Of a DNA stretch of 64,000 nucleotides, positions 1-64,000 are shown one piece after another. Position 1 is the first letter of the stretch, and each line of letters begins with the position of its first letter. Below the pieces are notes generated by a model that was given only the letters and a program-made list of their open reading frames with translations, made no database searches and was not told the DNA's origin. Source of the DNA: Pseudomonas alkylphenolica (GTDB lineage: Bacteria > Pseudomonadota > Gammaproteobacteria > Pseudomonadales > Pseudomonadaceae); assembly GCF_000746525.1 (NCBI RefSeq), contig NZ_CP009048.1, positions 4,343,501-4,407,500 of the forward strand, in the 5' to 3' direction. A program made the position numbers and the translations under genes.

Positions 1-465
1 CTGTTGCAGGAACTGGACCGGATGGAGTTCTACGTTTACGAGATCGACGAGACGATCAAGGCCAAGCAGCGCCCGATCATCATCATTACCTCGAACAACG
101 AAAAAGAGCTGCCGGACGCCTTCCTGCGCCGCTGCTTCTTCCATTACATCGCCTTCCCCGATCGCGACACCCTGCAGCAGATCGTCGATGTGCACTACCC
201 GAACATCAAGAAAGACCTGGTCAGCGAAGCGCTGGACGTGTTCTTCGATGTACGCAAGGTACCGGGCCTGAAGAAAAAGCCGTCGACCTCGGAACTGGTC
301 GACTGGCTCAAGCTGCTGATGGCCGACAACATCGGCGAAGCCGTGCTGCGTGAGCGCGATCCGACCAAGGCCATCCCGCCATTGGCCGGCGCCCTGGTGA
401 AAAACGAACAGGACGTGCAACTGCTCGAGCGCCTGGCCTTCATGAGCCGTCGCGGTAATCGCTGA
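1..465 (+). CDS. MoxR-type AAA+ ATPase, C-terminal part (5' end outside window)
   Basis: The reading frame is open from base 1, so the gene begins upstream; 154 residues are visible. The segment around residues 24-43 (PIIIITSNNEKELPDAFLRR) is the sensor-1 strand and arginine-finger region of MoxR/CoxD-like AAA+ ATPases, followed by the helical lid. Walker A and B lie outside the window. MoxR proteins act as chaperone-like ATPases that work with VWA-domain proteins, and the next gene, 17 bp downstream on the same strand, is such a VWA protein. The client cannot be told from the sequence. Confidence 0.88.
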   Translation: MLQELDRMEFYVYEIDETIKAKQRPIIIITSNNEKELPDAFLRRCFFHYIAFPDRDTLQQIVDVHYPNIKKDLVSEALDVFFDVRKVPGLKKKPSTSELVDWLKLLMADNIGEAVLRERDPTKAIPPLAGALVKNEQDVQLLERLAFMSRRGNR

Positions 466-482
466 GCCCGGGGGCAATTGCC

Positions 483-1661
483 ATGCTGCTCAATCTGTTC
501 AATGAAATGCGCGCGGCCAAAGTACCCGTATCGGTGCGTGAGCTGCTTGATTTGCTCAATGCCCTCAAGCAGCGGGTGACCTTTGCCGACATGGACGAGT
601 TCTACTTCCTGGCGCGGGCGATCCTGGTCAAGGACGAACGCCATTTCGACAAGTTCGACCGGGCCTTTTCCGCCTACTTCAAGGGCCTGGAAAACCTCGA
701 CCGGCACCTCGAAGCGCTGATTCCCGAAGACTGGCTGCGCAAGGAGTTCGAGCGCTCGCTGACCGACGAGGAACGCGCGCAGATCCAGTCCCTGGGTGGT
801 CTGGACAAGCTGATCGAAGAGTTCAAGAAACGCCTGGAAGAACAGAAGGAACGCCATGCCGGTGGCAACAAGTGGATCGGCACCGGCGGTACCAGCCCGT
901 TCGGTTCGGGGGGCTATAACCCCGAAGGGATTCGCATCGGCGATGCCGGTAAACGCCAGGGCAAGGCGGTCAAGGTCTGGGACCAGCGCGAGTACAAGAA
1001 CCTCGATGACCAGGTCGAACTGGGCACGCGCAATATCAAGCTGGCCCTGCGCCGCTTGCGCAAGTTCGCGCGCCAGGGTGCGGCCGAAGAGCTGGATATC
1101 GACGGCACCATCGACCACACCGCCCGCGATGCCGGCCTGCTCAACATCCAGATGCGCCCGGAGCGGCGCAACAGCGTCAAGTTGCTGCTGCTGTTCGACA
1201 TTGGCGGCTCGATGGACGCTCACGTAAAGATCTGCGAAGAGCTGTTCTCGGCCTGCAAGACCGAGTTCAAGCACCTGGAGTACTACTACTTCCACAACTT
1301 CGTTTATGAGTCGGTGTGGAAGAACAACATGCGCCGCACCTCTGAACGTACCTCGACCATGGACCTGCTGCACAAGTACGGGGCCGACTACAAAGTGGTG
1401 TTCGTTGGCGATGCGGCCATGGCGCCCTACGAGATCACCCAGCCGGGCGGTAGCGTCGAGCACTGGAACGAAGAAGCCGGTTACGTGTGGATGCAGCGCT
1501 TCATGGAGAAGTACAAGAAGCTTATCTGGATCAACCCTTACCCCAAGGACACCTGGGGGTATACCGCTTCGACCAACATCGTGCGCGAGTTGATCGAAGA
1601 CCGGATGTATCCGTTGACCTTGCGCGGGTTGGAAGAAGGGATGCGGTTTTTGTCCAAGTGA
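483..1661 (+). CDS. VWA domain-containing protein, CoxE-like
   Basis: This 392-residue protein has a charged N-terminal half with a Gly-rich linker (about 125-155) and a C-terminal von Willebrand A domain. The MIDAS begins at D239 in LLLLFDIGGSMDAH, giving DxGxS rather than the classic DxSxS (the first Ser is Gly), which could weaken metal binding. It pairs with the MoxR-type ATPase just upstream; such pairs are thought to remodel or insert metal into client complexes. There is no signal peptide, so it is probably cytoplasmic. It ends just before a REP pair. Family assignment is firm; the client is unknown. Confidence 0.88.
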   Translation: MLLNLFNEMRAAKVPVSVRELLDLLNALKQRVTFADMDEFYFLARAILVKDERHFDKFDRAFSAYFKGLENLDRHLEALIPEDWLRKEFERSLTDEERAQIQSLGGLDKLIEEFKKRLEEQKERHAGGNKWIGTGGTSPFGSGGYNPEGIRIGDAGKRQGKAVKVWDQREYKNLDDQVELGTRNIKLALRRLRKFARQGAAEELDIDGTIDHTARDAGLLNIQMRPERRNSVKLLLLFDIGGSMDAHVKICEELFSACKTEFKHLEYYYFHNFVYESVWKNNMRRTSERTSTMDLLHKYGADYKVVFVGDAAMAPYEITQPGGSVEHWNEEAGYVWMQRFMEKYKKLIWINPYPKDTWGYTASTNIVRELIEDRMYPLTLRGLEEGMRFLSK

Positions 1662-1665
1662 AGCT

Positions 1666-1731
1666 ATCGCGGGGCAAGCCCGCTCCCACAGGGCTCAGAT
1701 CATTCCTGTGGGAGCGGGCTTGCCCCGCGAT
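1666..1731. repeat. REP inverted pair
   Basis: Two copies of the putida-type REP (core GCGGGGCAAGCCCGCTCCC) in opposite orientation, separated by a short spacer, fill the gap between the convergent ends of the VWA gene and pxpC. The last base is the first base of the pxpC stop codon complement. The RNA would fold into a long hairpin on either strand and could act as a transcription or mRNA-decay barrier. Confidence 0.92.
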
Positions 1732-2651
1732 CAGCTTTCAAACCGCTGCAAATAATCCCGATGCTCCCGCCAGGCCGTTTCCTGCACCACTGGCCTGAAC
1801 CTGACCACACTCCCCGGCAACCGCTGCGCCAGCCGCGCCAACGCCAACGGCGTCAACGCCCCCAGGCGTGGATACCCGCCAATGGTCTGGCGATCATTAA
1901 GCAGCACGATCGGCTGCCCATCCGGTGGCACCTGCACCGCCCCCAGCGGAATCCCCTCGGAAATCATCGGCGCGCCCTGATACTGCAAGGCAGGGCCCAG
2001 CAAACGCATGCCCATGCGGTCGGCGCGGCTGTCCAGGGTCCAGTCACGGTTGAACGCCTCAAACAGGCTGATACCACTGAAATCGCCGATCTGCGCGCCC
2101 AGTACCAGGTCGAGTGCGCTGTTATCAGTCAGGTCTGGCCGCAATCCCTCAGGCACTGTTTTCAGCCCGGGAGCCGTCCCGCGGTATTCGAGCTGTTGCC
2201 CCTTGGCCAGCGCTGAACCCAGTCCATCAAGCCCGCCCAGCTCCTCTCGCACAACACTGGCACAACTGCCCAGCACCTGCGGCGCAACAAAACCTCCAGG
2301 CGCGGCCAGATAGGCGCGAGCGCCCTGCAAGGGTTGGTTAAGGCGCAGACGCTGGCCTCGGTTCAGGGTAAAGCTGGACCAGGGTTTGAGCGGCTCACCG
2401 TCAATCCGCGCATCCAGATCGGCGCCTGTCAGCGCCAGACAGCAATCCTGCTCGGCGACCAGGCTGAAGCCTCCCAGGGTCACTTCCACCACCGCCGCCC
2501 CGGCAGGGTTGCCCAGTAGCCAGTTGGCCCAGCGCATCGAGACCCAGTCCAGCGCCCCGCCCTGGGTCACGCCCAGATGGCGCACGCCAAAACGTCCGGC
2601 ATCCTGCAGCAGACACAGCGGCGTGCTGGCCTCAATCGACAAGCGGCTCAT
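1731..2651 (-). CDS. pxpC: 5-oxoprolinase subunit C, biotin-dependent carboxyltransferase-like
   Basis: 306 residues, matching the PxpC/KipA (AHS2 domain) family. Recognisable stretches are GVRHLGVTQGGALDWVS near residue 22 and the C-terminal ISEGIPLGAVQVPPDGQPIV. With PxpA and PxpB it forms the ATP-dependent prokaryotic 5-oxoprolinase that opens 5-oxo-L-proline (pyroglutamate) to L-glutamate, a damage product that arises spontaneously from glutamine and glutamate. Its start overlaps the end of pxpB by 4 bp (ATGA), which indicates translational coupling. The stop codon abuts a REP pair. Confidence 0.93.
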   Translation of the reverse strand: MSRLSIEASTPLCLLQDAGRFGVRHLGVTQGGALDWVSMRWANWLLGNPAGAAVVEVTLGGFSLVAEQDCCLALTGADLDARIDGEPLKPWSSFTLNRGQRLRLNQPLQGARAYLAAPGGFVAPQVLGSCASVVREELGGLDGLGSALAKGQQLEYRGTAPGLKTVPEGLRPDLTDNSALDLVLGAQIGDFSGISLFEAFNRDWTLDSRADRMGMRLLGPALQYQGAPMISEGIPLGAVQVPPDGQPIVLLNDRQTIGGYPRLGALTPLALARLAQRLPGSVVRFRPVVQETAWREHRDYLQRFES

Positions 2652-3352
2652 GCCAAGGCCTCCAGCGGGGTATCGTCGCCGCCCAGGTTGATGAAGGTGG
2701 CGCGATCCACGGCGACGAAGCGTACCCGGTCGCCCGGTTGCAACAGGCTGTAGCCGTCACGTTCGCGGTCAAAGAGTTTGCTCGGGGTACGGCCGATCAG
2801 GTTCCAGCCACCCGGCGAGACTGCCGGGTAGGCCGCAGTCTGGCGCTCGGCGATGCCGACGCTGCCTGCCGCCACGCGCTTGCGCGGGGTGGCCAGACGC
2901 GGCGCGGCCAGGGCCTCTTCAACCAGGCCCATGAAGGCAAAACCGGGGGCGAAGCCAAGGGCGAACACTTGATACTCGCGTTCACTGTGACGGCGAACGA
3001 TATCGGCCACCGAGGTAGCGCAACGCTCGGCCAGCAGGCTCAGTTCCGGACCGACACTCAGGTCGTACCACACCGGAATCTCGTGCTGGCGCCCGCCGCT
3101 GCCGTTATCCGGCTGCAGGTTTTCCAGCGCTTCGCGACTCAAGGTGCGGGCCTGCTCCGGCGACAGTTGCAGCAGGTCGAAATGCACCATCAGCGTGGTG
3201 TAAGACGGCACCAGGTCAACCAAATGCCCGGCGAACACCGCGCGCAAGCGCTGACTGGCCGCCAGCATCCAGGGCATATTGGCTTCATCAATGGCGTCGA
3301 ACAGACGCACCATCAGGCAGTCGATGGCCACCGTTTCAATGCGGTAACTCAT
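2648..3352 (-). CDS. pxpB: 5-oxoprolinase subunit B, KipI-like
   Basis: 234 residues of the PxpB/KipI (AHS1) family. Typical segments are [12 protein letters not shown] near residue 48, [13 protein letters not shown] near 130, and [16 protein letters not shown] near 180. It is the partner of PxpC in the ATP-dependent 5-oxoprolinase. Both ends overlap neighbours by 4 bp (pxpA upstream, pxpC downstream), so the three subunits are probably made in fixed ratio from one mRNA. KipI was first known as a sporulation-kinase inhibitor in Bacillus, but in this gene context the metabolic role is the better call. Confidence 0.94.
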
Positions 3353-4101
3353 GACGCCACCAGGGCATCAAGGGCCTGGCGAATCTGTTGCACCGCCGCC
3401 ACCGAGCTTTCGTTGTCGCCATGCACGCACAGGGTCTGAGCCTGCAGGCGCAGCTCGCTACCGTCCACGGCAATCAATGGCTCGCCACGGGCCAGACGCA
3501 GGGCCTGGTCGACGATCCGCGCCGGATCGTGATGCACCGCGCCCGGCAAACGCCGCGAGACCAGATGACCGGCGGCATCGTAGGCGCGGTCAGCAAAGGC
3601 TTCGAACCACAGGGTAACGCCGTACTCGTCACCCAGGGCCTGAGCCGCACTGTTGTCGGCCGTGGCCATGAGCATCAGCGGCAAGTGCCGGTCATAGCTG
3701 GCCAGCGCTTCAAGTACGGCGCGCAGTTTGAGCGGATCAGCCATCATGTCGTTGTACAGCGCGCCATGGGGTTTTACATAGGCAACCCGCGTGCCCTGGG
3801 TACGGCAGATGCCATCCAGCGCACCGATCTGGTAGTGCAGCAGGTCACGGATTTCCTCGGCGCTGCAGGCCATGGAGCGGCGGCCGAAGCCGGCCAGGTC
3901 CTGGTAGGCGGGGTGGGCACCGATGCGCACGTTACTGGCGATGGCCAGGGCCACCGTCTTGCGCATGATCCCCGGATCCCCGGCATGGAAACCGCAGGCG
4001 ATGTTGGCGCAATCCACAAAGGGCATGACCTGGGCGTCCAGGCCCATGGTCCAGCTGCCGAAACTCTCACCCATATCGCAATTCAGTAGCAGGCGGCTCA
4101 C
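3349..4101 (-). CDS. pxpA: 5-oxoprolinase subunit A, LamB/YcsF family
   Basis: 250 residues if translation starts at GTG 4101. That start has GAAGGAG eight bases upstream and yields [17 protein letters not shown], the normal N-terminus of the family. A longer in-frame ATG at 4152 would overlap the transporter gene and has no SD support. LamB/YcsF proteins have a TIM-barrel-like fold and carry the lactam-opening active site. Motifs are CGFHAGDP (about residue 39), [15 protein letters not shown] (about 65) and [11 protein letters not shown] (about 105). The gene lies 25 bp after the MFS transporter and overlaps pxpB by 4 bp. Confidence 0.94.
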
Positions 4102-4126
4102 GTCTGTCACTCCTTCAGGCTCGGCG

Positions 4127-5413
4127 TTATTGGGCTTCAAGTTCTTTGCCACGGGTTTCCGGCAGGCTCAGCGCCGCCAGGATTACCACCCCGTAGGACA
4201 CCGCTGCAAATGCGCCGATACCCAGGCCCAGCGGTATTTTCTGGCTGAGCATACCGATCAGCAGCGGGAAGAACGCCGCCAGCGCACGACCGATGTTGTA
4301 GCAGAAGCCCTGCCCCGAGCCACGGATGCGGGTAGGAAACAGTTCGGTGAGGAAAGCCCCCATGCCACTGAAGATACCCGAGGCGAAGAAGCCCAACGGG
4401 AAGCCCAGCCAGAGCATCACACCATCGCTGACCTGCATCTGGGTATACAGCAGGACGATGATGAACGAGCCCACGGCGAACAGGATGAAGTTCTTTTTGC
4501 GTCCCAAAAGGTCAGTGAGATAAGCGCTGATCACATAGCCGATGTACGAGCCGAAAATCACCATGGCCAGGTAGCCACCGGTGCCGAGCACGCTCAGGCC
4601 GCGCTCGTTCTTGAGGAAGGTCGGCAGCCACGAGGTGATTGCGTAGTAACCGCCCAGCGCACCGGTGGTCAGCAGCGAAGCACGGATAGTGGTGAAGAGC
4701 ATGCCGGGGGCAAAAATTTCATAGAAATGCGACGGTGCTTCGGTTTTCTCCGCCGCCTTGGCCTGGCGGTAGATTTCCGGGTCCTTGACCAGACGGCGGA
4801 CGAAGATCACGAATACCGCAGGCACGATTCCCAGCAGGAACAGCGCGCGCCAGGCGTCTTCAGGCGGCAGCAGGGTGAACAGCACGGCATAGAGAATCGC
4901 CGTCAGGCCCCAGCCAATGGCCCAGCCAGACTGCACCATGCCGACCGCCTTGCCGCGATCCTTGGCACGGATGACCTCGCCGATCAGCACCGCACCGGCG
5001 GTCCATTCGCCACCGAAACCGAAGCCCATCAGGGTACGGGCGATCAACAGCTGTTCATAGTTCTGGGCGAAGCCGCAGAGGAAGGTGAAAAAGGCGAACC
5101 ACAGCACCGTCAGTTGCAGGGTGCGGACCCGGCCAATACGATCGGAGAGGATGCCGGCGATCCAGCCGCCCAGCGCCGAGGCAATCAGGGTACTGGTGTG
5201 GATCAACCCGGCTTCGGCGGTGGTGATGCCCCACAGCATGATCAGGGTGGGGATGACGAAGCTGAGCATCTGGGTGTCCATGCCATCCAGGCCGTAGCCG
5301 ATCTTGCAGCTCCAGAAAGTCCGTCGTTCCTGTTTGTTGATGTTGCGGTACCAGTCGAAGGGACCGGCCACTGAACTGGATTTGGCCTGGTGCTGCACGC
5401 CCGATGGGTTCAT
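4127..5413 (-). CDS. MFS transporter, metabolite:H+ symporter type
   Basis: 428 residues from the ATG at 5413 (GAGG five bases upstream). The frame extends 17 codons further, without a good SD. It has twelve predicted membrane segments and the MFS signature GILSDRIGR in loop 2-3, with a similar TDLLGRKKN in loop 8-9, as in the aromatic acid/sialate symporter branch. It is the first gene of the pxp operon, so a likely cargo is 5-oxoproline or a related amino acid derivative; that is inference from position. A LysR regulator is read in the opposite direction from the same 143-bp gap. Confidence 0.85.
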
Positions 5414-5556
5414 GGTTGCCTCAGCTTGTTGGTATTGTTTTAAAGGCGGCGATCTTTGTCGCAACCGTGACCGACATTTTTCGATGGCCTCGGGTTATCG
5501 TCCAACGAGAAAAACCAGCGGTCTGGCATAAGAAAAATTTGATCAGTGAGCGCAGC

Positions 5557-6468
5557 ATGAACCTCAAGTTCCTCGAAACCTTTGTCTGGGTGGCCCGGCT
5601 CAAGAGCTTTCGCCTGACCGCAGAAAAGCTCTTCACCACCCAGGCGTCGATCTCCAGCCGCATCGCCGCGCTTGAGGCCGACCTCGGGGTCAAGCTGCTG
5701 CTGCGCGATTCACGCGGGGTCAGTCTGACGCCCGAGGGCAGCAAGGTGCTCGAGTACGCCGAGCAGATGCTCGACACCGCCAAGGCGCTCAAGCAGTCGC
5801 TGGACAGCGACCGGACCAAGGTTGGGCGGATACGCCTGGGGGTGATGGACACGGTGATCCATACCTGGATGAGCCCGCTGGTCTCGGAACTGATGGAGCG
5901 CTATCCACAGGTAGAAATCGAACTGGTCGCCGATACTGCGCTCAATTTGCGCGAACAGCTGCAAAAAGGCTTTCTCGATGTGATCCTGCAAACCGACCTG
6001 CTACGCCAGGAATCGATCCGCAGCCTGGACCTGGCGCGCTACCCGATGGGCTGGATTGTCGCCAGCCAGTCGATCTACAACCGCGACTATACCTCGCTCG
6101 CCGAGCTGGCCCGTGAGCGCATCGTGACCTTTTCGAAAAACTCCCGGCCGCACCAGGAAGTGCTCAGCCTGCTGCAGGCCGAAGGCGTCAGCGCACCGCG
6201 CCTGAACTGTGTGAACTCGGTGGCGGCGATCACCCGCTTGCTGCGTGACGGCTTCGGCATCGGCGCCCTGCCGCCTGCGCTGGTCAGCGAAGAGCTGGCC
6301 AGGGGTGAACTAGTCCTGCTGCCGCTGGTGCAGCAGCCACCGAGCCTGGAGCTGGTGGTGGCCTGGCAGACCGGGGTCGAGCTGGTCGATGAGGTGGTGG
6401 CGCTGTGTCGCAATGTGCTGGAACGCTACGCCGCCAATGCCGGGCCCGAGCGGATCAAGCTGGTCTAG
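5557..6468 (+). CDS. LysR-family transcriptional regulator of the pxp/MFS operon
   Basis: 303 residues from ATG 5557, which gives the canonical LysR N-terminus MNLKFLETFVWVARLKSF. The longer frame back to 5404 is not homologous to the family. The winged helix-turn-helix is at residues 1-60 (TTQASISSRIAALEADLG is the recognition region), followed by a LysR substrate-binding domain. It is divergent from the MFS-pxpABC operon, the usual layout for a LysR protein controlling its neighbour in response to the pathway substrate. Its stop codon shares CTAG with the convergent downstream gene. Confidence 0.9.
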   Translation: MNLKFLETFVWVARLKSFRLTAEKLFTTQASISSRIAALEADLGVKLLLRDSRGVSLTPEGSKVLEYAEQMLDTAKALKQSLDSDRTKVGRIRLGVMDTVIHTWMSPLVSELMERYPQVEIELVADTALNLREQLQKGFLDVILQTDLLRQESIRSLDLARYPMGWIVASQSIYNRDYTSLAELARERIVTFSKNSRPHQEVLSLLQAEGVSAPRLNCVNSVAAITRLLRDGFGIGALPPALVSEELARGELVLLPLVQQPPSLELVVAWQTGVELVDEVVALCRNVLERYAANAGPERIKLV

Positions 6469-6986
6469 CGCCAGCTCTCCGCCACCGGTTTGCGCCGCCC
6501 GCCAAGCACTACCCAACCGATCAGCAACAACAGGCTTTCCACCAGCAGCGCCAGCAGCAACGCACAGCTCAGGCCCCAGGCCAGCGCCTCGGGGGCCAAG
6601 AGAATCTGGTAGCTGTAGCCGTTGAGGGTTTCTTCGCGCAGCTGGCTGTCGGCGCGCACCAGCACATGCCAGGTCCGCTCCAGCCAGGGGCCCTGGAGGA
6701 TCTGCCACTCGCGCTCGAACTGGCGATTGCGGATCAGCAGGCTGTCGATGCTGTTGGCATCGCTGTTGAACACCGGATCGTCGCTGCTGCGGTAGTGACG
6801 CACCAGCGCCTGCAGATCGCCATTGAAGAAGCGCCTGGCGGTGGCCTCGAAGCCCTTGAGCCCTTCGCGAGATTCCAGCAGGTGCGCCTCGACCCGCTGG
6901 CTGTAGTCATTGATCAGGCCAGGTACCTGCACCCCTACCAGCAACCCGAAGGTGAACAGCAGCAACCGCAGATAACTTCTGAACAT
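6465..6986 (-). CDS. DUF2937-like inner-membrane protein
   Basis: 173 residues with one membrane segment near the N-terminus (about 5-25, LRLLLFTFGLLVGVQVPGLI) and another near the C-terminus (about 133-160). Between them is a roughly 105-residue soluble, probably periplasmic, region. The size and architecture fit the DUF2937 family of pseudomonads, whose function is unknown. It ends convergently with the LysR gene, sharing the four bases CTAG, and starts 10 bp after the amidotransferase gene. Confidence 0.7.
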   Translation of the reverse strand: MFRSYLRLLLFTFGLLVGVQVPGLINDYSQRVEAHLLESREGLKGFEATARRFFNGDLQALVRHYRSSDDPVFNSDANSIDSLLIRNRQFEREWQILQGPWLERTWHVLVRADSQLREETLNGYSYQILLAPEALAWGLSCALLLALLVESLLLLIGWVVLGGRRKPVAESWR

Positions 6987-6996
6987 GGGCTATCCC

Positions 6997-7770
6997 TTAG
7001 CGTTGTCCCTGGGCGATACATTCACCACGGCGCCACAGGCCCCACTGGCCGGGCTCGTAGCGCTGCCAGGTTTCGTTCTCGGTCAGCGCCTCGGTGGCAA
7101 TAACCGTGACCACGTCATTGGGGGTGGTTTCGGCCTGGAAGTCGACGATCATGTCGACGTCCTTGAGGCGCGCCGGCCCGAACGGTGCCCGGCGGGTGAT
7201 ATGCACAAGCTTGGTCGAGCAGAAACAGAACAACCAGTTGCCGTCGCTGAGCAGGCAGTTGAACACGCCCTTGCTACGGTACTCGGCGCAGGCCTCGACC
7301 AGCACCGGCAGCAGCACTTCAACCGGCACCGGCTCCGGGAACGCCTCGCGTACCCGATTGAGCAGGTCGCAAAAAGCCGCTTCGCTGTCGGTATCACCAA
7401 TCGGCCGATAGAAGCTGGCCTGGCCCTGGAACTCGCCGAGTTGCCCGTTATGGGCGAAACACCAGTTGCGCCCCCACAGCTCGCGGACAAACGGATGGGT
7501 GTTGGACAGGCAGACCTTGCCGACATTGGCCTGGCGAATGTGGCCGATCACCACCTCGCTCTTGATCGGATACCGCTGCACCAGGTTGGCCACTTCCGAC
7601 TCGCAGCTCGCCGCCGGGTCCTGGAACAGGCGCAGGCCACGGCCTTCGTAGAAACCGATACCCCAGCCATCGCGGTGCGGGCCCGTGCGCCCACCGCGCT
7701 GCATCAGCCCGGTGAAGCTGAAAACGATGTCGGTCGGCACATTGGCACTCATGCCCAGTAGTTCACACAT
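6997..7770 (-). CDS. Class II glutamine amidotransferase, YafJ-like
   Basis: 257 residues beginning MCELLGMSANVPTDIVFSF. After Met removal Cys2 would be the N-terminal nucleophile typical of class II (Ntn) amidotransferases. GGRTGPHRDGWGIGFYEG and VIGHIRQANVG are the glutaminase loops, and CFAHNGQLGEF carries the conserved Asn-Gly. There is no synthetase domain, so it is a stand-alone YafJ/Gn-AT-type protein of uncertain acceptor. It is followed by the DUF2937 gene on the same strand after 10 bp. Confidence 0.9.
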   Translation of the reverse strand: MCELLGMSANVPTDIVFSFTGLMQRGGRTGPHRDGWGIGFYEGRGLRLFQDPAASCESEVANLVQRYPIKSEVVIGHIRQANVGKVCLSNTHPFVRELWGRNWCFAHNGQLGEFQGQASFYRPIGDTDSEAAFCDLLNRVREAFPEPVPVEVLLPVLVEACAEYRSKGVFNCLLSDGNWLFCFCSTKLVHITRRAPFGPARLKDVDMIVDFQAETTPNDVVTVIATEALTENETWQRYEPGQWGLWRRGECIAQGQR

Positions 7771-7793
7771 GCTTGACTGCTCCCGGGCACACC

Positions 7794-8282
7794 CTACAAG
7801 CGCGGCTCAACCCGCGAACGATTGCCGCCCAGTGGTGCTTCAGGCGGGTTGCGGTAGCGATCACTGCTGTTGGCGGCAAACGACTCGTCGACCAACGCTT
7901 CTTCGGCATCACGTTTGGCGGCCGCTTCGGCCTGCTCGCGACGGGCCTTGGCGCGTTTTTCCAGCGGCCAGCGCAGCACCACGAACAGCCCGTAGAGCAC
8001 GAAGGCGATCATGCCGTACATGGCCAGGTCGGCGGCGGCACGCAAGGCGTTGTTGCCGACCTTGAACAGCAGGTCGAGGGCAGTAATGGCAATGGCTGGG
8101 GCGAACTTGTCCTTGACCGGATCGATGATGGTCGGGGTCAGCAGCAAGACTGCCATCAGCACCCGCAGCGGTTCGCGCAACCAGCGCCACATCCAGCGGG
8201 TCAGGCGAAAGCCCACCGCCAGGCACCCCAGGGCGGCCAGGGCGTAAAGGCCCCAGGCGAGCAGATAGTCGTTCTCGGTCAT
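7794..8282 (-). CDS. Conserved inner-membrane protein of unknown function
   Basis: 162 residues with membrane segments near residues 8-28, 35-55 and 92-113. A highly charged C-terminal tail (about 115-162, rich in Lys, Arg, Glu and Ala) is probably cytoplasmic. I do not recognise a functional family beyond conserved pseudomonad membrane proteins. It lies 23 bp before the amidotransferase on the same strand and diverges from oligopeptidase B. Confidence 0.7.
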   Translation of the reverse strand: MTENDYLLAWGLYALAALGCLAVGFRLTRWMWRWLREPLRVLMAVLLLTPTIIDPVKDKFAPAIAITALDLLFKVGNNALRAAADLAMYGMIAFVLYGLFVVLRWPLEKRAKARREQAEAAAKRDAEEALVDESFAANSSDRYRNPPEAPLGGNRSRVEPRL

Positions 8283-8366
8283 GGTGTCCGTGGCAAGCTA
8301 AGCAAATAGACGCTTATGATAAACACATTTCAGCGCGCAGGCGCCCCCCAGCCAAGAGATCCCCGC

Positions 8367-10418
8367 ATGTCCGCAGACGCCACCGCTCCCCGCGCCCCGA
8401 TTGCCCGCAAGGCCGAAGGCGCTGATCCCTATGCCTGGCTGCAGGAGCGTGACAGCCCTGAAGTCATTGCTTACCTGAACGACGAGAATGCCTACCAGGC
8501 GGCGCAACTGGCCGACCAGGCGCAATTGCGCGAACAGCTGTTCGAGGAGATCAAGGGCCGGATTCAAGAGACCGATCTGTCGGTGCCCTCGCCCTGGGGC
8601 CCTTACCTCTACTACAGCCGCACCTCGGCAGGTGAGGAATATCCACGCCATTACCGCTGCCCGCGCCCGACTGACGACTCCAATACCGTCGACGAAAGCC
8701 GGGAAGAACTGCTGCTGGACCCCAACCCGCTGGCCAACGGCGGCTTCCTGTCCCTCGGTGCCTTCAACATCAGCCCTGACCATCAGCGCCTGGCTTACAG
8801 CCTCGATACCAGCGGCGATGAAATCTATACCCTGTACGTCAAGGACCTGACCAGCGGCGCCATCGAGCAACTGCCGTTCGACAATTGCGACGGCAGCATG
8901 ACCTGGGCCAACGACAACCAGACGCTGTTCTTCGCCGAACTGGACGACACCCATCGCCCGCACAAACTGCTGCGCCATCGCCTCGGACGTGAAGGTTGTC
9001 AGGCGATTTTCGAAGAAACCGACGGGCGCTTCTTCCTGCATTGCTACCGGTCCAGCTCCGAACGCCAACTGATCCTGCTGCTCAACAGCAAGACCACCAG
9101 TGAAGCCTGGGTGCTCGACGCCGAACAGCCTGACGGCGACTTCACCTGCCTGGCGCCACGCGTCGAAGGCCATGAATACTTCCCCGACCACGGCCAGCTC
9201 GACGGCCAGTGGCGCTGGTTCATCCGCAGCAACCAGGATGGCATCAACTTCGCCTTGTACCAGGCCGCCAGTGAGCAGGTACCGACCCGCAAACAGTGGC
9301 AACTGCTGGTGCCCCACCGTGACACGGTGATGCTCGAAGGCCTGAGCCTGAACGCCAGTGCCCTGAGCCTGAGCCTGCGTGAAGGCGGCCTGCCGATCAT
9401 CGAAGTACGCCCGCAAGGCCTTGCGCCTTACCGGGTCGAATTGCCGGATGCGGCCTACAGCCTCTATGTGCAGGACAGCCTGGAATTTGCCAGCCCGCGC
9501 ATCCGTCTGCGCTACCAGGCCCTGAACCGTCCGGCCCAGGTGCGCCAGCTGGAACTGGCCGACGGCGCCCAGCAAGTCCTCAAGGAAACCCCGGTGCTCG
9601 GCCCCTTCGACCCCGACGCCTATGTCAGCCAGCGTCTCTGGGCCACGGCCAGTGACGGTACCCAGGTGCCGATCAGCCTGGTCCAGCGCCGCAGCGACCT
9701 GGGCAAGCCGGTGCCGCTGTACCTGTATGGCTATGGCGCTTATGGCGAAAGCCTCGACCCGTGGTTCTCGCATGCCCGCCTGAGCCTGCTCGATCGCGGC
9801 GTAGCCTTCGCCATTGCCCACGTGCGTGGCGGCGGCGAACTGGGCGAAGCCTGGTACCGGGCGGGCAAACAGGAACACAAACACAACACCTTCAGCGATT
9901 TCATCGCCTGTGCCGAGCACCTGATAGCCCAGGGTGTGACCTCTGCCGAGCAACTGGCGATCAGTGGCGGCAGTGCTGGCGGCCTGCTGATCGGCGCGGT
10001 GCTCAACCAGCGCCCCGAGCTGTTCAAGGCGGCGATTGCCGAAGTGCCGTTCGTCGATGTGCTCAACACCATGCTCGACCCGGACCTGCCGTTGACCATC
10101 ACCGAATATGACGAGTGGGGCAACCCGCAAGAGCCTGAGGTGTATGAGCGAATCAAGGCGTATGCGCCTTACGAGAACGTCAAAGCCCAGGCTTATCCGG
10201 CCCTGCTGGTGGTGGCCGGCTACAACGACAGCCGCGTGCAGTACTGGGAAGCGGCCAAGTGGGTGGCCAGGCTGCGGGTGACCAAGACCGACGACAATCT
10301 GCTGCTGCTCAAGACCGAGATGGATGCCGGGCACGGTGGCATGAGCGGGCGCTATCAAGGGCTGCGGGATGTGGCGCTGGAATACGCTTTTGTCTTTAAA
10401 GTGCTGGGTTTGGTGTAA
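8367..10418 (+). CDS. ptrB: Oligopeptidase B (S9A serine peptidase)
   Basis: 683 residues from ATG 8367, close to the usual length. The upstream ATG at 8316 lacks an SD. An N-terminal beta-propeller (about 70-400) precedes the alpha/beta-hydrolase domain. The catalytic Ser is S536 in ISGGSAGGLL, the Asp D621 in YNDSRVQYWEAAKW and the His H656 in DAGHGGMSGR. Oligopeptidase B cleaves short peptides after Lys or Arg in the cytoplasm. The gene stands alone, and a REP palindrome follows it. The 686-codon open frame on the opposite strand is a codon-bias shadow. Confidence 0.94.
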   Translation: MSADATAPRAPIARKAEGADPYAWLQERDSPEVIAYLNDENAYQAAQLADQAQLREQLFEEIKGRIQETDLSVPSPWGPYLYYSRTSAGEEYPRHYRCPRPTDDSNTVDESREELLLDPNPLANGGFLSLGAFNISPDHQRLAYSLDTSGDEIYTLYVKDLTSGAIEQLPFDNCDGSMTWANDNQTLFFAELDDTHRPHKLLRHRLGREGCQAIFEETDGRFFLHCYRSSSERQLILLLNSKTTSEAWVLDAEQPDGDFTCLAPRVEGHEYFPDHGQLDGQWRWFIRSNQDGINFALYQAASEQVPTRKQWQLLVPHRDTVMLEGLSLNASALSLSLREGGLPIIEVRPQGLAPYRVELPDAAYSLYVQDSLEFASPRIRLRYQALNRPAQVRQLELADGAQQVLKETPVLGPFDPDAYVSQRLWATASDGTQVPISLVQRRSDLGKPVPLYLYGYGAYGESLDPWFSHARLSLLDRGVAFAIAHVRGGGELGEAWYRAGKQEHKHNTFSDFIACAEHLIAQGVTSAEQLAISGGSAGGLLIGAVLNQRPELFKAAIAEVPFVDVLNTMLDPDLPLTITEYDEWGNPQEPEVYERIKAYAPYENVKAQAYPALLVVAGYNDSRVQYWEAAKWVARLRVTKTDDNLLLLKTEMDAGHGGMSGRYQGLRDVALEYAFVFKVLGLV

Positions 10419-10445
10419 ATCGGAAATTTTGTTGTCTGATCATTT

Positions 10446-10494
10446 CGCGGGGCAAGCCCGCTCCCACCGCCGGTGGGAGCGGGCTTGCCCCGCG
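10446..10494. repeat. REP inverted pair, near-perfect palindrome
   Basis: Two REP units (core GCGGGGCAAGCCCGCTCCC) face each other almost without a spacer, forming a 49-bp palindrome between ptrB and the cNMP-binding gene. It could serve as a transcription terminator or mRNA 3'-end stabiliser for ptrB. Confidence 0.92.
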
Positions 10495-10532
10495 ATAAAC
10501 AAACAACACAAATCAACAAGAAACGACTGCAA

Positions 10533-11003
10533 ATGCCTGAACCAACCCACCTGAACAATGAAATCCGCGACATGCTCATGGACTGCGGCCTGTTCGACCA
10601 GCTGCAACCCGGCGACTTCCAGCACGCTGCCGGTTACTTCAGCATCAGCACCCTCGGCACCGGCGAGGAAATCTTCGCCGAGGGCGATGCCGGTACGTTC
10701 ATGTGCATCATCCATCACGGCGTGGTCTCGGTACGCAAAACCGACAGCGAGCAGCGCCAGGTGGAAATCGCCACCCTGCGCAAGGGCCGGGCCTTCGGTG
10801 AAATGGCCGTACTCGACGGTGAGCGGCGCTCGGCCAGTTGCGTGGCGGCCAGTGACTGTCAGCTGCTGAGCCTGGGCAAGGACTCGCTGGAAAAGATGAT
10901 CAACGATGCGCCGAAAATTGCCGCCAAGATCATCCGCGCCCTGGCCGTAGCACTTTCGCGCCGCTTGCGCATGCAGGACGGCCAGCGCCTGTCACAGGTC
11001 TAG
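10533..11003 (+). CDS. Stand-alone cyclic nucleotide-binding domain protein
   Basis: 156 residues from ATG 10533; the open frame upstream runs into REP sequence. It is a single CRP-like cNMP-binding domain (about 20-135). The phosphate-binding cassette is GRAFGEMAVLDGERRSASCVA, which contains the FGE...R(S/T)A pattern needed for cAMP or cGMP binding. No DNA-binding domain, kinase or channel is attached, so it is probably a small sensor or adaptor acting with another protein. It ends convergently with the next gene, sharing CTAG. Confidence 0.85.
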   Translation: MPEPTHLNNEIRDMLMDCGLFDQLQPGDFQHAAGYFSISTLGTGEEIFAEGDAGTFMCIIHHGVVSVRKTDSEQRQVEIATLRKGRAFGEMAVLDGERRSASCVAASDCQLLSLGKDSLEKMINDAPKIAAKIIRALAVALSRRLRMQDGQRLSQV

Positions 11004-11275
11004 TCGGCTTTCTTGTCCTTGCTGTCATCAGGCGTCAGCCCGGGCAAGGGCTGATCCCTGGGTGGCACGGGCACTTTGATCGACGGCAGCAGTGGCGAAC
11101 CCGGTCGCGCATCACCGGCCCGCGGTATGCTGCTGGGGGTGATCTGCGGATAAGGGGTCGGGGTCGCCGTCCCCGGTGCGCCCGGCACCGGGGCAATGGG
11201 CCGTGGCTGCAGGTCGGCGGCCTGCACCGTTTGCAGGCTGGCGAAGAACAACGCGGCAATGGTCAGGCAGCGCAT
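11000..11275 (-). CDS. Small secreted proline-rich protein
   Basis: 91 residues. A signal peptide (MRCLTIAALFFASLQTVQAA, cleavage after about residue 19) is followed by a mature region rich in Pro, Thr and Ser, ending in a charged DDSKDKKAD tail. No known domain is visible. It is likely exported to the periplasm as an unfolded linker-like protein. The reading frame is supported by the signal peptide, but the function is unknown. Confidence 0.6.
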   Translation of the reverse strand: MRCLTIAALFFASLQTVQAADLQPRPIAPVPGAPGTATPTPYPQITPSSIPRAGDARPGSPLLPSIKVPVPPRDQPLPGLTPDDSKDKKAD

Positions 11276-11400
11276 GCGCAGGCTCCTTCAAACACCTTCT
11301 GACAGCCTACTCCCAAGCGTAGCGGTTTGCCTGTCCGAACGGACCGCCAGCACGCTAAACTTCAGGTATAACCGTAACAAGCCCGAGAAAAGGTAATCCC

Positions 11401-11772
11401 ATGAGTTCCTCATCCTCTGCCGCCGCCACCGCACGGCTCGACCGCATCCTTGCCGACGCCAAGCGCGACAAGGAGATGGGCTATCGCGACAAGGCCCTGA
11501 AAATGTACCCGCACGTCTGCGGTCGTTGCGCCCGGGAGTTCTCCGGCAAGCGCCTGAGCGAGCTGACCGTGCACCACCGCGACCACAACCACGACAACAA
11601 CCCCCAGGACGGTTCCAACTGGGAGCTGCTGTGCCTGTACTGTCACGACAACGAGCATTCCCGCTACACCGACCAGCAGTACTTCAGCGAAGGCTCCACC
11701 AGCAGTCCGAGCATCGCCAAGGCTACCCACAACCCGTTCGCCGGGCTTGCCGGTCTGCTGAAAAAAGACTGA
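11401..11772 (+). CDS. yajD: HNH nuclease family protein YajD
   Basis: 123 residues, matching YajD. An N-terminal helix is followed by paired cysteines (CGRCAREFSG, about 40-49) and the HNH segment LTVHHRDHNHDNNPQDGSNW. The second metal knuckle CLYCHDNEH sits near residues 80-88. The Cys4 zinc site and HH of the beta-beta-alpha metal fold are intact, so nuclease activity is possible, but the cellular substrate is unknown. A clear SD (AAAGGTAA) precedes ATG 11401. Confidence 0.92.
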   Translation: MSSSSSAAATARLDRILADAKRDKEMGYRDKALKMYPHVCGRCAREFSGKRLSELTVHHRDHNHDNNPQDGSNWELLCLYCHDNEHSRYTDQQYFSEGSTSSPSIAKATHNPFAGLAGLLKKD

Positions 11773-11844
11773 TCGCAATCCCCTGACCCACGGTAGCCGG
11801 CAAGCCCGTATAATCGCGTTCTTTTTTGCGAAGGGCCCCGGCAC

Positions 11845-12315
11845 GTGGCGAACAAACGGTACAGCTGCATTGGTCTGTTCAACCCCAAGTCAGCGGAGAA
11901 CGTCGGTTCAGTGATGCGCGCGGCGGGTTGCTACGGCGTCAACTCGGTGTTCTACACCGGCAAACGGTACGAGCGCGCACGCGACTTCGTCACCGACACC
12001 AAGCGCGTGCACTACGACATCCCGCTGATCGGCATCGACGATCTGCAGAAGATCATCCCTCTGGGCTGCACCCCGGTGGCGGTGGAACTGGTCGACGGCG
12101 CCCGCCCGCTGCCCGAGTACACCCACCCGGACCGCGCCATCTACATCTTTGGCCCCGAAGACGGCTCCCTCGACCCGAGCGTCCGGGCCTGGTGCGAAGA
12201 AACCATCTACATCCCGACCCAGGGCTGCATGAACCTCGCCGCCACCGTCAACGTGGTGCTTTACGACCGCCTGGCCAAAGGCCTCAATACCCGCTCCGGG
12301 CCGAAGTTCAAATAA
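11845..12315 (+). CDS. TrmH/SpoU-family RNA methyltransferase
   Basis: 156 residues starting at GTG 11845. It contains the three SpoU motifs: NPKSAENVGSVMRAA (motif 1, residues 12-26), IYIFGPEDGSL (motif 2, near 100) and MNLAATVNVVLYDRL (motif 3, near 133). These form the deep-trefoil knot that binds S-adenosylmethionine. The family 2'-O-methylates ribose in tRNA or rRNA. It lacks the N-terminal substrate-binding domain of RlmB and resembles TrmL in size, but the exact target nucleotide is not evident. It lies 72 bp after yajD. Confidence 0.88.
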   Translation: MANKRYSCIGLFNPKSAENVGSVMRAAGCYGVNSVFYTGKRYERARDFVTDTKRVHYDIPLIGIDDLQKIIPLGCTPVAVELVDGARPLPEYTHPDRAIYIFGPEDGSLDPSVRAWCEETIYIPTQGCMNLAATVNVVLYDRLAKGLNTRSGPKFK

Positions 12316-12321
12316 CCCGGA

Positions 12322-13554
12322 CTAGCGCAGCAGCTTGCTCGCCAGCACTTCGGATTCGCGGCCCAGCACGCTTTCACTGAGCTGGATGAACTCTTGAGTG
12401 CTGACACTGTTCAGGCGCATCAACGCGCGCGTGACATCGTCCAGCGAGCGCTGGTTGTGGGTGTGCAGGCGGATTTCCCGGTCCAGCGCCTGCAACAGCA
12501 GGACACCGCGCGCAGTCACGGCGCTGTCGGCCTGCTCGCCGCGCAGGCTGCTGACCTTGGCGCCGCGCTGCTCAAGGCCGGCCTGCAGGGCCTGGTAACG
12601 CTCCTCGGTGATCCCGCCCGCACGGCGCAGCAGCTCGGTGGCGTAATACTCGTTGATGCTTTCGGCAATCCAGTCGCTGGCCTGGCGGTCATTGATCTGC
12701 GCAAACACATGCACCAGCTCGCGCAGCAAGGGGCTTGAGCCATTTTCGCTGACCAGCGGCCGGCTACTGTGCAGGTAAATCGAATTGTGCCCGGCCCGCG
12801 TGCCGCGCCAGAGCTGATCGCGGGCGCCGACCAGCAGCAGTTTCGGCGGATTGCGCGGGAACACCGCCTGCAGTTGTGGCCAGACGAAGGTCAACAGGGT
12901 CAGGTTATCCAGCCGGCGCATACCCTGGCCCTGAGGCGCGGCAACGCTGACTTCGGTTTCGCCCAGACGCGCACGCCGGGTGCCGATTGTACCGGCGATC
13001 ATCCAGCCGGTGGGACGGTCGAACAAACGCGAGACGTTGTCGATGCGAAAACGCTGTTTGCCGATACGTGGCCAGGGCGTTTCAACGCTCTTCCAGCCAC
13101 TGGGCAACTCGAAACTCAGGCGTGCCACCAACTCGGTGCCATCCTGCTGGTCGAGGCGCGCCGGGGGCACCAGATCGTCACCGCGAAACAGCGCCCAGTC
13201 AGGTGTCACCCGGGTTTCAAAGCTACCATTGCCCTGGCGCTGGGCCAGGCGCACGCGGTAGGTCAGCTGGCTCTTGCCCGGTGCTGGCTGCCAGCGTCCG
13301 CGCAGGCCGTCGCCTTGCAGTTGCCACTGGCCGTCGGCCTTGAAGTCGCTGTAGGCGCCCGCCTTGCCCAGATCGAAGTCCAGGCTACGTACGGCCGCAC
13401 CTTCGGCCAGGGTAACGCGGACCTCGGCCTGTTCACTTTGCGGGATAAAACGGACGTGATAATCCAGATTGACCTTCTTCGCCCAGGCCGGCGAACTGGC
13501 CAACAGGCCCAGGGCCAGGGCCAGGGCCAACAGCCAATGGCAACGCACACGCAT
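12322..13554 (-). CDS. Secreted M61 aminopeptidase-like protein with degenerate zinc motif
   Basis: 410 residues. It has a signal peptide (cleavage after SSPAWA, about residue 25), then a beta-rich N-terminal region and a helical C-terminal region with the gluzincin pattern of M61 glycyl aminopeptidases. The expected HExxH is RELVH (in SSPLLRELVHVFAQIND), so the first zinc-ligand His is replaced by Arg. The downstream glutamate segment WIAESINEYYA is kept. It is probably an exported pseudo-peptidase, perhaps still binding peptides. The M61 assignment rests on these motifs only. Confidence 0.65.
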   Translation of the reverse strand: MRVRCHWLLALALALGLLASSPAWAKKVNLDYHVRFIPQSEQAEVRVTLAEGAAVRSLDFDLGKAGAYSDFKADGQWQLQGDGLRGRWQPAPGKSQLTYRVRLAQRQGNGSFETRVTPDWALFRGDDLVPPARLDQQDGTELVARLSFELPSGWKSVETPWPRIGKQRFRIDNVSRLFDRPTGWMIAGTIGTRRARLGETEVSVAAPQGQGMRRLDNLTLLTFVWPQLQAVFPRNPPKLLLVGARDQLWRGTRAGHNSIYLHSSRPLVSENGSSPLLRELVHVFAQINDRQASDWIAESINEYYATELLRRAGGITEERYQALQAGLEQRGAKVSSLRGEQADSAVTARGVLLLQALDREIRLHTHNQRSLDDVTRALMRLNSVSTQEFIQLSESVLGRESEVLASKLLR

Positions 13555-13603
13555 ACAGAAACTCCTTGTTCCCCTGACGCGATACCCGGCAAGCCTCGAC
13601 GGC

Positions 13604-14053
13604 TCAGCCAGCGCGGAAAATCAGATAATCTTCCCAGTCATCCTCGTCCACGCTGTTCTCGCTCAGCATACGGCCGGACTGGGAAATACGCTGTTTATGC
13701 ACCTGCTGACGATCACCACAGACCAGATGGTGCCAGCTCGGCAGGTCCTTGCCTTCGCTGATCAGACGATAGCCGCAGGTGGTCGGCAGCCATTTGAACT
13801 GGTCGGCCTTGCCCGGCGTCAGCTGGATGCAGTCGGGCACCAGCTTGAGGCGGTTCGGGTAGTCGCTGCACTGGCAGCTGTTGAGATCCAGCAGTTTGCA
13901 GGCGATACGCGTGTAATAAACGCTGTTGTCGTCTTCGTCTTCGAGTTTTTGCAGGCAGCACAAGCCACAGCCGTCACACAGCGACTCCCATTCCTGGCGG
14001 TCGAGCTGTTCGAGGGTTTTACGCTTCCAGAAGGAATCGGCGCTGGCAATCAT
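13604..14053 (-). CDS. ycgN: YcgN family cysteine cluster protein (UPF0260)
   Basis: 149 residues from ATG 14053 ([18 protein letters not shown]), the usual family start; an ATG seven codons upstream is less likely. Conserved cysteines occur in [13 protein letters not shown] (near residue 25) and further at CKLL, CQCSDYP, CIQL, CGYR and CGD. They probably bind a metal or an iron-sulfur cluster. The function is unknown. In many gamma-proteobacteria it is near ycgL and rnd, as here. Confidence 0.92.
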
Positions 14054-14210
14054 GTAACGGGTGTCCTGTTTCAAAAGAGGCGCCGCAATGCGGCGGCGCC
14101 AGTCTAGGGCGAGTCTTGCGCCATTGCCAGACCGCTTGTCAGGGCTGGTACGACACAGTAGTTTGACCGGCGGTTGCTCCCCACCTTTTCCATTCGTTCA
14201 GGAACTCGCC

Positions 14211-14804
14211 ATGAGTGCTAATCCTCGCGTTGCCGAACATGCCATCGACGACCAGTTCATCAAGCGCTGGTCGCCACGCGCCTTCACTGCCGAACCGATC
14301 AGCGAAGCCACCCTGCTGAGCTTCCTCGAAGCCGCCCGCTGGGCTCCTTCGGCCTACAACTCGCAACCTTGGCGGTTCCTCTATGCGCGCCGCGACACGC
14401 CGAACTGGGAGCGTTACCTGGGCCTGCTCAATGAGTTCAACCGCAGCTGGGCACAACACGCCTCGGCGCTGGTGATCGTGATGTCCAAGACCACCTTCGC
14501 AGCGCCAGGCGCCAGCGAAGAAACCCCGGCCTTGTGGCACACCTTCGACACCGGTTCCGCCTGGGGCCACCTGGCCCTGCAGGCCAGCCTCAGCGGCTGG
14601 CACACCCATGGCATGGCCGGTTTCGACCAGGAACTGACCCGCAAGGAACTGAAGATTCCCGAAGGCTATGCCCTGCACGCCGCGGTGGCGATCGGCAAAC
14701 TGGGCGACAAGGCCAGCCTGGCTGAAGCCCTGCAAGCCCGTGAAGTTCCTAGCCCGCGTCGTCCGCTGAGCGAGCTGGCAGCTGAAGGTGATTTCACCTT
14801 GTAA
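14211..14804 (+). CDS. Nitroreductase family protein
   Basis: 197 residues from ATG 14211; the longer frame reaches back through the untranslated leader. FMN-binding motifs of the nitroreductase fold are KRWSPRAF (near residue 16), RWAPSAYNSQPWRF (near 43) and GWHTHGMAGF (near 127). It likely reduces nitro groups, quinones or related compounds with NAD(P)H, but the natural substrate cannot be read from the sequence. The gene is followed by a REP pair. Confidence 0.9.
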   Translation: MSANPRVAEHAIDDQFIKRWSPRAFTAEPISEATLLSFLEAARWAPSAYNSQPWRFLYARRDTPNWERYLGLLNEFNRSWAQHASALVIVMSKTTFAAPGASEETPALWHTFDTGSAWGHLALQASLSGWHTHGMAGFDQELTRKELKIPEGYALHAAVAIGKLGDKASLAEALQAREVPSPRRPLSELAAEGDFTL

Positions 14805-14809
14805 GATTG

Positions 14810-14876
14810 ATCGCGGGGCAAGCCCGCTCCCACAGGGTTGGTGATAACCTCTGTGGGAGCGGGCTTGCCCCGCGAT
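14810..14876. repeat. REP inverted pair
   Basis: Two opposed REP units with an AT-containing spacer lie between the convergent nitroreductase and hydroxyacid dehydrogenase genes. The arms are essentially identical to the pair at 1666-1731. Confidence 0.92.
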
Positions 14877-14884
14877 GCTCTTAC

Positions 14885-15817
14885 TCAATACCCGCGCTGA
14901 AAATCCACTTCCCCACGCAACGCTTCACCGGCCTGATACGCCCGCAGATTCTCGACAAACAAGCGCACCATCGCCGTTGGCGAGGTCGGTGCCGAGCTGT
15001 GCCCGGTCAGCAGCAGGCCCCAGGCAGTCCAGAACGGGTGACGGGCCGGCAGCGGTTCCTGGCGGCAGACATCAATCACTGCCCCGGCCAGATGGCCCAG
15101 CTTCAAGGCGTCGACCAGATCGCCGTCAACCACCGCTACGCCGCGCCCGGCATTGATGAACAACGCCTCGGGGTTGAAGCGGGCAAACAGCGCGGCATCG
15201 TACAGGTCATGGGTCGCCGGAGTGTCCGGCAACAGGTTGACGACATAATCGACCTCCCCCACCAGACGCCCCAGCTCACTCATCGCCGCCACTTCGATAA
15301 AAGGCGCCTGCTCACGGGCCTGGCTGGCGATGCCGTAGAGTTTGACGCCGAAGGGCAGGAGAAACTCGGCAACGCGCTGGCCAATATCACCGGTACCGAC
15401 AATCAGCACCCGGCGCCCTTCCAGGCTGCGTCCAGGCCGGTCGTCCCACTTGCGTTCGACCTGGCTGACCAGACGCGCCATCACCTCCCGCTCGTGACCG
15501 AGCATGTAGGTCAGGACGTACTCGGCCATGACCTGGCCGAAGATACCGACCGCCCGGGTCAGGCGATAGTCGCGCTGCAAACCGTCGGCCAGCAGCGGAG
15601 TGATCCCGGCCCAGGTCGACTGCAGCCATTGCGGCTGGTGGCCCTGGCGTAGCAGGGTCGCCAGCAAGTCCGGTTGCCCCAGCCACACAGGGCATTGAGC
15701 AGCCTGATCGGCCAGTTCGGCAGAATCGCCACTGGTCAGGACTTCAAGGTCCGGAGCGGCCTCGCGCAGCAGGCGGGCGTAGAGGGCATGATCCTGTTCA
15801 GCGATCAAAACACGCAT
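14885..15817 (-). CDS. D-2-hydroxyacid dehydrogenase, GhrA-like
   Basis: 310 residues of the NAD(P)-dependent D-2-hydroxyacid dehydrogenase family, closest in layout to glyoxylate/hydroxypyruvate reductase A. The Rossmann motif is VLIVGTGDIGQRVAEF (about 135-150). The catalytic triad is the Arg of INAGRGVAVV, the Glu of CRQEPLP and the His of LTGHSSAP. It likely reduces glyoxylate or hydroxypyruvate in the cytoplasm. The gene is single and lies 78 bp from ycgL on the same strand. Confidence 0.86.
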   Translation of the reverse strand: MRVLIAEQDHALYARLLREAAPDLEVLTSGDSAELADQAAQCPVWLGQPDLLATLLRQGHQPQWLQSTWAGITPLLADGLQRDYRLTRAVGIFGQVMAEYVLTYMLGHEREVMARLVSQVERKWDDRPGRSLEGRRVLIVGTGDIGQRVAEFLLPFGVKLYGIASQAREQAPFIEVAAMSELGRLVGEVDYVVNLLPDTPATHDLYDAALFARFNPEALFINAGRGVAVVDGDLVDALKLGHLAGAVIDVCRQEPLPARHPFWTAWGLLLTGHSSAPTSPTAMVRLFVENLRAYQAGEALRGEVDFQRGY

Positions 15818-15895
15818 GTTTTTTACAACCTTGGCAGAAACAACGAAGGCCGCCAGGCCTTGGGCCCTGGCGGTATCACAGCAGGCAGGTCGGGC

Positions 15896-16189
15896 TCAGA
15901 CCGGGTCGTTACGACGCAACAGTTCTTCGGGCAGGTGCTCGATATACTCATCTTCAAGCGGCGGCATCTGCAGGTGGTAGCCCTGCTGCTCAAGGTTTTC
16001 CAGGACCTTGGTGATGTCCTCGCGGGCCAGTTGGCGCTCCGGGGTCAGGACCAGGTCGAAGGCATGCACCGGCTTGCCAAAGGCCGGCAGCAGGGCTTCG
16101 GGCACGCGCTCCAGGCCGTCGGCCTTGAGCACGTAAAGGTACATTTCGTTCTTGCGTGGGCTCTTGTAGATCGAACAGATGCGTTTCAT
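15896..16189 (-). CDS. ycgL: YcgL domain-containing protein
   Basis: 97 residues beginning [20 protein letters not shown], the signature of the YcgL (UPF0745) family. Its start overlaps the rnd stop by 4 bp, so it is coupled to RNase D translation. The rnd-ycgL pairing is widely conserved in gamma-proteobacteria, which suggests a role linked to RNA turnover. The biochemical function is unproven. Confidence 0.93.
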
Positions 16190-17319
16190 TGCGGTTCTCC
16201 AGCGCTGGCCAGACAGTCAAGCAGCGCTTGCCCCATGCGCTCACGGCGCCAGCCGCGCAACGCATCGGGAAGTTGATAAGGTCCGGCGGGGTAGCCGCTC
16301 TTGAGCAGCAACTCGAGGATTTTCTTGCGCAACATCAGCTCCGGGGCGATGTTCAGGCGCTCGGCCTCGGCCTGGCCGATGGCGCGCAGTTGCTTGAGCA
16401 ACGCCGAGGCTTCGATCGGCAGCGGCTCGGGGACAGCCGGTGGCCACTCCGACGGCGGCACGCTGGCCGCCCGCTTGATCAGGTCGAGCAGGAACTCACC
16501 GTCCTGACGAATGGTGCGCGGGTGCATGTCCTCGATTTTCGCCAGCGCCGACAGCGAGTCCGGCTGGGTTTTGGCCATCGGCCACAGGGCATTTTCGCGC
16601 AGGATACGGTTGCGCGGCAGGTCGCGGGCGCGGGCTTCACGCTCGCGCCAGGCGCACAGTTCACGCAGCACCGCCAATTGCGCGCGGGACAGTTTCCAGG
16701 CCAGCTTGGCGTCGCGGTACAGCTCGTTGGGGTCGGTTTCGCGGCGCAACTGAGCGACCAGCTCGGCACCATCTTCCAGCACCCAGGCATTTTTTTCGTC
16801 GGACAGTTGCGGGCGCAGGCGCTCGTAGAGCTCGGCCAGGTGTACCGCGTCTTCGGCGGCGTAACTGACCTGGGTTTCCGACAGCGGGCGTTGCAGCCAG
16901 TCGGAACGGGTTTCGCCCTTGGGCAGCTCGATGCCGAGGACCTCCTGGACCAGACGCGAATAGCCCATGGAGAAACCGAGGTTCAGGTAGCCGGCGGCCA
17001 ACTGGGTGTCGAACAGCGGCGCCGGCAGGCTGCCGGTCAGACGCGACAGCACTTCAAGATCTTCGCTGCAGGCGTGCAGAACCTTGATTACCCGGGTGTC
17101 TTCCAGCAGTTCGGCCAGCGGCTGCCAGTTGCCGATCCGCAAAGGATCGATCAGGTAAGCACGCGCGCCGTCGCCAACCTGGATCAACCCGGCAATCGGA
17201 TAAAAGGTATCAACCCGCATGAACTCGGTGTCGACGGCCACGAAGGGCAGCTGGCGCCACTGCTGGCAGTGTTCAGCCAGACTGCTGTCGTCGCAAATCC
17301 AGTGTATTTCGATGGCCAC
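16186..17319 (-). CDS. rnd: Ribonuclease D
   Basis: 377 residues from GTG 17319, with GGGAGA just upstream; an ORF reading back to 17367 has no better signal. The DEDD exonuclease domain comes first: D30 and E32 in [16 protein letters not shown], the third acidic residue in [10 protein letters not shown], and the YxxxD motif in [16 protein letters not shown]. Two HRDC-like regions follow. RNase D trims tRNA precursors from the 3' end. It heads a two-gene unit with ycgL. Confidence 0.95.
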
Positions 17320-17382
17320 AAGGCTCTCCCACAAACAATGGCGCGCAGTATATACGCCGCAGGCCACTGCCGGGAAACCGCT

Positions 17383-17482
17383 CTGTGGGAGCGGGCTTGC
17401 CCCGCGGTTGCGGTTATTCAGTCAGATTGCATCGCGGGGCAAGTCGAGTCGTCGCACCGCCGCTCCCACAGAAGCCCGCTCC
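17383..17482. repeat. REP pair, second unit interrupted
   Basis: The first REP (about 17384-17406) is normal. The second (about 17430-17470) has the usual GCGGGGCAAG but is then split by about 16 bases (17441-17457 region) before CGCTCCCACAG resumes. A further partial copy (AAGCCCGCTCCCGCAGC) follows. This REP material forms the 3' end of the eptA reading frame on the minus strand. Confidence 0.85.
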
Positions 17483-19107
17483 CGCAGCGTCGGTCGGCAA
17501 CCGGCAAACATGTCCAGTTGCTGATCATAGAGGGCGGTACGTACCTTCAACAGGCCGAGCATGGAGTGGAACAGGTTGTCCTGACTCAGCGGCTCGTTGC
17601 GTACCTTGTTCAGACAATCGGTATCGACGGCAAAGTCCTGGCGATAGCTGTCGGAGAACCAGGCCAGCATCGGCACGTGTTTCTGTTGCTCCGGCGCCAG
17701 CATGTAGGGCGTGCCGTGCAGAAACAGGTTGTACTCACCCAACGATTCGCCATGGTCGGAGAGATAGAGCATGGCCGTGTCGACCTTGTCCTGCTTGCTG
17801 CGCAGGATGTCGATCAGCGATGCCAGTACATGGTCGGTGTAAAGCAGGGTGTTGTCATAAGCATTGATGATGCTTTGTTCGCTGCACTGGTTCAACGCGT
17901 TGCTGGGGCACACAGGCGTGAAACGCTCGAACTGCATCGGATAGCGTTTGAAGTACTCCGGGCCATGGCTGCCCATCTGATGCAACACCAGTACGGTATC
18001 TTGCTGCAGGTTGTCGATCATTGACGCCAGGCCTTGCAGGAGAATCTCGTCATGGCACTCGCTGTTGGTGCACAGGGTCGGATCCTTGGCATTACTGACA
18101 TCTTCAAACTGGACCCGGTCGCAGGTGCCCTTGCAGCCTGACTGATTGTCACGCCAGCGAACACTCAGACCGGCGTGCTGAAGGACATCCAGCAAGCCTT
18201 CCTGGTTCTTTGCTTTACTGGCCTGGTAATCCTTGCGGGTGAAGCCTGAGAACATGCAAGGCACCGATACCGCCGTCTCGGTTCCACAGGAATGCACATC
18301 ACTGAAAGCAATCAGCCCTGCTTCCTTGCTCAGTTGCGGTGTGGTGTCACGGCTGTAGCCCAACAGCCCGAAGTTCTGCGCCCGGGCGCTCTCTCCCACC
18401 ACCAGCACCGTCAGCGACTTGCGCGCATGTTGCTGCCAGGCCGGATCGCGCTGGGCGTCTTCACCGATCTTGGCAAACGGCTTGGCCGCCGTGCCGAGCT
18501 GTTCACCGACATAACCGAAAGAGGCACCCACGACGTTGCTGGGCACCAGCATCAGGCGAATTTCATGATGGTTGCGAAACAGTGAAGCCAACCCCTGGTA
18601 ATTGAGCAACGCCACCACGCCTAGCAAGGCGACACAAGCGACACCGACGAGCAACTTGCCAAACAGTTCGCGATACCAGACCCGATAGTTGATCGGTGTT
18701 TTATAAAGCAGCAGTGAAGGCACAAGCCCCAGCAGCACGATATAAAGCCCAAGTTTCACGGACAACAAGTCACGCACTTCCGTGGCGTTGGTTTCAGCGG
18801 TATTGCGCAACATGCCAACATCAATCAACACACCGTATTGATTCATGAAGTAAGCCGCGCCAGCGCCCATCACAAACAGTACAACCAGTACCGGTTTCAA
18901 CACCCCGCGAAAAGCAACAAAGGTCAACACCAGGTTGAACGCGCAGAAGATCAGCACGGCAAACGCCAGCCGCAGGAAAACACCCGACACGCCAGGTTCT
19001 ACAACGCTCGACAAATGCTGCCAGAGTACCGAGTTGAAGGCGACCAGCAGGTACAGGCTGGCAAGCAGGGTGACCCATTCGGCCCGCAGGGGTTTGATCT
19101 TGAACAT
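17422..19107 (-). CDS. eptA: Lipid A phosphoethanolamine transferase
   Basis: 561 residues. Five N-terminal membrane segments (to about 185) precede a periplasmic sulfatase-like domain with LVVGESARAQNFGL, the nucleophile region SCGTETAVSVPCMFSGF and LSDHGESLGEYNLFLHGTPY (metal ligands). The enzyme moves phosphoethanolamine from phosphatidylethanolamine to lipid A and raises polymyxin resistance. The last 21 or so codons (LRERASVGAAVRRLDLPRDAI) are encoded by REP sequence, so the C-terminus has been remade by the repeat. The 163-bp upstream region has inverted repeats listed separately. Confidence 0.92.
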   Translation of the reverse strand: MFKIKPLRAEWVTLLASLYLLVAFNSVLWQHLSSVVEPGVSGVFLRLAFAVLIFCAFNLVLTFVAFRGVLKPVLVVLFVMGAGAAYFMNQYGVLIDVGMLRNTAETNATEVRDLLSVKLGLYIVLLGLVPSLLLYKTPINYRVWYRELFGKLLVGVACVALLGVVALLNYQGLASLFRNHHEIRLMLVPSNVVGASFGYVGEQLGTAAKPFAKIGEDAQRDPAWQQHARKSLTVLVVGESARAQNFGLLGYSRDTTPQLSKEAGLIAFSDVHSCGTETAVSVPCMFSGFTRKDYQASKAKNQEGLLDVLQHAGLSVRWRDNQSGCKGTCDRVQFEDVSNAKDPTLCTNSECHDEILLQGLASMIDNLQQDTVLVLHQMGSHGPEYFKRYPMQFERFTPVCPSNALNQCSEQSIINAYDNTLLYTDHVLASLIDILRSKQDKVDTAMLYLSDHGESLGEYNLFLHGTPYMLAPEQQKHVPMLAWFSDSYRQDFAVDTDCLNKVRNEPLSQDNLFHSMLGLLKVRTALYDQQLDMFAGCRPTLRERASVGAAVRRLDLPRDAI

Positions 19108-19196
19108 GATGCTCGCTTGGCTGTTGATCGGTAAGGGTGCCGTTGCGGCACTGCCTTTGGACCCGGCGAACGTTAATTACAACAGGATCAATTTTT

Positions 19197-19258
19197 TGTG
19201 AAAAAGACGCCAAGGTTTAGTGGCTTGACGTCAATTTAATCATTACATTTTTTTCACA
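19197..19258 (-). promoter_or_regulatory. Inverted TTTTTCACA repeats and palindrome upstream of eptA
   Basis: TGTGAAAAA (19197-19205) and TTTTTCACA (19250-19258) form an inverted repeat with a 44-bp gap. A perfect 10-bp palindrome, TTGACGTCAA, lies at 19225-19234 between them. The region is AT-rich and about 90-150 bp upstream of the eptA start. TTTTCAC is the core of the reported P. putida ColR site, and eptA-type genes are controlled by two-component systems, but the flanking bases match poorly. Operator function is inference. Confidence 0.35.
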
Positions 19259-19270
19259 TTAATTATGCCC

Positions 19271-19636
19271 CTAGGCGGGCAAGTGCATTTTGGAATAAGC
19301 GTCACGGTCTATATCAAGTACTTCGACGCACAGCTGGATGTCCACGCCTGGCGTGCCCGGAACCTCTTCTTTGAGCACCTCCAGCAGGCTTGCCGACAAT
19401 TGCCGCTTCACCTCTGGCGATCGGCCGCTGAGAATCGCCAGCTTGATATGGGCGAAAGCGCGCTCCTGCTGGGCAGTGCCCACCCGGAAACTGGCCAGGG
19501 CCACGGCACGGCTCTTGATGTCCAGTTCATCGGCGAACTGGCCGCTGCAAACCAGCGCATGGTTAAGACGCAGCAGCAGGCGATCGACGTCCAGTTCAGG
19601 CAGGTTTTCGCTGTATTCAACGTGGAGATGAGGCAT
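19271..19636 (-). CDS. 5-carboxymethyl-2-hydroxymuconate delta-isomerase family protein
   Basis: 121 residues from ATG 19636, giving MPHLHVEYSENLPEL. Pro2 would be the N-terminal catalytic proline of this tautomerase-fold family; the longer frame would mask it and is rejected. The family isomerises CHM in homoprotocatechuate (4-hydroxyphenylacetate) breakdown, but no other hpa/hpc gene is nearby, so the substrate here may differ. It lies between eptA and the divergent ydcH-like gene. Confidence 0.85.
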   Translation of the reverse strand: MPHLHVEYSENLPELDVDRLLLRLNHALVCSGQFADELDIKSRAVALASFRVGTAQQERAFAHIKLAILSGRSPEVKRQLSASLLEVLKEEVPGTPGVDIQLCVEVLDIDRDAYSKMHLPA

Positions 19637-19753
19637 TGCAGGGGCCCTGAGCTCAGAAATGTTGCAACAGACTACCTCAACCACGGAACCCGACAAATCC
19701 GGCTATCCTCATAGTTCATGACTTCCACCCCAAACCCCCGGAGAGGTGAAGAA

Positions 19754-19981
19754 ATGCCGGTAAAGCACGATCTACTCGCAGATCTCGGTCTGACCAAAGA
19801 GCAATTCATCGAGAAGAAAAAAACCGACCCGCGGCTGAGCCAGTTGCACGAGGAATACAACCGCAAAGACGCCGAAGTGCTCGAAGCCGAGAACAGCAGC
19901 AGCGCGGATGACACTGTCACCCGACTGCGCAAGGAACGTCTGAAAATCAAGGACGAAATCGTCGCCCACGTGAAAGCGTAA
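19754..19981 (+). CDS. YdcH family protein (DUF465)
   Basis: 75 residues from ATG 19754, which has GGAGAGGTGAAGAA directly upstream. It is almost wholly helical and charged; VTRLRKERLKIKDEIVAHV at the C-terminus is the DUF465 hallmark. These small coiled-coil proteins are widespread in proteobacteria and their function is not established. The codons before 19754 are leader. Confidence 0.88.
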   Translation: MPVKHDLLADLGLTKEQFIEKKKTDPRLSQLHEEYNRKDAEVLEAENSSSADDTVTRLRKERLKIKDEIVAHVKA

Positions 19982-20010
19982 CGCCCCCGCACAATAGCAA
20001 GTGCCCCACC

Positions 20011-20084
20011 CGGTGGGAGCGGGCTTGCCCCGCGATGCGATTGTCCTGAAACAACGCTGTCGCGGGGCAAGCCCGCTCCCACCG
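20011..20084. repeat. REP inverted pair
   Basis: Two opposed REP units lie between the convergent ydcH-like and dioxygenase genes, 30 bp from the former and 18 bp from the latter. Confidence 0.92.
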
Positions 20085-20101
20085 AAGATAGTTCTCAGGC
20101 G

Positions 20102-20905
20102 TCAGCCGCGGGCCCAGACCACCGGAAACCAGTCCTCGCGCATCCGGTCGCCGGTGTTCAGGTCGATCCCCGGAAATGGCGGTGAGGTACGGCCCGGCCG
20201 CTGGATGTAACGCACATCATCGCCCATAAAGCGGGTTGAGAATGCCCGGCGACGATTGCTGCCGGTGTTGCCGGCAGCGCCATGCACGGTACGGAAATCA
20301 AAGACCACCGCATCCCCAGGTTCGAGTTCGGGCGAGAGAATCTCATATTCACCGTTCTCGACGTCGGGCATGTCCATGAACACACTTTCACCGGAGCCGG
20401 CATCGGTTGCACCGTAGAAATCCTTGTTGCTGGCCCAGCTTTTCGGGCGCACCGGCTTGGGCCAGCGATGCGACCCCAGGACCACGCTCAACGTGTTATG
20501 GCGAGTCACCGGATCCAGTGGAATCCAGTAGCTGGCCGTCTGCAGGCCGTCGACACAGTAGTAAGGCAAGTCCTGGTGCCAGGGCGTCGGCTTGGAAGTG
20601 CCAGGCTCCTTGACCAGGATATGTTCATGGAACACCTGCACTTCACGTGATTGCATCAGATCACCGGCAATCGCCGCCGCCGGTGAGTTCAGCACGAAGT
20701 CCTTGAATGCCGGTATGCGCTGCCAGTTGCAGTAGTCCTCGAAGAACCGCCCGCCTTCACCACTGCCAACGTTTTCGATGGCAAAGGCGCTGGGATTGGC
20801 CAGGTTCTGCTCGAAACCTTCACGCAAGCGCTCGATCCAGTCGCGAAACACGCCGCGTAAGACGATGGCTCCGTCACGTTGGAACTGTTCGGTATTGGCA
20901 TTCAT
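20102..20905 (-). CDS. Phytanoyl-CoA dioxygenase (PhyH) family protein
   Basis: 267 residues from ATG 20905 (AGAGGA upstream). Non-haem iron, 2-oxoglutarate-dependent fold: the HxD pair is in TPWHQDLPYY and the distal His in FDFRTVHGAAGN. The 2-oxoglutarate-binding Arg is probably in NRRRAFSTRFMGDD. All three iron ligands are present. The family hydroxylates diverse small molecules, including amino acid derivatives. The gene diverges from an amino-acid permease, which hints at an amino-acid-like substrate, but the true substrate is unknown. Confidence 0.87.
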   Translation of the reverse strand: MNANTEQFQRDGAIVLRGVFRDWIERLREGFEQNLANPSAFAIENVGSGEGGRFFEDYCNWQRIPAFKDFVLNSPAAAIAGDLMQSREVQVFHEHILVKEPGTSKPTPWHQDLPYYCVDGLQTASYWIPLDPVTRHNTLSVVLGSHRWPKPVRPKSWASNKDFYGATDAGSGESVFMDMPDVENGEYEILSPELEPGDAVVFDFRTVHGAAGNTGSNRRRAFSTRFMGDDVRYIQRPGRTSPPFPGIDLNTGDRMREDWFPVVWARG

Positions 20906-21109
20906 CGGGGCAGTCCTCTCTTGTTGTAATGGGCAAAAGTATTGGACCGCCGACAGCCACCGGTAAACGACACTTTGCCTATTCACCACTATCAGCATTC
21001 TGTATGACCGTGCTTATTGTCAGCCCCGGCAATTGACCGGTTAATAGCCCTGCCTGTCTCCTTCAACGCCTTGCGATTGAACAATAAGAACAATGAGGAG
21101 TTACCTGGG

Positions 21110-22510
21110 ATGAACGATAACAACACCGTCCTGCGGCGGGGTCTGAGCACCCGCCATATTCGTTTCATGGCGCTCGGCTCTGCCATTGGCACCGGGCTGT
21201 TCTATGGCTCCGCCTCGGCGATCAAGCTCGCCGGCCCCTCGGTACTGTTGGCCTACCTGATTGGCGGCGCGGCCATTTACATGATGATGCGTGCCCTGGG
21301 AGAAATGGCGGTGCGCAACCCGGTGTCGGGTTCGTTCGGCCAGTATGCGAGCCAGTACCTGGGGCGCTTTCCGGGCTTTTTGACCGGCTGGAGCTATGCC
21401 TTCTCGATGCTGGTGGTGTGCCTGGCGGACGTGACTGCCTTCGGCGTGTACATGAGCTTCTGGTTCCCGGAAACGCCGCGCTGGATCTGGGTGTTGGGCA
21501 TCGTGTTCTTTATCGGCGCCCTGAACCTGTGCAGCGTCAAGGTGTTCGGCGAGCTGGAGTTCTGGCTGTCGCTGCTGAAGGTCACCGCGATTGTGTCGAT
21601 GATCCTGGCCGGCGCTGCGGTGCTGATGTTCGGCATCCAGCTGGGCGGTTCCGGAGAGCAACTGGCTAGTGTCAGCAACCTGTGGAGCCACGGGGGGTTC
21701 TTCCCCAATGGCGTGGGCGGCATGATCGCCTCGTTCACCGTGGTGATGTTTGCCTTCGGCGGCGTCGAGATGATCGGCATTACCGCCGGTGAGGCCCGCG
21801 ACCCGCAGCGGGTCATCCCCAAGGCGATCAACTCGGTACCACTGCGCATCCTGCTGTTCTACGTATTCACCCTGTTCGTGCTGATGTCGATCTACCCATG
21901 GACGCGGATCGGCAGCGAAGGCAGCCCCTTCGTGCAGATATTCAGCGGCCTGGGCATCGGCTCGGCGGCAACCTTGTTGAACATTGTGGTGATCTCGGCG
22001 GCAGTGTCAGCGATCAACAGCGATATTTTCAGCGCTGGGCGGATGATGTACGGCATGGCCCAGAACGGTCAGGCGCCGGCCAGTTTCTCCCGTCTGTCGC
22101 GCTTCGGGGTGCCATGGATGACCGTGGTAGTGATGGCGGTGGCGCTGCTGTTCGGGGTGCTGCTCAATTACCTGGCACCCGAAAACCTGTTCTTGATCCT
22201 CGCCGCCGTGGTGACCTTCTCGATTGTCTGGGTATGGTTGATGATCCTGCTGTCGCAGATGGTCATGCGTCGCGGGATGAGCGCTGAAGAAGTGGCCAAA
22301 CTGCACTTCCCGGTGCCTCTCTGGCCGGTCGGCCCGGCCTGCGCGGCGCTGTTCATGCTGTTCATCTTCGGTGTGCTAGCCTGGTTCCCGGACACCCGCA
22401 TGGCCTTGTATGTCGGCATCGGCTGGCTGGTCCTGCTGTCGCTGGGCTACTGGCTGTGCGTGGCACGCAAGGCTAAACCGCTGGTGGCAGTGGCCGATCC
22501 GGCGAGCTGA
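21110..22510 (+). CDS. Amino acid permease, AAT/APC family
   Basis: 466 residues from ATG 21110 (GAGGAG about 14 bases upstream). Twelve membrane segments are expected. [25 protein letters not shown] at the N-terminus and [16 protein letters not shown] are classical for the proton-coupled AAT family (ProY, AroP, GabP, LysP). The precise amino acid cannot be assigned. It diverges from the PhyH-family gene and converges with a LysR gene one base after its stop, so the three may form a small uptake-and-oxidation unit. Confidence 0.9.
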
Positions 22511-22511
22511 G

Positions 22512-23408
22512 TCAGGCGGGAAATTGCTGGCTTGCCCAGTCCAGGAACGCCTGCGCTGCCGCTGACGGACGCATGGCACTGGACTGGGCCAACACCACTG
22601 GCTGTGGGCTCACGCTTTCGAGCAGCGGCCGACAGGCCAGTGGTTTGCCGTCATAGCTGCAGTCGCCCACCGGCCGCGTACAGGACAATGCCACCCCGTA
22701 ACCGTGGGCAACCAGCCCGCGCTGCATCTCGAAGGTCTGGGTCAATTGCGTCGCCGCCGGTTGCAGATCATGGGCCCAGAACAACGACAGGAAGTATTCC
22801 CGGGTCCTGGCGATGTCTTCGAGGATCAGGCACTCGGCGGCCAGATCGACCAGTGAGACCTTTTCCTGCTGGGCCAAGGGATGATCGGCAGGCAACAGGG
22901 CATAGGGCGCCAATTGCGCCAGCACGCGCTTCTCGATCGGCGAATCCAGCCCGACATCATAAGTCAGCGCCAGTTCGGCCTTGCCATCGCTGAGGCGGCG
23001 ATTGACCTCGGCCAGGTCGGCTTCGAACAGGGTGATGGTGACCTCGGGATGGCGCAGGCGAAAGCCGCTCAACAAACGCGGTGCGTAGTAAGGGCCCAGG
23101 TCCTGGAAACAGATCAGGCTCAAGGCGCCGCGCACAGTCGTCTGCTCTTCGCCTCGGCCACTGATCGCCGTCGCCAGGTTGAGCATCTGCCGCGCCTGCT
23201 CCAGCAGCGTGCGGCCTGCCGGCGTCAGCTCCAGGCCACGGCTGACCTGACGGTGAAAGAGCTTTTCACCCAGGCTCGCCTCCAGCTGTGACAACGCCAA
23301 CGACACCGATGGCTGGGAGATATGCTTGGCCCGGGCGGCGGCGCTGACACTGCCCTGCTCGGCGGCGGCAACAAAGTATTCCAGCTGACGCAAGGTGAAG
23401 CCGATCAT
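22512..23408 (-). CDS. LysR-family transcriptional regulator
   Basis: 298 residues. The N-terminal winged helix-turn-helix is TLRQLEYFVAAAEQGSVSAAARAKHISQPSVSLALSQLE, which at this length is characteristic of the family. The effector-binding domain follows from about residue 90. It is convergent with the permease, so it may control the permease/dioxygenase pair or a distant target. A REP pair lies between it and the symporter gene. Confidence 0.9.
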   Translation of the reverse strand: MIGFTLRQLEYFVAAAEQGSVSAAARAKHISQPSVSLALSQLEASLGEKLFHRQVSRGLELTPAGRTLLEQARQMLNLATAISGRGEEQTTVRGALSLICFQDLGPYYAPRLLSGFRLRHPEVTITLFEADLAEVNRRLSDGKAELALTYDVGLDSPIEKRVLAQLAPYALLPADHPLAQQEKVSLVDLAAECLILEDIARTREYFLSLFWAHDLQPAATQLTQTFEMQRGLVAHGYGVALSCTRPVGDCSYDGKPLACRPLLESVSPQPVVLAQSSAMRPSAAAQAFLDWASQQFPA

Positions 23409-23468
23409 CGCAAGGCCCTGACAGATGGTTGGACAGTCGGGGCATTATGGCAGGGAAACAGCGAATGC

Positions 23469-23535
23469 ATCGCGGGGCAAGCCCGCTCCCACCGGAAGAC
23501 CAAACAACCCGGTGGGAGCGGGCTTGCCCCGCGAT
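23469..23535. repeat. REP inverted pair
   Basis: Two opposed REP units lie between the LysR gene start and the stop codon of the alanine/glycine symporter (4 bp away). Confidence 0.92.
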
Positions 23536-23538
23536 CTA

Positions 23539-24978
23539 TTACCGTTCCTTCAACGCATCAAGGGGTTGCTCGCTACCATTGGCCGCCCCCCAGATCTCTG
23601 CATCGATCTTACCCGCCAGCTCCGGATAATCCTTGGCGTTGAACTCCGGCGTGCCCACCGCCTTCTGCGCGAAGTAGTCACGGGTCAGCTTGACCACCAC
23701 ACCGGACAGCAAGCAGATCGCGATCAGGTTGATGGTCGCCATCAGGCCCATCGCCGCATCGGCGGCATCGAACACCGTGGTAACGCTTTCATAGGCGCCC
23801 CAGACCACCATCAACAACGCCGCTGTGCGCAGCACGGTCAGGCCCAGACGGGTGTTCAGCTTCAGGTACACCATGGCGTTCTCGGCATAGGTGTAGTTGC
23901 CGATGATCGAAGTGAAGGCGAAGAAGAAGATCGCAATGGCAATGAAGTACTGCCCGGCCCAGCCGATGTGTTCGTTCATCGCCGCCTGGGTCAGCGGTGT
24001 GCCGGTCATGTCAGGGCCAGGCACCACGCCAGACAGCAGGATCATGATGGCGGTGGCGGTACAGATCAGCAATGTATCGATGAACACGCCCAGGGCCTGG
24101 ACAAAGCCTTGCGAAGAGGGATGGTGAGGATTGGGGGTCGCCACCGCGGCAATGTTCGGCGCCGAACCCATGCCCGCTTCGTTGGAGAACAGGCCGCGTT
24201 TGACGCCATTGAGCAAGGCCCCGGCCACGCCGCCAACCGCCGACTCGATGCCGAAGGCACTCTTGACGATCAGCATCAGCACGCCCGGTACTTCATCCAG
24301 ATTGACCACGATCACATAGATCGCCACCAGCAGGTAGGCACCGGCCATGAACGGCACGACCCATTCGGCAATGCGCGCGATTTTCTTGATACCGCCGAAA
24401 ATCACCAATCCGGCCAGCACGGCCAGCGCCACACCGGTGGTCAGCTTGGGCACACCAAAGGCGCCCAGGGTTGCATCGGCAATGGAGTTGGCCTGCACTG
24501 CGCCGAACACCAGGCCGAAAGCGATAATCAGGCAGACCGAAAAAATCGCTGCCGCCCAAGGCGCATTCAAACCCCTGGCGATATAGAACGCAGGCCCACC
24601 GCGATACTCACCGTTGCTGTTACGCACTTTGTACAGCTGTGCCAGGGTGCTTTCCGCGTAGGCCGTGGCCATGCCCAGCGAGGCCACCACCCACATCCAG
24701 AACACCGCACCCGGCCCGCCGAGGGTAATGGCCACCGCCACACCGGCAAGATTACCGGTACCGACCCGCGAGGCCAGGCTGGTGCACAAGGCCTGAAACG
24801 GCGTGATGCCACCTGGGTCGTTCGCCGGGGCGCGCAACACCGAGCGGAAGAACTCGGGCAAATGGCGAAACTGGATAAAGCCCAGGCGGACAGTGAAGTA
24901 GATACCTGCAGCCAGCAGGCCATAGATCAGGACATACCCATAGAAAAAGGTATTCAGTGCGTTGATCACGGCTGTCAT
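23539..24978 (-). CDS. Alanine/glycine:cation symporter (AGCS) family protein
   Basis: 479 residues and about ten or eleven membrane segments. AGCS hallmarks include GGITPFQALCTSLASRVGTGNLAGVA (about 57-82), AYAESTLAQLYK and GLFSNEAGMGSAPN (about 250). It imports alanine or glycine with sodium ions. The region upstream holds a small hairpin but no glycine riboswitch consensus that I can see. There is no operon partner. Confidence 0.93.
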   Translation of the reverse strand: MTAVINALNTFFYGYVLIYGLLAAGIYFTVRLGFIQFRHLPEFFRSVLRAPANDPGGITPFQALCTSLASRVGTGNLAGVAVAITLGGPGAVFWMWVVASLGMATAYAESTLAQLYKVRNSNGEYRGGPAFYIARGLNAPWAAAIFSVCLIIAFGLVFGAVQANSIADATLGAFGVPKLTTGVALAVLAGLVIFGGIKKIARIAEWVVPFMAGAYLLVAIYVIVVNLDEVPGVLMLIVKSAFGIESAVGGVAGALLNGVKRGLFSNEAGMGSAPNIAAVATPNPHHPSSQGFVQALGVFIDTLLICTATAIMILLSGVVPGPDMTGTPLTQAAMNEHIGWAGQYFIAIAIFFFAFTSIIGNYTYAENAMVYLKLNTRLGLTVLRTAALLMVVWGAYESVTTVFDAADAAMGLMATINLIAICLLSGVVVKLTRDYFAQKAVGTPEFNAKDYPELAGKIDAEIWGAANGSEQPLDALKER

Positions 24979-25307
24979 TGTCTGTTCCCAAATAAAGCGC
25001 AGGGCCGGTAAAGCGCCCTGCTCAGTCTGTAAAGCAACCGGTGCCAGAGGACGACCCGTGCCTTTTCAATATGAATGGCCTGGAGCAATGGGAAATGCCC
25101 ACTGCTTCAGTAATCACTTCGGCACCACCGCTTGGGTGATGGAGGATGTCGAGCGCGAGGGCCCGGCTTGACCAGCATGCAGGAGCAAATGCGCTGATCT
25201 GATGTTGAAGCCGGGCATATTAACAGATCTTGTTGTTACCTTCCCCAAGGGCCCGCTACCCGGACTTTACGCCCAGGTACGGGTGGCAACATCGAGCTTT
25301 GGATAGG
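24979..25307. other. Intergenic region without a recognisable gene
   Basis: No credible coding frame was seen in these 329 bp. The symporter leader, read on the minus strand, includes a hairpin (GCAGGGC and GCCCTGC arms, 24999-25021) about 20 bp before the start codon. The remainder between that and the pilin-like gene shows no clear promoter or terminator by eye. Confidence 0.5.
24999..25021 (-). promoter_or_regulatory. Hairpin in the AGCS symporter leader
   Basis: On the minus strand GCAGGGC pairs with GCCCTGC around a 9-base loop, followed by GCTTTATTT and then the SD and ATG at 24978. It may modulate translation or be a weak attenuator. The 7-bp stem is perfect, but function is only suggested. 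Confidence 0.3.
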
Positions 25308-25682
25308 TTACGGCGAGGTAAGCGTAATCAGGTAGTTCCCGCTGGTAACCGGATTGCCTGCATGATCGACCAGCGCATAGTGTTGATCGTAATAACGACC
25401 GTGGCGCTTCTCGGCCACCAGCTTGACCTGTACTGAAGTGCTGTCCGGGGCACTGACTGAAGCCTGTGGATCTATCCGACGCACGTTGATGGCAGGTTCC
25501 CGAACCTGTGTGGGGCAGCCATCCATTCGCCAACCGCCTGGCTGGGAGGATGTCTGGCAGGGTGACTCAACGATGCTGCCGGTAAATCTGATCGTTCCTT
25601 GAGCTATCGGGGTTGCAGCCTGGCACACGGCACCAAGGCTGAACAACACGGCCACACTGGCTACCTTCAGCTTGCCATTCAT
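25308..25682 (-). CDS. Exported pilin-like small protein
   Basis: 124 residues with a signal peptide (MNGKLKVASVAVLFSLGAVCQA). The mature start TPIAQGTIRFTGSIVESPCQ resembles type 1 pilins (GTIxFTGxIxxxxC). A second Cys near residue 55 could form the usual disulfide. There is no chaperone or usher beside it. It may be an orphan minor pilin or a periplasmic protein with a pilin-like fold. The final residues GNYLITLTSP could act as the closing strand. Confidence 0.65.
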   Translation of the reverse strand: MNGKLKVASVAVLFSLGAVCQAATPIAQGTIRFTGSIVESPCQTSSQPGGWRMDGCPTQVREPAINVRRIDPQASVSAPDSTSVQVKLVAEKRHGRYYDQHYALVDHAGNPVTSGNYLITLTSP

Positions 25683-25856
25683 GCAGACACTCCTCAGGAA
25701 AAGTCATTACCTTGAGTGTCGGCATGTTCAGCAGAATGTTCAGACCTGTCTGATGGCAATTTTTGCGCACTGCCAAGCGCGTCACAGATTACAGGTTTAT
25801 CCAGCAAGGTCGTGTAAACCTGCTACTGCCCGTTCCCTTCCTGTAGGAGCAACTGT

Positions 25857-25951
25857 CTTGTAGGAGCGGATTTATCCGCGATGGGTCGCAACGCGGCCCC
25901 AAAAGATGGGACTGCTGCGCAGTCCATCGCGGATAAATCCGCTCCTACAAG
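25857..25951. repeat. Inverted repeat, second REP class
   Basis: Two 26-bp arms (25857-25882 and 25926-25951) with core GTAGGAGCGGATTTATCCGC are perfect reverse complements, separated by about 43 bp. The sequence differs from the predominant REP in this window but has the same GAGCGG-centred layout. A partial arm (CTGTAGGAGCAAC) sits just upstream at 25841. Confidence 0.85.
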
Positions 25952-25956
25952 GACGC

Positions 25957-27330
25957 TTAGCGCGTACCGCGCTGGCGCAATGCCGACGGCATGAAGTAGG
26001 CGTCCTCGGGCACTGGCTGGGCAAAGTCCACGGTCTGCGCTTCTTCGTTATCCAGGTTCTGCACGTAGTAACGACGCGCCTGCAAATCGTGGAACACGTC
26101 CAGCGAACTCCAGGTGGTTGGCAGGTCGTAGAAGTTCTTCAGGTAGCCCATCGACACCCGCCACAACTGCCCGCGCCCGTCGTACTGATCGACCAGCGCC
26201 GCACCCCAACTGTCTTCGTCGAGAAACAGCACGCGCTTGGAATAGATATGCCGCGCGCCTGTCTTGAGCGTGCCTTCCACCACCCACACCCGGTGCAGCT
26301 CATAACGGGTGTACTGCGGGTTGAGGTGCCCGGGCTTGAGCAAGTCGGCGTACTTCACCTCGGGGCTTGAGACCTTGTAGTTGTTGTAAGGAATGTAGAC
26401 CTCTTTCTTGCCCACCAGCTTCCAGTCATAGCGGTCCGGCGAGCCGTTGAACAGGTCGGTGTCGTCGGCCGTGCGCAAACCATCGGACGAGGCGATTGGC
26501 GTGTCGTACGCCAGGCTCGGCGCGCGTCGCACACGGCGTTGGCCGGCGTCGTAGATCCAGGCCTGACGCGGGTCCTTGATCTGGTCGAGGGTTTCGTGAA
26601 CCAGTGTCGCACCACCGGCCAGGCGAGCCGGGCTCTTCACGAAGGCCAGGTAGTAGAACAGGATGTTTTTCAGATCGGCATACTGCCCACCGGGGCGGTA
26701 GTAGTTGAACATCCCTTCCTGTTGCGCAGTCACCAGCGCGTAGCTGCCGTTGCGTTGCACCGGCGCTTCGGAAGCACGCCGCACCACATAGATGCCACGA
26801 TAACGGGTGATGTGGTTCCACACTGCCTCGACGCCATCCTTGGGAACGGGAAACGGCACGCCGCCATAGGCGTCGCTGAAACCGTTGCCGCCTTCAAGCA
26901 ACTTGGCCGAGGTGGCGTTCTTGAAGGTGTTGTCGTACAGCCACTGCGGTGCCGAGCCGGAACGGCGGCTGGGGTACACGGGCATCTGGAAGGTATCGGG
27001 GTAGCTGTTGAACAGCGCGATCTGGCCCGCACTCAACTGGTCCTTGTATTGCTCCAGATTGGCCTTGGTAATGGTGAACAACGGCTTGTCTGCCGCGTAC
27101 GGGTCCAGGTGATGCTGGCCAGGCTTGTAGCCCTGCGGCGCCTGGGTGATGCCGCCGTCCCAGGCCGGGATGGTCCCGGCAGCGTTGCCCGTGCGCTCGG
27201 CGCCCATGGGCGTCAGGGTGGCTTTCAGTTGCTCGGCCTGCTGAGGCGAAATGGCGGCCAGCGTCCCGCCGGCCGCCAGGCTCAGGACCAGCGCCAGGGT
27301 GGTCTTGAGCAGTCGTGGTGTGTGAAGCAT
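25957..27330 (-). CDS. DUF1329 domain-containing exported protein
   Basis: 457 residues from ATG 27330 (GGAG upstream). A signal peptide ends near residue 26 (GGTLAA). The mature protein has the DUF1329 pattern, including ERTGNAAGTIPAWDGGI near the start and VWVVEGTLKTGARHIYSKRVLFLDEDSW near the middle. It resembles LolA/LolB-like lipid carriers in the outer layer. DUF1329 genes commonly pair with DUF1302, as here (50 bp gap), next to esterases or efflux systems that handle hydrophobic compounds. The exact role is unproven. Confidence 0.85.
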   Translation of the reverse strand: MLHTPRLLKTTLALVLSLAAGGTLAAISPQQAEQLKATLTPMGAERTGNAAGTIPAWDGGITQAPQGYKPGQHHLDPYAADKPLFTITKANLEQYKDQLSAGQIALFNSYPDTFQMPVYPSRRSGSAPQWLYDNTFKNATSAKLLEGGNGFSDAYGGVPFPVPKDGVEAVWNHITRYRGIYVVRRASEAPVQRNGSYALVTAQQEGMFNYYRPGGQYADLKNILFYYLAFVKSPARLAGGATLVHETLDQIKDPRQAWIYDAGQRRVRRAPSLAYDTPIASSDGLRTADDTDLFNGSPDRYDWKLVGKKEVYIPYNNYKVSSPEVKYADLLKPGHLNPQYTRYELHRVWVVEGTLKTGARHIYSKRVLFLDEDSWGAALVDQYDGRGQLWRVSMGYLKNFYDLPTTWSSLDVFHDLQARRYYVQNLDNEEAQTVDFAQPVPEDAYFMPSALRQRGTR

Positions 27331-27380
27331 GGACGTTCTCCGAATTAAAAACCGGGCCGTAGGCCTTGGGGTCTGAGCAC

Positions 27381-29336
27381 TCACAGGAAGTACTTGAGGT
27401 TGAAGCCGACGTTGTCACGGTCGCGAATGCTGTTGTTCTGGCCACCACCGTAGAACTCGGTGTACTGCAACTCGGCTTCGAGCTTGTTCTGGTAGTTGGC
27501 TTTGATCCCCAGGGTGTAGGCCTTACGGCCCTCGATGGTGTTGCCTGCCTGGTAGCTGTTGCCCTCGAAGTCGTCCTTGTAGACGACATAGGGCGAGAGG
27601 TTGACCCCGGCGTAGACATCGTTCCAGGTCGCGTTGAGCATCGCCGTGTAGCTGTAGGAGTTGCGGTTGACCTGGTCGTCACGATCACCGCCGGATACAT
27701 AGGAGGTGTTGCCGCTACCGGCGTAGTAGCGAGTGCTGCCGTCAAAAGCGGTGTAGTGCAGGCTGCTGCCGCGCAGATGCTCGGAAGCCAGCTCGAACAC
27801 CCCGAACATCGAGTCGAACGACAGCCCCGGGCCGAAGTTGTAGATGGTGCCCAGTGAGGTATTGAAGGACTCCACCCGTTCAGCGTTGTTGATCTGGCTG
27901 TCGAGCTGGACCATTTGCCCGCCGATGTTGACAGTCTGGCCGGCAGCGGCGGCCGCAGCACCATTGGCCAGGTCGCCGATCAGGTCGTTGGTGGCGGCGA
28001 TGCCGATGGGCAAGTTGGGCCTGTAAGCCACTTCACCAAACACCGACGCCTGTCCCAGGGTGGTGTTGAAGCTGAAGCCGTACATGCGGATGTCTTCGGC
28101 GTAACGCCGATGCGCCTGGATATTGCCCATCACGTCGGCGGTAGCCAGACCACCGGCCAGCGCCGCGGCCTGACTGCCGGCAAGACCCGATAGCAGGTTG
28201 GTCAGGGCGTTCATGTCGATGCCTTGGTAGCCACCCAGATCGGCGGAGATGGTCGGCTCCTTGGCGTGATAATTGACCATGTACAGGCCGAACTCGGTGC
28301 TGTTGAGCTCTTCTGCGATGTAACGGAAAGCGAAGCCGAACTGCCCGTCGTTACGGGCGTTGAAGTCCTTGCCGATGGTCGCCACTTTCAGCGTATTGCC
28401 GAACGCCGGGGTCACGCCGTTGGCGTACAGGCCGGTGCTGCCCAGGACCTGTCTGAACAGCGGGTCGTTGCCCAGCCCTTCGTACAGACCGATGACATTG
28501 CCAAAACCGGGTACCGGGCTGTCCAGGGCGGTGCCGCTGAAATTGTTGTAGGCGGTGTTGCCGCCATCGGCGAACAGGTCGGTCTGGGAGTAGAAGGTGC
28601 CGACCGGGTCGATGCGGGTTTCCTTCCAGTTGGTCTGGTAGAAACTCTCCAGTGTCAGGCTGTCGGTCAGGCCGATGTTGAAGCTGACAGCCTCCACCGG
28701 CATCAGCACTTCCTTCACCTCAGCGCCCGGCAAGCGAAACCTGGCCGCATCCACCGGGTTGGTAGTGTTGATCCCGCCGCGATAGAACATACCCTCGCCC
28801 CAGTTGAACACCTGGCGCCCCAGGCGCGCAGTCAGCGGCATCTGCGCCACGTCCCAGCTGCCATAGACATAGGCGTCGAGCATCTCGATGTGGTGGCCGG
28901 CGATGTCGCGGGTCTGATCGGTGAAACGGTCGTCGTTGGGGAGGTTCTGGCTCGGTTGCGACGGGTTGTTGTTGTCGTAGTAATCGTTGCGCTTGTCCAT
29001 CAACTGGGTGTCGTAGAACGCGTTACCGCGCATGAACACCCCGTAGTTCTGGTAGTTGGCCTCCAGTTCCGAAGTGATCTTGTAGACCTCGGACGCCAGG
29101 CCGGTATCGAAGTTGCGATTACCGTCGTTGGTGTTGATATCATCGTTGCTCTTGTCCCGCCCCTGGACCCGCCACAAGCGACCGTAGGACAAGGTGGTGT
29201 CGAGCGAGCCGGTGACCTGATTGTCCAATACCTTGAACTCAACGGCCTGCGCGCCCTCGAGTGCGCACAATTGCAACAGCCCCGCCAACCCTACCCCGGA
29301 CATCACTGCGCCAGACTGGCGTAATCGATTCCCCAT
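27381..29336 (-). CDS. DUF1302 domain-containing outer-membrane protein
   Basis: 651 residues. A signal peptide (to about ALEGAQA, residue 32) precedes VEFKVLDNQVTGSLDTTLSYG, the typical DUF1302 start, and the chain ends in Phe-Leu after aromatic residues (GFNLKYFL), like a beta-barrel. The family is thought to form outer-membrane channels for hydrophobic substrates. It sits between the phospholipase-like gene and DUF1329. The ATG has GGGAG upstream. Confidence 0.88.
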   Translation of the reverse strand: MGNRLRQSGAVMSGVGLAGLLQLCALEGAQAVEFKVLDNQVTGSLDTTLSYGRLWRVQGRDKSNDDINTNDGNRNFDTGLASEVYKITSELEANYQNYGVFMRGNAFYDTQLMDKRNDYYDNNNPSQPSQNLPNDDRFTDQTRDIAGHHIEMLDAYVYGSWDVAQMPLTARLGRQVFNWGEGMFYRGGINTTNPVDAARFRLPGAEVKEVLMPVEAVSFNIGLTDSLTLESFYQTNWKETRIDPVGTFYSQTDLFADGGNTAYNNFSGTALDSPVPGFGNVIGLYEGLGNDPLFRQVLGSTGLYANGVTPAFGNTLKVATIGKDFNARNDGQFGFAFRYIAEELNSTEFGLYMVNYHAKEPTISADLGGYQGIDMNALTNLLSGLAGSQAAALAGGLATADVMGNIQAHRRYAEDIRMYGFSFNTTLGQASVFGEVAYRPNLPIGIAATNDLIGDLANGAAAAAAGQTVNIGGQMVQLDSQINNAERVESFNTSLGTIYNFGPGLSFDSMFGVFELASEHLRGSSLHYTAFDGSTRYYAGSGNTSYVSGGDRDDQVNRNSYSYTAMLNATWNDVYAGVNLSPYVVYKDDFEGNSYQAGNTIEGRKAYTLGIKANYQNKLEAELQYTEFYGGGQNNSIRDRDNVGFNLKYFL

Positions 29337-29386
29337 GGTGCGTTTCTCCCTTTGCTGATCTTGTTGTTTTTGTGCCCTGACAGCGG

Positions 29387-30703
29387 TTACCGCGCGAGGC
29401 TGACGCCCACTGATGGCGCCAGGCCCGCACGGGCATAGCTGCGGCTGTGCGCGCCAAAGTTGCCCAGCTGCTGGAACAACTGCTGGTTGAGCAACGGATG
29501 GTCGTAACGTTCACGCTGCACCTGGTTACCGGCACTGAAACTGCTGGTGGCCGGTGCCGTCGCCAGCCACTGGCCGATGGCCTCATCAAACGCAACACCT
29601 GCGGCGGCGGACTGGGCGCTGACCACGTCGCGCAGGTAGTCCACCGAATACGGCGGATAGCTGGCGTCTTGCGCGGTGTCGGCGTAGGCCTGGAGCATCG
29701 GATGCACCCGCTGCCCGTTGCGCAGCAGGCGAGAGAGCCAGGCGGCCTGATATTTCTCCACTTCCATGTGCCGGGTGGCGACCCGCTCGATGGCGGCATG
29801 CTTGTCGCCGTCATGCCCGGCCAAGGCCTTGCCTTCCATCAGCAACATGCTGAGCAGACCGACACCGGGCAGCGGTTTGGCGTGATACGGCTGGGTCAGG
29901 TCTTGAACGTGGTGCATGCCCCAGCCGAGAAAGCGGTAGCCCCAGTAGGGATGGCCGGTGGCGAAGGCCAGCCGCGCCAGCCCCAGGTACTGATAAGCCC
30001 GCCAGTGCGGCCAACTGCGTTCAAGAAACCCGGCTGTGGCATACACCACCGGGTTCTCATGGAAGAAGCCCATATGGAAGGGTGCCTGCGAGCTGTACTG
30101 GAAACGCTCATCGCCAAACGGCTGCGGACCAAAGCCGTAGAGCGCCGCCACTTCACCGGCATTGTCGCTGAACAGGTTGATGTCGTGACCGTAATCCGGC
30201 TCGTCGGCGGCGCTGGCCAACACCGCCAATGGCGTGGTTTTTTCGCCTTCGGCCAGGCGGATGAAACGCTGGCGGTTCCAGGGCGAAAGGGTCTGTTCGA
30301 CCATCACCTGCTCGGCCTTGAGGTGTTCACGCTGCGGCTGGTCTTGCCCCGGTAACGGCTGGATGACCATGGCCAGGTGGATCTGCGGATTGATCCGCAG
30401 AGCAGTGAGAAAGGTGTGGCGTAAATTGTCCCCTGGCACCGCGGGCAGCTTCAGGTTGTCGGGACGCGACGGATACTGGGCAAAGTGCTGACGGGCGAAG
30501 CGCTCCTGCTCGTCGAGCAGCGCGGCGATGGCGCCATATTGCTGAGCGAGAAACTGTTCCAGCGGCTCGACCTCAACCAGAGGTGCTTCGCGCAGCGCTG
30601 GCAGATCCTGCAACGCCAGGTAGCTGCCGACCGTATGGTTGGACCAGCCCCATGCCGCTGGAGCGATGCCACAGAGCAGCATCAGCAGAAGTTTCAGCTT
30701 CAT
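29387..30703 (-). CDS. Secreted zinc-dependent phospholipase C-like protein
   Basis: 438 residues. The signal peptide MKLKLLLMLLCGIAPAAWG would be cut just before WSNHTVGSY, leaving an N-terminal Trp that can ligate zinc, as in B. cereus phospholipase C and P1 nuclease. A second motif, GMHHVQDLTQPYHAKPLPG (about residue 250), has the HxxxD...PxH zinc pattern. Further His residues (HDINLFSD, HMGFFHEN) may complete the three-zinc site. It could release diacylglycerol or alkylacylglycerol from phospholipids. The substrate is inferred from fold and neighbours. Confidence 0.75.
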   Translation of the reverse strand: MKLKLLLMLLCGIAPAAWGWSNHTVGSYLALQDLPALREAPLVEVEPLEQFLAQQYGAIAALLDEQERFARQHFAQYPSRPDNLKLPAVPGDNLRHTFLTALRINPQIHLAMVIQPLPGQDQPQREHLKAEQVMVEQTLSPWNRQRFIRLAEGEKTTPLAVLASAADEPDYGHDINLFSDNAGEVAALYGFGPQPFGDERFQYSSQAPFHMGFFHENPVVYATAGFLERSWPHWRAYQYLGLARLAFATGHPYWGYRFLGWGMHHVQDLTQPYHAKPLPGVGLLSMLLMEGKALAGHDGDKHAAIERVATRHMEVEKYQAAWLSRLLRNGQRVHPMLQAYADTAQDASYPPYSVDYLRDVVSAQSAAAGVAFDEAIGQWLATAPATSSFSAGNQVQRERYDHPLLNQQLFQQLGNFGAHSRSYARAGLAPSVGVSLAR

Positions 30704-30813
30704 TGTTATTAGTTCTTATTGGATGTGCTTGAGGGCTGAGCCTAACAACCGGCCCTGCCCCTGACACTGTCCGATGTCGCCAAATACATTCTCCAATTGC
30801 GCCACGAACTCTC

Positions 30814-30885
30814 AGTGGGAGCGGGCTTGCCCCGCGATGCGGTGTGACTGGCAAATCGCAATCGCGGGGCAAGCCCGCTCCCACC
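30814..30885. repeat. REP inverted pair
   Basis: Two opposed REP units lie between the FGGY kinase and the phospholipase-like gene, inside a same-strand run of genes. They may separate two transcripts or set different mRNA levels. Confidence 0.92.
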
Positions 30886-30898
30886 GGTAGAGGGACTG

Positions 30899-32467
30899 CT
30901 AGGCTGGGTATCCTGTGATCTGCCGAATACTCTGGTACAGCGGTTTGAGCTGGCGGTACATGCGCAGGTAGACCTCCTTGTACAACCGCTCATAAACCTG
31001 CTGCGCCTCCGGCTGCGGCGTGAACACCGCACCCACCCGGGTCATCGCTGCAATCGCCGAGGGAAAGTCGGCATGCAGGCCAAGGCCCACCGCACAGCAA
31101 ATCGCCGCCCCCAGGCCCGACGCTTCATAGACATGCGGACGCTCGGCCGGCAGTCCGAAAATATCCGCCGTGAGCTGCATCGCGGCATCACTCTGCGACC
31201 CGCCACCGGCAACACGCAGACGTTCAATCGACTGTTTCGAGCGCTTTTCGAGCTTCTCTTTACCCTGGCGCAAGGCGTAGGCCAGCCCTTCAAGGATCGC
31301 CCGATAGATATGTGCGCGGGTATGCACGTCACCAAAGCCGATCATCGCGCCTTTGGCTTCCATGCCCGGCTCACGAATCCCCGGCGACCAGTAAGGTTGC
31401 AGCATCAGGCCCATGGAGCCGGGCGGCACCGCATTGACCAGGGCGTCGAACAGTTGCTCTGGCTCCAGCCCCTGCTCCTTGGCCTGCTGCATTTCGCGCA
31501 GGCCGAACTCGTTCTTGAACCAGCTGACCATCCAGTAGCCACGGTAGATCATCACTTCGCAGTTGTACTGATCCGGCACCGCCGCCGGATAAGGCGGAAT
31601 CAACGGGACAACTTCGAGATAGCGCGAACGCGTCATGGTGATGGTCGCGGTGGTGCCATAGGACAGGCACACCGTGGACGCATCGACCACGCCGGCGCCG
31701 AGTACTTCACAGGCCTTATCGGCACCCGCAGCGATCAGCGGCACGCCTTCGGGAATGCCGGTATGCCGGCTTGCCTCGGCGCTGATCTGGCCCAGGGTTT
31801 CGCCGGGTTTGAGCAGTGTCGGCAATTGTTCCGCGCGCACCGCCAGCGCCTGCCATTTCCAGTCGGCAGGTGCAGCCCAGCGCAGGCGTTTGAAGTCGAA
31901 CGGCAGATAGCCCACGCAGCAACCCACCGAGTCGACGAATCGCCCGCACAGGCGATGGGTGAGAAAACCCGAAAGCAGCAGGAACTTGTCGGTCGCCGCC
32001 CACACCTCGGGCTGCTGGTGGGCAATCCAGTTGGCTTCGGCCTGGGCACGGAAATAATCCACGGTGGCCTGCGCACCGACCAGTTTGAACAACCAGCCCC
32101 ACGGCCCCTTGATCCCGCCCTCGACCTCGGCCTGGCGTTGATCGAGCCACAGGATTGCCGGACGCAGGGCCTTGCCCTGGGCATCGACGTTGATCACGGT
32201 GCCGCGCTGGGTGGTCAGCGACACACCGGCGATTTGCGTACGATCAATGCCGGTCTGCTGCCACAACTGCTGGCAGGCTTCGCCCAGCTTGGCCCAGTAA
32301 TAATCCGGCTCCTGCTCGGCCCAGCCCGGTTGGGCCGAGGTGTAGGCCTGCAGCTCGATCTTGCCCTTGCCCAGCAGATTACCCTGCAGGTCGAACAGCA
32401 ACGCACGCACGCTCTGGGTGCCATTGTCGATTGCCAGCAGGTAGCGCTTGTTCTTGTTGTTATCCAT
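30899..32467 (-). CDS. FGGY-family carbohydrate kinase
   Basis: 522 residues from ATG 32467 (GAAGAGAG upstream); an ATG seven codons earlier overlaps the GlpD-like stop and lacks an SD. The N-terminal phosphate loop is [17 protein letters not shown], and the C-terminal ATP site includes [16 protein letters not shown]. The length fits glycerol, xylulose or ribulokinases, but the substrate is not fixed by sequence. Position after a GlpD-like gene argues for a glycerol derivative, possibly an alkyl- or acylglycerol. Confidence 0.88.
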
Positions 32468-32488
32468 GGAGCTCTCTTCAATGGGCAT

Positions 32489-34084
32489 TCAATGCGTGGC
32501 GTCCGGCAAACCATGGTGGCGTTGCCACAACGCCCGGTAACGCTGTTCTTCCGTCTGCCAGCGCAGATCGTCCCAGCCCAGCCGTGGCTGGCACAACTGG
32601 CGGATGCCCGGTAGATGTTCCTCCGCTCCGCGCTCCAGCAACAGGCCGATACGGGTGCGGCGCAACAGCAGGTCGTCGAGGTGCAGGACCAGTTCCGCTT
32701 CGCAGGCAAACGCCAGCTCCGCCCACAAGGTGTCGCTGGCACCGACGCTGGCGCAGCCCAACTGTTCCAGCAATAGCGCCAGGCGTGGCAGGTCGCGACC
32801 GTGACGCCCGGCCAGGCGACGCCACTGGCTGCTGTTGAGCCCCGAAATCGGCAACGCCGGTACCGCCGCAAACACCGGGGCGCCGTCATCGCTGACTTCG
32901 CGCCCGAGCATTGGCGCACAGGCCTTGAGCACTTCGAGCGCCTGAGGCCGGAACGTGGTCAGCTTGCCGCCGGCCAGGGTCACGCAGCCGGGCTCGAGCC
33001 ACAGCACATGCTCACGGGTTTCATTGGACGGCTTGCCTTGTTGCCCTGCGCTTGCACTGCCCACCACCGGGCGCACCCCCGACCAGGTCGACAATACATC
33101 GCCAGCAACCACGTTAGCCTGAGGAAACTGCTGGGCACAGGCAGCCAGCAGGTAGTCGAGTTCCTCGCTGCTGATGCTCGCGCTCTGGTCCAGATCTTCC
33201 TGATGGTCAAGGTCCGTGGTGCCCACCACCGTGGTGCCTTCCCAAGGGAAGACAAACACCGGCCGGCGATCGCGGGCGTGCAAAAAAGTGATCGCTTGAG
33301 CAACGGGTAAACGCCAGCCGGGCAGTACCAGATGACTGCCGCGCAACGGCCGTAATTGCCGGGGCGCGTCGCTCGGACGCAGGCGTTCGGCCCAGGCGCC
33401 GGTCGCCACCGCCAGCGCCCGGCAACGCAGCTGCAACAGCTCGCCATCTTCAGTGTTCTCAACCTGCACGCCGCAGACCCGGTCGTTTTCACGCAGCAAT
33501 TGCCGGACTCGCACACCATTGAGCGCCAGCGCGCCGTCCGCCCGCGCCTCAGCCAGCACACGCATCACCAGGCGTGCATCATCGGTCAGTGCATCGACGA
33601 AGCAGGTGCCCCCCAGCAACTGGTCTTCCTTCAAACCCGGCGCCAGGTAGTGCAGTTGTTGCGCGTCATAAAAGCGATGGCTGCGCCGCCCGGCCAGGGC
33701 GTCGTACACCGTCAACAGCCCACCCAGCACCCGCGGCCCGGGAAACTCGCCACGGTAGTGCGGCATCATGAAACTTGCAGACTCCACCAGCCCCGGCGCT
33801 TCGTCGAGCAGGCGCTGGCGTTCGTGCACCGAGTCGCGGGTCAGGCGCCACTGGCCCTTGGCGATGTAGCGCAAGCCGCCATGGACCATCTTCGAAGAAC
33901 GGCTGGAGGTGCCCCAGGCAAAATCGCGCTGCTCCAGCAACAGGCAGCGCCAGCCACGGCGGGCCGCTTCGCGCAGGATCCCGGCACCGCTAATGCCGCC
34001 ACCGATGACGATCAGGTCCCAGGTTTCATCCGCCAGGGTCGGCAGCACCTGCTGTCGCCACGCAGCATTCCAGTCCTGGCTCAT
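32489..34084 (-). CDS. FAD-dependent glycerol-3-phosphate dehydrogenase-like oxidoreductase
   Basis: 531 residues. N-terminal dinucleotide fold: DLIVIGGGISGAGILREAARR. GlpD-family motifs include SSRSSKMVHGGLRYI, TTVVGTTDLDHQED and LAGGKLTTFRPQALEV. It probably oxidises a glycerol-3-phosphate (or an O-alkylated form) to the DHAP form at the membrane. It is not the main glpD by context, because glpF/glpR are absent. It is 4 bp after the AGPS-like gene and 21 bp before the kinase. Confidence 0.88.
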   Translation of the reverse strand: MSQDWNAAWRQQVLPTLADETWDLIVIGGGISGAGILREAARRGWRCLLLEQRDFAWGTSSRSSKMVHGGLRYIAKGQWRLTRDSVHERQRLLDEAPGLVESASFMMPHYRGEFPGPRVLGGLLTVYDALAGRRSHRFYDAQQLHYLAPGLKEDQLLGGTCFVDALTDDARLVMRVLAEARADGALALNGVRVRQLLRENDRVCGVQVENTEDGELLQLRCRALAVATGAWAERLRPSDAPRQLRPLRGSHLVLPGWRLPVAQAITFLHARDRRPVFVFPWEGTTVVGTTDLDHQEDLDQSASISSEELDYLLAACAQQFPQANVVAGDVLSTWSGVRPVVGSASAGQQGKPSNETREHVLWLEPGCVTLAGGKLTTFRPQALEVLKACAPMLGREVSDDGAPVFAAVPALPISGLNSSQWRRLAGRHGRDLPRLALLLEQLGCASVGASDTLWAELAFACEAELVLHLDDLLLRRTRIGLLLERGAEEHLPGIRQLCQPRLGWDDLRWQTEEQRYRALWQRHHGLPDATH

Positions 34085-34088
34085 GCCG

Positions 34089-35684
34089 TCACTCCTGCAA
34101 CAGGGTGCCGGGGTTCAGACGCCCGGCCGGGTCAAAATGTCGGCTCAGTGCCTGCAAGGTGTCCAGCGCCCGCACGCCCTTCTCGCGCAACAGATAGGGA
34201 GCATGATCCTTGCCGACGCCATGCTGGTGACTGACCGTGCCGTGGTTGTCAACGATGGTCTGGCTGGCCGCATGCTTGAGCGCCTGCCAGCGCGCCAGGG
34301 TGGCCGGATACGTCGCCGCCGGGCGGAACACATAGGTGGTGTAGATGCTCGACCCTTCGCCATAGACATGCGACAAGTGGGTAAACACATGCACCCGCTC
34401 GCCCTCAGCCGCCAGGCCGTCGCGCAGGCTGCTTTCGATGCGATTGAGGAGGTTGTCGACATTGCTCCAGTCGGTGGCGGTTTCCAGGGTGTCGACCACG
34501 TAACCGGCGTTCCACAGATTCTCGCGCAGGTAGGGAAAACGGAAGCGGTTCTGCGCCCACTTGTTGCCCAGCAGCGTGCCGGTGAACACCCCGCCAAACG
34601 CCTTCAGGTGTTGCCGGGCCTGCTTCAGCGACAACGCGTTCTGCCGCCGGTTGCCGGTCACGCCGAAGGTCAACATGCATTTCCCGGCACGCGCACCGCG
34701 CAAGACCAGGTATTTTTCCAGCCAGGCGATCTGCTGCGGGTGCCCGGCCAGGGCCAGTTGAGTTTCAGTTTCCAGCGCATTCGACAGGCGCAGCATCGAC
34801 AGCGGCACACGTGCCTGGGCCAACTGGCGGATGGCTTGCAGGGCCAGGTTCCAGTCGGGCAGAAACACCCCGTAGAAACGTTCGTCCGCTGGCAGCGGAG
34901 TGATCCGCACCTTGACCTCGGAAATGATCCCGAAGCGCCCTTCGCTGCCCAGCACCACTTCGCGCAGATCAGGGCCTGCGGCCGAGGCCGGGAAGGTTGC
35001 GATTTCCAACGGGCCGGCGAAGGTTTCCAGCGTACCGCCGGCGAACAGCTGCTCTATGCGCCCGTAGCGTAGCGACTGCTGGCCACTGGAACGACTGGCA
35101 ACCCAGCCGCCCAGAGTCGACAGCTCCCAAGACTGCGGGAAATGCCCCAGGGTATAACCGCGGGCACGCAACTGGCTTTCCACTTGCGGCCCGGTGGCGC
35201 CAGGGCCGAAGGTGGCCAGCAGGCTCTGCTCGTCGAGATCGAGCAGGCGGTTCATGTGCGCCAGCGACACGGTCAGCACCGGCCGCGTGGAAGATGGCGG
35301 GTTGATGTGTCCGGCCACCGAGGTGCCGCCACCGTAAGGAATCAGGCACAGGTCTTTATCGTGGGCGAGCGCCAGCAACTGACGAATATGCTCGACACTC
35401 TGCGGGAACGCCACCCCATCGGGGTAGGTCCCCAGCGAGCCTTCACGTAACGCCAGCCAGTCCGGCAAACTCTGGCCACGCGCATGCAGCAGACGATCAT
35501 GGGCCTCCAGGCTGTACAGCGGATGCGCCGCCAGACGCGAGGCCGGCACCCGCGCCAGTGCCGCCTCCAGCGTGGCGTCGGGCAACGCAGCCCCAGCGCC
35601 TACCCGGGCAGCGAGAAACCCCGCGCCCTGGGCCGGCAGCTCGACCACCGTGGTTGCATCCCCCCAGCCGTTCCAGCGTCGCAT
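34089..35684 (-). CDS. FAD-binding oxidase, alkyl-DHAP synthase-like
   Basis: 531 residues of the VAO/PCMH flavoprotein family. LCLIPYGGGTSVAGHI is the FAD phosphate-binding loop. The stretch GYTLGHFPQSWELSTLGGWV with ASRSSGQQSLRYGRIEQL mirrors alkylglycerone-phosphate synthase (AGPS), and HVYGEGSSIYTTYVF plus VSHQHGVGK match its C-terminal active site. AGPS has HHHGVGK; here the middle His is Gln. A standard VAO oxidase with another substrate remains possible. AAGGAC precedes the ATG. Confidence 0.85.
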   Translation of the reverse strand: MRRWNGWGDATTVVELPAQGAGFLAARVGAGAALPDATLEAALARVPASRLAAHPLYSLEAHDRLLHARGQSLPDWLALREGSLGTYPDGVAFPQSVEHIRQLLALAHDKDLCLIPYGGGTSVAGHINPPSSTRPVLTVSLAHMNRLLDLDEQSLLATFGPGATGPQVESQLRARGYTLGHFPQSWELSTLGGWVASRSSGQQSLRYGRIEQLFAGGTLETFAGPLEIATFPASAAGPDLREVVLGSEGRFGIISEVKVRITPLPADERFYGVFLPDWNLALQAIRQLAQARVPLSMLRLSNALETETQLALAGHPQQIAWLEKYLVLRGARAGKCMLTFGVTGNRRQNALSLKQARQHLKAFGGVFTGTLLGNKWAQNRFRFPYLRENLWNAGYVVDTLETATDWSNVDNLLNRIESSLRDGLAAEGERVHVFTHLSHVYGEGSSIYTTYVFRPAATYPATLARWQALKHAASQTIVDNHGTVSHQHGVGKDHAPYLLREKGVRALDTLQALSRHFDPAGRLNPGTLLQE

Positions 35685-35730
35685 GCGTGTGTCCTTTTAT
35701 GGTTCTTATCAGGTAACAGTTCAGGCGCCT

Positions 35731-35758
35731 ATAGTAGCCAGCCACCCGAGCCTGTCAC
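35731..35758 (-). promoter_or_regulatory. Candidate sigma-70 promoter of the AGPS-like operon
   Basis: On the minus strand GTGACA (35758-35753) and TACTAT (35736-35731) are separated by 16 bp, and the -10 ends 47 bp before the ATG. The -35 matches 5/6 and the -10 4/6 consensus positions. The AraC gene starts divergently 138 bp away, so its operator is expected in this 211-bp gap. Confidence 0.45.
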
Positions 35759-35895
35759 GGTCACATCCGGCCAGCTCGAGTAGCCGATTGAGCCAACCCG
35801 CACGCGGCTGCCGCCATTTACTTTAGCGGTGGTTTCAAATTACCTTTCAGGGTCTTCATCTGCGCCTGTCTGCTTCGATCAAAAGGAACCCGATC

Positions 35896-36933
35896 ATGCA
35901 ATCCCTCGGCTACAGCTCGGTTCCCCCGCTGCTCAAGTACGTGCGTCATGCCGAACAACTGGGCATGGCCATTGAACCGGCGCTTGCGGTAGCCGGGTTG
36001 CAAGCCCAACAGCTGAGCGACAACAGCCTGCGCGTGCCAGGCGAAGCCCATGAACGCTTGCTCGATTACTTTTGCGAGCATTCCGGCGATCCGCTGTTCG
36101 GCCTCAACTCGGCGCGATTCGTGTTGCCCAACTCCTGGAACGTGCTGGGCTACATCACCATGAACTGCGCAACCCTGGGCGATGCCATGAATCGCATCAT
36201 GCCGTTCGAGAAGCTGGTGGGCGACATGGGCGTCAGCCGCGCCGAAACGCAGGGTGAGCACGTGCACCTGATCTGGACCTGCCGCCACCAACGCCCGCGC
36301 ATTCGCCGCCACCTGGTGGAAAACGTCCTGGGCTCCTGGCTGCAATATGCGCGCTGGATCGCCGACGCCCAGCTGTCGCCCGCCGCCGTGTGGCTCGAAC
36401 ACCCCCTGCCGGCGGACACCGAACGCGCGCAATATGAACAGTTCTTCGACTGCCCGGTGCTGTTCGACCAGCCTTACTCGGCACTCGTTGTTCCGCTGCC
36501 GTACCTGCAACTGCCCTTGCGCCAGGCCGATGCGCAGTTGCTGCGCACCCTGGAAGACCACGCCCTGGGCTTGATGGCCACACTGGAAGACGCGTCGCTG
36601 GAGCAACGGGTGAAGAACATCCTGCGCCAGCTGCTCAAGGAAGGCCTGCCGCGCAAGGAGCAGGTGGCCGAACAGTTCGCCGTCTCGGTGCGCACCCTGC
36701 AACGCCAGTTGCACCAGGCCAACACCTCCTACCAGCAAATCCTCGATGACCTGCGCCAGGAACTGGCGGAGCACTACCTGCTGCACAGCACCTTGCCGAT
36801 CCAGGATATCGCTCAGTACCTGGGCTTCACCGAACCGCGTTCATTCCACCGCACCTTCAAAAGCCGACGCGGGATACCACCGGGCGAATTTCGCCAGACT
36901 TACCGGGAGTCGCCGAACCCATCGAACGCTTGA
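35896..36933 (+). CDS. AraC-family regulator, OruR/ArgR-like arabinose-binding-type N-domain
   Basis: 345 residues. Residues about 20-205 form the AraC_binding_2-type sensor domain (PPLLKYVRHAEQLGM..., PGEAHERLLDYFCEHSGDPLFGL). The C-terminal two-helix-turn-helix unit includes QVAEQFAVSVRTLQRQLHQ and DIAQYLGFTEPRSFHRTFK. It diverges from the AGPS-like/GlpD-like/kinase operon across a 211-bp gap. By position it is the activator of that operon. Confidence 0.9.
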   Translation: MQSLGYSSVPPLLKYVRHAEQLGMAIEPALAVAGLQAQQLSDNSLRVPGEAHERLLDYFCEHSGDPLFGLNSARFVLPNSWNVLGYITMNCATLGDAMNRIMPFEKLVGDMGVSRAETQGEHVHLIWTCRHQRPRIRRHLVENVLGSWLQYARWIADAQLSPAAVWLEHPLPADTERAQYEQFFDCPVLFDQPYSALVVPLPYLQLPLRQADAQLLRTLEDHALGLMATLEDASLEQRVKNILRQLLKEGLPRKEQVAEQFAVSVRTLQRQLHQANTSYQQILDDLRQELAEHYLLHSTLPIQDIAQYLGFTEPRSFHRTFKSRRGIPPGEFRQTYRESPNPSNA

Positions 36934-37044
36934 AACTGCAACAGGTGCAAACCCGCGTCAGCCCTTGACAGGTTGCCCCAGCTGCTAAGCTTGCGCTCAG
37001 TGGCCGAAGAGCGACACCCAGTGCGGGCGAAAGGAGAAGCGGGT

Positions 37045-38145
37045 ATGAGTGGAATCACCACTGACGACAAACATCGCCTGGCCCTGATTGACGCACTACG
37101 GTGTTTCGCAGCCTTCTGGGTGGTGCTCTTTCACTTGTCCGAAGGCAACCACATTCCCACCCTGCTTGCCGCCATTCCGGGCTGGGTGAAAGCGGCAGTC
37201 TTCGATGCCGGCCACCTGGGCGTACCGATATTTTTCGTCTTGAGCGGCATCGTCATGGCGACGACCACCGCTCGCGTGCCGATGAACACCGTCAACGCCG
37301 CAAACTTTGTCGCCCGCCGTCTGGTGCGCCTCGCCCCACCCTACTATGCCGCTGTTGCCCTGGGCTTGCTGGTGATTGCCACAAAACACATGCTTGGGCA
37401 AAGCGGGGTCAACATTCCCAGTGCCACCGACATTCTCGGACACCTGGCGTTTCTGCAAGGTGTGCTTGGCAGCGAAAACATCATTTCGGTGTTCTGGACG
37501 CTGTGTATCGAGGTGCAGTTTTATATCGCTTTCGCTGTGTTGCTCTGGCTAGCCGATCACGCCAGTGGCGGCGAAGCGTTCAAAGCCCGCAACATTCCAA
37601 TCTGGATCAGCGCAGTATTAGCGCTGCTGTGGCCCACCGGGCTGATTCAGTCGATAGGCTGGCAAGGTGGGTTCATTGCGTTCTGGTTCAGTTTCATGGC
37701 CGGGGTGCTGTGTGCTCAAACCCTTTCCGGCACCAAGCAAAGCCGCTATATCGCCATTGGCTACAGCGCATTGGTTCTGTTGATCGGCGTGGCCAGCAAC
37801 AGCTCATTTACCATTGCTGCCGGACTGACAGGCCTGGGCTTTTGCTTGCTGGTCAATCGTTCCGCCTCGCTTGGCTTTTTGTCCAGCTACCCGGTGCAGA
37901 AGATTGGCTTGATTTCCTACAGCCTGTATTTGTTCCATTCACCGGTGACGGGCTCTTTCATGCGGGTGTTCCGGCGTTTCATGCCGGGCGGGATTGCTTC
38001 AGATCTGCTGGCGACTGTTCTGATCATTGCGATCTGTATCGCATTCGCAGCCATCGCCTATGTGCTGTTCGAGCGCCCTGCCATCGCCTGGAGCCGACGG
38101 ATCAAGTTCAAACGTCCTGACGCCGCGGTGCTCACTCGGACGTAA
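37045..38145 (+). CDS. Acyltransferase 3 family membrane protein
   Basis: 366 residues from ATG 37045 (AAAGGAG nine bases upstream). The motif LALIDALRCFAAFWVVLFHLSEGN contains the R...H pair of acyltransferase-3 proteins (OafA family), followed by about ten membrane segments. These enzymes O-acetylate or O-acylate polysaccharides such as O-antigen or exopolysaccharide. No polysaccharide cluster adjoins it, so the target is unknown. It lies just before the fimbrial regulatory block and may belong to the same accessory region. Confidence 0.88.
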   Translation: MSGITTDDKHRLALIDALRCFAAFWVVLFHLSEGNHIPTLLAAIPGWVKAAVFDAGHLGVPIFFVLSGIVMATTTARVPMNTVNAANFVARRLVRLAPPYYAAVALGLLVIATKHMLGQSGVNIPSATDILGHLAFLQGVLGSENIISVFWTLCIEVQFYIAFAVLLWLADHASGGEAFKARNIPIWISAVLALLWPTGLIQSIGWQGGFIAFWFSFMAGVLCAQTLSGTKQSRYIAIGYSALVLLIGVASNSSFTIAAGLTGLGFCLLVNRSASLGFLSSYPVQKIGLISYSLYLFHSPVTGSFMRVFRRFMPGGIASDLLATVLIIAICIAFAAIAYVLFERPAIAWSRRIKFKRPDAAVLTRT

Positions 38146-38250
38146 ATCTTTCGGATTGCCCAAGCTATCGCGCTGAGCCACGGGTGTCACCACTTGGCTC
38201 AAGGCGCAAAGGCTCGCTCGAAAACTCTGCCAGCACGCCTCGACAAGCGA

Positions 38251-38271
38251 TTAAGGATCGTCTGATATCCG
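38251..38271 (+). promoter_or_regulatory. RcsB-box-like 21-bp site upstream of the first sensor kinase
   Basis: TTAAGGATCGTCTGAT continues with ATCCG to give a 21-bp site. The same sequence with two changes occurs at 46588 before the fimbrial genes. It resembles the enterobacterial RcsB box (TAAGAAT...TTC) only in its left half. The adjacent operon encodes an RcsB-like regulator, so autoregulation is the natural inference. Confidence 0.55.
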
Positions 38272-38274
38272 TTT

Positions 38275-38298
38275 GCCGACTCGCCCAATAGAGTCGGC
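38275..38298 (+). promoter_or_regulatory. Hairpin abutting the start of the first sensor kinase
   Basis: GCCGACTC (38275-38282) and GAGTCGGC (38291-38298) are a perfect 8-bp inverted repeat with an 8-base loop, ending two bases before ATG 38301. There is no other SD; a weak GAG lies in the 3' arm. If transcribed, the structure would cover the ribosome-binding region. Confidence 0.5.
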
Positions 38299-38300
38299 TA

Positions 38301-41123
38301 ATGCGATTAAAACGTTACCTGCTGCACATCAACCCCTTACTGTCCAACCCCGAAGCAGCCCGGCGGTTGCTGCGGCTGTTCGCCATCGTTTTATCGATCG
38401 GTATCTTGAGTGGCGTCTACAACTTTCTGTTGTTCACGTTCAACAACGACATCTCCCAGCGTCGCGGCTACATGAGCAGCGCGATTGCCGAAGCGCATGC
38501 ATTCTTCACCAACCGGGAAGCCTTGCTGGAAAGCCTGAGCCTGTCAGCCGTGCGCAAAGAGCAACAGGCCAAGCCCTTGGTCTACCTGCCTTCGAGCGAA
38601 GAAATCCACTTGCAGCTGGGTAGCAGCCCCAACAACCTGTGGAGTATCTGGCTGACCCAGCGCATGCGCAGCTACATGCAAGACAAGCAGGTCAGCCTGC
38701 TGTACGTAGGTACCGGTGCACAGGCCCAGGTCAGACGGCTCTTCAACGCGACGGCACAGGTACCCGAACTCTCTGCTGCGATGCTTGAGCAACTGCACGT
38801 ACTCAAGAACCGTGCAGCCGCACCACTGAGCGAGTTGTGGTTGACCGACCACAGTGAGCAACGCTCGCACCTGTACATCTTCATTCGCCTGGACGAACGC
38901 GCTCCCGAGTCGGGCTGGCTGGGCCTGGAAATGGATATCCGTGAAGTCTCCAGAGCCTTGAGTGATCAAAGCGCTGGCGCATTCATGATGCTCAATGCCG
39001 ATGGCATGCAAGTGTTCAGCAACAATCCGCAGGAGAGTCTGAGCCAGACACTGCTCAGCCCCCAGGGTGAAAACTTCTTTGGCTTTATCGGCAACGGCCT
39101 GTTACCCGATTACCTGGTGATCCGCAAACACTTGAAGTCTTCGGACTGGCAACTGGTGTATTCGATCGACTTGCTGGCGGTGCTGGGTGGTTTATGGAAA
39201 CAACTGCTGGGTTCACTGTTGTTCTGCCTGTTCAGCATCACCCTGATCGTGCTGTTGATGCGGCGTTTCGAACAACGCCTGATTGCCCCCGCAGTCCACC
39301 GTATTGAGGCCTTGATAGAAAGCGAAGCGTTCAGCCGTGACGTCATCGAGACCGCCCCGGTTGCGTTGTGCGTCCTGCGTCGCAGCGATGGCAAGGTGGT
39401 GCTGGAAAACCATCTGGCCCAGCAATGGCTGGGCGAAGGCCTTGAGCGTGAGGTGCTGTGCGCCGGCTGGATCCGCAACGCCTTCGACTCGGCCGATGCC
39501 GATTGCAGCGATTACTTTGAGACGGCCGATGGTCGCCACCTGTACCTGAGCAGCGCACCCACCCGCTACAAAGGCGAAGACGTATTGTTCTGTGCCTTCA
39601 GCGACATCAGCGCGCGCAAGCAAGTGGAAGCTGCGCTGGAAGACGCACGACAATCGGCCGATGCGGCCAACGAGGCCAAGACCCTGTTCCTGGCCACCAT
39701 GAGCCACGAAATCCGCACTCCTCTGTATGGCGTTCTGGGCACCCTCGAGCTGCTGTCACGTACCCGCCTCGACGCCCAGCAGAAAGACTATCTGCATGCC
39801 ATCGAAGGCTCTTCGGCAACGCTCTTGCAACTGATCTGCGACGTACTGGACGTATCGAAGATCGAGGCTGGCCAGTTGGTGCTGGAGGTGAGCGAATTCT
39901 CACCACTGGAGCTGGTGCACGAAGTCGTCCAGAACTATAGCGCCGCAGCCACCAGCAAAGGCCTGCAACTCTATGCCTGCCTTGATCCACACCTGCCCGA
40001 ACGGCTGATCGGCGATGTCTCGCGGATCCGCCAGATCCTCAACAACCTGCTGAGCAATGCGGTGAAGTTCACCGATTGCGGGCGTGTGGTGCTCAGAGTC
40101 CGCTTGCTGCATCGCGAAGGCGAACGTTCAGGCTTGCTGTGGCAAGTGTCGGATACCGGCAAAGGCATTGCCGAGGAGGATCAACCGTACATTTTCGATC
40201 CCTTCTACCAGGCCGAAGGCAATACCCATGTCATCGCCGGGACCGGATTGGGCCTGCCCATCTGCCAACGTCTGACGCAATTGATGAATGGTCATATGCG
40301 CATGGTCAGTGAACCAGGCCTGGGCAGCAGCTTCACCTTGACGTTGCCGCTGGAAGTGGCCTGCGGTACGAGTGACCCCTCTGTGCCGCACAGCTTGCTG
40401 GCCGACGTCATCTACGTTGTTTCACCGATACGCGAACTGGCGGAGGCCATCGCCGGCTGGCTGCGGCGCTGGGGTGCCCGAGCGCAGATCGGTTGCCCTG
40501 CCGAGACCTGCGCCCCCCGTACTCAGGTACTGCTCGAGCTGCACCCAGGCAGTGTCGAGCAACCCCTGCTGCCGGACTGGCCAGGACCACGGATCCTGAT
40601 CAGCAGCAATGGCTGCAGCGACCCCCGGCATGAAGACGGTATCTGGTACGTCAATCTCAATCACCTGAACGCCATTTACCAGGCTGTCAGCCAAGCTCAG
40701 GGACTGAGCGTTGCGACAGGCGATGAACACACAAAGCAGCAGGAGATGCGACGGCTGAACCTGCACGTACTGGTCGCTGAAGACAACATCATCAACCAAC
40801 TGATTCTCAGGGATCAGCTTGAAGAGCTCGGTTGTACCGTCGTGCTGGCCAGCGATGGCGATGAAGCCTTGCAGCACTGGCAGCCTGGCCAGTTCGACAT
40901 GATCCTGAGCGATGTGAACATGCCCCGCATGAATGGTTATGCGCTAACCAGAGAACTGCGCCGGCAAGGGTGCTCGGTGCCAATTATTGGCGCGACGGCC
41001 AATGCCATGCGCGGCGAAGAAGATCTGTGCATGGCCGCTGGCATGAACGGCTGCCTGGTCAAACCTTTTACGTTGCAAACCCTGCTCAACTGCCTGGCGC
41101 CTTATCAAAGGAAGCACCCGTGA
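38301..41123 (+). CDS. Hybrid sensor histidine kinase without HPt, PvrS-like
   Basis: 940 residues. TM1 is about 22-45, a periplasmic sensor about 46-298, TM2 about 300-320, and a PAS-like region about 330-440. The HisKA domain has H469 ([15 protein letters not shown]), the ATPase has N and G boxes (NNLLSNAVKFTD, GTGLGLPICQRL), and the C-terminal receiver has D871 (LSDVNMPRMNG). No HPt domain follows, so phosphate must go to a separate HPt, probably that of the second kinase. It overlaps the EAL gene by 4 bp. The order fits pvrS of P. aeruginosa PA14. Confidence 0.88.
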   Translation: MRLKRYLLHINPLLSNPEAARRLLRLFAIVLSIGILSGVYNFLLFTFNNDISQRRGYMSSAIAEAHAFFTNREALLESLSLSAVRKEQQAKPLVYLPSSEEIHLQLGSSPNNLWSIWLTQRMRSYMQDKQVSLLYVGTGAQAQVRRLFNATAQVPELSAAMLEQLHVLKNRAAAPLSELWLTDHSEQRSHLYIFIRLDERAPESGWLGLEMDIREVSRALSDQSAGAFMMLNADGMQVFSNNPQESLSQTLLSPQGENFFGFIGNGLLPDYLVIRKHLKSSDWQLVYSIDLLAVLGGLWKQLLGSLLFCLFSITLIVLLMRRFEQRLIAPAVHRIEALIESEAFSRDVIETAPVALCVLRRSDGKVVLENHLAQQWLGEGLEREVLCAGWIRNAFDSADADCSDYFETADGRHLYLSSAPTRYKGEDVLFCAFSDISARKQVEAALEDARQSADAANEAKTLFLATMSHEIRTPLYGVLGTLELLSRTRLDAQQKDYLHAIEGSSATLLQLICDVLDVSKIEAGQLVLEVSEFSPLELVHEVVQNYSAAATSKGLQLYACLDPHLPERLIGDVSRIRQILNNLLSNAVKFTDCGRVVLRVRLLHREGERSGLLWQVSDTGKGIAEEDQPYIFDPFYQAEGNTHVIAGTGLGLPICQRLTQLMNGHMRMVSEPGLGSSFTLTLPLEVACGTSDPSVPHSLLADVIYVVSPIRELAEAIAGWLRRWGARAQIGCPAETCAPRTQVLLELHPGSVEQPLLPDWPGPRILISSNGCSDPRHEDGIWYVNLNHLNAIYQAVSQAQGLSVATGDEHTKQQEMRRLNLHVLVAEDNIINQLILRDQLEELGCTVVLASDGDEALQHWQPGQFDMILSDVNMPRMNGYALTRELRRQGCSVPIIGATANAMRGEEDLCMAAGMNGCLVKPFTLQTLLNCLAPYQRKHP

Positions 41124-42316
41124 AGCCCTTTAACATTCTGATTGTCGAAGACCACCCATTCCAGCGTATGTACCTGCAACACCTGTTAAGCGAACTGGGT
41201 GAATTCAATCTGGACTGCGCACGGGACGGCAACGAGGCGCTGGAACGTTTGCAGCAACGTGACTTCGACTTCGTCCTCACCGACCTTTTGATGCCCGGCA
41301 TGGATGGTGTGCAGTTCATCCAGCGTCTGGCCGGGCTGCGTTGTAAACCTGACCTGGCAATCATGAGCGCCGCCTCTCGGCGTATGCTGATGGCGGCCAG
41401 CCTGGTCGCCAAAAATCTCGGCGTCGATGTGATCGGACTGATCTCCAAGCCCGTGTCGCCTGGCGCCCTGCGTAGCGTGACCGAGCAACTGCGGCGCAAG
41501 CATCAAGTCGCTGCGCAAGCCGCTGCTGCCCCGATCGCCGAGTTTGACCGCCAGACCCTGCTCCAGGCCCTTAACAGCCGCGCTTTTCAGGCCTGGTTCC
41601 AACCCAAAAAATCTTTGCACAGCGGTCGTATCGTCGCTGCCGAAGCCTTGGTGCGCTGGATGCATCCTGAACAGGGGGTGTTATTGCCCGGCTCGTTCCT
41701 GCCTGCGCTGAAAGCGTTTGGCATGGAGGAGCGCTTGCTGTGGCTAATGCTCAAACAGGCCATGGACGCCCAGGCCCGCTGGCGCGAACAGGGCTATGAC
41801 ATTCCGGTGTCGATCAACTTGCCCACCCACCTGCTCAACAGCCACGATCTGGCAGACCGCCTGCTGGAGTTTGTCCTCCATCATCAGGGCATCCCCGGCA
41901 AACTCTGCTTCGAGCTGATGGAGAGCTCCACGCCGGAAGACATCAGCAACTTCTACGCCGGGGCCTGTCGCTTACGCATCAAGGGTTTCGGCCTGTCCCA
42001 GGATGATTTCGGCCAGGGTTACAGCTCTTACATGAACCTGGTGTCGGCGCCGTTCACCGAACTGAAGATCGACCGTGCACTGGTTCAGGGCTGCCATGAA
42101 AACGAAAACATGACCTCGGCCCTGACGAGTATTGTCGCCCTGGGCCGCAAGCTCGGACTGACTGTGGTGGCCGAAGGCGTGGAAACCTCCCAGGAGCTTG
42201 CCCTGTTGCGCAAGGTCGACTGCGATCAAGCCCAAGGCTTCCTGATTTCCCATGCGGTGTCGTCGGATCAGTTCCAGCAACTGTTGAACCTTGATGGAGC
42301 GGCGAGCCTTTATTGA
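41120..42316 (+). CDS. REC-EAL response regulator (c-di-GMP phosphodiesterase), PvrR/RocR-like
   Basis: 398 residues from GTG 41120 (AAAGGAAG upstream), overlapping the previous stop as GTGA. The receiver domain (1-130) has D55 in LTDLLMPGMDG. The EAL domain keeps EALVRW (E175), DDFGQGYSS (D295, D296) and VVAEGVE, so c-di-GMP hydrolysis is expected. Its activity should be set by phosphorylation from the flanking kinases. By neighbours and architecture it matches RocR and PvrR, which lower c-di-GMP and act against fimbria-driven biofilm formation. Confidence 0.9.
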   Translation: MKPFNILIVEDHPFQRMYLQHLLSELGEFNLDCARDGNEALERLQQRDFDFVLTDLLMPGMDGVQFIQRLAGLRCKPDLAIMSAASRRMLMAASLVAKNLGVDVIGLISKPVSPGALRSVTEQLRRKHQVAAQAAAAPIAEFDRQTLLQALNSRAFQAWFQPKKSLHSGRIVAAEALVRWMHPEQGVLLPGSFLPALKAFGMEERLLWLMLKQAMDAQARWREQGYDIPVSINLPTHLLNSHDLADRLLEFVLHHQGIPGKLCFELMESSTPEDISNFYAGACRLRIKGFGLSQDDFGQGYSSYMNLVSAPFTELKIDRALVQGCHENENMTSALTSIVALGRKLGLTVVAEGVETSQELALLRKVDCDQAQGFLISHAVSSDQFQQLLNLDGAASLY

Positions 42317-42348
42317 TCCATCCCACCAACCCTCAGCCACTATCAGAG

Positions 42349-42369
42349 GTAAAATTCGTCAGATATCGA
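42349..42369 (+). promoter_or_regulatory. Degenerate copy of the 21-bp RcsB-box-like site
   Basis: This stretch matches the 38251 site at 14 of 21 positions, keeping the core TCGTCnGATATC. It sits in the leader of the second kinase gene, 27 bp before ATG 42397. It could be chance; no functional claim beyond resemblance. Confidence 0.3.
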
Positions 42370-42396
42370 TATTTTTCGGCTCTGCGGACACTGTTC

Positions 42397-45300
42397 ATGA
42401 ACAAAGACAACGCCCCACTGGAAAACCTTACCCGCAGTTCGTTGCGCCTGAACACGGGGATGATGATTCTGCTGGGACTGGTGTTGTTGCTGGTCGGCAC
42501 CAGTTTTTGGTCGTTCCAGCGCCTGATCGAAGAAAACCATGACACCGTACGCTTTCACTTTGCCCGCCTGCTGGAAAACATCCAGGAGCAGGAAGCCTTT
42601 CTACAAACGCTGATCGAGCAGAAACAATTGCTCAACGATGGCGGCCCTCAGGTACATGCGCTCGCCCCTCTACCCAATGAGGGGCCGAATATTTATCAAG
42701 GGCAGGCGTTTGCGTTCTCGATGCCCTTCAGCGTCAAACTCGATAAGTACAACCTCGCTGCCCGCGAACAAGCGAAGGTTCTTGGTCTGGGGGCAAACCT
42801 GGCTGGCTTGTACAGTACGTTCTGGTCAGCCTCGCACTACCCGTCCCCGCAAGTGTTTCTGTTCGGTCCACACGACAGCTACGATATTACCGTGCCCGCA
42901 GCTGGACGCGGGCGTAGCAAGATATTGAGCGGTAACGAACGTTTCATTGACGTGGTCAAGACCGTCCGTGCTCGCACACCGCAAGACAGCCACTACCTGA
43001 TGAACAACGGGATCGACTGGCAAAGCTATGTCGAGGTGCCCGACCGCTCGACACCTGCGCGGTTGCTGGCGTATGTCAGCCTCCAGCTCAACGCTGACCG
43101 GCTACAGGCCAAGGGGGCCGACGCTCGCCTTACGGTGGCCTCATTGCTCGACCTGGCACAGATAAACGACTTTGAACGCATCATGGACTGGTTGGTGTAT
43201 GACCGTTTCACCCTGATTGCTCCGGCCGGTGAAGTGCTGATTGGCATCCAGCACCCCGAATCGCGCCTGCACGAGGGCGTCAACCTTAAGCCCGAAGGGC
43301 TGGTGTTCAAGCTGGTCAACCACGATGGTCCCGGCTGGGCAGCCATCTACACCCTCAGTTTCAAGAGTTTCTTCCGCTATGCATTCTGGTCACTGACCAG
43401 TTTGCTGCTTGCGTTCCTGGCGATCATCGGCCTGGGCTGGCTGGCCAGCCGTTGGTACAAGAAACAGGTCATCCTCCCTGCTCGCCAGGCCCACGAAAGC
43501 ATCGCCGAGAGCGAGGCATTCAGCCGCGTGGTGATCGACACCGCGCCGACCGGATTGTGCGTGGTGCGCCGCGCGGACCAGCAGATACTGGTGGAAAACC
43601 AGCGAGCCCAGCAATGGCAAGGCACCACCGCACTGATCAAAGCCCTCGATCAACAGCAAGACGACGCTCATACCGGAGAACACGACTTGGAGATCGATGG
43701 CCGTCACCTGCAGGTCGGCTTCGTCGCTACCCGTTATCAGGGCCAGGACGTACGGCTGTACGCCTTCAACGACGTCACCCGGCATATCGAGGATGCCCAC
43801 GCCCTGGAACAGGCACGGCGCGCCGCCGATGCCGCCAACGAAGCCAAAACCCTGTTCCTGGCTACCATGAGCCATGAAATCCGCACCCCGTTGTACGGGG
43901 TGCTGGGGACCCTGGAGCTGCTTGGCCTGACCGATCTGGAACCACGCCAGCAGGCCTACCTGAACACCATCCAGCGCTCCTCCGCGATCCTGTTCCAATT
44001 GATCAGCGATGTGCTGGATGTCTCCAAGATCGAGTCCGGGCAGATGGCTATCGAGCCGGTCGAATTCTGCCCGCTGGACATGCTCGAAGACACTCTGCAT
44101 ACCTATGCCGCCTTCGCCGAGCGCAAGGGCTTGCAGCTTTATGCCTGCACGGATGCCGCGCTGCCCGACAAGGTACTCGGCGATCCCATGCGGATTCGCC
44201 AGATCCTCAATAACCTGTTGAGCAACGCGATCAAGTTCACCGACACCGGCCGGGTGGTGTTGCGTACCCGCGTGCTGGAGCATGCGCAGGGTAAGGTCAG
44301 CCTCGAATGGCAGGTCACCGATACCGGCATCGGTATCAGCGAAGCGCAGCAGGCCAAGCTGTTCGAGTTGTTCTATCAGGTCAAGGATGCCTCCAGTGAA
44401 GGCGGTGCGGGGTTAGGCTTGCCGATCTGCTGGTGGCTTAGCGAGTTGATGGGCGGGCAGTTGAAGGTGGTCAGCGAGCCAGGGCTGGGCAGCAGCTTTT
44501 CGCTGAAGATGGAGTTGTCGGTGATCCCCGGCGAATTGCCTGACTGCCCCGCCATCGAGCACGACCCGACACCAGTGTACGTACGCGCCCCCCTACTGGA
44601 GCTGGCGCAGAATTACTGCGACTGGCTTGAGCGCCTGGGCATCGCCGCGACCCCGACAGCCCCTCCACTGGCACCTGCCAACCCAGAGGCGCTGCTGATC
44701 GAAGTGCTTGCCAACACCCCAGAGTTGCCCTGGCGCGGACCACGGGTCTGCTGTATCAGCGGTGGAGGCAATCCTGCCGAATACCTTGATGGCCACTGGG
44801 AGGTCGACATGCACGACATGCGCGCGGTAGCTCAGGCCGTAGCGCTGGCCCGCCAAGGTGTTTCCAGGCAAGCCAGTGAACACTGCGCCTCGCGAAGCGT
44901 GAGCCTGCAATTGCATATCCTCGTAGCCGAAGACAACCCGATCAACCAGGCCATCCTCAAGGAGCAGCTCGAAGCACTGGGGTGCAGTGCCGTGGTCGTG
45001 AGCAACGGCGAACAGGCCTTGCACCTGTGGCAACCGGAGGTCTTCGACCTGGTACTCACCGACGTCAATATGCCGGTCATGAACGGTTATGAGCTGGCCA
45101 AGGCACTGCGTGCTAACGGCAGCCAGTTGCCGATCATCGGCGTTACTGCCAACGCGATGCGCGAAGAAGGCTTACGTTGCATGGAAGTGGGTATGAATGC
45201 CTGGATCGTCAAACCCCTGAGCCTGCAAACCTTGCGGGTACACCTGACCAAGCTGTGCAAACCGATGCTACGCAGCGGTCCGTCACGTAACGAGGCTGAA

Positions 45301-45618
45301 AAGCCGAGCGCTTCGCCTGCCGCAACGTCCAGCGACAGGGTAAAACTGTCCCCTGCAATGCGGCCATTGTTCGTCAAAACCATGCAACAGGACATCACGC
45401 TCATCCGCAGCGCCCTGGAACAACAAGACGCCAGAACCATCGTCGAGCGCCTGCATAGCATGGCCGGCGCGCTCGGCGCAGTTCAGGCCAGCAGCCTGGC
45501 CAACCACTGCATCGACCTGGAGTATCAACTGCACAACACAAAACTCGATGCCGCCCTTACTCAGAAAGTACAGCGGGCACTGAAACGTCTTGCGACAATA
45601 TTGAGTACCCTCGAGTAA
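42397..45618 (+). CDS. Hybrid sensor histidine kinase with HPt, RcsC-like
   Basis: 1073 residues from ATG 42397. An alternative TTG at 42313 overlaps the EAL stop, with a distant GGAG. TM1 is about 20-42, a periplasmic sensor about 43-327, TM2 about 328-350, and a PAS-like region about 360-455. Signalling residues are H493 ([15 protein letters not shown]), D889 ([14 protein letters not shown]) and the HPt H1020 ([11 protein letters not shown]). The complete His-Asp-His relay makes it the probable phosphate hub for the RcsB-like regulator. It shares about the same layout as the first kinase, so the two probably arose by duplication. Confidence 0.89.
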
Positions 45619-45676
45619 AATCAACAAGCCACCCCGTACGGACATCCACCTCGCACCGGTATAACAGGCTGTATTA

Positions 45677-46324
45677 ATGGAAAAACTCAAGGTCATCATC
45701 GCAGACGATCACCCCATCGTCCTTCTCGGTGTACGCGAGCTGGTCGAGCGCGACCCACGCTTTTGCGTGGTTGGCGAGGCAGTTTGTTCGAAGGGCCTGA
45801 TCGAGCTGCTCGAACAGCAACCAGTCGACATCGTTATCTCCGACTACAACATGCCGGCAGACTCACCCTATGGTGATGGACTCAAACTGGTCGACTACCT
45901 GAAACGTCATTATCCCCATGTCCAGATTCTGATCTTGACGATGATTTCCAACCACCTGATTCTTACCCGCCTGCAGGAGCTGGGAGTCGTTGGCGTCATT
46001 CAGAAGAATCAACTACATACGGAAATCGAACTGGCACTCAATGCCATCGCCCGTCAAAGCACCTATCAAAGTCTGGAGCCAGCGAAAACATCGGTAATTG
46101 ATTCCAACACAGCTATTGATGAACGTGTGGCCAGCCTATCGCCGAAAGAGTTTGAAATATTGCGATTGTTTGTTGCCGGAAAAAGTGTAAGCGATATTGC
46201 ACGCAGCCAGAGTAGAAGTGCAAAGACTATCAGCGCACAAAAAATATCAGCCATGCGCAAACTTGAAGTCAGCAGTGATCAGGATTTGTTGACCTATTGC
46301 CTGGAGCGTAGCATTTTTAACTGA
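45677..46324 (+). CDS. rcsB: RcsB-like LuxR-type response regulator
   Basis: 215 residues, the length of E. coli RcsB. The start MEKLKVIIADDHPIVLLGVRE, D56 (ISDYNMPAD), YGDGLKLVDYLKRHYP and the C-terminal LSPKEFEILRLFVAGKSVSD with AKTISAQKISAMRKL mirror RcsB closely, including the DNA-recognition helix. In PA14 RcsB activates cupD fimbriae and here it lies directly before fimbrial genes. It receives phosphate from the HPt of the second kinase by inference. The gene is 58 bp after that kinase. Confidence 0.9.
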   Translation: MEKLKVIIADDHPIVLLGVRELVERDPRFCVVGEAVCSKGLIELLEQQPVDIVISDYNMPADSPYGDGLKLVDYLKRHYPHVQILILTMISNHLILTRLQELGVVGVIQKNQLHTEIELALNAIARQSTYQSLEPAKTSVIDSNTAIDERVASLSPKEFEILRLFVAGKSVSDIARSQSRSAKTISAQKISAMRKLEVSSDQDLLTYCLERSIFN

Positions 46325-46501
46325 ACGTTCCATTCAGAAATAGCCTTTACCGACGTCATCAACAACTATGCCTGCTCCGTTGATAACACCAACGTCGATC
46401 ACATGATCACCATGGACATAAGCGCCGCCGAGAGCCCCGTCTCGGCAGGCGTTACGAGCAATTACCGCAACCTCAACGCCAACTGCAACCTGAGCTGCTA
46501 G
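46325..46501 (+). pseudogene. Pilin-like gene fragment
   Basis: Translated in the frame ending at TAG 46499-46501, this stretch reads NNYACSVDNTNVDHMITMDIS then SAGVTSNYRNLNANCNLSC. The Cys pair and the alternating hydrophobic strand resemble the first half of a chaperone-usher pilin. No start codon or signal peptide precedes it, and the frame is open only back to the rcsB stop. I read it as a broken fimbrial gene; the resemblance is modest. Confidence 0.35.
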
Positions 46502-46587
46502 AAGTTGGCGTGCTTGCCTTGAACCTTGCCTGAAATACAACGCTTTCGACATATTCTCATGATCTCGCCTTAACGAAAGCGCCCACA

Positions 46588-46608
46588 TTAAGAATCGTCT
46601 GATGTCCG
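46588..46608 (+). promoter_or_regulatory. RcsB-box-like 21-bp site upstream of the fimbrial operon
   Basis: TTAAGAATCGTCTGAT plus GTCCG, 19/21 identical to the site at 38251. It lies 74 bp before the truncated start at 46683 and 258 bp before the pilin frame. The repeat before two separate operons of one regulatory locus supports an operator for the RcsB-like protein. Confidence 0.55.
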
Positions 46609-46682
46609 CAATTAGCCATAGCCGTTATTGCTCGCTGAAGTTTCCATGAAACTCATACCCGACCAACAGCATTGGACATCAT

Positions 46683-46715
46683 ATGAAAAAACCTTCTCTG
46701 GCTTCGATTAACTAA
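46683..46715 (+). pseudogene. Truncated pilin signal-peptide start
   Basis: ATG AAA AAA begins MKKPSLASIN then stops at TAA 46713. The basic start resembles the first third of a pilin signal peptide. No strong SD precedes it. It could be the relic of the original first gene of the fimbrial operon, or a chance start. Confidence 0.25.
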
Positions 46716-46740
46716 AGGCGTACCGCCGAAAGCATTAACC

Positions 46741-46756
46741 CCGGTCGTTCGACCGG
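46741..46756. other. Short hairpin in the fimbrial leader
   Basis: CCGGTCG-TT-CGACCGG is a perfect 7-bp stem with a 2-base loop. It lies about 110 bp before the pilin frame in otherwise AT-rich sequence. No T-tract follows directly, so a terminator is doubtful. Confidence 0.35.
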
Positions 46757-46866
46757 CAAGCCCTTCATTTTAAACACCAACCGCTTGAACGCCCCAAGCT
46801 CGAAAGCCATTTTATTTCAACAAGACAGAATATTTACTTTCAAACTTGTAATAAGGAGTTAAAACC

Positions 46867-47451
46867 GTACATAAATCTATTAAAGCATTCCTGGCCATCA
46901 CGACCACAGGCTTTATTACCAGCACCGCCGTCGCAGCCGACGGTACCGTGAACTTCACAGGTGAAATTATCGCAGCATCCTGCAGCATCAGTGCTGGCGC
47001 AGGCACTAGTGTTACTGGCGCGGCCGGAGATCAGGTTATTGATGTCAAGCTCGGCAAAATCAGCTCCAACTCGATCAAGGGAGTAGCCGGTGGCGGAATC
47101 ACGGCAGGCCAGGCTGTCAACCTCAACCTCGATTGTGGCACGACCGCTGCCGACGTGACCGCAGTGACCATGCAATTCGACCCGAGTAGCGGTTCGGGCA
47201 TCGACGGCAAGAACCCCAACCTGCTGAGAACCACCGGCACCGCTACCGGCGTTGGCATCGGCATCTATAACACTGCCAACAGGCTACTGAACCTGTCGTC
47301 GAACGAAAGTATCAGAGGCGCGATCTCGGGCGATGCGACAGCTGGCTACAAAGCCAAACTGAGTCTGCGTGCGGTCTATGTGGCCAATGGCTGGACGGTC
47401 AAGCCAGGTACTGCCATCGGTACCCTGCCGTTCACCCTGAGCTACGAATAA
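46867..47451 (+). CDS. Fimbrial major pilin, chaperone-usher type, non-canonical start
   Basis: The protein frame reads (V)HKSIKAFLAITTTGFITSTAVAA, a signal peptide, then DGTVNFTGEIIAASCSISAG, a classic pilin N-terminus. LNLDCGT carries the second Cys, and the end TLPFTLSYE is the pilin donor-strand motif with a penultimate aromatic. About 194 residues. AAGGAG (46853-46858) is spaced 8 bases from 46867, where the codon is GTA, not ATG, GTG or TTG. The first internal GTG is 46948, after the signal peptide, so only this start gives an exportable pilin. Confidence 0.75.
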   Translation, partial: VHKSIKAFLAITTTGFITSTAVAADGTVNFTGEIIAASCSISAGAGTSVTGAAGDQVIDVKLGKISSNSIKGVAGGGITAGQAVNLNLDCGTTAADVTAVTMQFDPSSGSGIDGKNPNLLRTTGTATGVGIGIYNTANRLLNLSSNESIRGAISGDATAGYKAKLSLRAVYVANGWTVKPGTAIGTLPFTLSYE

Positions 47452-47508
47452 TCCCGTCGAGTAACAGAGGGGGGTAGTTACACCCCTTAGCTATCTACAG
47501 AGTTGTCG

Positions 47509-48231
47509 ATGAAAACACTGATGTTTGCAAAAGTGGCACTGGCCGGGGCGCTGACCTGCTTCACCTCGCTGGCCGATGCGGGAATCATGCTGGGCGGAAC
47601 GCGGGTGCTGTATACCGAGCCTAGCAAGGAAGCCTCCATCATGGTGATGAACCAGGGCGCGCAAGACATCATGATCCAGTCCTGGATCGAGCCCGACGCC
47701 AAAGATGGCACGCAAAATGTGCCATTCGTGGTAACGCCGGCGCTCAGTCGTCTGGGAGGTAATAAACAGCAGCTGTTGCGAATCTTTTATTCCGGCAAAC
47801 ATTTGCCAGGCGATAAGGAGTCGCTGTTCCGGCTGAATGTTCAGGAAATCCCGCAAAAGTCCAAAGACGACAACAGCCTGCAAATTGCGGTACGCCAGCG
47901 ACTGAAACTGTTCTATCGGCCTGCCGGCCTAGTGGGCAAACCCGATGAAGCCCCGCAACAACTCCATTGGCGCCTGGTCGAGCAGTCAGGCAAAGCAGCC
48001 GTTGAAGTACGCAACCCTACGGTGTTCCACGTTTCATTCGCAAGCGTCACGCTGCACAGCGGCTCTGCGACCTACCCCGTCTCCGTCGGCATGATTGCCC
48101 CGGGCAAGACGCAAGTCTTCAACGTGCAAGGACTGCCCGCCGGTAAAATGCTCAAGTCCACGACCGTAGAATTCAACAGCATTAATGATTACGGCGGCCA
48201 TGACACTCACTCAAGCAAGTTGAGCCACTAG
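47509..48231 (+). CDS. Periplasmic fimbrial chaperone
   Basis: 240 residues from ATG 47509; a TTG two codons earlier is less likely. A signal peptide of about 24 residues precedes GIMLGGTRVLYTEPSKEASI, containing the conserved Arg of the pilin-binding cleft, and RQRLKLFYRPAGL, containing the conserved Lys. Two immunoglobulin-like domains are expected. It caps pilins by donor-strand complementation before handing them to the usher. It follows the pilin by 57 bp. Confidence 0.92.
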   Translation: MKTLMFAKVALAGALTCFTSLADAGIMLGGTRVLYTEPSKEASIMVMNQGAQDIMIQSWIEPDAKDGTQNVPFVVTPALSRLGGNKQQLLRIFYSGKHLPGDKESLFRLNVQEIPQKSKDDNSLQIAVRQRLKLFYRPAGLVGKPDEAPQQLHWRLVEQSGKAAVEVRNPTVFHVSFASVTLHSGSATYPVSVGMIAPGKTQVFNVQGLPAGKMLKSTTVEFNSINDYGGHDTHSSKLSH

Positions 48232-48344
48232 CACGTTCCGAACGCCCCTTCGGGCAGGAACTAAGTGCAGGCAAAGTCCAGACAGTTTATTAATAACAAG
48301 CTTGGCTTCTGTAACGTTCAGAAGTCAGGCTGACGGGTGGGCAC

Positions 48345-50834
48345 ATGCCAACTTTAACGAAAGTTAGAAAAGTTAACTCCGCCCTCCTTCCCGGAGTTTC
48401 GTGCGTCATAAGCTTGGGCGTTACAGCACAGGCAGCAGCAACAGAGGTACAATTCAACGAACTGTTCTTGAACAAAGCAGGCACTTCGATTGACCTCAAA
48501 TATTTTGAAAACGGCAATACGGTGCAACCGGGCACCTACAATGTTGACATCTATTTAAACCAATCGCTGTCTAAACGTCAGGATATCAACTTCATCCTCG
48601 ACAGCAGCACTGGCAAGGTAAAGCCGATCATTCGACTGGCACTGCTAGAAGAGTTAGGGGTCGATATCCAGCGCTTGGAGAAAGACGGCGTTATTCCGCC
48701 GACCGCCGACAATTCGCAGATCGTCGATGTGGTCACGTTGATCAAGGGCGCAACCGTGGAGTTCGAGGTAACTCGCCTGGCCCTGGAAATCAGCGTGCCG
48801 CAGATTTACGTCAAGCGTCAGGTGCGCGGCTATGTCGACCCTTCCCTATGGGACCAGGGGCTTACCGCCTTCTATAGCGATTACCAGGCCAATTTCAGCC
48901 GAAACGAGATGAGCGGCAACCGTAGCGACTACCGCTACCTTGGCCTGCGCAATGGTTTCAACTTCGCGGGCTGGCGTTTGCGTAACGAGTCTGCGCTGAC
49001 TGGCAGCACCGGCACCAAGAGCACCTTTCGTAGCAACCGCAGCTATGCCGAGCACGACCTGTTGAGTCTCAAGGGCAAGTTCGCCGTTGGTGAGCTCTAC
49101 AGCCAGGGCGAGATCTTCGATAGCGTGCGATTTCGCGGCGCCCAGATCAGTTCCGACGTCGGCATGTTACCGGATAACGAGATCGGCTATGCGCCTGTGG
49201 TGCGTGGCATCGCAGAAACTAACGCGACCATTGAGGTACGGCAAAACGGCTATGTGATCTACTCTACGAGCGTGCCACCAGGAGCCTTTGAAATTTCCGA
49301 CATCTACCCCAGTGGCTCCAACGGTGATCTGACCATCAGGATCATCGAGGCCGACGGGCTGGAGAGAGAATACACACAGGCCTACTCCTACTTGCCGGTA
49401 ATGACGCGTCAAGGGAACTTCCGTTACAGCCTGGCTGCCGGTAAGTACACCTATGACGGCCAGCCATCGCCAACATTCACCCAGGGCACACTGGTGTATG
49501 GACTATCGAACAACCTGACAATGTATGGCGGTGGGTTAACAGCGCAGGATTACAAAGCTGCAAACGTCGGGGTCGGCGTCAACTCCGGGATTGGCGGCTT
49601 TTCCTTCGATATCACCAACAGTCACTCAAAAGCCTTGCAGGGTAAAACCGATGAAGGCCAGAGCGCGCGGTTTCTCTACTCCAAAACCTTCAACGCAACC
49701 GATACAAGCTTCACCATGGTCGGTTACCGCTACTCAACCGCTGGCTATCGAACCTTCAGCCAGCACGTCGATGACCTTACCTACCTGAACCAACAATCGT
49801 CCAGTCGGCAAAAAAGCCGGGTAGACATGAATATCAACCAATCACTGGGACAACGCGGCTCGATGTACGCCACTCTGGGCGAGGCCAGCTACTGGAACCG
49901 CCAGGGCCGCACGCGCAACTGGCAGTTCGGCTACAGCAGCAGCCTGGCCGATGCCAGTTACAGCATCGCTATCGCTCGGACCGAAAGCTCTGGCGGCTCG
50001 AATTCGGATACTCAGCTCACCGCATCACTGAGCATTCCACTGGGACGTAGTGCCCGGACGCATCGAGTGTATGCCAATGCCCTTGCCTCACAGCATGGTG
50101 ACTCCAGTGTGCAAAGTGGTGTTTCCGGCTATCTGAATGAGCGCAATACGCTCAGCTATTCCGTACAGGCCGGGCACAGCAAGCAGAGCGGCAACTCCAG
50201 TGGCATCGGCTTGGGATGGGACACCCCTACTTCGCGGATCAATGGCAACTACAACCAGAGTCGCGACAACAAACACATGGACCTGAGTGCCGGTGGATCT
50301 GTAGTGGTGCACCGAGATGGCATCACCTTCGGCCAACCGCTGGGGGAAACCTTTGCGTTGATCGAGGTGCCTGACGTCTCAGGAGTCGGCGTGGACAGTT
50401 CGGCCTCCATCCGCACCAACCGCAAAGGCTACGCCGTGGTGCCCTACGTACAGCCCTATCGATACAACTGGATCAATCTAGATACCGCTACGCTGGACAG
50501 CAACACCGAAGTGAGCGAGAGCACGGTCATGCTCGTGCCGACTCGTGGCGCCATCGTCAAGGCACGCTACGCCTCCGAGCAAGGTCGGCGCGTGCAATTT
50601 GACCTGAAGCTGGACAGCGGCCAGCGAATTCCGTTTGGCGCCCAGGCCCATGACGCCCAGGGCAAAGCGCTGGACATCGTCGACAACCTGTCCAGACTTC
50701 TGGTCTTCGGCATTGATGATCAAGGAACACTGGAGCTGCGTTGGAGCACCGGCGCCTGCAAGGCTGAGTATCAATTGCCCGCTGCGCACAGGGAACGGGC
50801 CTATGAGCGCTTCGAACTGCTCTGCCGCACTTAA
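48345..50834 (+). CDS. Fimbrial outer-membrane usher
   Basis: 829 residues with a signal peptide (cleavage near TAQAAA, about residue 32) and the usual usher plan: N-terminal domain (EVQFNELFLN...), 24-strand beta-barrel with plug (VAPVVRGIAET-like region GYAPVVRGIAETNATIEVRQ), and C-terminal domains ending in the paired Cys (GACKAEYQ, ELLCRT). It assembles and secretes the fimbria. The frame is intact. It lies 113 bp after the chaperone and 38 bp before the adhesin gene. Confidence 0.95.
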   Translation: MPTLTKVRKVNSALLPGVSCVISLGVTAQAAATEVQFNELFLNKAGTSIDLKYFENGNTVQPGTYNVDIYLNQSLSKRQDINFILDSSTGKVKPIIRLALLEELGVDIQRLEKDGVIPPTADNSQIVDVVTLIKGATVEFEVTRLALEISVPQIYVKRQVRGYVDPSLWDQGLTAFYSDYQANFSRNEMSGNRSDYRYLGLRNGFNFAGWRLRNESALTGSTGTKSTFRSNRSYAEHDLLSLKGKFAVGELYSQGEIFDSVRFRGAQISSDVGMLPDNEIGYAPVVRGIAETNATIEVRQNGYVIYSTSVPPGAFEISDIYPSGSNGDLTIRIIEADGLEREYTQAYSYLPVMTRQGNFRYSLAAGKYTYDGQPSPTFTQGTLVYGLSNNLTMYGGGLTAQDYKAANVGVGVNSGIGGFSFDITNSHSKALQGKTDEGQSARFLYSKTFNATDTSFTMVGYRYSTAGYRTFSQHVDDLTYLNQQSSSRQKSRVDMNINQSLGQRGSMYATLGEASYWNRQGRTRNWQFGYSSSLADASYSIAIARTESSGGSNSDTQLTASLSIPLGRSARTHRVYANALASQHGDSSVQSGVSGYLNERNTLSYSVQAGHSKQSGNSSGIGLGWDTPTSRINGNYNQSRDNKHMDLSAGGSVVVHRDGITFGQPLGETFALIEVPDVSGVGVDSSASIRTNRKGYAVVPYVQPYRYNWINLDTATLDSNTEVSESTVMLVPTRGAIVKARYASEQGRRVQFDLKLDSGQRIPFGAQAHDAQGKALDIVDNLSRLLVFGIDDQGTLELRWSTGACKAEYQLPAAHRERAYERFELLCRT

Positions 50835-50872
50835 TTAGAACAGTAAATATTTAAAGCTACGAGGTTATTGAA

Positions 50873-51868
50873 ATGCGTAGATGGGTCGGGCGGGTGACCG
50901 GGATTTTGGGGCTGATGACAAGTGGATCGGTGTGGGCAGATTGCACCGCGGAAAATGATAATCCTCAACCGTTCTATTCTATTCATGTCCCTGCGAAACT
51001 TGTGATGCAGACAGCTCCGGTTGGTGGTGTGCTCGCCAGCTTTGAATCGAAAGCTGCAAAATATACTACTGCCTCTTGCAACTATCGCTCATCAATTAAA
51101 ACCACCTTGGACTCCCGGGGGCGAGAGCCCTCAGGTATCCAAAATGTGTATAAGACGAACATTGAGGGTGTCGGTATCCGTATAACCGGATGGGCTAACA
51201 ATCAATTGCACTTTACCCCACCTTCAGAAAAAACTACCGGCCCCGTTGTGCCAGGGAACGTTGTGTTCCCATCGCACATAAAGGTTGAATATATACGAAC
51301 AGGCATCGCACTTGGATCATCAGGGCAGGTGACCACTGACTTTCGTGTAGAGCATATAATTCCGGGCATACTGCCGAATCCGGTATCCTTCGAGCCTACC
51401 GCCAAGTCTACCGAACTGATCAACGAAGTCTACTTTAGCAGTTGCGAGTCACAGACGCCGAACCTTGATGTATCAATGGGAAAACAACAGATTACACAAA
51501 TTAGTGCCAATGCCGCACCGAAGAAAACGTTTACTTTCGAGGTTCGTTGCCGTGGTTCCAAGCCCAGCACACCAATACCGGTGAAAGTCCATTTCGAGGG
51601 GGACTCTCCGGCCGAAGGCCAACTGAACCTCTCTGGAGCCGGACAGCCAGGTGTAGCCAAAGGCGTGCAAATCGCACTCACCACACCTGAGGGGGCAAAG
51701 TTACCCTTCAACAAGGCCAAGGCTGTCGACCTAAAGTGGCTACGCAGCGAACCTACAGCAGAAGTCTACCAATTCTCAGGCGCGGCCCAGTATGTTCCTA
51801 GCAACAGTGGCCCGCTCAAACCAGGTCGGGGAGATGCAACCATGACCTACGTGCTTGACTACAACTGA
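50873..51868 (+). CDS. Fimbrial tip adhesin-like protein
   Basis: 331 residues, signal peptide to about residue 22 (SGSVWA). The N-terminal half (about 23-185) looks like a receptor-binding domain with two Cys. The C-terminal half (about 195-331) resembles a pilin domain, with FSSCESQTP, FEVRCRGSK and the terminal strand ATMTYVLDYN. This two-domain size suits a tip adhesin. Codon and base use is AT-richer than the core genes, suggesting horizontal origin. A GAGG site precedes the ATG. Confidence 0.8.
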   Translation: MRRWVGRVTGILGLMTSGSVWADCTAENDNPQPFYSIHVPAKLVMQTAPVGGVLASFESKAAKYTTASCNYRSSIKTTLDSRGREPSGIQNVYKTNIEGVGIRITGWANNQLHFTPPSEKTTGPVVPGNVVFPSHIKVEYIRTGIALGSSGQVTTDFRVEHIIPGILPNPVSFEPTAKSTELINEVYFSSCESQTPNLDVSMGKQQITQISANAAPKKTFTFEVRCRGSKPSTPIPVKVHFEGDSPAEGQLNLSGAGQPGVAKGVQIALTTPEGAKLPFNKAKAVDLKWLRSEPTAEVYQFSGAAQYVPSNSGPLKPGRGDATMTYVLDYN

Positions 51869-51978
51869 TCAGCCACAGGATGGCGCTGCGCTTCAGGTTC
51901 GGGCTGAGTGAACTGCTTCACTCAGCCAACACAGCAGGAGTGCGAGAGTAGTAGATCTGAATAGTACGCCCTGGAACG

Positions 51979-52014
51979 AAAAAACCCCGCAGACCTAAAT
52001 CTGCGGGGTTTTCG
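51979..52014. terminator. Bidirectional intrinsic terminator
   Basis: A strong stem (CCCCGCAGA with TCTGCGGGG, loop CCTAAA) is flanked by A-runs on one side and T-runs on the other. On the minus strand it is directly after tRNA-Ser and ends in six T. On the plus strand it would end the fimbrial operon about 110 bp after the adhesin stop. Confidence 0.85.
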
Positions 52015-52018
52015 TATA

Positions 52019-52108
52019 TGGCGGAGAGATAGGGATTTGAACCCTAGGTACTGTCGCCAGTACAACGGATTTCGAATCCGTCCCGTTCGGCCACTCCGGC
52101 ATCTCTCC
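52019..52108 (-). tRNA. tRNA-Ser (CGA)
   Basis: 90-nt class II tRNA on the minus strand. Acceptor arms GGAGAGA/TCTCTCC pair, the anticodon loop is TTCGAAA (anticodon CGA, reading UCG), a long variable arm (GTACTGGCGACAGTAC) is present, the T-arm has GGGTTCAAATCCC, and the 3' CCA is encoded. It is followed by an intrinsic terminator. Confidence 0.97.
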
Positions 52109-52118
52109 AGTGGCGCGC

Positions 52119-52146
52119 ATGATACCAGCAGTTTGCCTAAAGGCAA
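52119..52146 (-). promoter_or_regulatory. Candidate promoter of tRNA-Ser
   Basis: On the minus strand TTGCCT (52146-52141), 16 bp, then TATCAT (52124-52119), with a GC-rich discriminator GCGCGCCACT before the tRNA 5' end. Spacing and position suit a stable-RNA promoter. Confidence 0.55.
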
Positions 52147-52201
52147 AGCCTGTTTGCGAAAAAAATTCGCGTGGTATCAGGCGCTTGCGTGAACTTGCCG
52201 C

Positions 52202-52912
52202 TTACAGCGGCACGCCCAGGCGTTTGGCAACTTCTTCGTAGGCTTCGATAACGTCGCCCAGACCCTGGCGGAAGCGGTCCTTGTCCATCTTCTTGCGGGT
52301 TTCTTTGTCCCACAGGCGGCAGCCATCCGGGCTGAACTCGTCACCCAGGACGATCTCGCCGTGGAATACGCCGAATTCCAGCTTGAAGTCGACCAGCAAG
52401 AGGCCGGCGTCGTCGAACAGCTTGTTCAGCACTTCGTTGACCTTGAGCGACAGGGCTTTCATCTTCACCAACTGCTCGGCGGTGCCCCAGCCGAAGGCGA
52501 CAACGTGGGATTCGTTGATGAACGGATCGCCCTTCTCGTCGTTCTTGAGGAACAGTTCGAAGGTCGAAGGCTCGAGCTTGATGCCCTCTTCCACGCCCAG
52601 GCGTTTGACCAGGCTGCCGGCGGCGTAGTTACGCACGACGCATTCAACCGGGATCATGTCGAGCTTCTTGACCAGGCACTCGTTGTCGCCCAGCAGTTTG
52701 TCGAACTGGGTAGGGATGCCGGCTTCTTCAAGCTTCTGCATGATGAAGGCGTTGAACTTGTTGTTCACCATGCCCTTGCGGTCGAGCTGTTCGATACGCT
52801 TGCCGTCGAACGCCGAGGTGTCGTTGCGAAACAGCAGGATCAAGCGGTCAGCGTCGTCGGTTTTGTAAACCGACTTGGCTTTGCCGCGGTAGAGTTCTTC
52901 ACGTTTTTCCAT
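52202..52912 (-). CDS. purC: Phosphoribosylaminoimidazole-succinocarboxamide synthase
   Basis: 236 residues, the typical short bacterial PurC. Motifs: [15 protein letters not shown] at the N-terminus, [41 protein letters not shown] and [11 protein letters not shown]. It joins CAIR and aspartate with ATP in purine synthesis. It ends the dapA-bamC-MBL-purC run, 29 bp after the MBL gene. Confidence 0.97.
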
Positions 52913-52941
52913 GATGGGCTCCGCTTGCTAAATAAGATGGG

Positions 52942-53700
52942 CTAGGCGATTTCGCGCCAGTCGAGCCCGCAATCCTGGTTGGCCACTTGCAGCCAGTCCG
53001 GGTCGCACCCGAGGGTGTCGACGAAACATTGCCGGGCCAGCTGTGGCTGGTTGTTCTTGCTACTGAGATGGGCCAGCACCAGATGCTGCAGGTTCTGCCA
53101 GTCCAGCTCCGACACCAGGCGCGCGGCCTGGTGGTTGTTCAAATGTCCGTAGTCGCCACCCACCCGCTGTTTGAGAAACATCGGGTAAGGCCCGCGTCCG
53201 AGCAGGTCGCGACAGTGGTTGGCCTCGATCAGCAAGGCATCCAGGCCCTGGTAACTTTCCAGCAGGGCTGTGTCGTAGGAGCCCAGGTCGGTCAGCACGC
53301 CGAAACGCCGGCTGCCGTCGTCAAACACATACTGCAACGGCTCCAGCGCGTCGTGGGTCACGCCCACGGCGCGGATGCTCAAGGCGCCGATCTGCAGTGT
53401 CTCGTTTGCCGCCAGGAATCCCGCCGCCTCGACCGGTTTGCGCATGCCGCGCAAGGTGCCGCGGCTGAGGTAGACCGGTACATTGTAGCGCCGCGCCAGC
53501 AAACCGACCCCATGCACGTGGTCGGCATGTTCGTGGGTGACCAGCACAGCACTCAATTGCTGGGCAGAAACGCCGAGCAGCGCCAGGCGCCGCTCGGTTT
53601 CACGCAGGGAAAAGCCGCAATCGACCAGGACAAGGGTGTTGTCACTGGCGATCAGCGTGCCATTTCCCTGGCTTCCACTTCCAAGTACGGCGAAGCGCAC
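52942..53700 (-). CDS. MBL-fold metallo-hydrolase (YycJ-like)
   Basis: 252 residues starting MRFAVLGSGSQGNGTLI, typical of the WalJ/YycJ branch. The metal-binding signature VLVTHEHADHVHGV (about 54-67) is intact, and the later metal ligands (GVTHDALEP, EANHCRD, LAHLSSKN) are present. Probably a two-metal phosphodiesterase or exonuclease acting on nucleic acid; the exact substrate is unknown. It abuts bamC with no gap. Confidence 0.88.
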   Translation of the reverse strand: MRFAVLGSGSQGNGTLIASDNTLVLVDCGFSLRETERRLALLGVSAQQLSAVLVTHEHADHVHGVGLLARRYNVPVYLSRGTLRGMRKPVEAAGFLAANETLQIGALSIRAVGVTHDALEPLQYVFDDGSRRFGVLTDLGSYDTALLESYQGLDALLIEANHCRDLLGRGPYPMFLKQRVGGDYGHLNNHQAARLVSELDWQNLQHLVLAHLSSKNNQPQLARQCFVDTLGCDPDWLQVANQDCGLDWREIA

Positions 53701-54816
53701 TTAACCCAGGTTGTCCTGAATCACGCTCAGCACGCGGCGGGCGACGTCAGCCGGGGCCACGGTGTTGATGTTCTTCTCGACGGTAACCTGGACGCTGTCG
53801 CCAACCTTGCTCAGGCGCACCTGGTAACGCTCGGCACGGGCTTCACGCTCTTCCTTGCTCGGCGCGCTGCCGAACAGCTTGCCGAAGAAGCCCGGCTCCT
53901 GGTCCTTGGCCTCGGCCTTTTCCGCCAGGTTGATGTAGTACAGGCCCAGGCTGCGGTTGATGTCTTCAACCCGCCATTCGCCCTGTTCCAGGGCACGGCC
54001 AACACTGGACCAGGCGCGATCGAGGTCGGCCCCCAGGTTCAGTACCGGGTTGCCGCTACCGTCTTCGCTGAGGCTGACACGGCTTGGCGCATCGAAATCA
54101 CGCGCGGCGAGCAACGACACCGAACCGCCCTTCTCGGCGCTGCGGGTCATGCTGGCGAGCATTTCGTCGACCAGCATGGCATCGACCCCGGTGTTTTCCG
54201 AACGGGCCGGGAAACCAGGCTCGGCAGTGCTGCCAGCCGGACGCTCGACGCTGACGATGTAGACCTCACTGGTGTTGCGCTGCACGCCCGGCTCAATGCG
54301 GATACGCGCACGCACTTCGTTGTCGCGGCTGCTCGAGGCACTGGCCAGACGGCTGGCCATGGCGCCGGAGAGCTCGTCAAAACGCTGCCAGGTGGTGTTG
54401 AACTCACCGGTCTGCGGGCGCTCTTCGGCGATACGGAAGCCGTTGTCTTCAAAGAACTGCCGGGCCACCGGCCAGACTTCGGCCGGGGCGCGCTGGGCCA
54501 GGACCCAACGGGAACTGCCGCTCTTCTGCAGGCTGAAATCGCTGATGTCGGCAGCCGCGCTCAATGGCTGTGGACGCGGCACCTCGAACTCGCCCTTGAC
54601 GTTGTCGTCGGCGACGTTACGCGGGATCGGCAGCAGCGGATCAAGCCGCTTGGCGCTGCTAATGTCCGGCGGCATCTGCATCGGCGCCTTCTGCGTGGCC
54701 TCCAGATAATCGCTGCCACGGTCACGGAAGTAACCCTCTTCGCCCCAGAGCCAGCCACAACCACTGGTGCTGGAAATGATCAAGGCAAGGGCGGAAAGAC
54801 CAGCCAATCGCTTCAT
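53701..54816 (-). CDS. bamC: Outer-membrane assembly lipoprotein BamC
   Basis: 371 residues from ATG 54816 (GAGGACG upstream). The lipoprotein signal MKRLAGLSALALIISSTSGC ends in a lipobox with the lipidated Cys20. The long unstructured N-terminal segment (DRGSDYLEATQKAPMQMPPD) and two C-terminal helix-grip domains are typical. BamC is a non-essential part of the beta-barrel assembly machine. It lies 17 bp after dapA, a conserved pairing in gamma-proteobacteria. Confidence 0.94.
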   Translation of the reverse strand: MKRLAGLSALALIISSTSGCGWLWGEEGYFRDRGSDYLEATQKAPMQMPPDISSAKRLDPLLPIPRNVADDNVKGEFEVPRPQPLSAAADISDFSLQKSGSSRWVLAQRAPAEVWPVARQFFEDNGFRIAEERPQTGEFNTTWQRFDELSGAMASRLASASSSRDNEVRARIRIEPGVQRNTSEVYIVSVERPAGSTAEPGFPARSENTGVDAMLVDEMLASMTRSAEKGGSVSLLAARDFDAPSRVSLSEDGSGNPVLNLGADLDRAWSSVGRALEQGEWRVEDINRSLGLYYINLAEKAEAKDQEPGFFGKLFGSAPSKEEREARAERYQVRLSKVGDSVQVTVEKNINTVAPADVARRVLSVIQDNLG

Positions 54817-54833
54817 GCGGTGTACGTCCTCAA

Positions 54834-55721
54834 TTAAAACTGCAGGCCGCACTGGCGCATGGCCTGGCGTACCGTATCGTGACAGGATTCGCTCAGCCAG
54901 GTCAGCGGCAGGCGGATGCCTTTGTGCATCAGGCCCATTTCAACCAAAGCCCACTTCACCGGAATCGGGTTGGCTTCGATGAACAGGTCCTTGTGCAAAG
55001 GCATGAGTTTTTCGTTGATCGCGCGAGCCTTCTCGGCATTGCCCGCAAGGGCGGCTTCGCACAGATCAGCCATTTCGCGCGGGGCGACGTTGGCGGTAAC
55101 CGAGATGTTGCCTTTGCCGCCCAGCAGGATCAGCTCGACCGCGGTCGGATCATCGCCGGACAGCACGATGAAGTCCTTGCTCACGCCGTCAAGGATGGCC
55201 TTGGCGCGTTTCAGGTCGCCGGTGGCTTCCTTGATACCGATGATGTTCGGCACGCTCGACAGACGGATCACGGTCTCGGCCTGCATGTCGCAGGAGGTGC
55301 GGCCAGGAACGTTGTAGAGAATCTGCGGGATGTCGACGGATTCGGCAATGTGCTTGAAGTGCTGGTACAGGCCTTCCTGGGTCGGCTTGTTGTAGTACGG
55401 CACCACCAGCAGGCAGGCGTCGGCGCCAGCGTTCTTGGCGTTGCGGGTCAGGTGCACGGCTTCAGCGGTGGAGTTCGCGCCGGTGCCGGCGATCACCGGA
55501 ATAGGGTGCTTGCTGTGCTTGACGCGCTCGACCACGTGCTTGATAACCAGAATGTGCTCTTCGACATCCAGGGTCGCGGACTCACCGGTGGTGCCGACTG
55601 CAACGATCGCATGGGTGCCGTTTTCCAGGTGGAAGTCTACAAGTTTGTCGAGGCTGTCCCAATCAAGACGCCCTTGTGCATCCATGGGTGTGACCAATGC
55701 CACCATACTGCCCGCAATCAT
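54834..55721 (-). CDS. dapA: 4-hydroxy-tetrahydrodipicolinate synthase
   Basis: 295 residues from ATG 55721 (AGGAG seven bases upstream); the longer frame of 376 codons is not homologous upstream. The Schiff-base Lys is in [14 protein letters not shown], the catalytic Tyr in [12 protein letters not shown], and [10 protein letters not shown] is the substrate loop. It makes the first lysine/diaminopimelate intermediate from pyruvate and aspartate semialdehyde. It is the first gene of the dapA-bamC-MBL-purC unit and diverges from gcvR. Confidence 0.97.
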
Positions 55722-55981
55722 GAAACTGCTCCTGCCGGAAAAAGAGAGCGGTAATGGTACTGGCGCTATCGGCCTTGCACAAGCGAAGCAGGCGGCTGGA
55801 GCATTCCCCTCGGCGGCCATTTTCGCTACCCTTCTCTCTTTGATCGGTACACAGCGGCCCGCCGGGCTGCCGACAACCTGCGCAGGCAGTGCCCAAAGCC
55901 TCGATCCTGAGCCCCGGGACCACGCCCTCCCGCCATTCTGACCCGTCAGGTACCGACCGCTCATCGCTTTAGGAATGCTGC

Positions 55982-56542
55982 ATGTCCACCCCCACCGTTC
56001 GCGAACAATTCCTTGTCATCAGTGCTCTGGGCGCCAATCCCATGGAACTGACCAACATCCTGTGCCGGGCCAGCAACGACAATCGCTGCTCGGTCGTGAC
56101 CTCGCGCCTGACCCGCCACGGCGAGTGCAGTGCACTGGTTCTGCAGGTTGCCGGCAGCTGGGACGCGCTGGCGCGTTTCGAGGCAGCCCTGCCGGGCCTG
56201 GCCAAGAAGCACACCTTCACCGTGAATGTGGTGCGTAGCGCCGAGCTCGAAGTGCGCCCGCTGGCCCTGCCGTATGTCGCCTATGTCAGCGCCGCCTATC
56301 GCCCGGACATCATCAACGAGCTGTGCCAGTTTTTCATCGACCACCATGTCGAGCTGGAAAACCTCACCTGCGACACCTACCAGGCGCCTCAGACCGGCGG
56401 CACCATGCTCAACGCCACGTTCACCGTGACCCTGCCGGCCGGCACCCAGATCAGCTGGTTGCGTGACCAGTTCCTGGACTTCTCCGATGCCCTGAACCTG
56501 GATGCGCTGATCGAACCCTGGCGCCCACAGAACCCACTGTAA
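55982..56542 (+). CDS. gcvR: Glycine cleavage system transcriptional repressor-like, two ACT domains
   Basis: 186 residues with two ACT domains (about 8-85 and 92-170), as in GcvR of gamma-proteobacteria: [25 protein letters not shown] and [21 protein letters not shown]. GcvR binds glycine and blocks the activator GcvA; it has no DNA-binding domain. It is followed by bcp after 11 bp, a conserved pair next to dapA. Confidence 0.92.
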
Positions 56543-56553
56543 GGAAGCTTTCC

Positions 56554-57027
56554 ATGGCCGTTGAACTCGACCAACCCGTCGCCGATTTCCAGGCCCAGGC
56601 CACCAGCGGCCAAAGCGTCAGCCTGGCTGATCTGAAGGGCAAGCAAGTGGTGCTGTACTTCTATCCCAAGGACAGCACCCCGGGCTGCACCACTGAAGGT
56701 CAGGGTTTCCGTGACCAGCATGACGCCTTCGAAGCGGCCAACACCGTGGTTTTCGGCGTTTCGCGGGACGGCATCAAGTCTCACGAAAACTTCAAGGCCA
56801 AGCAGGCATTCCCGTTCGAGCTGATCAGCGACAAGGACGAAGCCCTGTGCCAGCTGTTCGACGTGATCAAGCTGAAGAAGCTTTATGGCAAGGAATACAT
56901 GGGCGTTGATCGCAGCACGTTCCTGATCGACAAGAACGGTGTGCTGCGCAAAGCGTGGCGTGGCGTGAAAGTGCCGGGGCATGTGGATGCGGTGCTGGCT
57001 GAAGCGCAGGCGCTGAGCAAGGCCTGA
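56554..57027 (+). CDS. bcp: Thioredoxin-dependent peroxiredoxin Bcp
   Basis: 157 residues, AhpC/TSA fold. The peroxidatic Cys is C45 in STPGCTTEGQGFRD. The E. coli resolving Cys at position 50 is Gln here, and the only other Cys is C99 (EALCQLFDV), also present in E. coli. It may act as a 1-Cys enzyme or use C99. It reduces hydroperoxides in the cytoplasm and shares a likely transcript with gcvR. A REP pair follows. Confidence 0.94.
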   Translation: MAVELDQPVADFQAQATSGQSVSLADLKGKQVVLYFYPKDSTPGCTTEGQGFRDQHDAFEAANTVVFGVSRDGIKSHENFKAKQAFPFELISDKDEALCQLFDVIKLKKLYGKEYMGVDRSTFLIDKNGVLRKAWRGVKVPGHVDAVLAEAQALSKA

Positions 57028-57032
57028 GGCCT

Positions 57033-57099
57033 ATCGCGGGGCAAGCCCGCTCCCACAGGGATCATCTGTAACCCTGTGGGAGCGGGCTTGCCCCGCGAT
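57033..57099. repeat. REP inverted pair
   Basis: Two opposed REP units fill the space between the convergent bcp and PerM-type transporter genes, 5 bp from each stop. Confidence 0.92.
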
Positions 57100-57103
57100 G
57101 CTT

Positions 57104-58174
57104 TCACAACAACGGCGCGACTATGGGCTCCTGCCGCGGCCAGGCATCAAGCACCGCCTTGAACAGGGTCGCCAGCGGAATCGCGAAGAATATCCCCCAG
57201 AACCCCCACAGCCCACCAAACAGCAACACCGCGCAGATGATCGCCACCGGGTGCAGGCTTACCGCCTCAGAGAACAGCAACGGCACCAGTACGTTGCCAT
57301 CCAGCGCCTGGATGATTGCGTACACCGCCATCAGGTAGATGAACTGATCGCCCCAGCCCCACTGGAACAGCGCGATCAGGGTGACCGGCACCGTCACCAC
57401 CACTGCGCCGACATACGGCACCACCACCGACAAACCCACCAGCAACGCCAGCAGCGCCGCATAGTTGAGTCCCAGGGCAATGAAGGCGATGTAGGTCGCC
57501 ACACCGCAGATCAGGATCTCGATGCCTTTGCCGCGAATGTAGTTGGCAATCTGCCGGTTCATTTCCTCGGCCACCCGGGTCATCAACGCCCGCTCACGCG
57601 GCAGGTAACCGCTGACCCAACGGGCAATCAGCTCGCGGTCCTTGAGGAAGAAGAACACCAGGATCGGCACCAGCACCAGGTAGATCATGATGTTGACCAG
57701 CAGCGGCAGGCTGGAGAGCGAGAAGGTCAACGCCCACTGTCCGAACTTGCCGATCTCCCCGCGCATGGCTTCGATCGCGCGCAGCACCTGCTCATCGGAG
57801 ACCAGGTGCGGATAACGCTCAGGCAACAGCAGCAATAGCGATTGCCACTTGCCCAGCATGCCCGGCAGCTCGTTGAACAGGGTGATCAGCTGATGCCAGA
57901 GCAACGGCACCAGGACCAGCAGGAACACCGCCAGGGCGCCCATGAACAGGGTAAAGACCAGGCCGACGGCATAGCGGGTCGGCACCCGCAAACGTTCCAG
58001 GGCGTTGACCAGCCCCTGCATCAGAAACGCAAGGACCATACCGGCAAGCACCGGAGCAAGCATACCGCCCAGGGTCAGAACTGCGGTGAAGGCCAGAACC
58101 AGCAAGACCGCCAAAACCACCGCCTCTTCATCCGAGAAGTAGCGTTGCATCCAGTCGCGAAGCACTTTGAACAT
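57104..58174 (-). CDS. AI-2E family transporter, PerM-like
   Basis: 356 residues with about eight membrane segments in the AI-2E (UPF0118) pattern, including PVLAGMVLAFLMQGLVNALERL near the N-terminus and DGNVLVPLLFSEAVSLHPVA near the C-terminus. Members export small molecules or ions; no substrate is assigned here. It is convergent with bcp and 24 bp after the TusA-like gene. Confidence 0.88.
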   Translation of the reverse strand: MFKVLRDWMQRYFSDEEAVVLAVLLVLAFTAVLTLGGMLAPVLAGMVLAFLMQGLVNALERLRVPTRYAVGLVFTLFMGALAVFLLVLVPLLWHQLITLFNELPGMLGKWQSLLLLLPERYPHLVSDEQVLRAIEAMRGEIGKFGQWALTFSLSSLPLLVNIMIYLVLVPILVFFFLKDRELIARWVSGYLPRERALMTRVAEEMNRQIANYIRGKGIEILICGVATYIAFIALGLNYAALLALLVGLSVVVPYVGAVVVTVPVTLIALFQWGWGDQFIYLMAVYAIIQALDGNVLVPLLFSEAVSLHPVAIICAVLLFGGLWGFWGIFFAIPLATLFKAVLDAWPRQEPIVAPLL

Positions 58175-58198
58175 TGACGATCCTTAGGGGAGAAAAAC

Positions 58199-58438
58199 TC
58201 AGGCTTTCTGCAACCAGTAGGTGTACACACCTGCCTCGGCTGTTTCGAGCAGCAGCGTATGACCGGCCAATTTGGCAAAAGTGCGAAAATCGCGCTGCGA
58301 CCCGGCATCGGTGGCGATCACCTTGAGTACCGCGCCACTGGCCAGGCGATTGAGCGCCATCTTCGCCTTGAGCAGCGGCAGCGGGCAGTTCAGGCCGCAG
58401 GCGTCGAGTTCAGCGTCATACGTCGGGGTATCGCTCAT
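58199..58438 (-). CDS. TusA-like sulfurtransferase
   Basis: 79 residues from ATG 58438 (GGAG upstream). The motif LDACGLNCPLPLLKAKMAL has the CPxP Cys of the SirA/TusA/YedF family, which carries persulfide sulfur. Whether it is tRNA-thiolation TusA or a paralogue is not decided by sequence alone. It precedes the PerM-type gene by 24 bp. Confidence 0.9.
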   Translation of the reverse strand: MSDTPTYDAELDACGLNCPLPLLKAKMALNRLASGAVLKVIATDAGSQRDFRTFAKLAGHTLLLETAEAGVYTYWLQKA

Positions 58439-58546
58439 CGGTTGCTCCAGGCAGGCAGAATCAGTCAAGCCTCGTAGAATACCGCCACTGGTCGCCAACG
58501 TGTGAGCCAGCTACAGTAAGGCTCTTTGTCGACCAGAGCTTCGTGC

Positions 58547-59980
58547 ATGAATTTTCTGCGCCCTACCCTGCTGACGCTGGCCTGTTTGACGGCGCTCCCC
58601 AGCCATGCCGACGACCTGCCGTCACTTGGCGACGCCAGTTCTGCCATTGTTTCCCCGCAACAGGAACATCAGCTGGGCCGCGCCTGGCTGAGCCTGCTGC
58701 GGGGCAATGTCAATCAACTGAACGATCCCCAGCTCAAGGACTATGTCGAAACCAGCGTCTACCGCCTGGCCGAAACCAGCCAGCTGCAGGACCGGCGCCT
58801 GGAATTTATCCTCATCAACAGCCCTCAACTCAACGCCTTTGCCGCCCCCGGCGGAATTGTCGGGGTCAACGGCGGTTTGTTCCTCAATGCCAAGACTGAA
58901 GGCGAATATGCCTCGGTACTGGCCCACGAACTTGCGCACTTGTCGCAACGCCACTTTGCCCGCGGTGTCGAGGCTCAGCAGCGTATGCAGTTGCCGATGA
59001 TGGGGGCGCTGCTGGTCGGCATCGTTGCTGCCGCCGCCGGTGCCGGCGATGCCGGTATCGCCGCGATTGCCGGTACCCAGGCCGCAGCCATTCAGGAGCA
59101 GCGGCGCTTCTCCCGGCAAAACGAACAGGAAGCCGACCGTATCGGTATCCAGAACCTGGAAAAAGCCGGCTACGATCCGCGCAACATGCCAAGCATGTTC
59201 GAGCGTCTGATGCGTCAGTATCGCTACGATGCCAAGCCGCCGGAATTTCTCCTGACTCACCCGGTTACCGAATCGCGTATCGCCGACACCCGCAACCGCG
59301 CCGAACAAGCGCCTAAGGGCGGTACAGAAGACAGCCAGCGTTATCAGCTGATCCGCGCCCGCGTTCAACTGCAATTCGAAGAGACCCCTGGCCTTGCCGC
59401 CAAGCGCTTCCGCGCCCAGCTGGATGAGAACCCGAAGCTCGACTCGGCCCGCTACGGCCTGGCCCTGGCGCTGATCAAAGGTGGCCGCCTCAACGAGGCA
59501 CGGGATGCGCTCAAGCCCTTGCTGGACAAGGCACCCAACGACGTCACCTACAACCTGGCGCAGATCGACCTGGACGTTACCAACAATCGCCTGGCCGATG
59601 CCCAGCAGCGGGTTGAGCGCATGCGTACGCTGTACCCGGCGAACTACCCGCTACAGCAGGCGCGGATCGACCTGCTGCTCAAGCAGAACCGCCCGGCAGA
59701 AGCGGAAAAAGCCCTGGATGCGCTGCTCAAGAATCGTCCGGAAGATCCGGATGTCTGGTATGACGTCGCTGAGGTTCGCGGCTTGTCCGGCAATACCATC
59801 GGCTTGCACCAGGCGCGTGCCGAGTACTTTGCCCTGGTCGGCGACTTCGATCAGGCGCTGCAACAGCTCGACTACGCCAAGCAGCGGGCCGGCAACAACT
59901 TCGTGCTGGCGTCGAAGATCGATGCGCGTCAGCGTGAGTTGCTGGAGCAGCAGCGGATGGTCAAGGACATGATGCGCTAA
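58547..59980 (+). CDS. M48 family periplasmic metalloprotease with TPR repeats, BepA-like
   Basis: 477 residues from ATG 58547. A signal peptide (cleavage after PSHA, about residue 22) precedes an M48 domain with zinc site H127-E-L-A-H (VLAHELAHLSQRH) and NEQEADRIG as third ligand. The C-terminal half (about 270-470) is TPR-like. BepA/YfgC in E. coli trims misassembled LptD and BamA-linked proteins in the periplasm. The length and plan match it well. It diverges from the TusA-like gene. Confidence 0.92.
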   Translation: MNFLRPTLLTLACLTALPSHADDLPSLGDASSAIVSPQQEHQLGRAWLSLLRGNVNQLNDPQLKDYVETSVYRLAETSQLQDRRLEFILINSPQLNAFAAPGGIVGVNGGLFLNAKTEGEYASVLAHELAHLSQRHFARGVEAQQRMQLPMMGALLVGIVAAAAGAGDAGIAAIAGTQAAAIQEQRRFSRQNEQEADRIGIQNLEKAGYDPRNMPSMFERLMRQYRYDAKPPEFLLTHPVTESRIADTRNRAEQAPKGGTEDSQRYQLIRARVQLQFEETPGLAAKRFRAQLDENPKLDSARYGLALALIKGGRLNEARDALKPLLDKAPNDVTYNLAQIDLDVTNNRLADAQQRVERMRTLYPANYPLQQARIDLLLKQNRPAEAEKALDALLKNRPEDPDVWYDVAEVRGLSGNTIGLHQARAEYFALVGDFDQALQQLDYAKQRAGNNFVLASKIDARQRELLEQQRMVKDMMR

Positions 59981-59993
59981 TGATTTGAAATGC

Positions 59994-60042
59994 ATCGCGG
60001 GGCAAGCCCGCTCCCACCGTGGGAGCGGGCTTGCCCCGCGAT
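59994..60042. repeat. REP inverted pair, 49-bp perfect palindrome
   Basis: Two REP units (core GCGGGGCAAGCCCGCTCCC) meet with a single-base centre between the convergent bepA-like and nadA genes. It is the tightest REP pair in the window. Confidence 0.94.
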
Positions 60043-60052
60043 TCGGGATTCC

Positions 60053-61111
60053 TCAAGCGTTACCGGACAACTTCATCCGCGCCGCCTGGGTAAAATCGAG
60101 CATGCGCTTGAGCGGCTTGATCGCCTGGGGAATCAGCGCAGGCTCGACGAAGATCTCGTTGCTACCCTCACGCAGGCACTGCAGGGTGCGCTCCAGGGTG
60201 TTCATGGCCATCCACGGGCAGTGCGCGCAGCTACGGCAGGCCGCGCCGTTACCGGCCGTTGGGGCCTCGATGAAGACCTTGTCCGGGCACAGCTGCTGCA
60301 TCTTGTAGAAGATGCCGCGGTCGGTCGCGACGATGAAGGTCTTGTTCGGCAGCGTTTGCGCCGCAGCAATCAGTTGGCTGGTGGAACCGACAGCATCTGC
60401 CAGATCAATCACCGCCTCCGGCGACTCCGGGTGCACCAGAATCGCGGCATCAGGGTACAAAGCCTTCATATCGGCCAGCTGCCGCGACTTGAACTCTTCA
60501 TGGACGATGCAGGCGCCATCCCAGAGCAGCATGTCAGCGCCGGTCTGTTTCTGGATATAGCGGCCCAGGTGCTGGTCCGGGCCCCAGATGATGGTTTCGC
60601 CGTTGTCCATCAGGCTCTCGACGATTTCCAGCGCGCAGCTGGAGGTCACCACCCAGTCGGCACGGGCTTTGACCGCCGCCGAGGTATTGGCATAGACCAC
60701 CACAGTGCGCTCCGGGTGTTTGTCGCAGAACGCCGAAAACTCTTCGACCGGGCAACCCAGATCAAGCGAACAGGTCGCTTCCAGGGTCGGCATCAGTACG
60801 CGCTTTTCCGGGTTGAGGATTTTTGCCGTCTCGCCCATGAAGCGCACGCCGGCGACGATCACCGTGCTGGCTTGATGCTTGTTGCCGAAGCGGGCCATTT
60901 CCAGTGAGTCGGATACGCATCCACCGGTTTCCTCGGCCAGGGCCTGGATCACCGGATCACAGTAGTAATGGGCAACCAGCACCGCGTTCTGCGCCTTGAG
61001 TTCGGCGGCGATGGCGGCGCGGTAGTCGGCCTCTTGCTCGGGCGTCAGCGGCTTGGGCTGCTTGGCATCGAGGTGGGCTTGGACCAAAAGGCGTTCGGAA
61101 ATCTGGGTCAT
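60053..61111 (-). CDS. nadA: Quinolinate synthase
   Basis: 352 residues from ATG 61111; longer frame not conserved. Iron-sulfur cysteines are in [23 protein letters not shown] and [12 protein letters not shown]. Motifs [19 protein letters not shown] and [12 protein letters not shown] are typical. It makes quinolinate from iminoaspartate and DHAP in NAD synthesis, using a [4Fe-4S] cluster. It converges with the M48 gene across a REP palindrome. Confidence 0.97.
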
Positions 61112-61302
61112 GATCGCTGGACCTGCAGGCGCTTGTGCGCGTAAGTCGAGTGTATCACCGAGCCCTGGCAAATCGGTTACCGGCTCTGCATGCGAGGCGC
61201 TGAACGGCGCAGCGGGCAGAACCAAAGACCTTCTGCGGCCTCGGGTTTTTATGGGATGCCGAAGGCTACAGATAATCGGATGAATTCAAAAGGTTTTTTT
61301 AG

Positions 61303-61342
61303 TGAAACAAGCCCCGGAACGACTGACTTGCCGCCCCGGGGC
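61303..61342 (-). terminator. Probable intrinsic terminator of the DUF945 gene
   Basis: On the minus strand GCCCCGG and CCGGGGC pair around an 18-base loop, followed by TTGTTTCACT, 7 bp after the DUF945 stop. Position and stem fit a terminator; the T-tract is imperfect. Confidence 0.5.
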
Positions 61343-61348
61343 CAGACA

Positions 61349-62848
61349 TCACCCCTCGGCCGGGTGCATGGCACCGAGGTTGGCCATGATCAGGCTGGCG
61401 AACTGCTCGACGGTCATTTTCTGGCCGTTGAAGTCGACCATACCGTCGGCATAGTGCAGATTGGCGAGGATATCGTTGCCCTGCACCGTGGCCATCTGGC
61501 TCTGCACCGCCATCATGCCGACCATCTCCCCGGTTTGCGACGCTTGCTGGGCAAGTACCTGCGCATCGCTCTGGCCCTGCAGACGGGCCTGCAGGGCAGC
61601 CAGGTCGCCAATCATCGGCTTGGACAACTGCAGCGTACTTTGCACCTGGGTGATCATCTGCTTGTACAGCTCAGCCGATGGCAGCTCCAGCGAAGACGGC
61701 TTGCCCAGATCGACACTCAGCTTGAAGTGGCTTTCGCCATTGGCAGTCTTGAACGAAAAATCCTCCAGGGCAATCTGCGGCTTCGCGGCCAGTAGTTGCT
61801 GGACGCTGGCGCTGACCTCGGCCTTTTCCGCCTCGGTCATCGGCAAGGTCGGCAAAACCTGACCTTGCGCTGCGGCGGCCTCGAACTCCGGCAGACGGCT
61901 CTGGTACCAGGCAATCAGGGTCTGCATGGATGGCATATCAATGTTCTTCAGGTTCCAGACCATTGCACTGGAACCCACTGGCTGGCCGTCAAAATTGATG
62001 TCGCCAACCTTGTAGACGATGCTGCCGCCAAACTGATCGCCATCCGCCCGGGACTCGCTGTTCTGCTCCAGTTGCTTGAGCAACAAAACTTTCTGCTCTT
62101 CGCCCCCGCTCACACTGAGCTGATCAAGCATCATGTCGGTGCGGCCGACATAGAAACCATAGGGCGTCTTTTTCAAGTCACCGACCAGGCTCAGGTTCTT
62201 CAGCTCCAGCTTCAAGCGCCCGCTTTGCTCATCATCATGGTTCAGGCTGAAGCTCGGCGCAGCACCACTGAATTTGATCTGCTCGCCATCGCGCGTGCCG
62301 CTGGCCTGAATCGCCAGACCGGAAAACTTGGTCGTGGCCCCACCCACCTCGGTCACTTGCATCGGCGGCATGATCAGCGTGCCGTCTGTCGAGCCGTCGT
62401 AGCCCAGGCTGTTCTGTCCGTATACCGGTGGCACCTCAGCGCTAGCGGCGAACCACTCGGCAGTGAAAGCGTCCTTTTCCAGGGCGTAGTTACTGGCCGC
62501 CATCACTGGCATGAGTTTGAACGCCTTGACCCGGCTCCAGGGCAACGGGCCGTGCTCGATATGATCGACAAAGCCCAGCTCGAAACTCTCCGCCCCGTCA
62601 GCGCCCTTGAGCTCGGTGACCTTGACCCGGTAACGCGCGGTGCTGGAGAACAGGTGTGATTCCAGCGATGCCAGCTCCAGGGTCACTTTGCCGCTCAAGC
62701 CCGACGATTGCTTGAGCTGAACATTGGCTTGCGCCATGGCCTGTTCAAGCACTTCAGGCAATTGCTTGCCGGTGTACCAGGCGCCGGCCGTGCAGACTGC
62801 AGCCACGGCAACTACCAGGCCTGAAAGTACACCCACTGTCTTCTTCAT
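61349..62848 (-). CDS. YdgA family protein (DUF945)
   Basis: 499 residues from ATG 62848 (MKKTVGVLSGLVVAVAAVCTAGAWYTGKQLPEVL). A single N-terminal membrane anchor precedes a long periplasmic region of the DUF945 type. The function is not known; E. coli YdgA is an inner-membrane protein. It follows oxaloacetate decarboxylase on the same strand with 53 bp between. Confidence 0.9.
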   Translation of the reverse strand: MKKTVGVLSGLVVAVAAVCTAGAWYTGKQLPEVLEQAMAQANVQLKQSSGLSGKVTLELASLESHLFSSTARYRVKVTELKGADGAESFELGFVDHIEHGPLPWSRVKAFKLMPVMAASNYALEKDAFTAEWFAASAEVPPVYGQNSLGYDGSTDGTLIMPPMQVTEVGGATTKFSGLAIQASGTRDGEQIKFSGAAPSFSLNHDDEQSGRLKLELKNLSLVGDLKKTPYGFYVGRTDMMLDQLSVSGGEEQKVLLLKQLEQNSESRADGDQFGGSIVYKVGDINFDGQPVGSSAMVWNLKNIDMPSMQTLIAWYQSRLPEFEAAAAQGQVLPTLPMTEAEKAEVSASVQQLLAAKPQIALEDFSFKTANGESHFKLSVDLGKPSSLELPSAELYKQMITQVQSTLQLSKPMIGDLAALQARLQGQSDAQVLAQQASQTGEMVGMMAVQSQMATVQGNDILANLHYADGMVDFNGQKMTVEQFASLIMANLGAMHPAEG

Positions 62849-62900
62849 GAATTGTTCCGCTTGTCCATTTGTTGAGGGTTGTTGCAGCAAGGCCTGTGGC

Positions 62901-63770
62901 CTATTCGTTGACGTCCATGAACTCACGGGCCCAGACGATGTAGTCGCCAGGAACGGTGTAGGTATGGGTCAGCTCGGTAGCGCTCAGATCCGAGGCGCTG
63001 CTGGTGATCCGCCGTTGCTCACGCAGGCAGTCGTAGGTCGCCTTGATCGCGGCAAAGTAAGCGCCGTGGCCGTCTACGGCAATGCGCACACCCAGTTGCG
63101 CCAGGCGTGCATCATCGTGCAGTTGCGGGTTGCCGTAGGTCACCAGCATCAACGGTACGCTGAGGTGTTTGGCGATCTGTTCGAGGTGTTCGAAATCGCG
63201 GATGCCGACCATGCACAGCGCGTCGGCGCCGGCATTCTGATAAGCCACGGTGCGGGCAATCACTTCTTCGACCGGGATCAACGCGGCGTTGGTCCGGGCG
63301 ATGATCGACAGCTCCGGATCGACGCGCGCCTCCAGGGCCGCACGGATCTTGCCAACGCCCTCGGCAATGCTGATCAGGTCGGTGGACTTGCGTCCGAACT
63401 GGGCAGGCAGCAGGGTGTCTTCAATCGTCAGCGCAGCGATGCCGGCACGCTCAAGCTCAGTGACGGTACGCATGACGTTCAAGGCGTTGCCGTAGCCGTG
63501 GTCGGCGTCGGCAATCACCGGCAATTGCGCCACCCGGCCAATACGCGTGGCCTGCTCGGCGAACTCGCTGAGGGTGATCAGGGCAAAATCAGGTGCAGCC
63601 AGCACCTGCAGGGAAGCGACCGAACCACCGAGAATACCTACCTCGAAACCCAGGTCGGCGGCGATACGCGCCGACATCGGGTCAAACACGGAAGCCGTGT
63701 GGTAACAGGCAGGGGAAGCAAGGAGTTGACGAAACGCGCGACGCAGGTCTTGGTGGGAGGCTCTTGGCAT
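62901..63770 (-). CDS. Oxaloacetate decarboxylase, PEP mutase/isocitrate lyase superfamily
   Basis: 289 residues, matching the PA4872-type pseudomonad enzyme. [20 protein letters not shown] is the Mg-binding beta-barrel motif, with [17 protein letters not shown] nearby. The family splits oxaloacetate to pyruvate and CO2 without biotin or sodium ions. Its stop lies 53 bp before the DUF945 gene. Confidence 0.9.
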
Positions 63771-63862
63771 GGTCTTTCCAATCTATCGACTTCATTTATT
63801 CGACAGAACATACCACTGCAGGCCCTCTCGCCGACAGAGTCAGATACGCGGCGTTTCGCAGC

Positions 63863-64000
63863 TCAAGTGCGCTGTTGTGCTCGTTTCAGCGTTTCGCTGG
63901 GCAATTCCTTGAACAATTGCTGGTAGCTGCTGGAGAACCGTCCCAGGTGCCAGAACGACCAATGCATCGCCACTTCGGCCACGGTACTGCCACCCGCCCG
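63863..64000 (-). CDS. AraC-family regulator, C-terminal fragment (5' end outside window)
   Basis: 45 residues plus a stop on the minus strand, running off the window edge. [20 protein letters not shown] then [13 protein letters not shown] is the second helix-turn-helix of AraC/XylS proteins. Only the C-terminus is visible, so no target can be named. It lies 92 bp upstream of the oxaloacetate decarboxylase start. Confidence 0.88.

Follow-up and report, generated by a model that had tools for sequence, protein, structure and literature searches.

A GliR-type regulon of Pseudomonas alkylphenolica with a proposed role in ether-lipid breakdown

A flavoprotein related to alkylglycerone-phosphate synthase (AGPS), encoded beside a GlpD-like dehydrogenase and an FGGY kinase, raises the question of whether such a gene trio makes ether lipids or takes them apart. 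The initial annotation of the window (the whole 64,000-nucleotide stretch of Pseudomonas alkylphenolica DNA that was analysed) had singled out these three genes; their positions, identities and order were all confirmed, as was the reading from kinase through dehydrogenase to AGPS-like enzyme. It knew of no firm description for Pseudomonas, but the cluster had already been published as the GliR regulon (PMC8151288). The role of the neighbouring phospholipase and DUF1302/DUF1329 genes had been missed.

25957..27384, minus strand: DUF1329 protein, partner of the DUF1302 protein (539.1 bits)
27381..29336, minus strand: DUF1302 protein (505.7 bits), possibly for outer-membrane lipid uptake
29387..30703, minus strand: secreted phospholipase C, orthologue of PA3464 (PlcA) of P. 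aeruginosa
30765..30804, minus strand: proposed GliR box (tandem box) 5' of the phospholipase C gene
30899..32488, minus strand: FGGY kinase, likely start at Met-8 (32467), proposed alkylglycerol kinase
32489..34084, minus strand: GlpD-like FAD dehydrogenase (DAO and DAO_C), proposed to convert 1-alkyl-glycerol-3-phosphate to alkyl-DHAP
34089..35684, minus strand: AGPS-like FAD flavoprotein (FAD_binding_4 and FAD-oxidase_C), proposed for the alkyl-DHAP ether-cleaving step
35756..35795, minus strand: proposed GliR box 5' of the AGPS-like gene, two TGGCnnnAT half-sites 22 bp apart
35896..36933, plus strand: GliR, AraC-type activator (NCBIfam NF050186), divergent from the trio

Order and strand of the trio are unchanged in all 92 loci, from six families, that hold all three genes. 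The phospholipase C gene is the next gene downstream, and DUF1329, DUF1302 and phospholipase occur together in 48 of 80 Pseudomonas loci. Genes, order and conservation are established here, as are the shared regulatory box and the catalytic residues described below.

The closest solved structures to the flavoprotein, among the matches listed, are those of AGPS. Like the eukaryotic enzyme (AGPS/ADPS), it has a VAO-type FAD fold, and the match covers the full chain, N-terminal segment included. R299, R387 and Y448 align with R419, R515 and Y578 of guinea-pig AGPS; for the Dictyostelium enzyme, the accessible part of PMC3509576 describes R352, R447 and Y508 as catalytically important. In contrast to eukaryotic AGPS, the His-His-His site (615-617) is replaced by H486-Q487-H488, and the gene lies beside those of a kinase and a GlpD-like dehydrogenase. 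The active-site likeness to AGPS noted earlier thus holds for the Arg/Arg/Tyr set and fails at His-His-His, and for this reason we term the protein AGPS-like rather than AGPS. His-Gln-His is present in 95 of 98 aligned sequences, the three exceptions being distant relatives without the trio, and its clade has a support of 99/100 in a tree of 24 rows. The motif could mean a chemistry other than that of AGPS. A division into catabolic His-Gln-His and synthetic His-His-His enzymes was rejected, because GlpD-linked actinobacterial enzymes carry His-His-His; His-Gln-His is therefore a clade marker and provides no functional test.

Kinase and dehydrogenase follow the logic of GlpK-GlpD glycerol catabolism, a kinase followed by an FAD dehydrogenase, yet both differ from the canonical enzymes, whose genes glpK and glpD are present elsewhere in the genome. 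The GlpD-like protein shares 35% identity with the genome's other GlpD and stays below the NCBIfam GlpD equivalog cut-off (271.7 versus 360 bits, NF008899), but the residues matching Y55, H233, R317, R332 and K354 of E. coli GlpD, which we take to form the active site, are retained in 95 of 95 sequences. GlpD-type enzymes oxidise, and ether-lipid synthesis downstream of AGPS requires a reductase. The FGGY kinase is 26% identical to the genome's GlpK, and reaches 149.8 bits against a GlpK equivalog cut-off of 590.35; a xylulokinase model scores it at 261.3 bits, above the 152.9 and 149.8 bits from GlpK models. At E. coli GlpK positions, R83, W103 and D245 are kept, whereas E84 is changed to Gly (as in 85 of 93 kinases), Q104 to Leu and Q246 to Lys. 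The changed positions are presumably glycerol contacts of GlpK, and the kinase thus appears, from its sequence, to retain the catalytic residues without these contacts.

The divergent regulator passes the NCBIfam GliR model NF050186 (594.2 versus a cut-off of 570 bits). Each published GliR motif alone was non-specific: motif A matched the window 71 times at up to 2 mismatches (29 expected) and motif B 11 times at 1 mismatch (5.5 expected), and in the AGPS promoter both fit with no better than 3 mismatches. In their place, a 40-bp tandem-repeat box was derived by promoter alignment. With up to 3 mismatches it occurs twice in the genome, 5' of the AGPS-like and phospholipase genes, and two boxes were reached in none of 100 window shuffles; one half-site of the phospholipase box fits motif A with 1 mismatch. 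In 24 other genomes, all 29 sites with up to 2 mismatches precede an AGPS-like or a phospholipase gene, including unlinked phospholipases such as the PA3464 orthologue of P. aeruginosa PA7. At up to 3 mismatches, the pattern gave 41 sites in these genomes versus 7 for a reversed control, and sites with 3 mismatches are therefore partly noise. Four genomes without an AGPS-like match had 0, 0, 1 and 0 sites, and no box at up to 3 mismatches was found 5' of the phospholipase in 4 of the 10 phospholipase-bearing genomes among the 25 picked. By analogy with P. aeruginosa, GliR would bind the tandem box, and trio and phospholipase are apparently switched on together.

GliR control itself is taken from the literature. 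In P. aeruginosa, the regulon of GliR (PA3027) comprises PA3026-PA3023, PA3464 and PA3342 (PMC8151288, 2021); GliR binds the promoters of PA3026 and PA3464, whose transcripts both rise more than 40-fold, the effect of GliR on PA3464p in E. coli being slight (PMC8151288). An operon mutant retained growth on glycerol, and deletion of the operon gave no phenotype in any of the media or nine BIOLOG plates used (PMC8151288). Of the published primers, 11 were compared with the PA7 loci analysed here, and all 11 fit with 0-2 mismatches. The two species share the regulator (above the NF050186 cut-off), the trio and the phospholipase. They differ in that here the phospholipase gene adjoins the trio and is followed by DUF1302/DUF1329, and in the PA3023-type lipid kinase of P. 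aeruginosa, of which none was found among ten proteins scanned around the trio. A search for DUF2804 (PA3342 type) gave no match in this genome, but none in 14 control genomes either. This third GliR target is unexplained by the breakdown model.

The phospholipase C is 64% identical to the PA7 gene matched by the published PA3464 primers, and its relatives carry the NCBI name 'phospholipase'. Its N-terminus resembles a signal peptide by eye and is followed by WSNHT, with W20 after the signal-like segment; the metal motif reads H264-x3-D268-x2-QP-x-H274. An N-terminal Trp together with HxxxDxxQPxH is, we assume, the signature of zinc-dependent phospholipases C, and both are present here. The protein gave no Pfam or NCBIfam match and no PDB sequence match, and its structure model, with a mean pLDDT of only 48.2, was too poor for use. 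The PA3464-type enzyme has been reported, in P. aeruginosa, to act on the ordinary phospholipids PC, PS and PE, which makes the connection with ether lipids an indirect one, and the phospholipase was not found in 15 of 25 trio-bearing genomes, which were chosen for having none beside the trio. In P. putida, a DUF1302 member is essential for use of Tween 20 and is perhaps a transporter, according to the accessible part of PMC10866462.

Outside Pseudomonas, actinobacterial AGPS-like relatives (39-41% identity) have a GlpD-like neighbour in three of three cases and a YegS lipid kinase in two of three. These clusters (Streptomyces fungicidicus, Tsukamurella) likewise combine AGPS-like enzyme, GlpD-like enzyme and kinase, but with a YegS-family lipid kinase for FGGY, a TetR regulator and His-His-His. 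Eight of 43 records of plasmid-collection relatives were examined, and a GlpD-like neighbour is missing from five of the eight, those with about 28-34% identity.

On the basis of these results, we consider it somewhat probable that GliR activates the locus as a regulon for glycerophospholipid catabolism, with a special part for ether-linked lipids; its substrate, direction and hydrolytic step are those that we infer. The secreted phospholipase C would remove the headgroup, lipases outside the cluster would remove the sn-2 acyl chain, and DUF1302/DUF1329 may aid uptake. The FGGY kinase would then phosphorylate 1-O-alkylglycerol at sn-3, and the GlpD-like enzyme would oxidise C2 to give 1-O-alkyl-DHAP. 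In a reversal of AGPS chemistry, which like the phospholipase activity in P. aeruginosa is adopted from the literature, the flavoprotein may take up this product: after loss of a C1 proton, attack on flavin N5 would expel the fatty alcohol, and water (or a fatty acid) would attack the flavin-bound DHAP iminium to release DHAP (or acyl-DHAP). To our knowledge, AGPS homologues of known reaction all make ethers, which counts against this model.

The evidence favours breakdown over the published, synthetic direction, because of the box shared with phospholipase, the actinobacterial pairing of GlpD-like enzyme with YegS, the separate glpD and glpK, the kinase without the presumed glycerol contacts and the retained AGPS Arg/Arg/Tyr. 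Kotecka et al. 2021 (PMC8151288 section 2.5) drew the pathway from glycerol through glycerol-3-phosphate, DHAP and acyl-DHAP (by an acyltransferase encoded elsewhere) to alkyl-DHAP and ether lipids. Fold and catalytic residues of AGPS agree with this proposal, which we nevertheless judge unlikely: its kinase and GlpD reactions would be redundant with glpK and glpD, the regulatory box is common to a degradative secreted phospholipase C, and the actinobacterial lipid kinase has no role in it. As the initial annotation had remarked, no ether-lipid synthesis gene is adjacent, and the scan of ten proteins surrounding the trio gave neither an acyl-DHAP acyltransferase nor a fatty-acyl reductase; the strongest of six genomic PF07993 (fatty-acyl-reductase-type) matches, the one examined, is the reductase part of an NRPS-like protein. 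We know of no ether lipids reported from Pseudomonas membranes, which we also count against synthesis. The breakdown direction claimed earlier is thus strengthened by the shared box, the actinobacterial lipid kinase and the separate glpK and glpD; alkylglycerol as substrate and cleavage of its ether stay presumptive.

The same kinase and dehydrogenase logic would serve the salvage of monoacylglycerols, in which lysophosphatidate from the kinase would be oxidised to acyl-DHAP by the dehydrogenase, and the AGPS-like enzyme would then exchange the acyl group or remove it by hydrolysis. Acylglycerols are products of phospholipase C and lipases, and AGPS enzymes bind acyl-DHAP (accessible part of PMC3509576); even so, we regard salvage as quite improbable, since ordinary lipases cut esters without three dedicated enzymes and a flavoenzyme for ether chemistry would presumably be wasted on it. 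The substrate might instead be, for example, a soluble glycerol ether or glycoside, or the flavoprotein an oxidase or dehydrogenase without AGPS chemistry. One of the five GlpD-less relatives, in Shinella, has a xylulokinase-type kinase and ABC transporters for sugars as neighbours, and AGPS-like and kinase pairs therefore need not all act on lipids; the prevalence of His-Gln-His and the kinase's preference for the xylulokinase model point the same way. Against this, the Pseudomonas box is common to phospholipase, the actinobacterial kinase is a lipid kinase, and both the Arg/Arg/Tyr set and the GlpD active-site residues are retained, which makes another substrate or reaction improbable in our view.

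More specifically, we suggest as a tentative model, quite possible if short of probable, an oxygen-independent bacterial ether cleavage: kinase and dehydrogenase would produce alkyl-DHAP, and an AGPS-family enzyme with His-Gln-His, carrying DHAP covalently on its flavin, would let water take the place of the fatty alcohol. This cleavage would occur in Gammaproteobacteria and also in Actinomycetota, where a lipid kinase stands in for FGGY. Alkylglycerol monooxygenase (AGMO), described in the accessible parts of PMC7911779 and PMC9192799 as tetrahydrobiopterin-dependent and membrane-bound, would serve the same end, cleavage of the 1-O-alkyl ether; unlike this monooxygenase, the scheme proposed here needs no oxygen for cleavage. 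If the scheme is correct, AGMO would be joined by a second chemistry for cleaving ether lipids, and a family known for ether-synthesising enzymes would include a catabolic branch, with the AGPS reaction run degradatively. A flavin-based, oxygen-free route would explain bacterial recycling of animal, protist and microbial ether lipids, and a breakdown role would supply a function for the regulon left open in 2021. A literature search covering few subscription journals returned, among the matches listed, no bacterial alkylglycerol breakdown by such enzymes.

Six distant gammaproteobacterial loci (14 neighbours) revealed no recurrent partner (an alcohol dehydrogenase, for example). Encountered once each were a PhoD-like phosphatase (at L107), a BCCT-type transporter (at L104) and, at L108, an alpha/beta hydrolase together with a GMC oxidoreductase. 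In P. aeruginosa, the accessible part of a proteomic study (PMC5491041) gives PA3026 protein as lower on n-octadecane, and that of a study on cis-2-decenoic acid (PMC4412052) names PA3025.

The genome is a single contig of 5.76 Mb, with Pseudomonas as its closest relatives. A gene check of the window bore out the coordinates and spacings in the initial annotation, including the 21-bp gap between the GlpD-like and kinase genes, which is true provided that the kinase starts at Met-8. In transcription order, followed by the divergent regulator, the genes are:

34089-35684, minus strand, AGPS-like flavoprotein (first)
32489-34084, minus strand, GlpD-like dehydrogenase (second)
30899-32488, minus strand, FGGY kinase (third)
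29387-30703, minus strand, secreted protein, identified here as phospholipase C (fourth)
27381-29336, minus strand, DUF1302 (fifth)
25957-27384, minus strand, DUF1329 (sixth)
35896-36933, plus strand, AraC-type regulator, divergent from the trio

At 30812-30885, separating the kinase gene from the phospholipase gene, is a long inverted repeat that by eye resembles a Pseudomonas REP element and may divide two transcripts.

The AraC-type regulator scores 594.2 bits against the NCBIfam GliR model and passes its cut-off of 570; the cluster is an already named system, the GliR regulon. According to the available portion of PMC8151288, GliR is PA3027 of P. aeruginosa; it binds and activates PA3026-PA3024 and also binds upstream of PA3342, and when in excess it increases transcription of PA3026-PA3023 and of PA3464 over 40-fold. 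PA3464 is described there as PlcA, a phospholipase C acting on PC, PS and PE, and PA3023 as YegS-like. All 11 primers tried from that paper match the PA7 loci with 0-2 mismatches, which identifies L083 as the PA3027-PA3024 orthologues and L120 as the PA3464 orthologue. In PA7 about 480 kb separate the latter from the trio; it is 64% identical to the window phospholipase gene.

Alignment of 81 promoters upstream of the AGPS-like gene and 45 upstream of the linked phospholipase gene revealed a common tandem repeat, TGGCnnnATnGG-N10-TGGCnnnATnnGACnGTG (the box). The two window promoter sites are identical at 28 of 44 positions, against at most 25 for 60 pairs resampled from dinucleotide counts. 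At up to three mismatches, exactly two boxes occur genome-wide, at the AGPS-like and phospholipase promoters; the reversed control pattern gives no site in the whole genome at this threshold, and none of 100 window shuffles reaches two sites. Being derived from the two window sites, the pattern necessarily fits them perfectly, and trio promoters from relatives had already been viewed when it was written; the independent tests are other parts of the genomes and unlinked phospholipase promoters. Twenty-four other genomes contain 41 box sites versus 7 for the reversed control. All 29 sites with at most two mismatches (24 assigned by tblastn, 5 by coordinates) precede an AGPS-like or phospholipase gene; 8 of the 12 sites with three mismatches were checked, three preceding such a gene and five lying elsewhere. 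PA7 holds exactly two sites, upstream of PA3464 and PA3026, and four genomes without an AGPS-like match (E <= 1e-40) hold 0, 0, 1 and 0. Among the best 80 of at least 566 relatives, searched about 300 bp around script-called gene starts, the box was found near 80/80 AGPS-like and 48/48 phospholipase starts and at no other site. At up to three mismatches it is absent before the phospholipase gene in 4 of the 10 scanned genomes where that gene was found. The available portion of PMC8151288 reports about 2-fold activation for the shortest PA3026 promoter fragment (primer 14), compared with almost 12-fold for the fragment one step longer. On the PA7 sequence the primer 14 fragment begins 2 bp inside the box, and this overlap and the drop in activation suit a two-half-site activator. 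We conclude that the phospholipase belongs to the trio pathway.

The AGPS likeness of the flavoprotein, claimed in the initial annotation, is upheld: AGPS is its closest match both by sequence and by predicted structure, and R299, R387 and Y448 are conserved, the first and last in all 98 sequences and R387 in 97. These are the counterparts of Dictyostelium AGPS R352, R447 and Y508, important by mutagenesis according to the part of PMC3509576 consulted. The mammalian His615-His616-His617 site reads His-Gln-His in 95 of the 98 sequences. The nearest paralogue in the genome (L002, labelled GlcD-type) has Glu at this site, and the eight relatives compared from the plasmid collection all have His at the Gln/Glu position. 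A 24-row tree groups the His-Gln-His enzymes in a single clade (support 99/100).

One 4.1-kb stretch elsewhere in the genome encodes both a GlpK and a further GlpD. The GlpD-like protein is 35% identical to that GlpD and the FGGY kinase 26% identical to GlpK; these two members of the trio are not the glycerol enzymes. Positions aligned with E. coli GlpD Y55, H233, R317, R332 and K354, whose roles we assume, are kept in 95/95 sequences, and this retention of active-site residues makes a glycerol-3-phosphate-like substrate likely. In the kinase, at E. coli GlpK positions whose roles we likewise presume, R83 is kept in 92 of 93 sequences (one gap) and W103 and D245 in all 93; Gly replaces E84 in 85, Leu replaces Q104 in 91 and Lys replaces Q246 in all 93. 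Judged from the alignment, these three changes would suit a substrate whose C1 hydroxyl is not free. The stereochemistry would also fit, as phospholipase C acting on a 1-alkyl-2-acyl lipid would leave sn-3 free for a glycerol-kinase-like enzyme.

Forty-three records of the plasmid collection contain an AGPS-like relative, and eight were fetched. Three, from the actinobacteria Streptomyces fungicidicus, Tsukamurella and Nonomuraea, show 39-41% identity; in each of them the AGPS-like gene is divergent from a GlpD-like gene, which in two is directly followed by a YegS-type lipid kinase; the five at about 28-34% identity have no GlpD-like neighbour. Finding a lipid kinase where the trio has its FGGY kinase speaks for a glycerolipid substrate. 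The PA3023 counterpart in PA7 carries DAGK_cat and YegS_C domains. Among the best 80 of at least 566 relatives, a YegS-type gene lies nearby in 17 (L083 and 16 others within L023-L102) and the phospholipase in 48, both together in none and neither in 15, an exclusion that may merely reflect a split between Pseudomonas groups.

In the available portion of PMC8151288 the trio is drawn as synthetic, making alkylglycerone phosphate from glycerol; the P. aeruginosa deletions show no phenotype there on glycerol, citrate or nine BIOLOG plates, and the function is left open. The initial annotation had instead proposed breakdown of alkylglycerol to DHAP and a fatty alcohol, which we find better supported than that scheme, mainly on three grounds. 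The trio shares its box with phospholipase C; the actinobacterial counterpart has a lipid kinase, which has no role between free glycerol and alkyl-DHAP; and a glycerol reading makes the kinase and dehydrogenase redundant with GlpK and GlpD. Within the breakdown reading, ether cleavage is a proposal, and the open-access literature searched yielded no description of it for AGPS-like enzymes. Since AGPS proceeds via a covalent flavin-DHAP iminium once the first group is lost (PMC3509576, in the part consulted), cleavage of alkyl-DHAP by water would follow that cycle with the leaving group and the nucleophile trading places.

DUF1302 and DUF1329 follow the phospholipase in 48 of the best 80 of at least 566 relatives and may serve uptake of a lipid product. 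P. putida PP_0765/PP_0766, of these families, are essential on Tween 20 and have been proposed to belong to a transport system (PMC10866462, available portion). The best fatty-acyl-reductase-type (PF07993) match in the genome, L134 (C1:160179-160889), looks by eye like the reductase region at the C-terminus of an NRPS-like protein.

The best 80 of at least 566 relatives, all titled Pseudomonas, comprise 48 loci with GliR, trio, phospholipase, DUF1302 and DUF1329, 24 with GliR and trio, six with the trio and no adjacent GliR, and two lacking the kinase at a contig end; all six genomes without adjacent GliR hold a 74-76% GliR elsewhere. A draw of 398 genomes across the phylum gave 19 AGPS-like matches at E <= 1e-40, 16 (the window's own included) at 53% identity or more and three at 34-36%. 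Wide stretches were fetched for 14 of the 15 others in the former class, all 14 holding the trio, and for the three distant genomes, where it was not found. Its distribution is patchy, with 5 of 11 genomes of the window's own or same genus in this draw (its own counted); the available portion of PMC8151288 also notes few reference genomes with the trio. Order and strand are constant in 92/92 loci holding all three genes. In one of these, L052 (Pseudomonas sp. TH31, 13549-15350), the kinase frame falls in two ORFs, which reflects either a disrupted gene or faulty assembly. Beside the trio, L107 has a PhoD-like phosphatase, L104 a BCCT betaine/carnitine/choline-family transporter, and L108 an alpha/beta hydrolase with a GMC oxidoreductase; these single-locus neighbours would suit a role in using lipids.

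Other AGPS-like genes stand in different company. On a Shinella sp. HZN7 plasmid (L144, 6914-9863), one at 31-34% identity with His-His-His adjoins a xylulokinase-type FGGY kinase, within a cluster of sugar ABC-transporter and alcohol-dehydrogenase genes; this is perhaps the trio logic applied to a soluble ether or a polyol. The small Moraxella osloensis plasmid p4 (L146, 5776-11254) carries one with a gamma carbonic anhydrase, an acyl-CoA synthetase and an AraC regulator, flanked on both sides by Tn3-family transposase genes; further plasmids from Moraxella and Acinetobacter hold similar matches. On a Rhodococcus pseudokoreensis plasmid (L147, 4785-12804) the AGPS-like gene lies near two genes of the 'sterol desaturase family', the superfamily of AGMO. 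In the phages collection, an AGPS-like frame at 30.6% identity in MT838028.1 ('Bacteriophage sp.', 5.8 kb; 3155-4552) is probably bacterial DNA.
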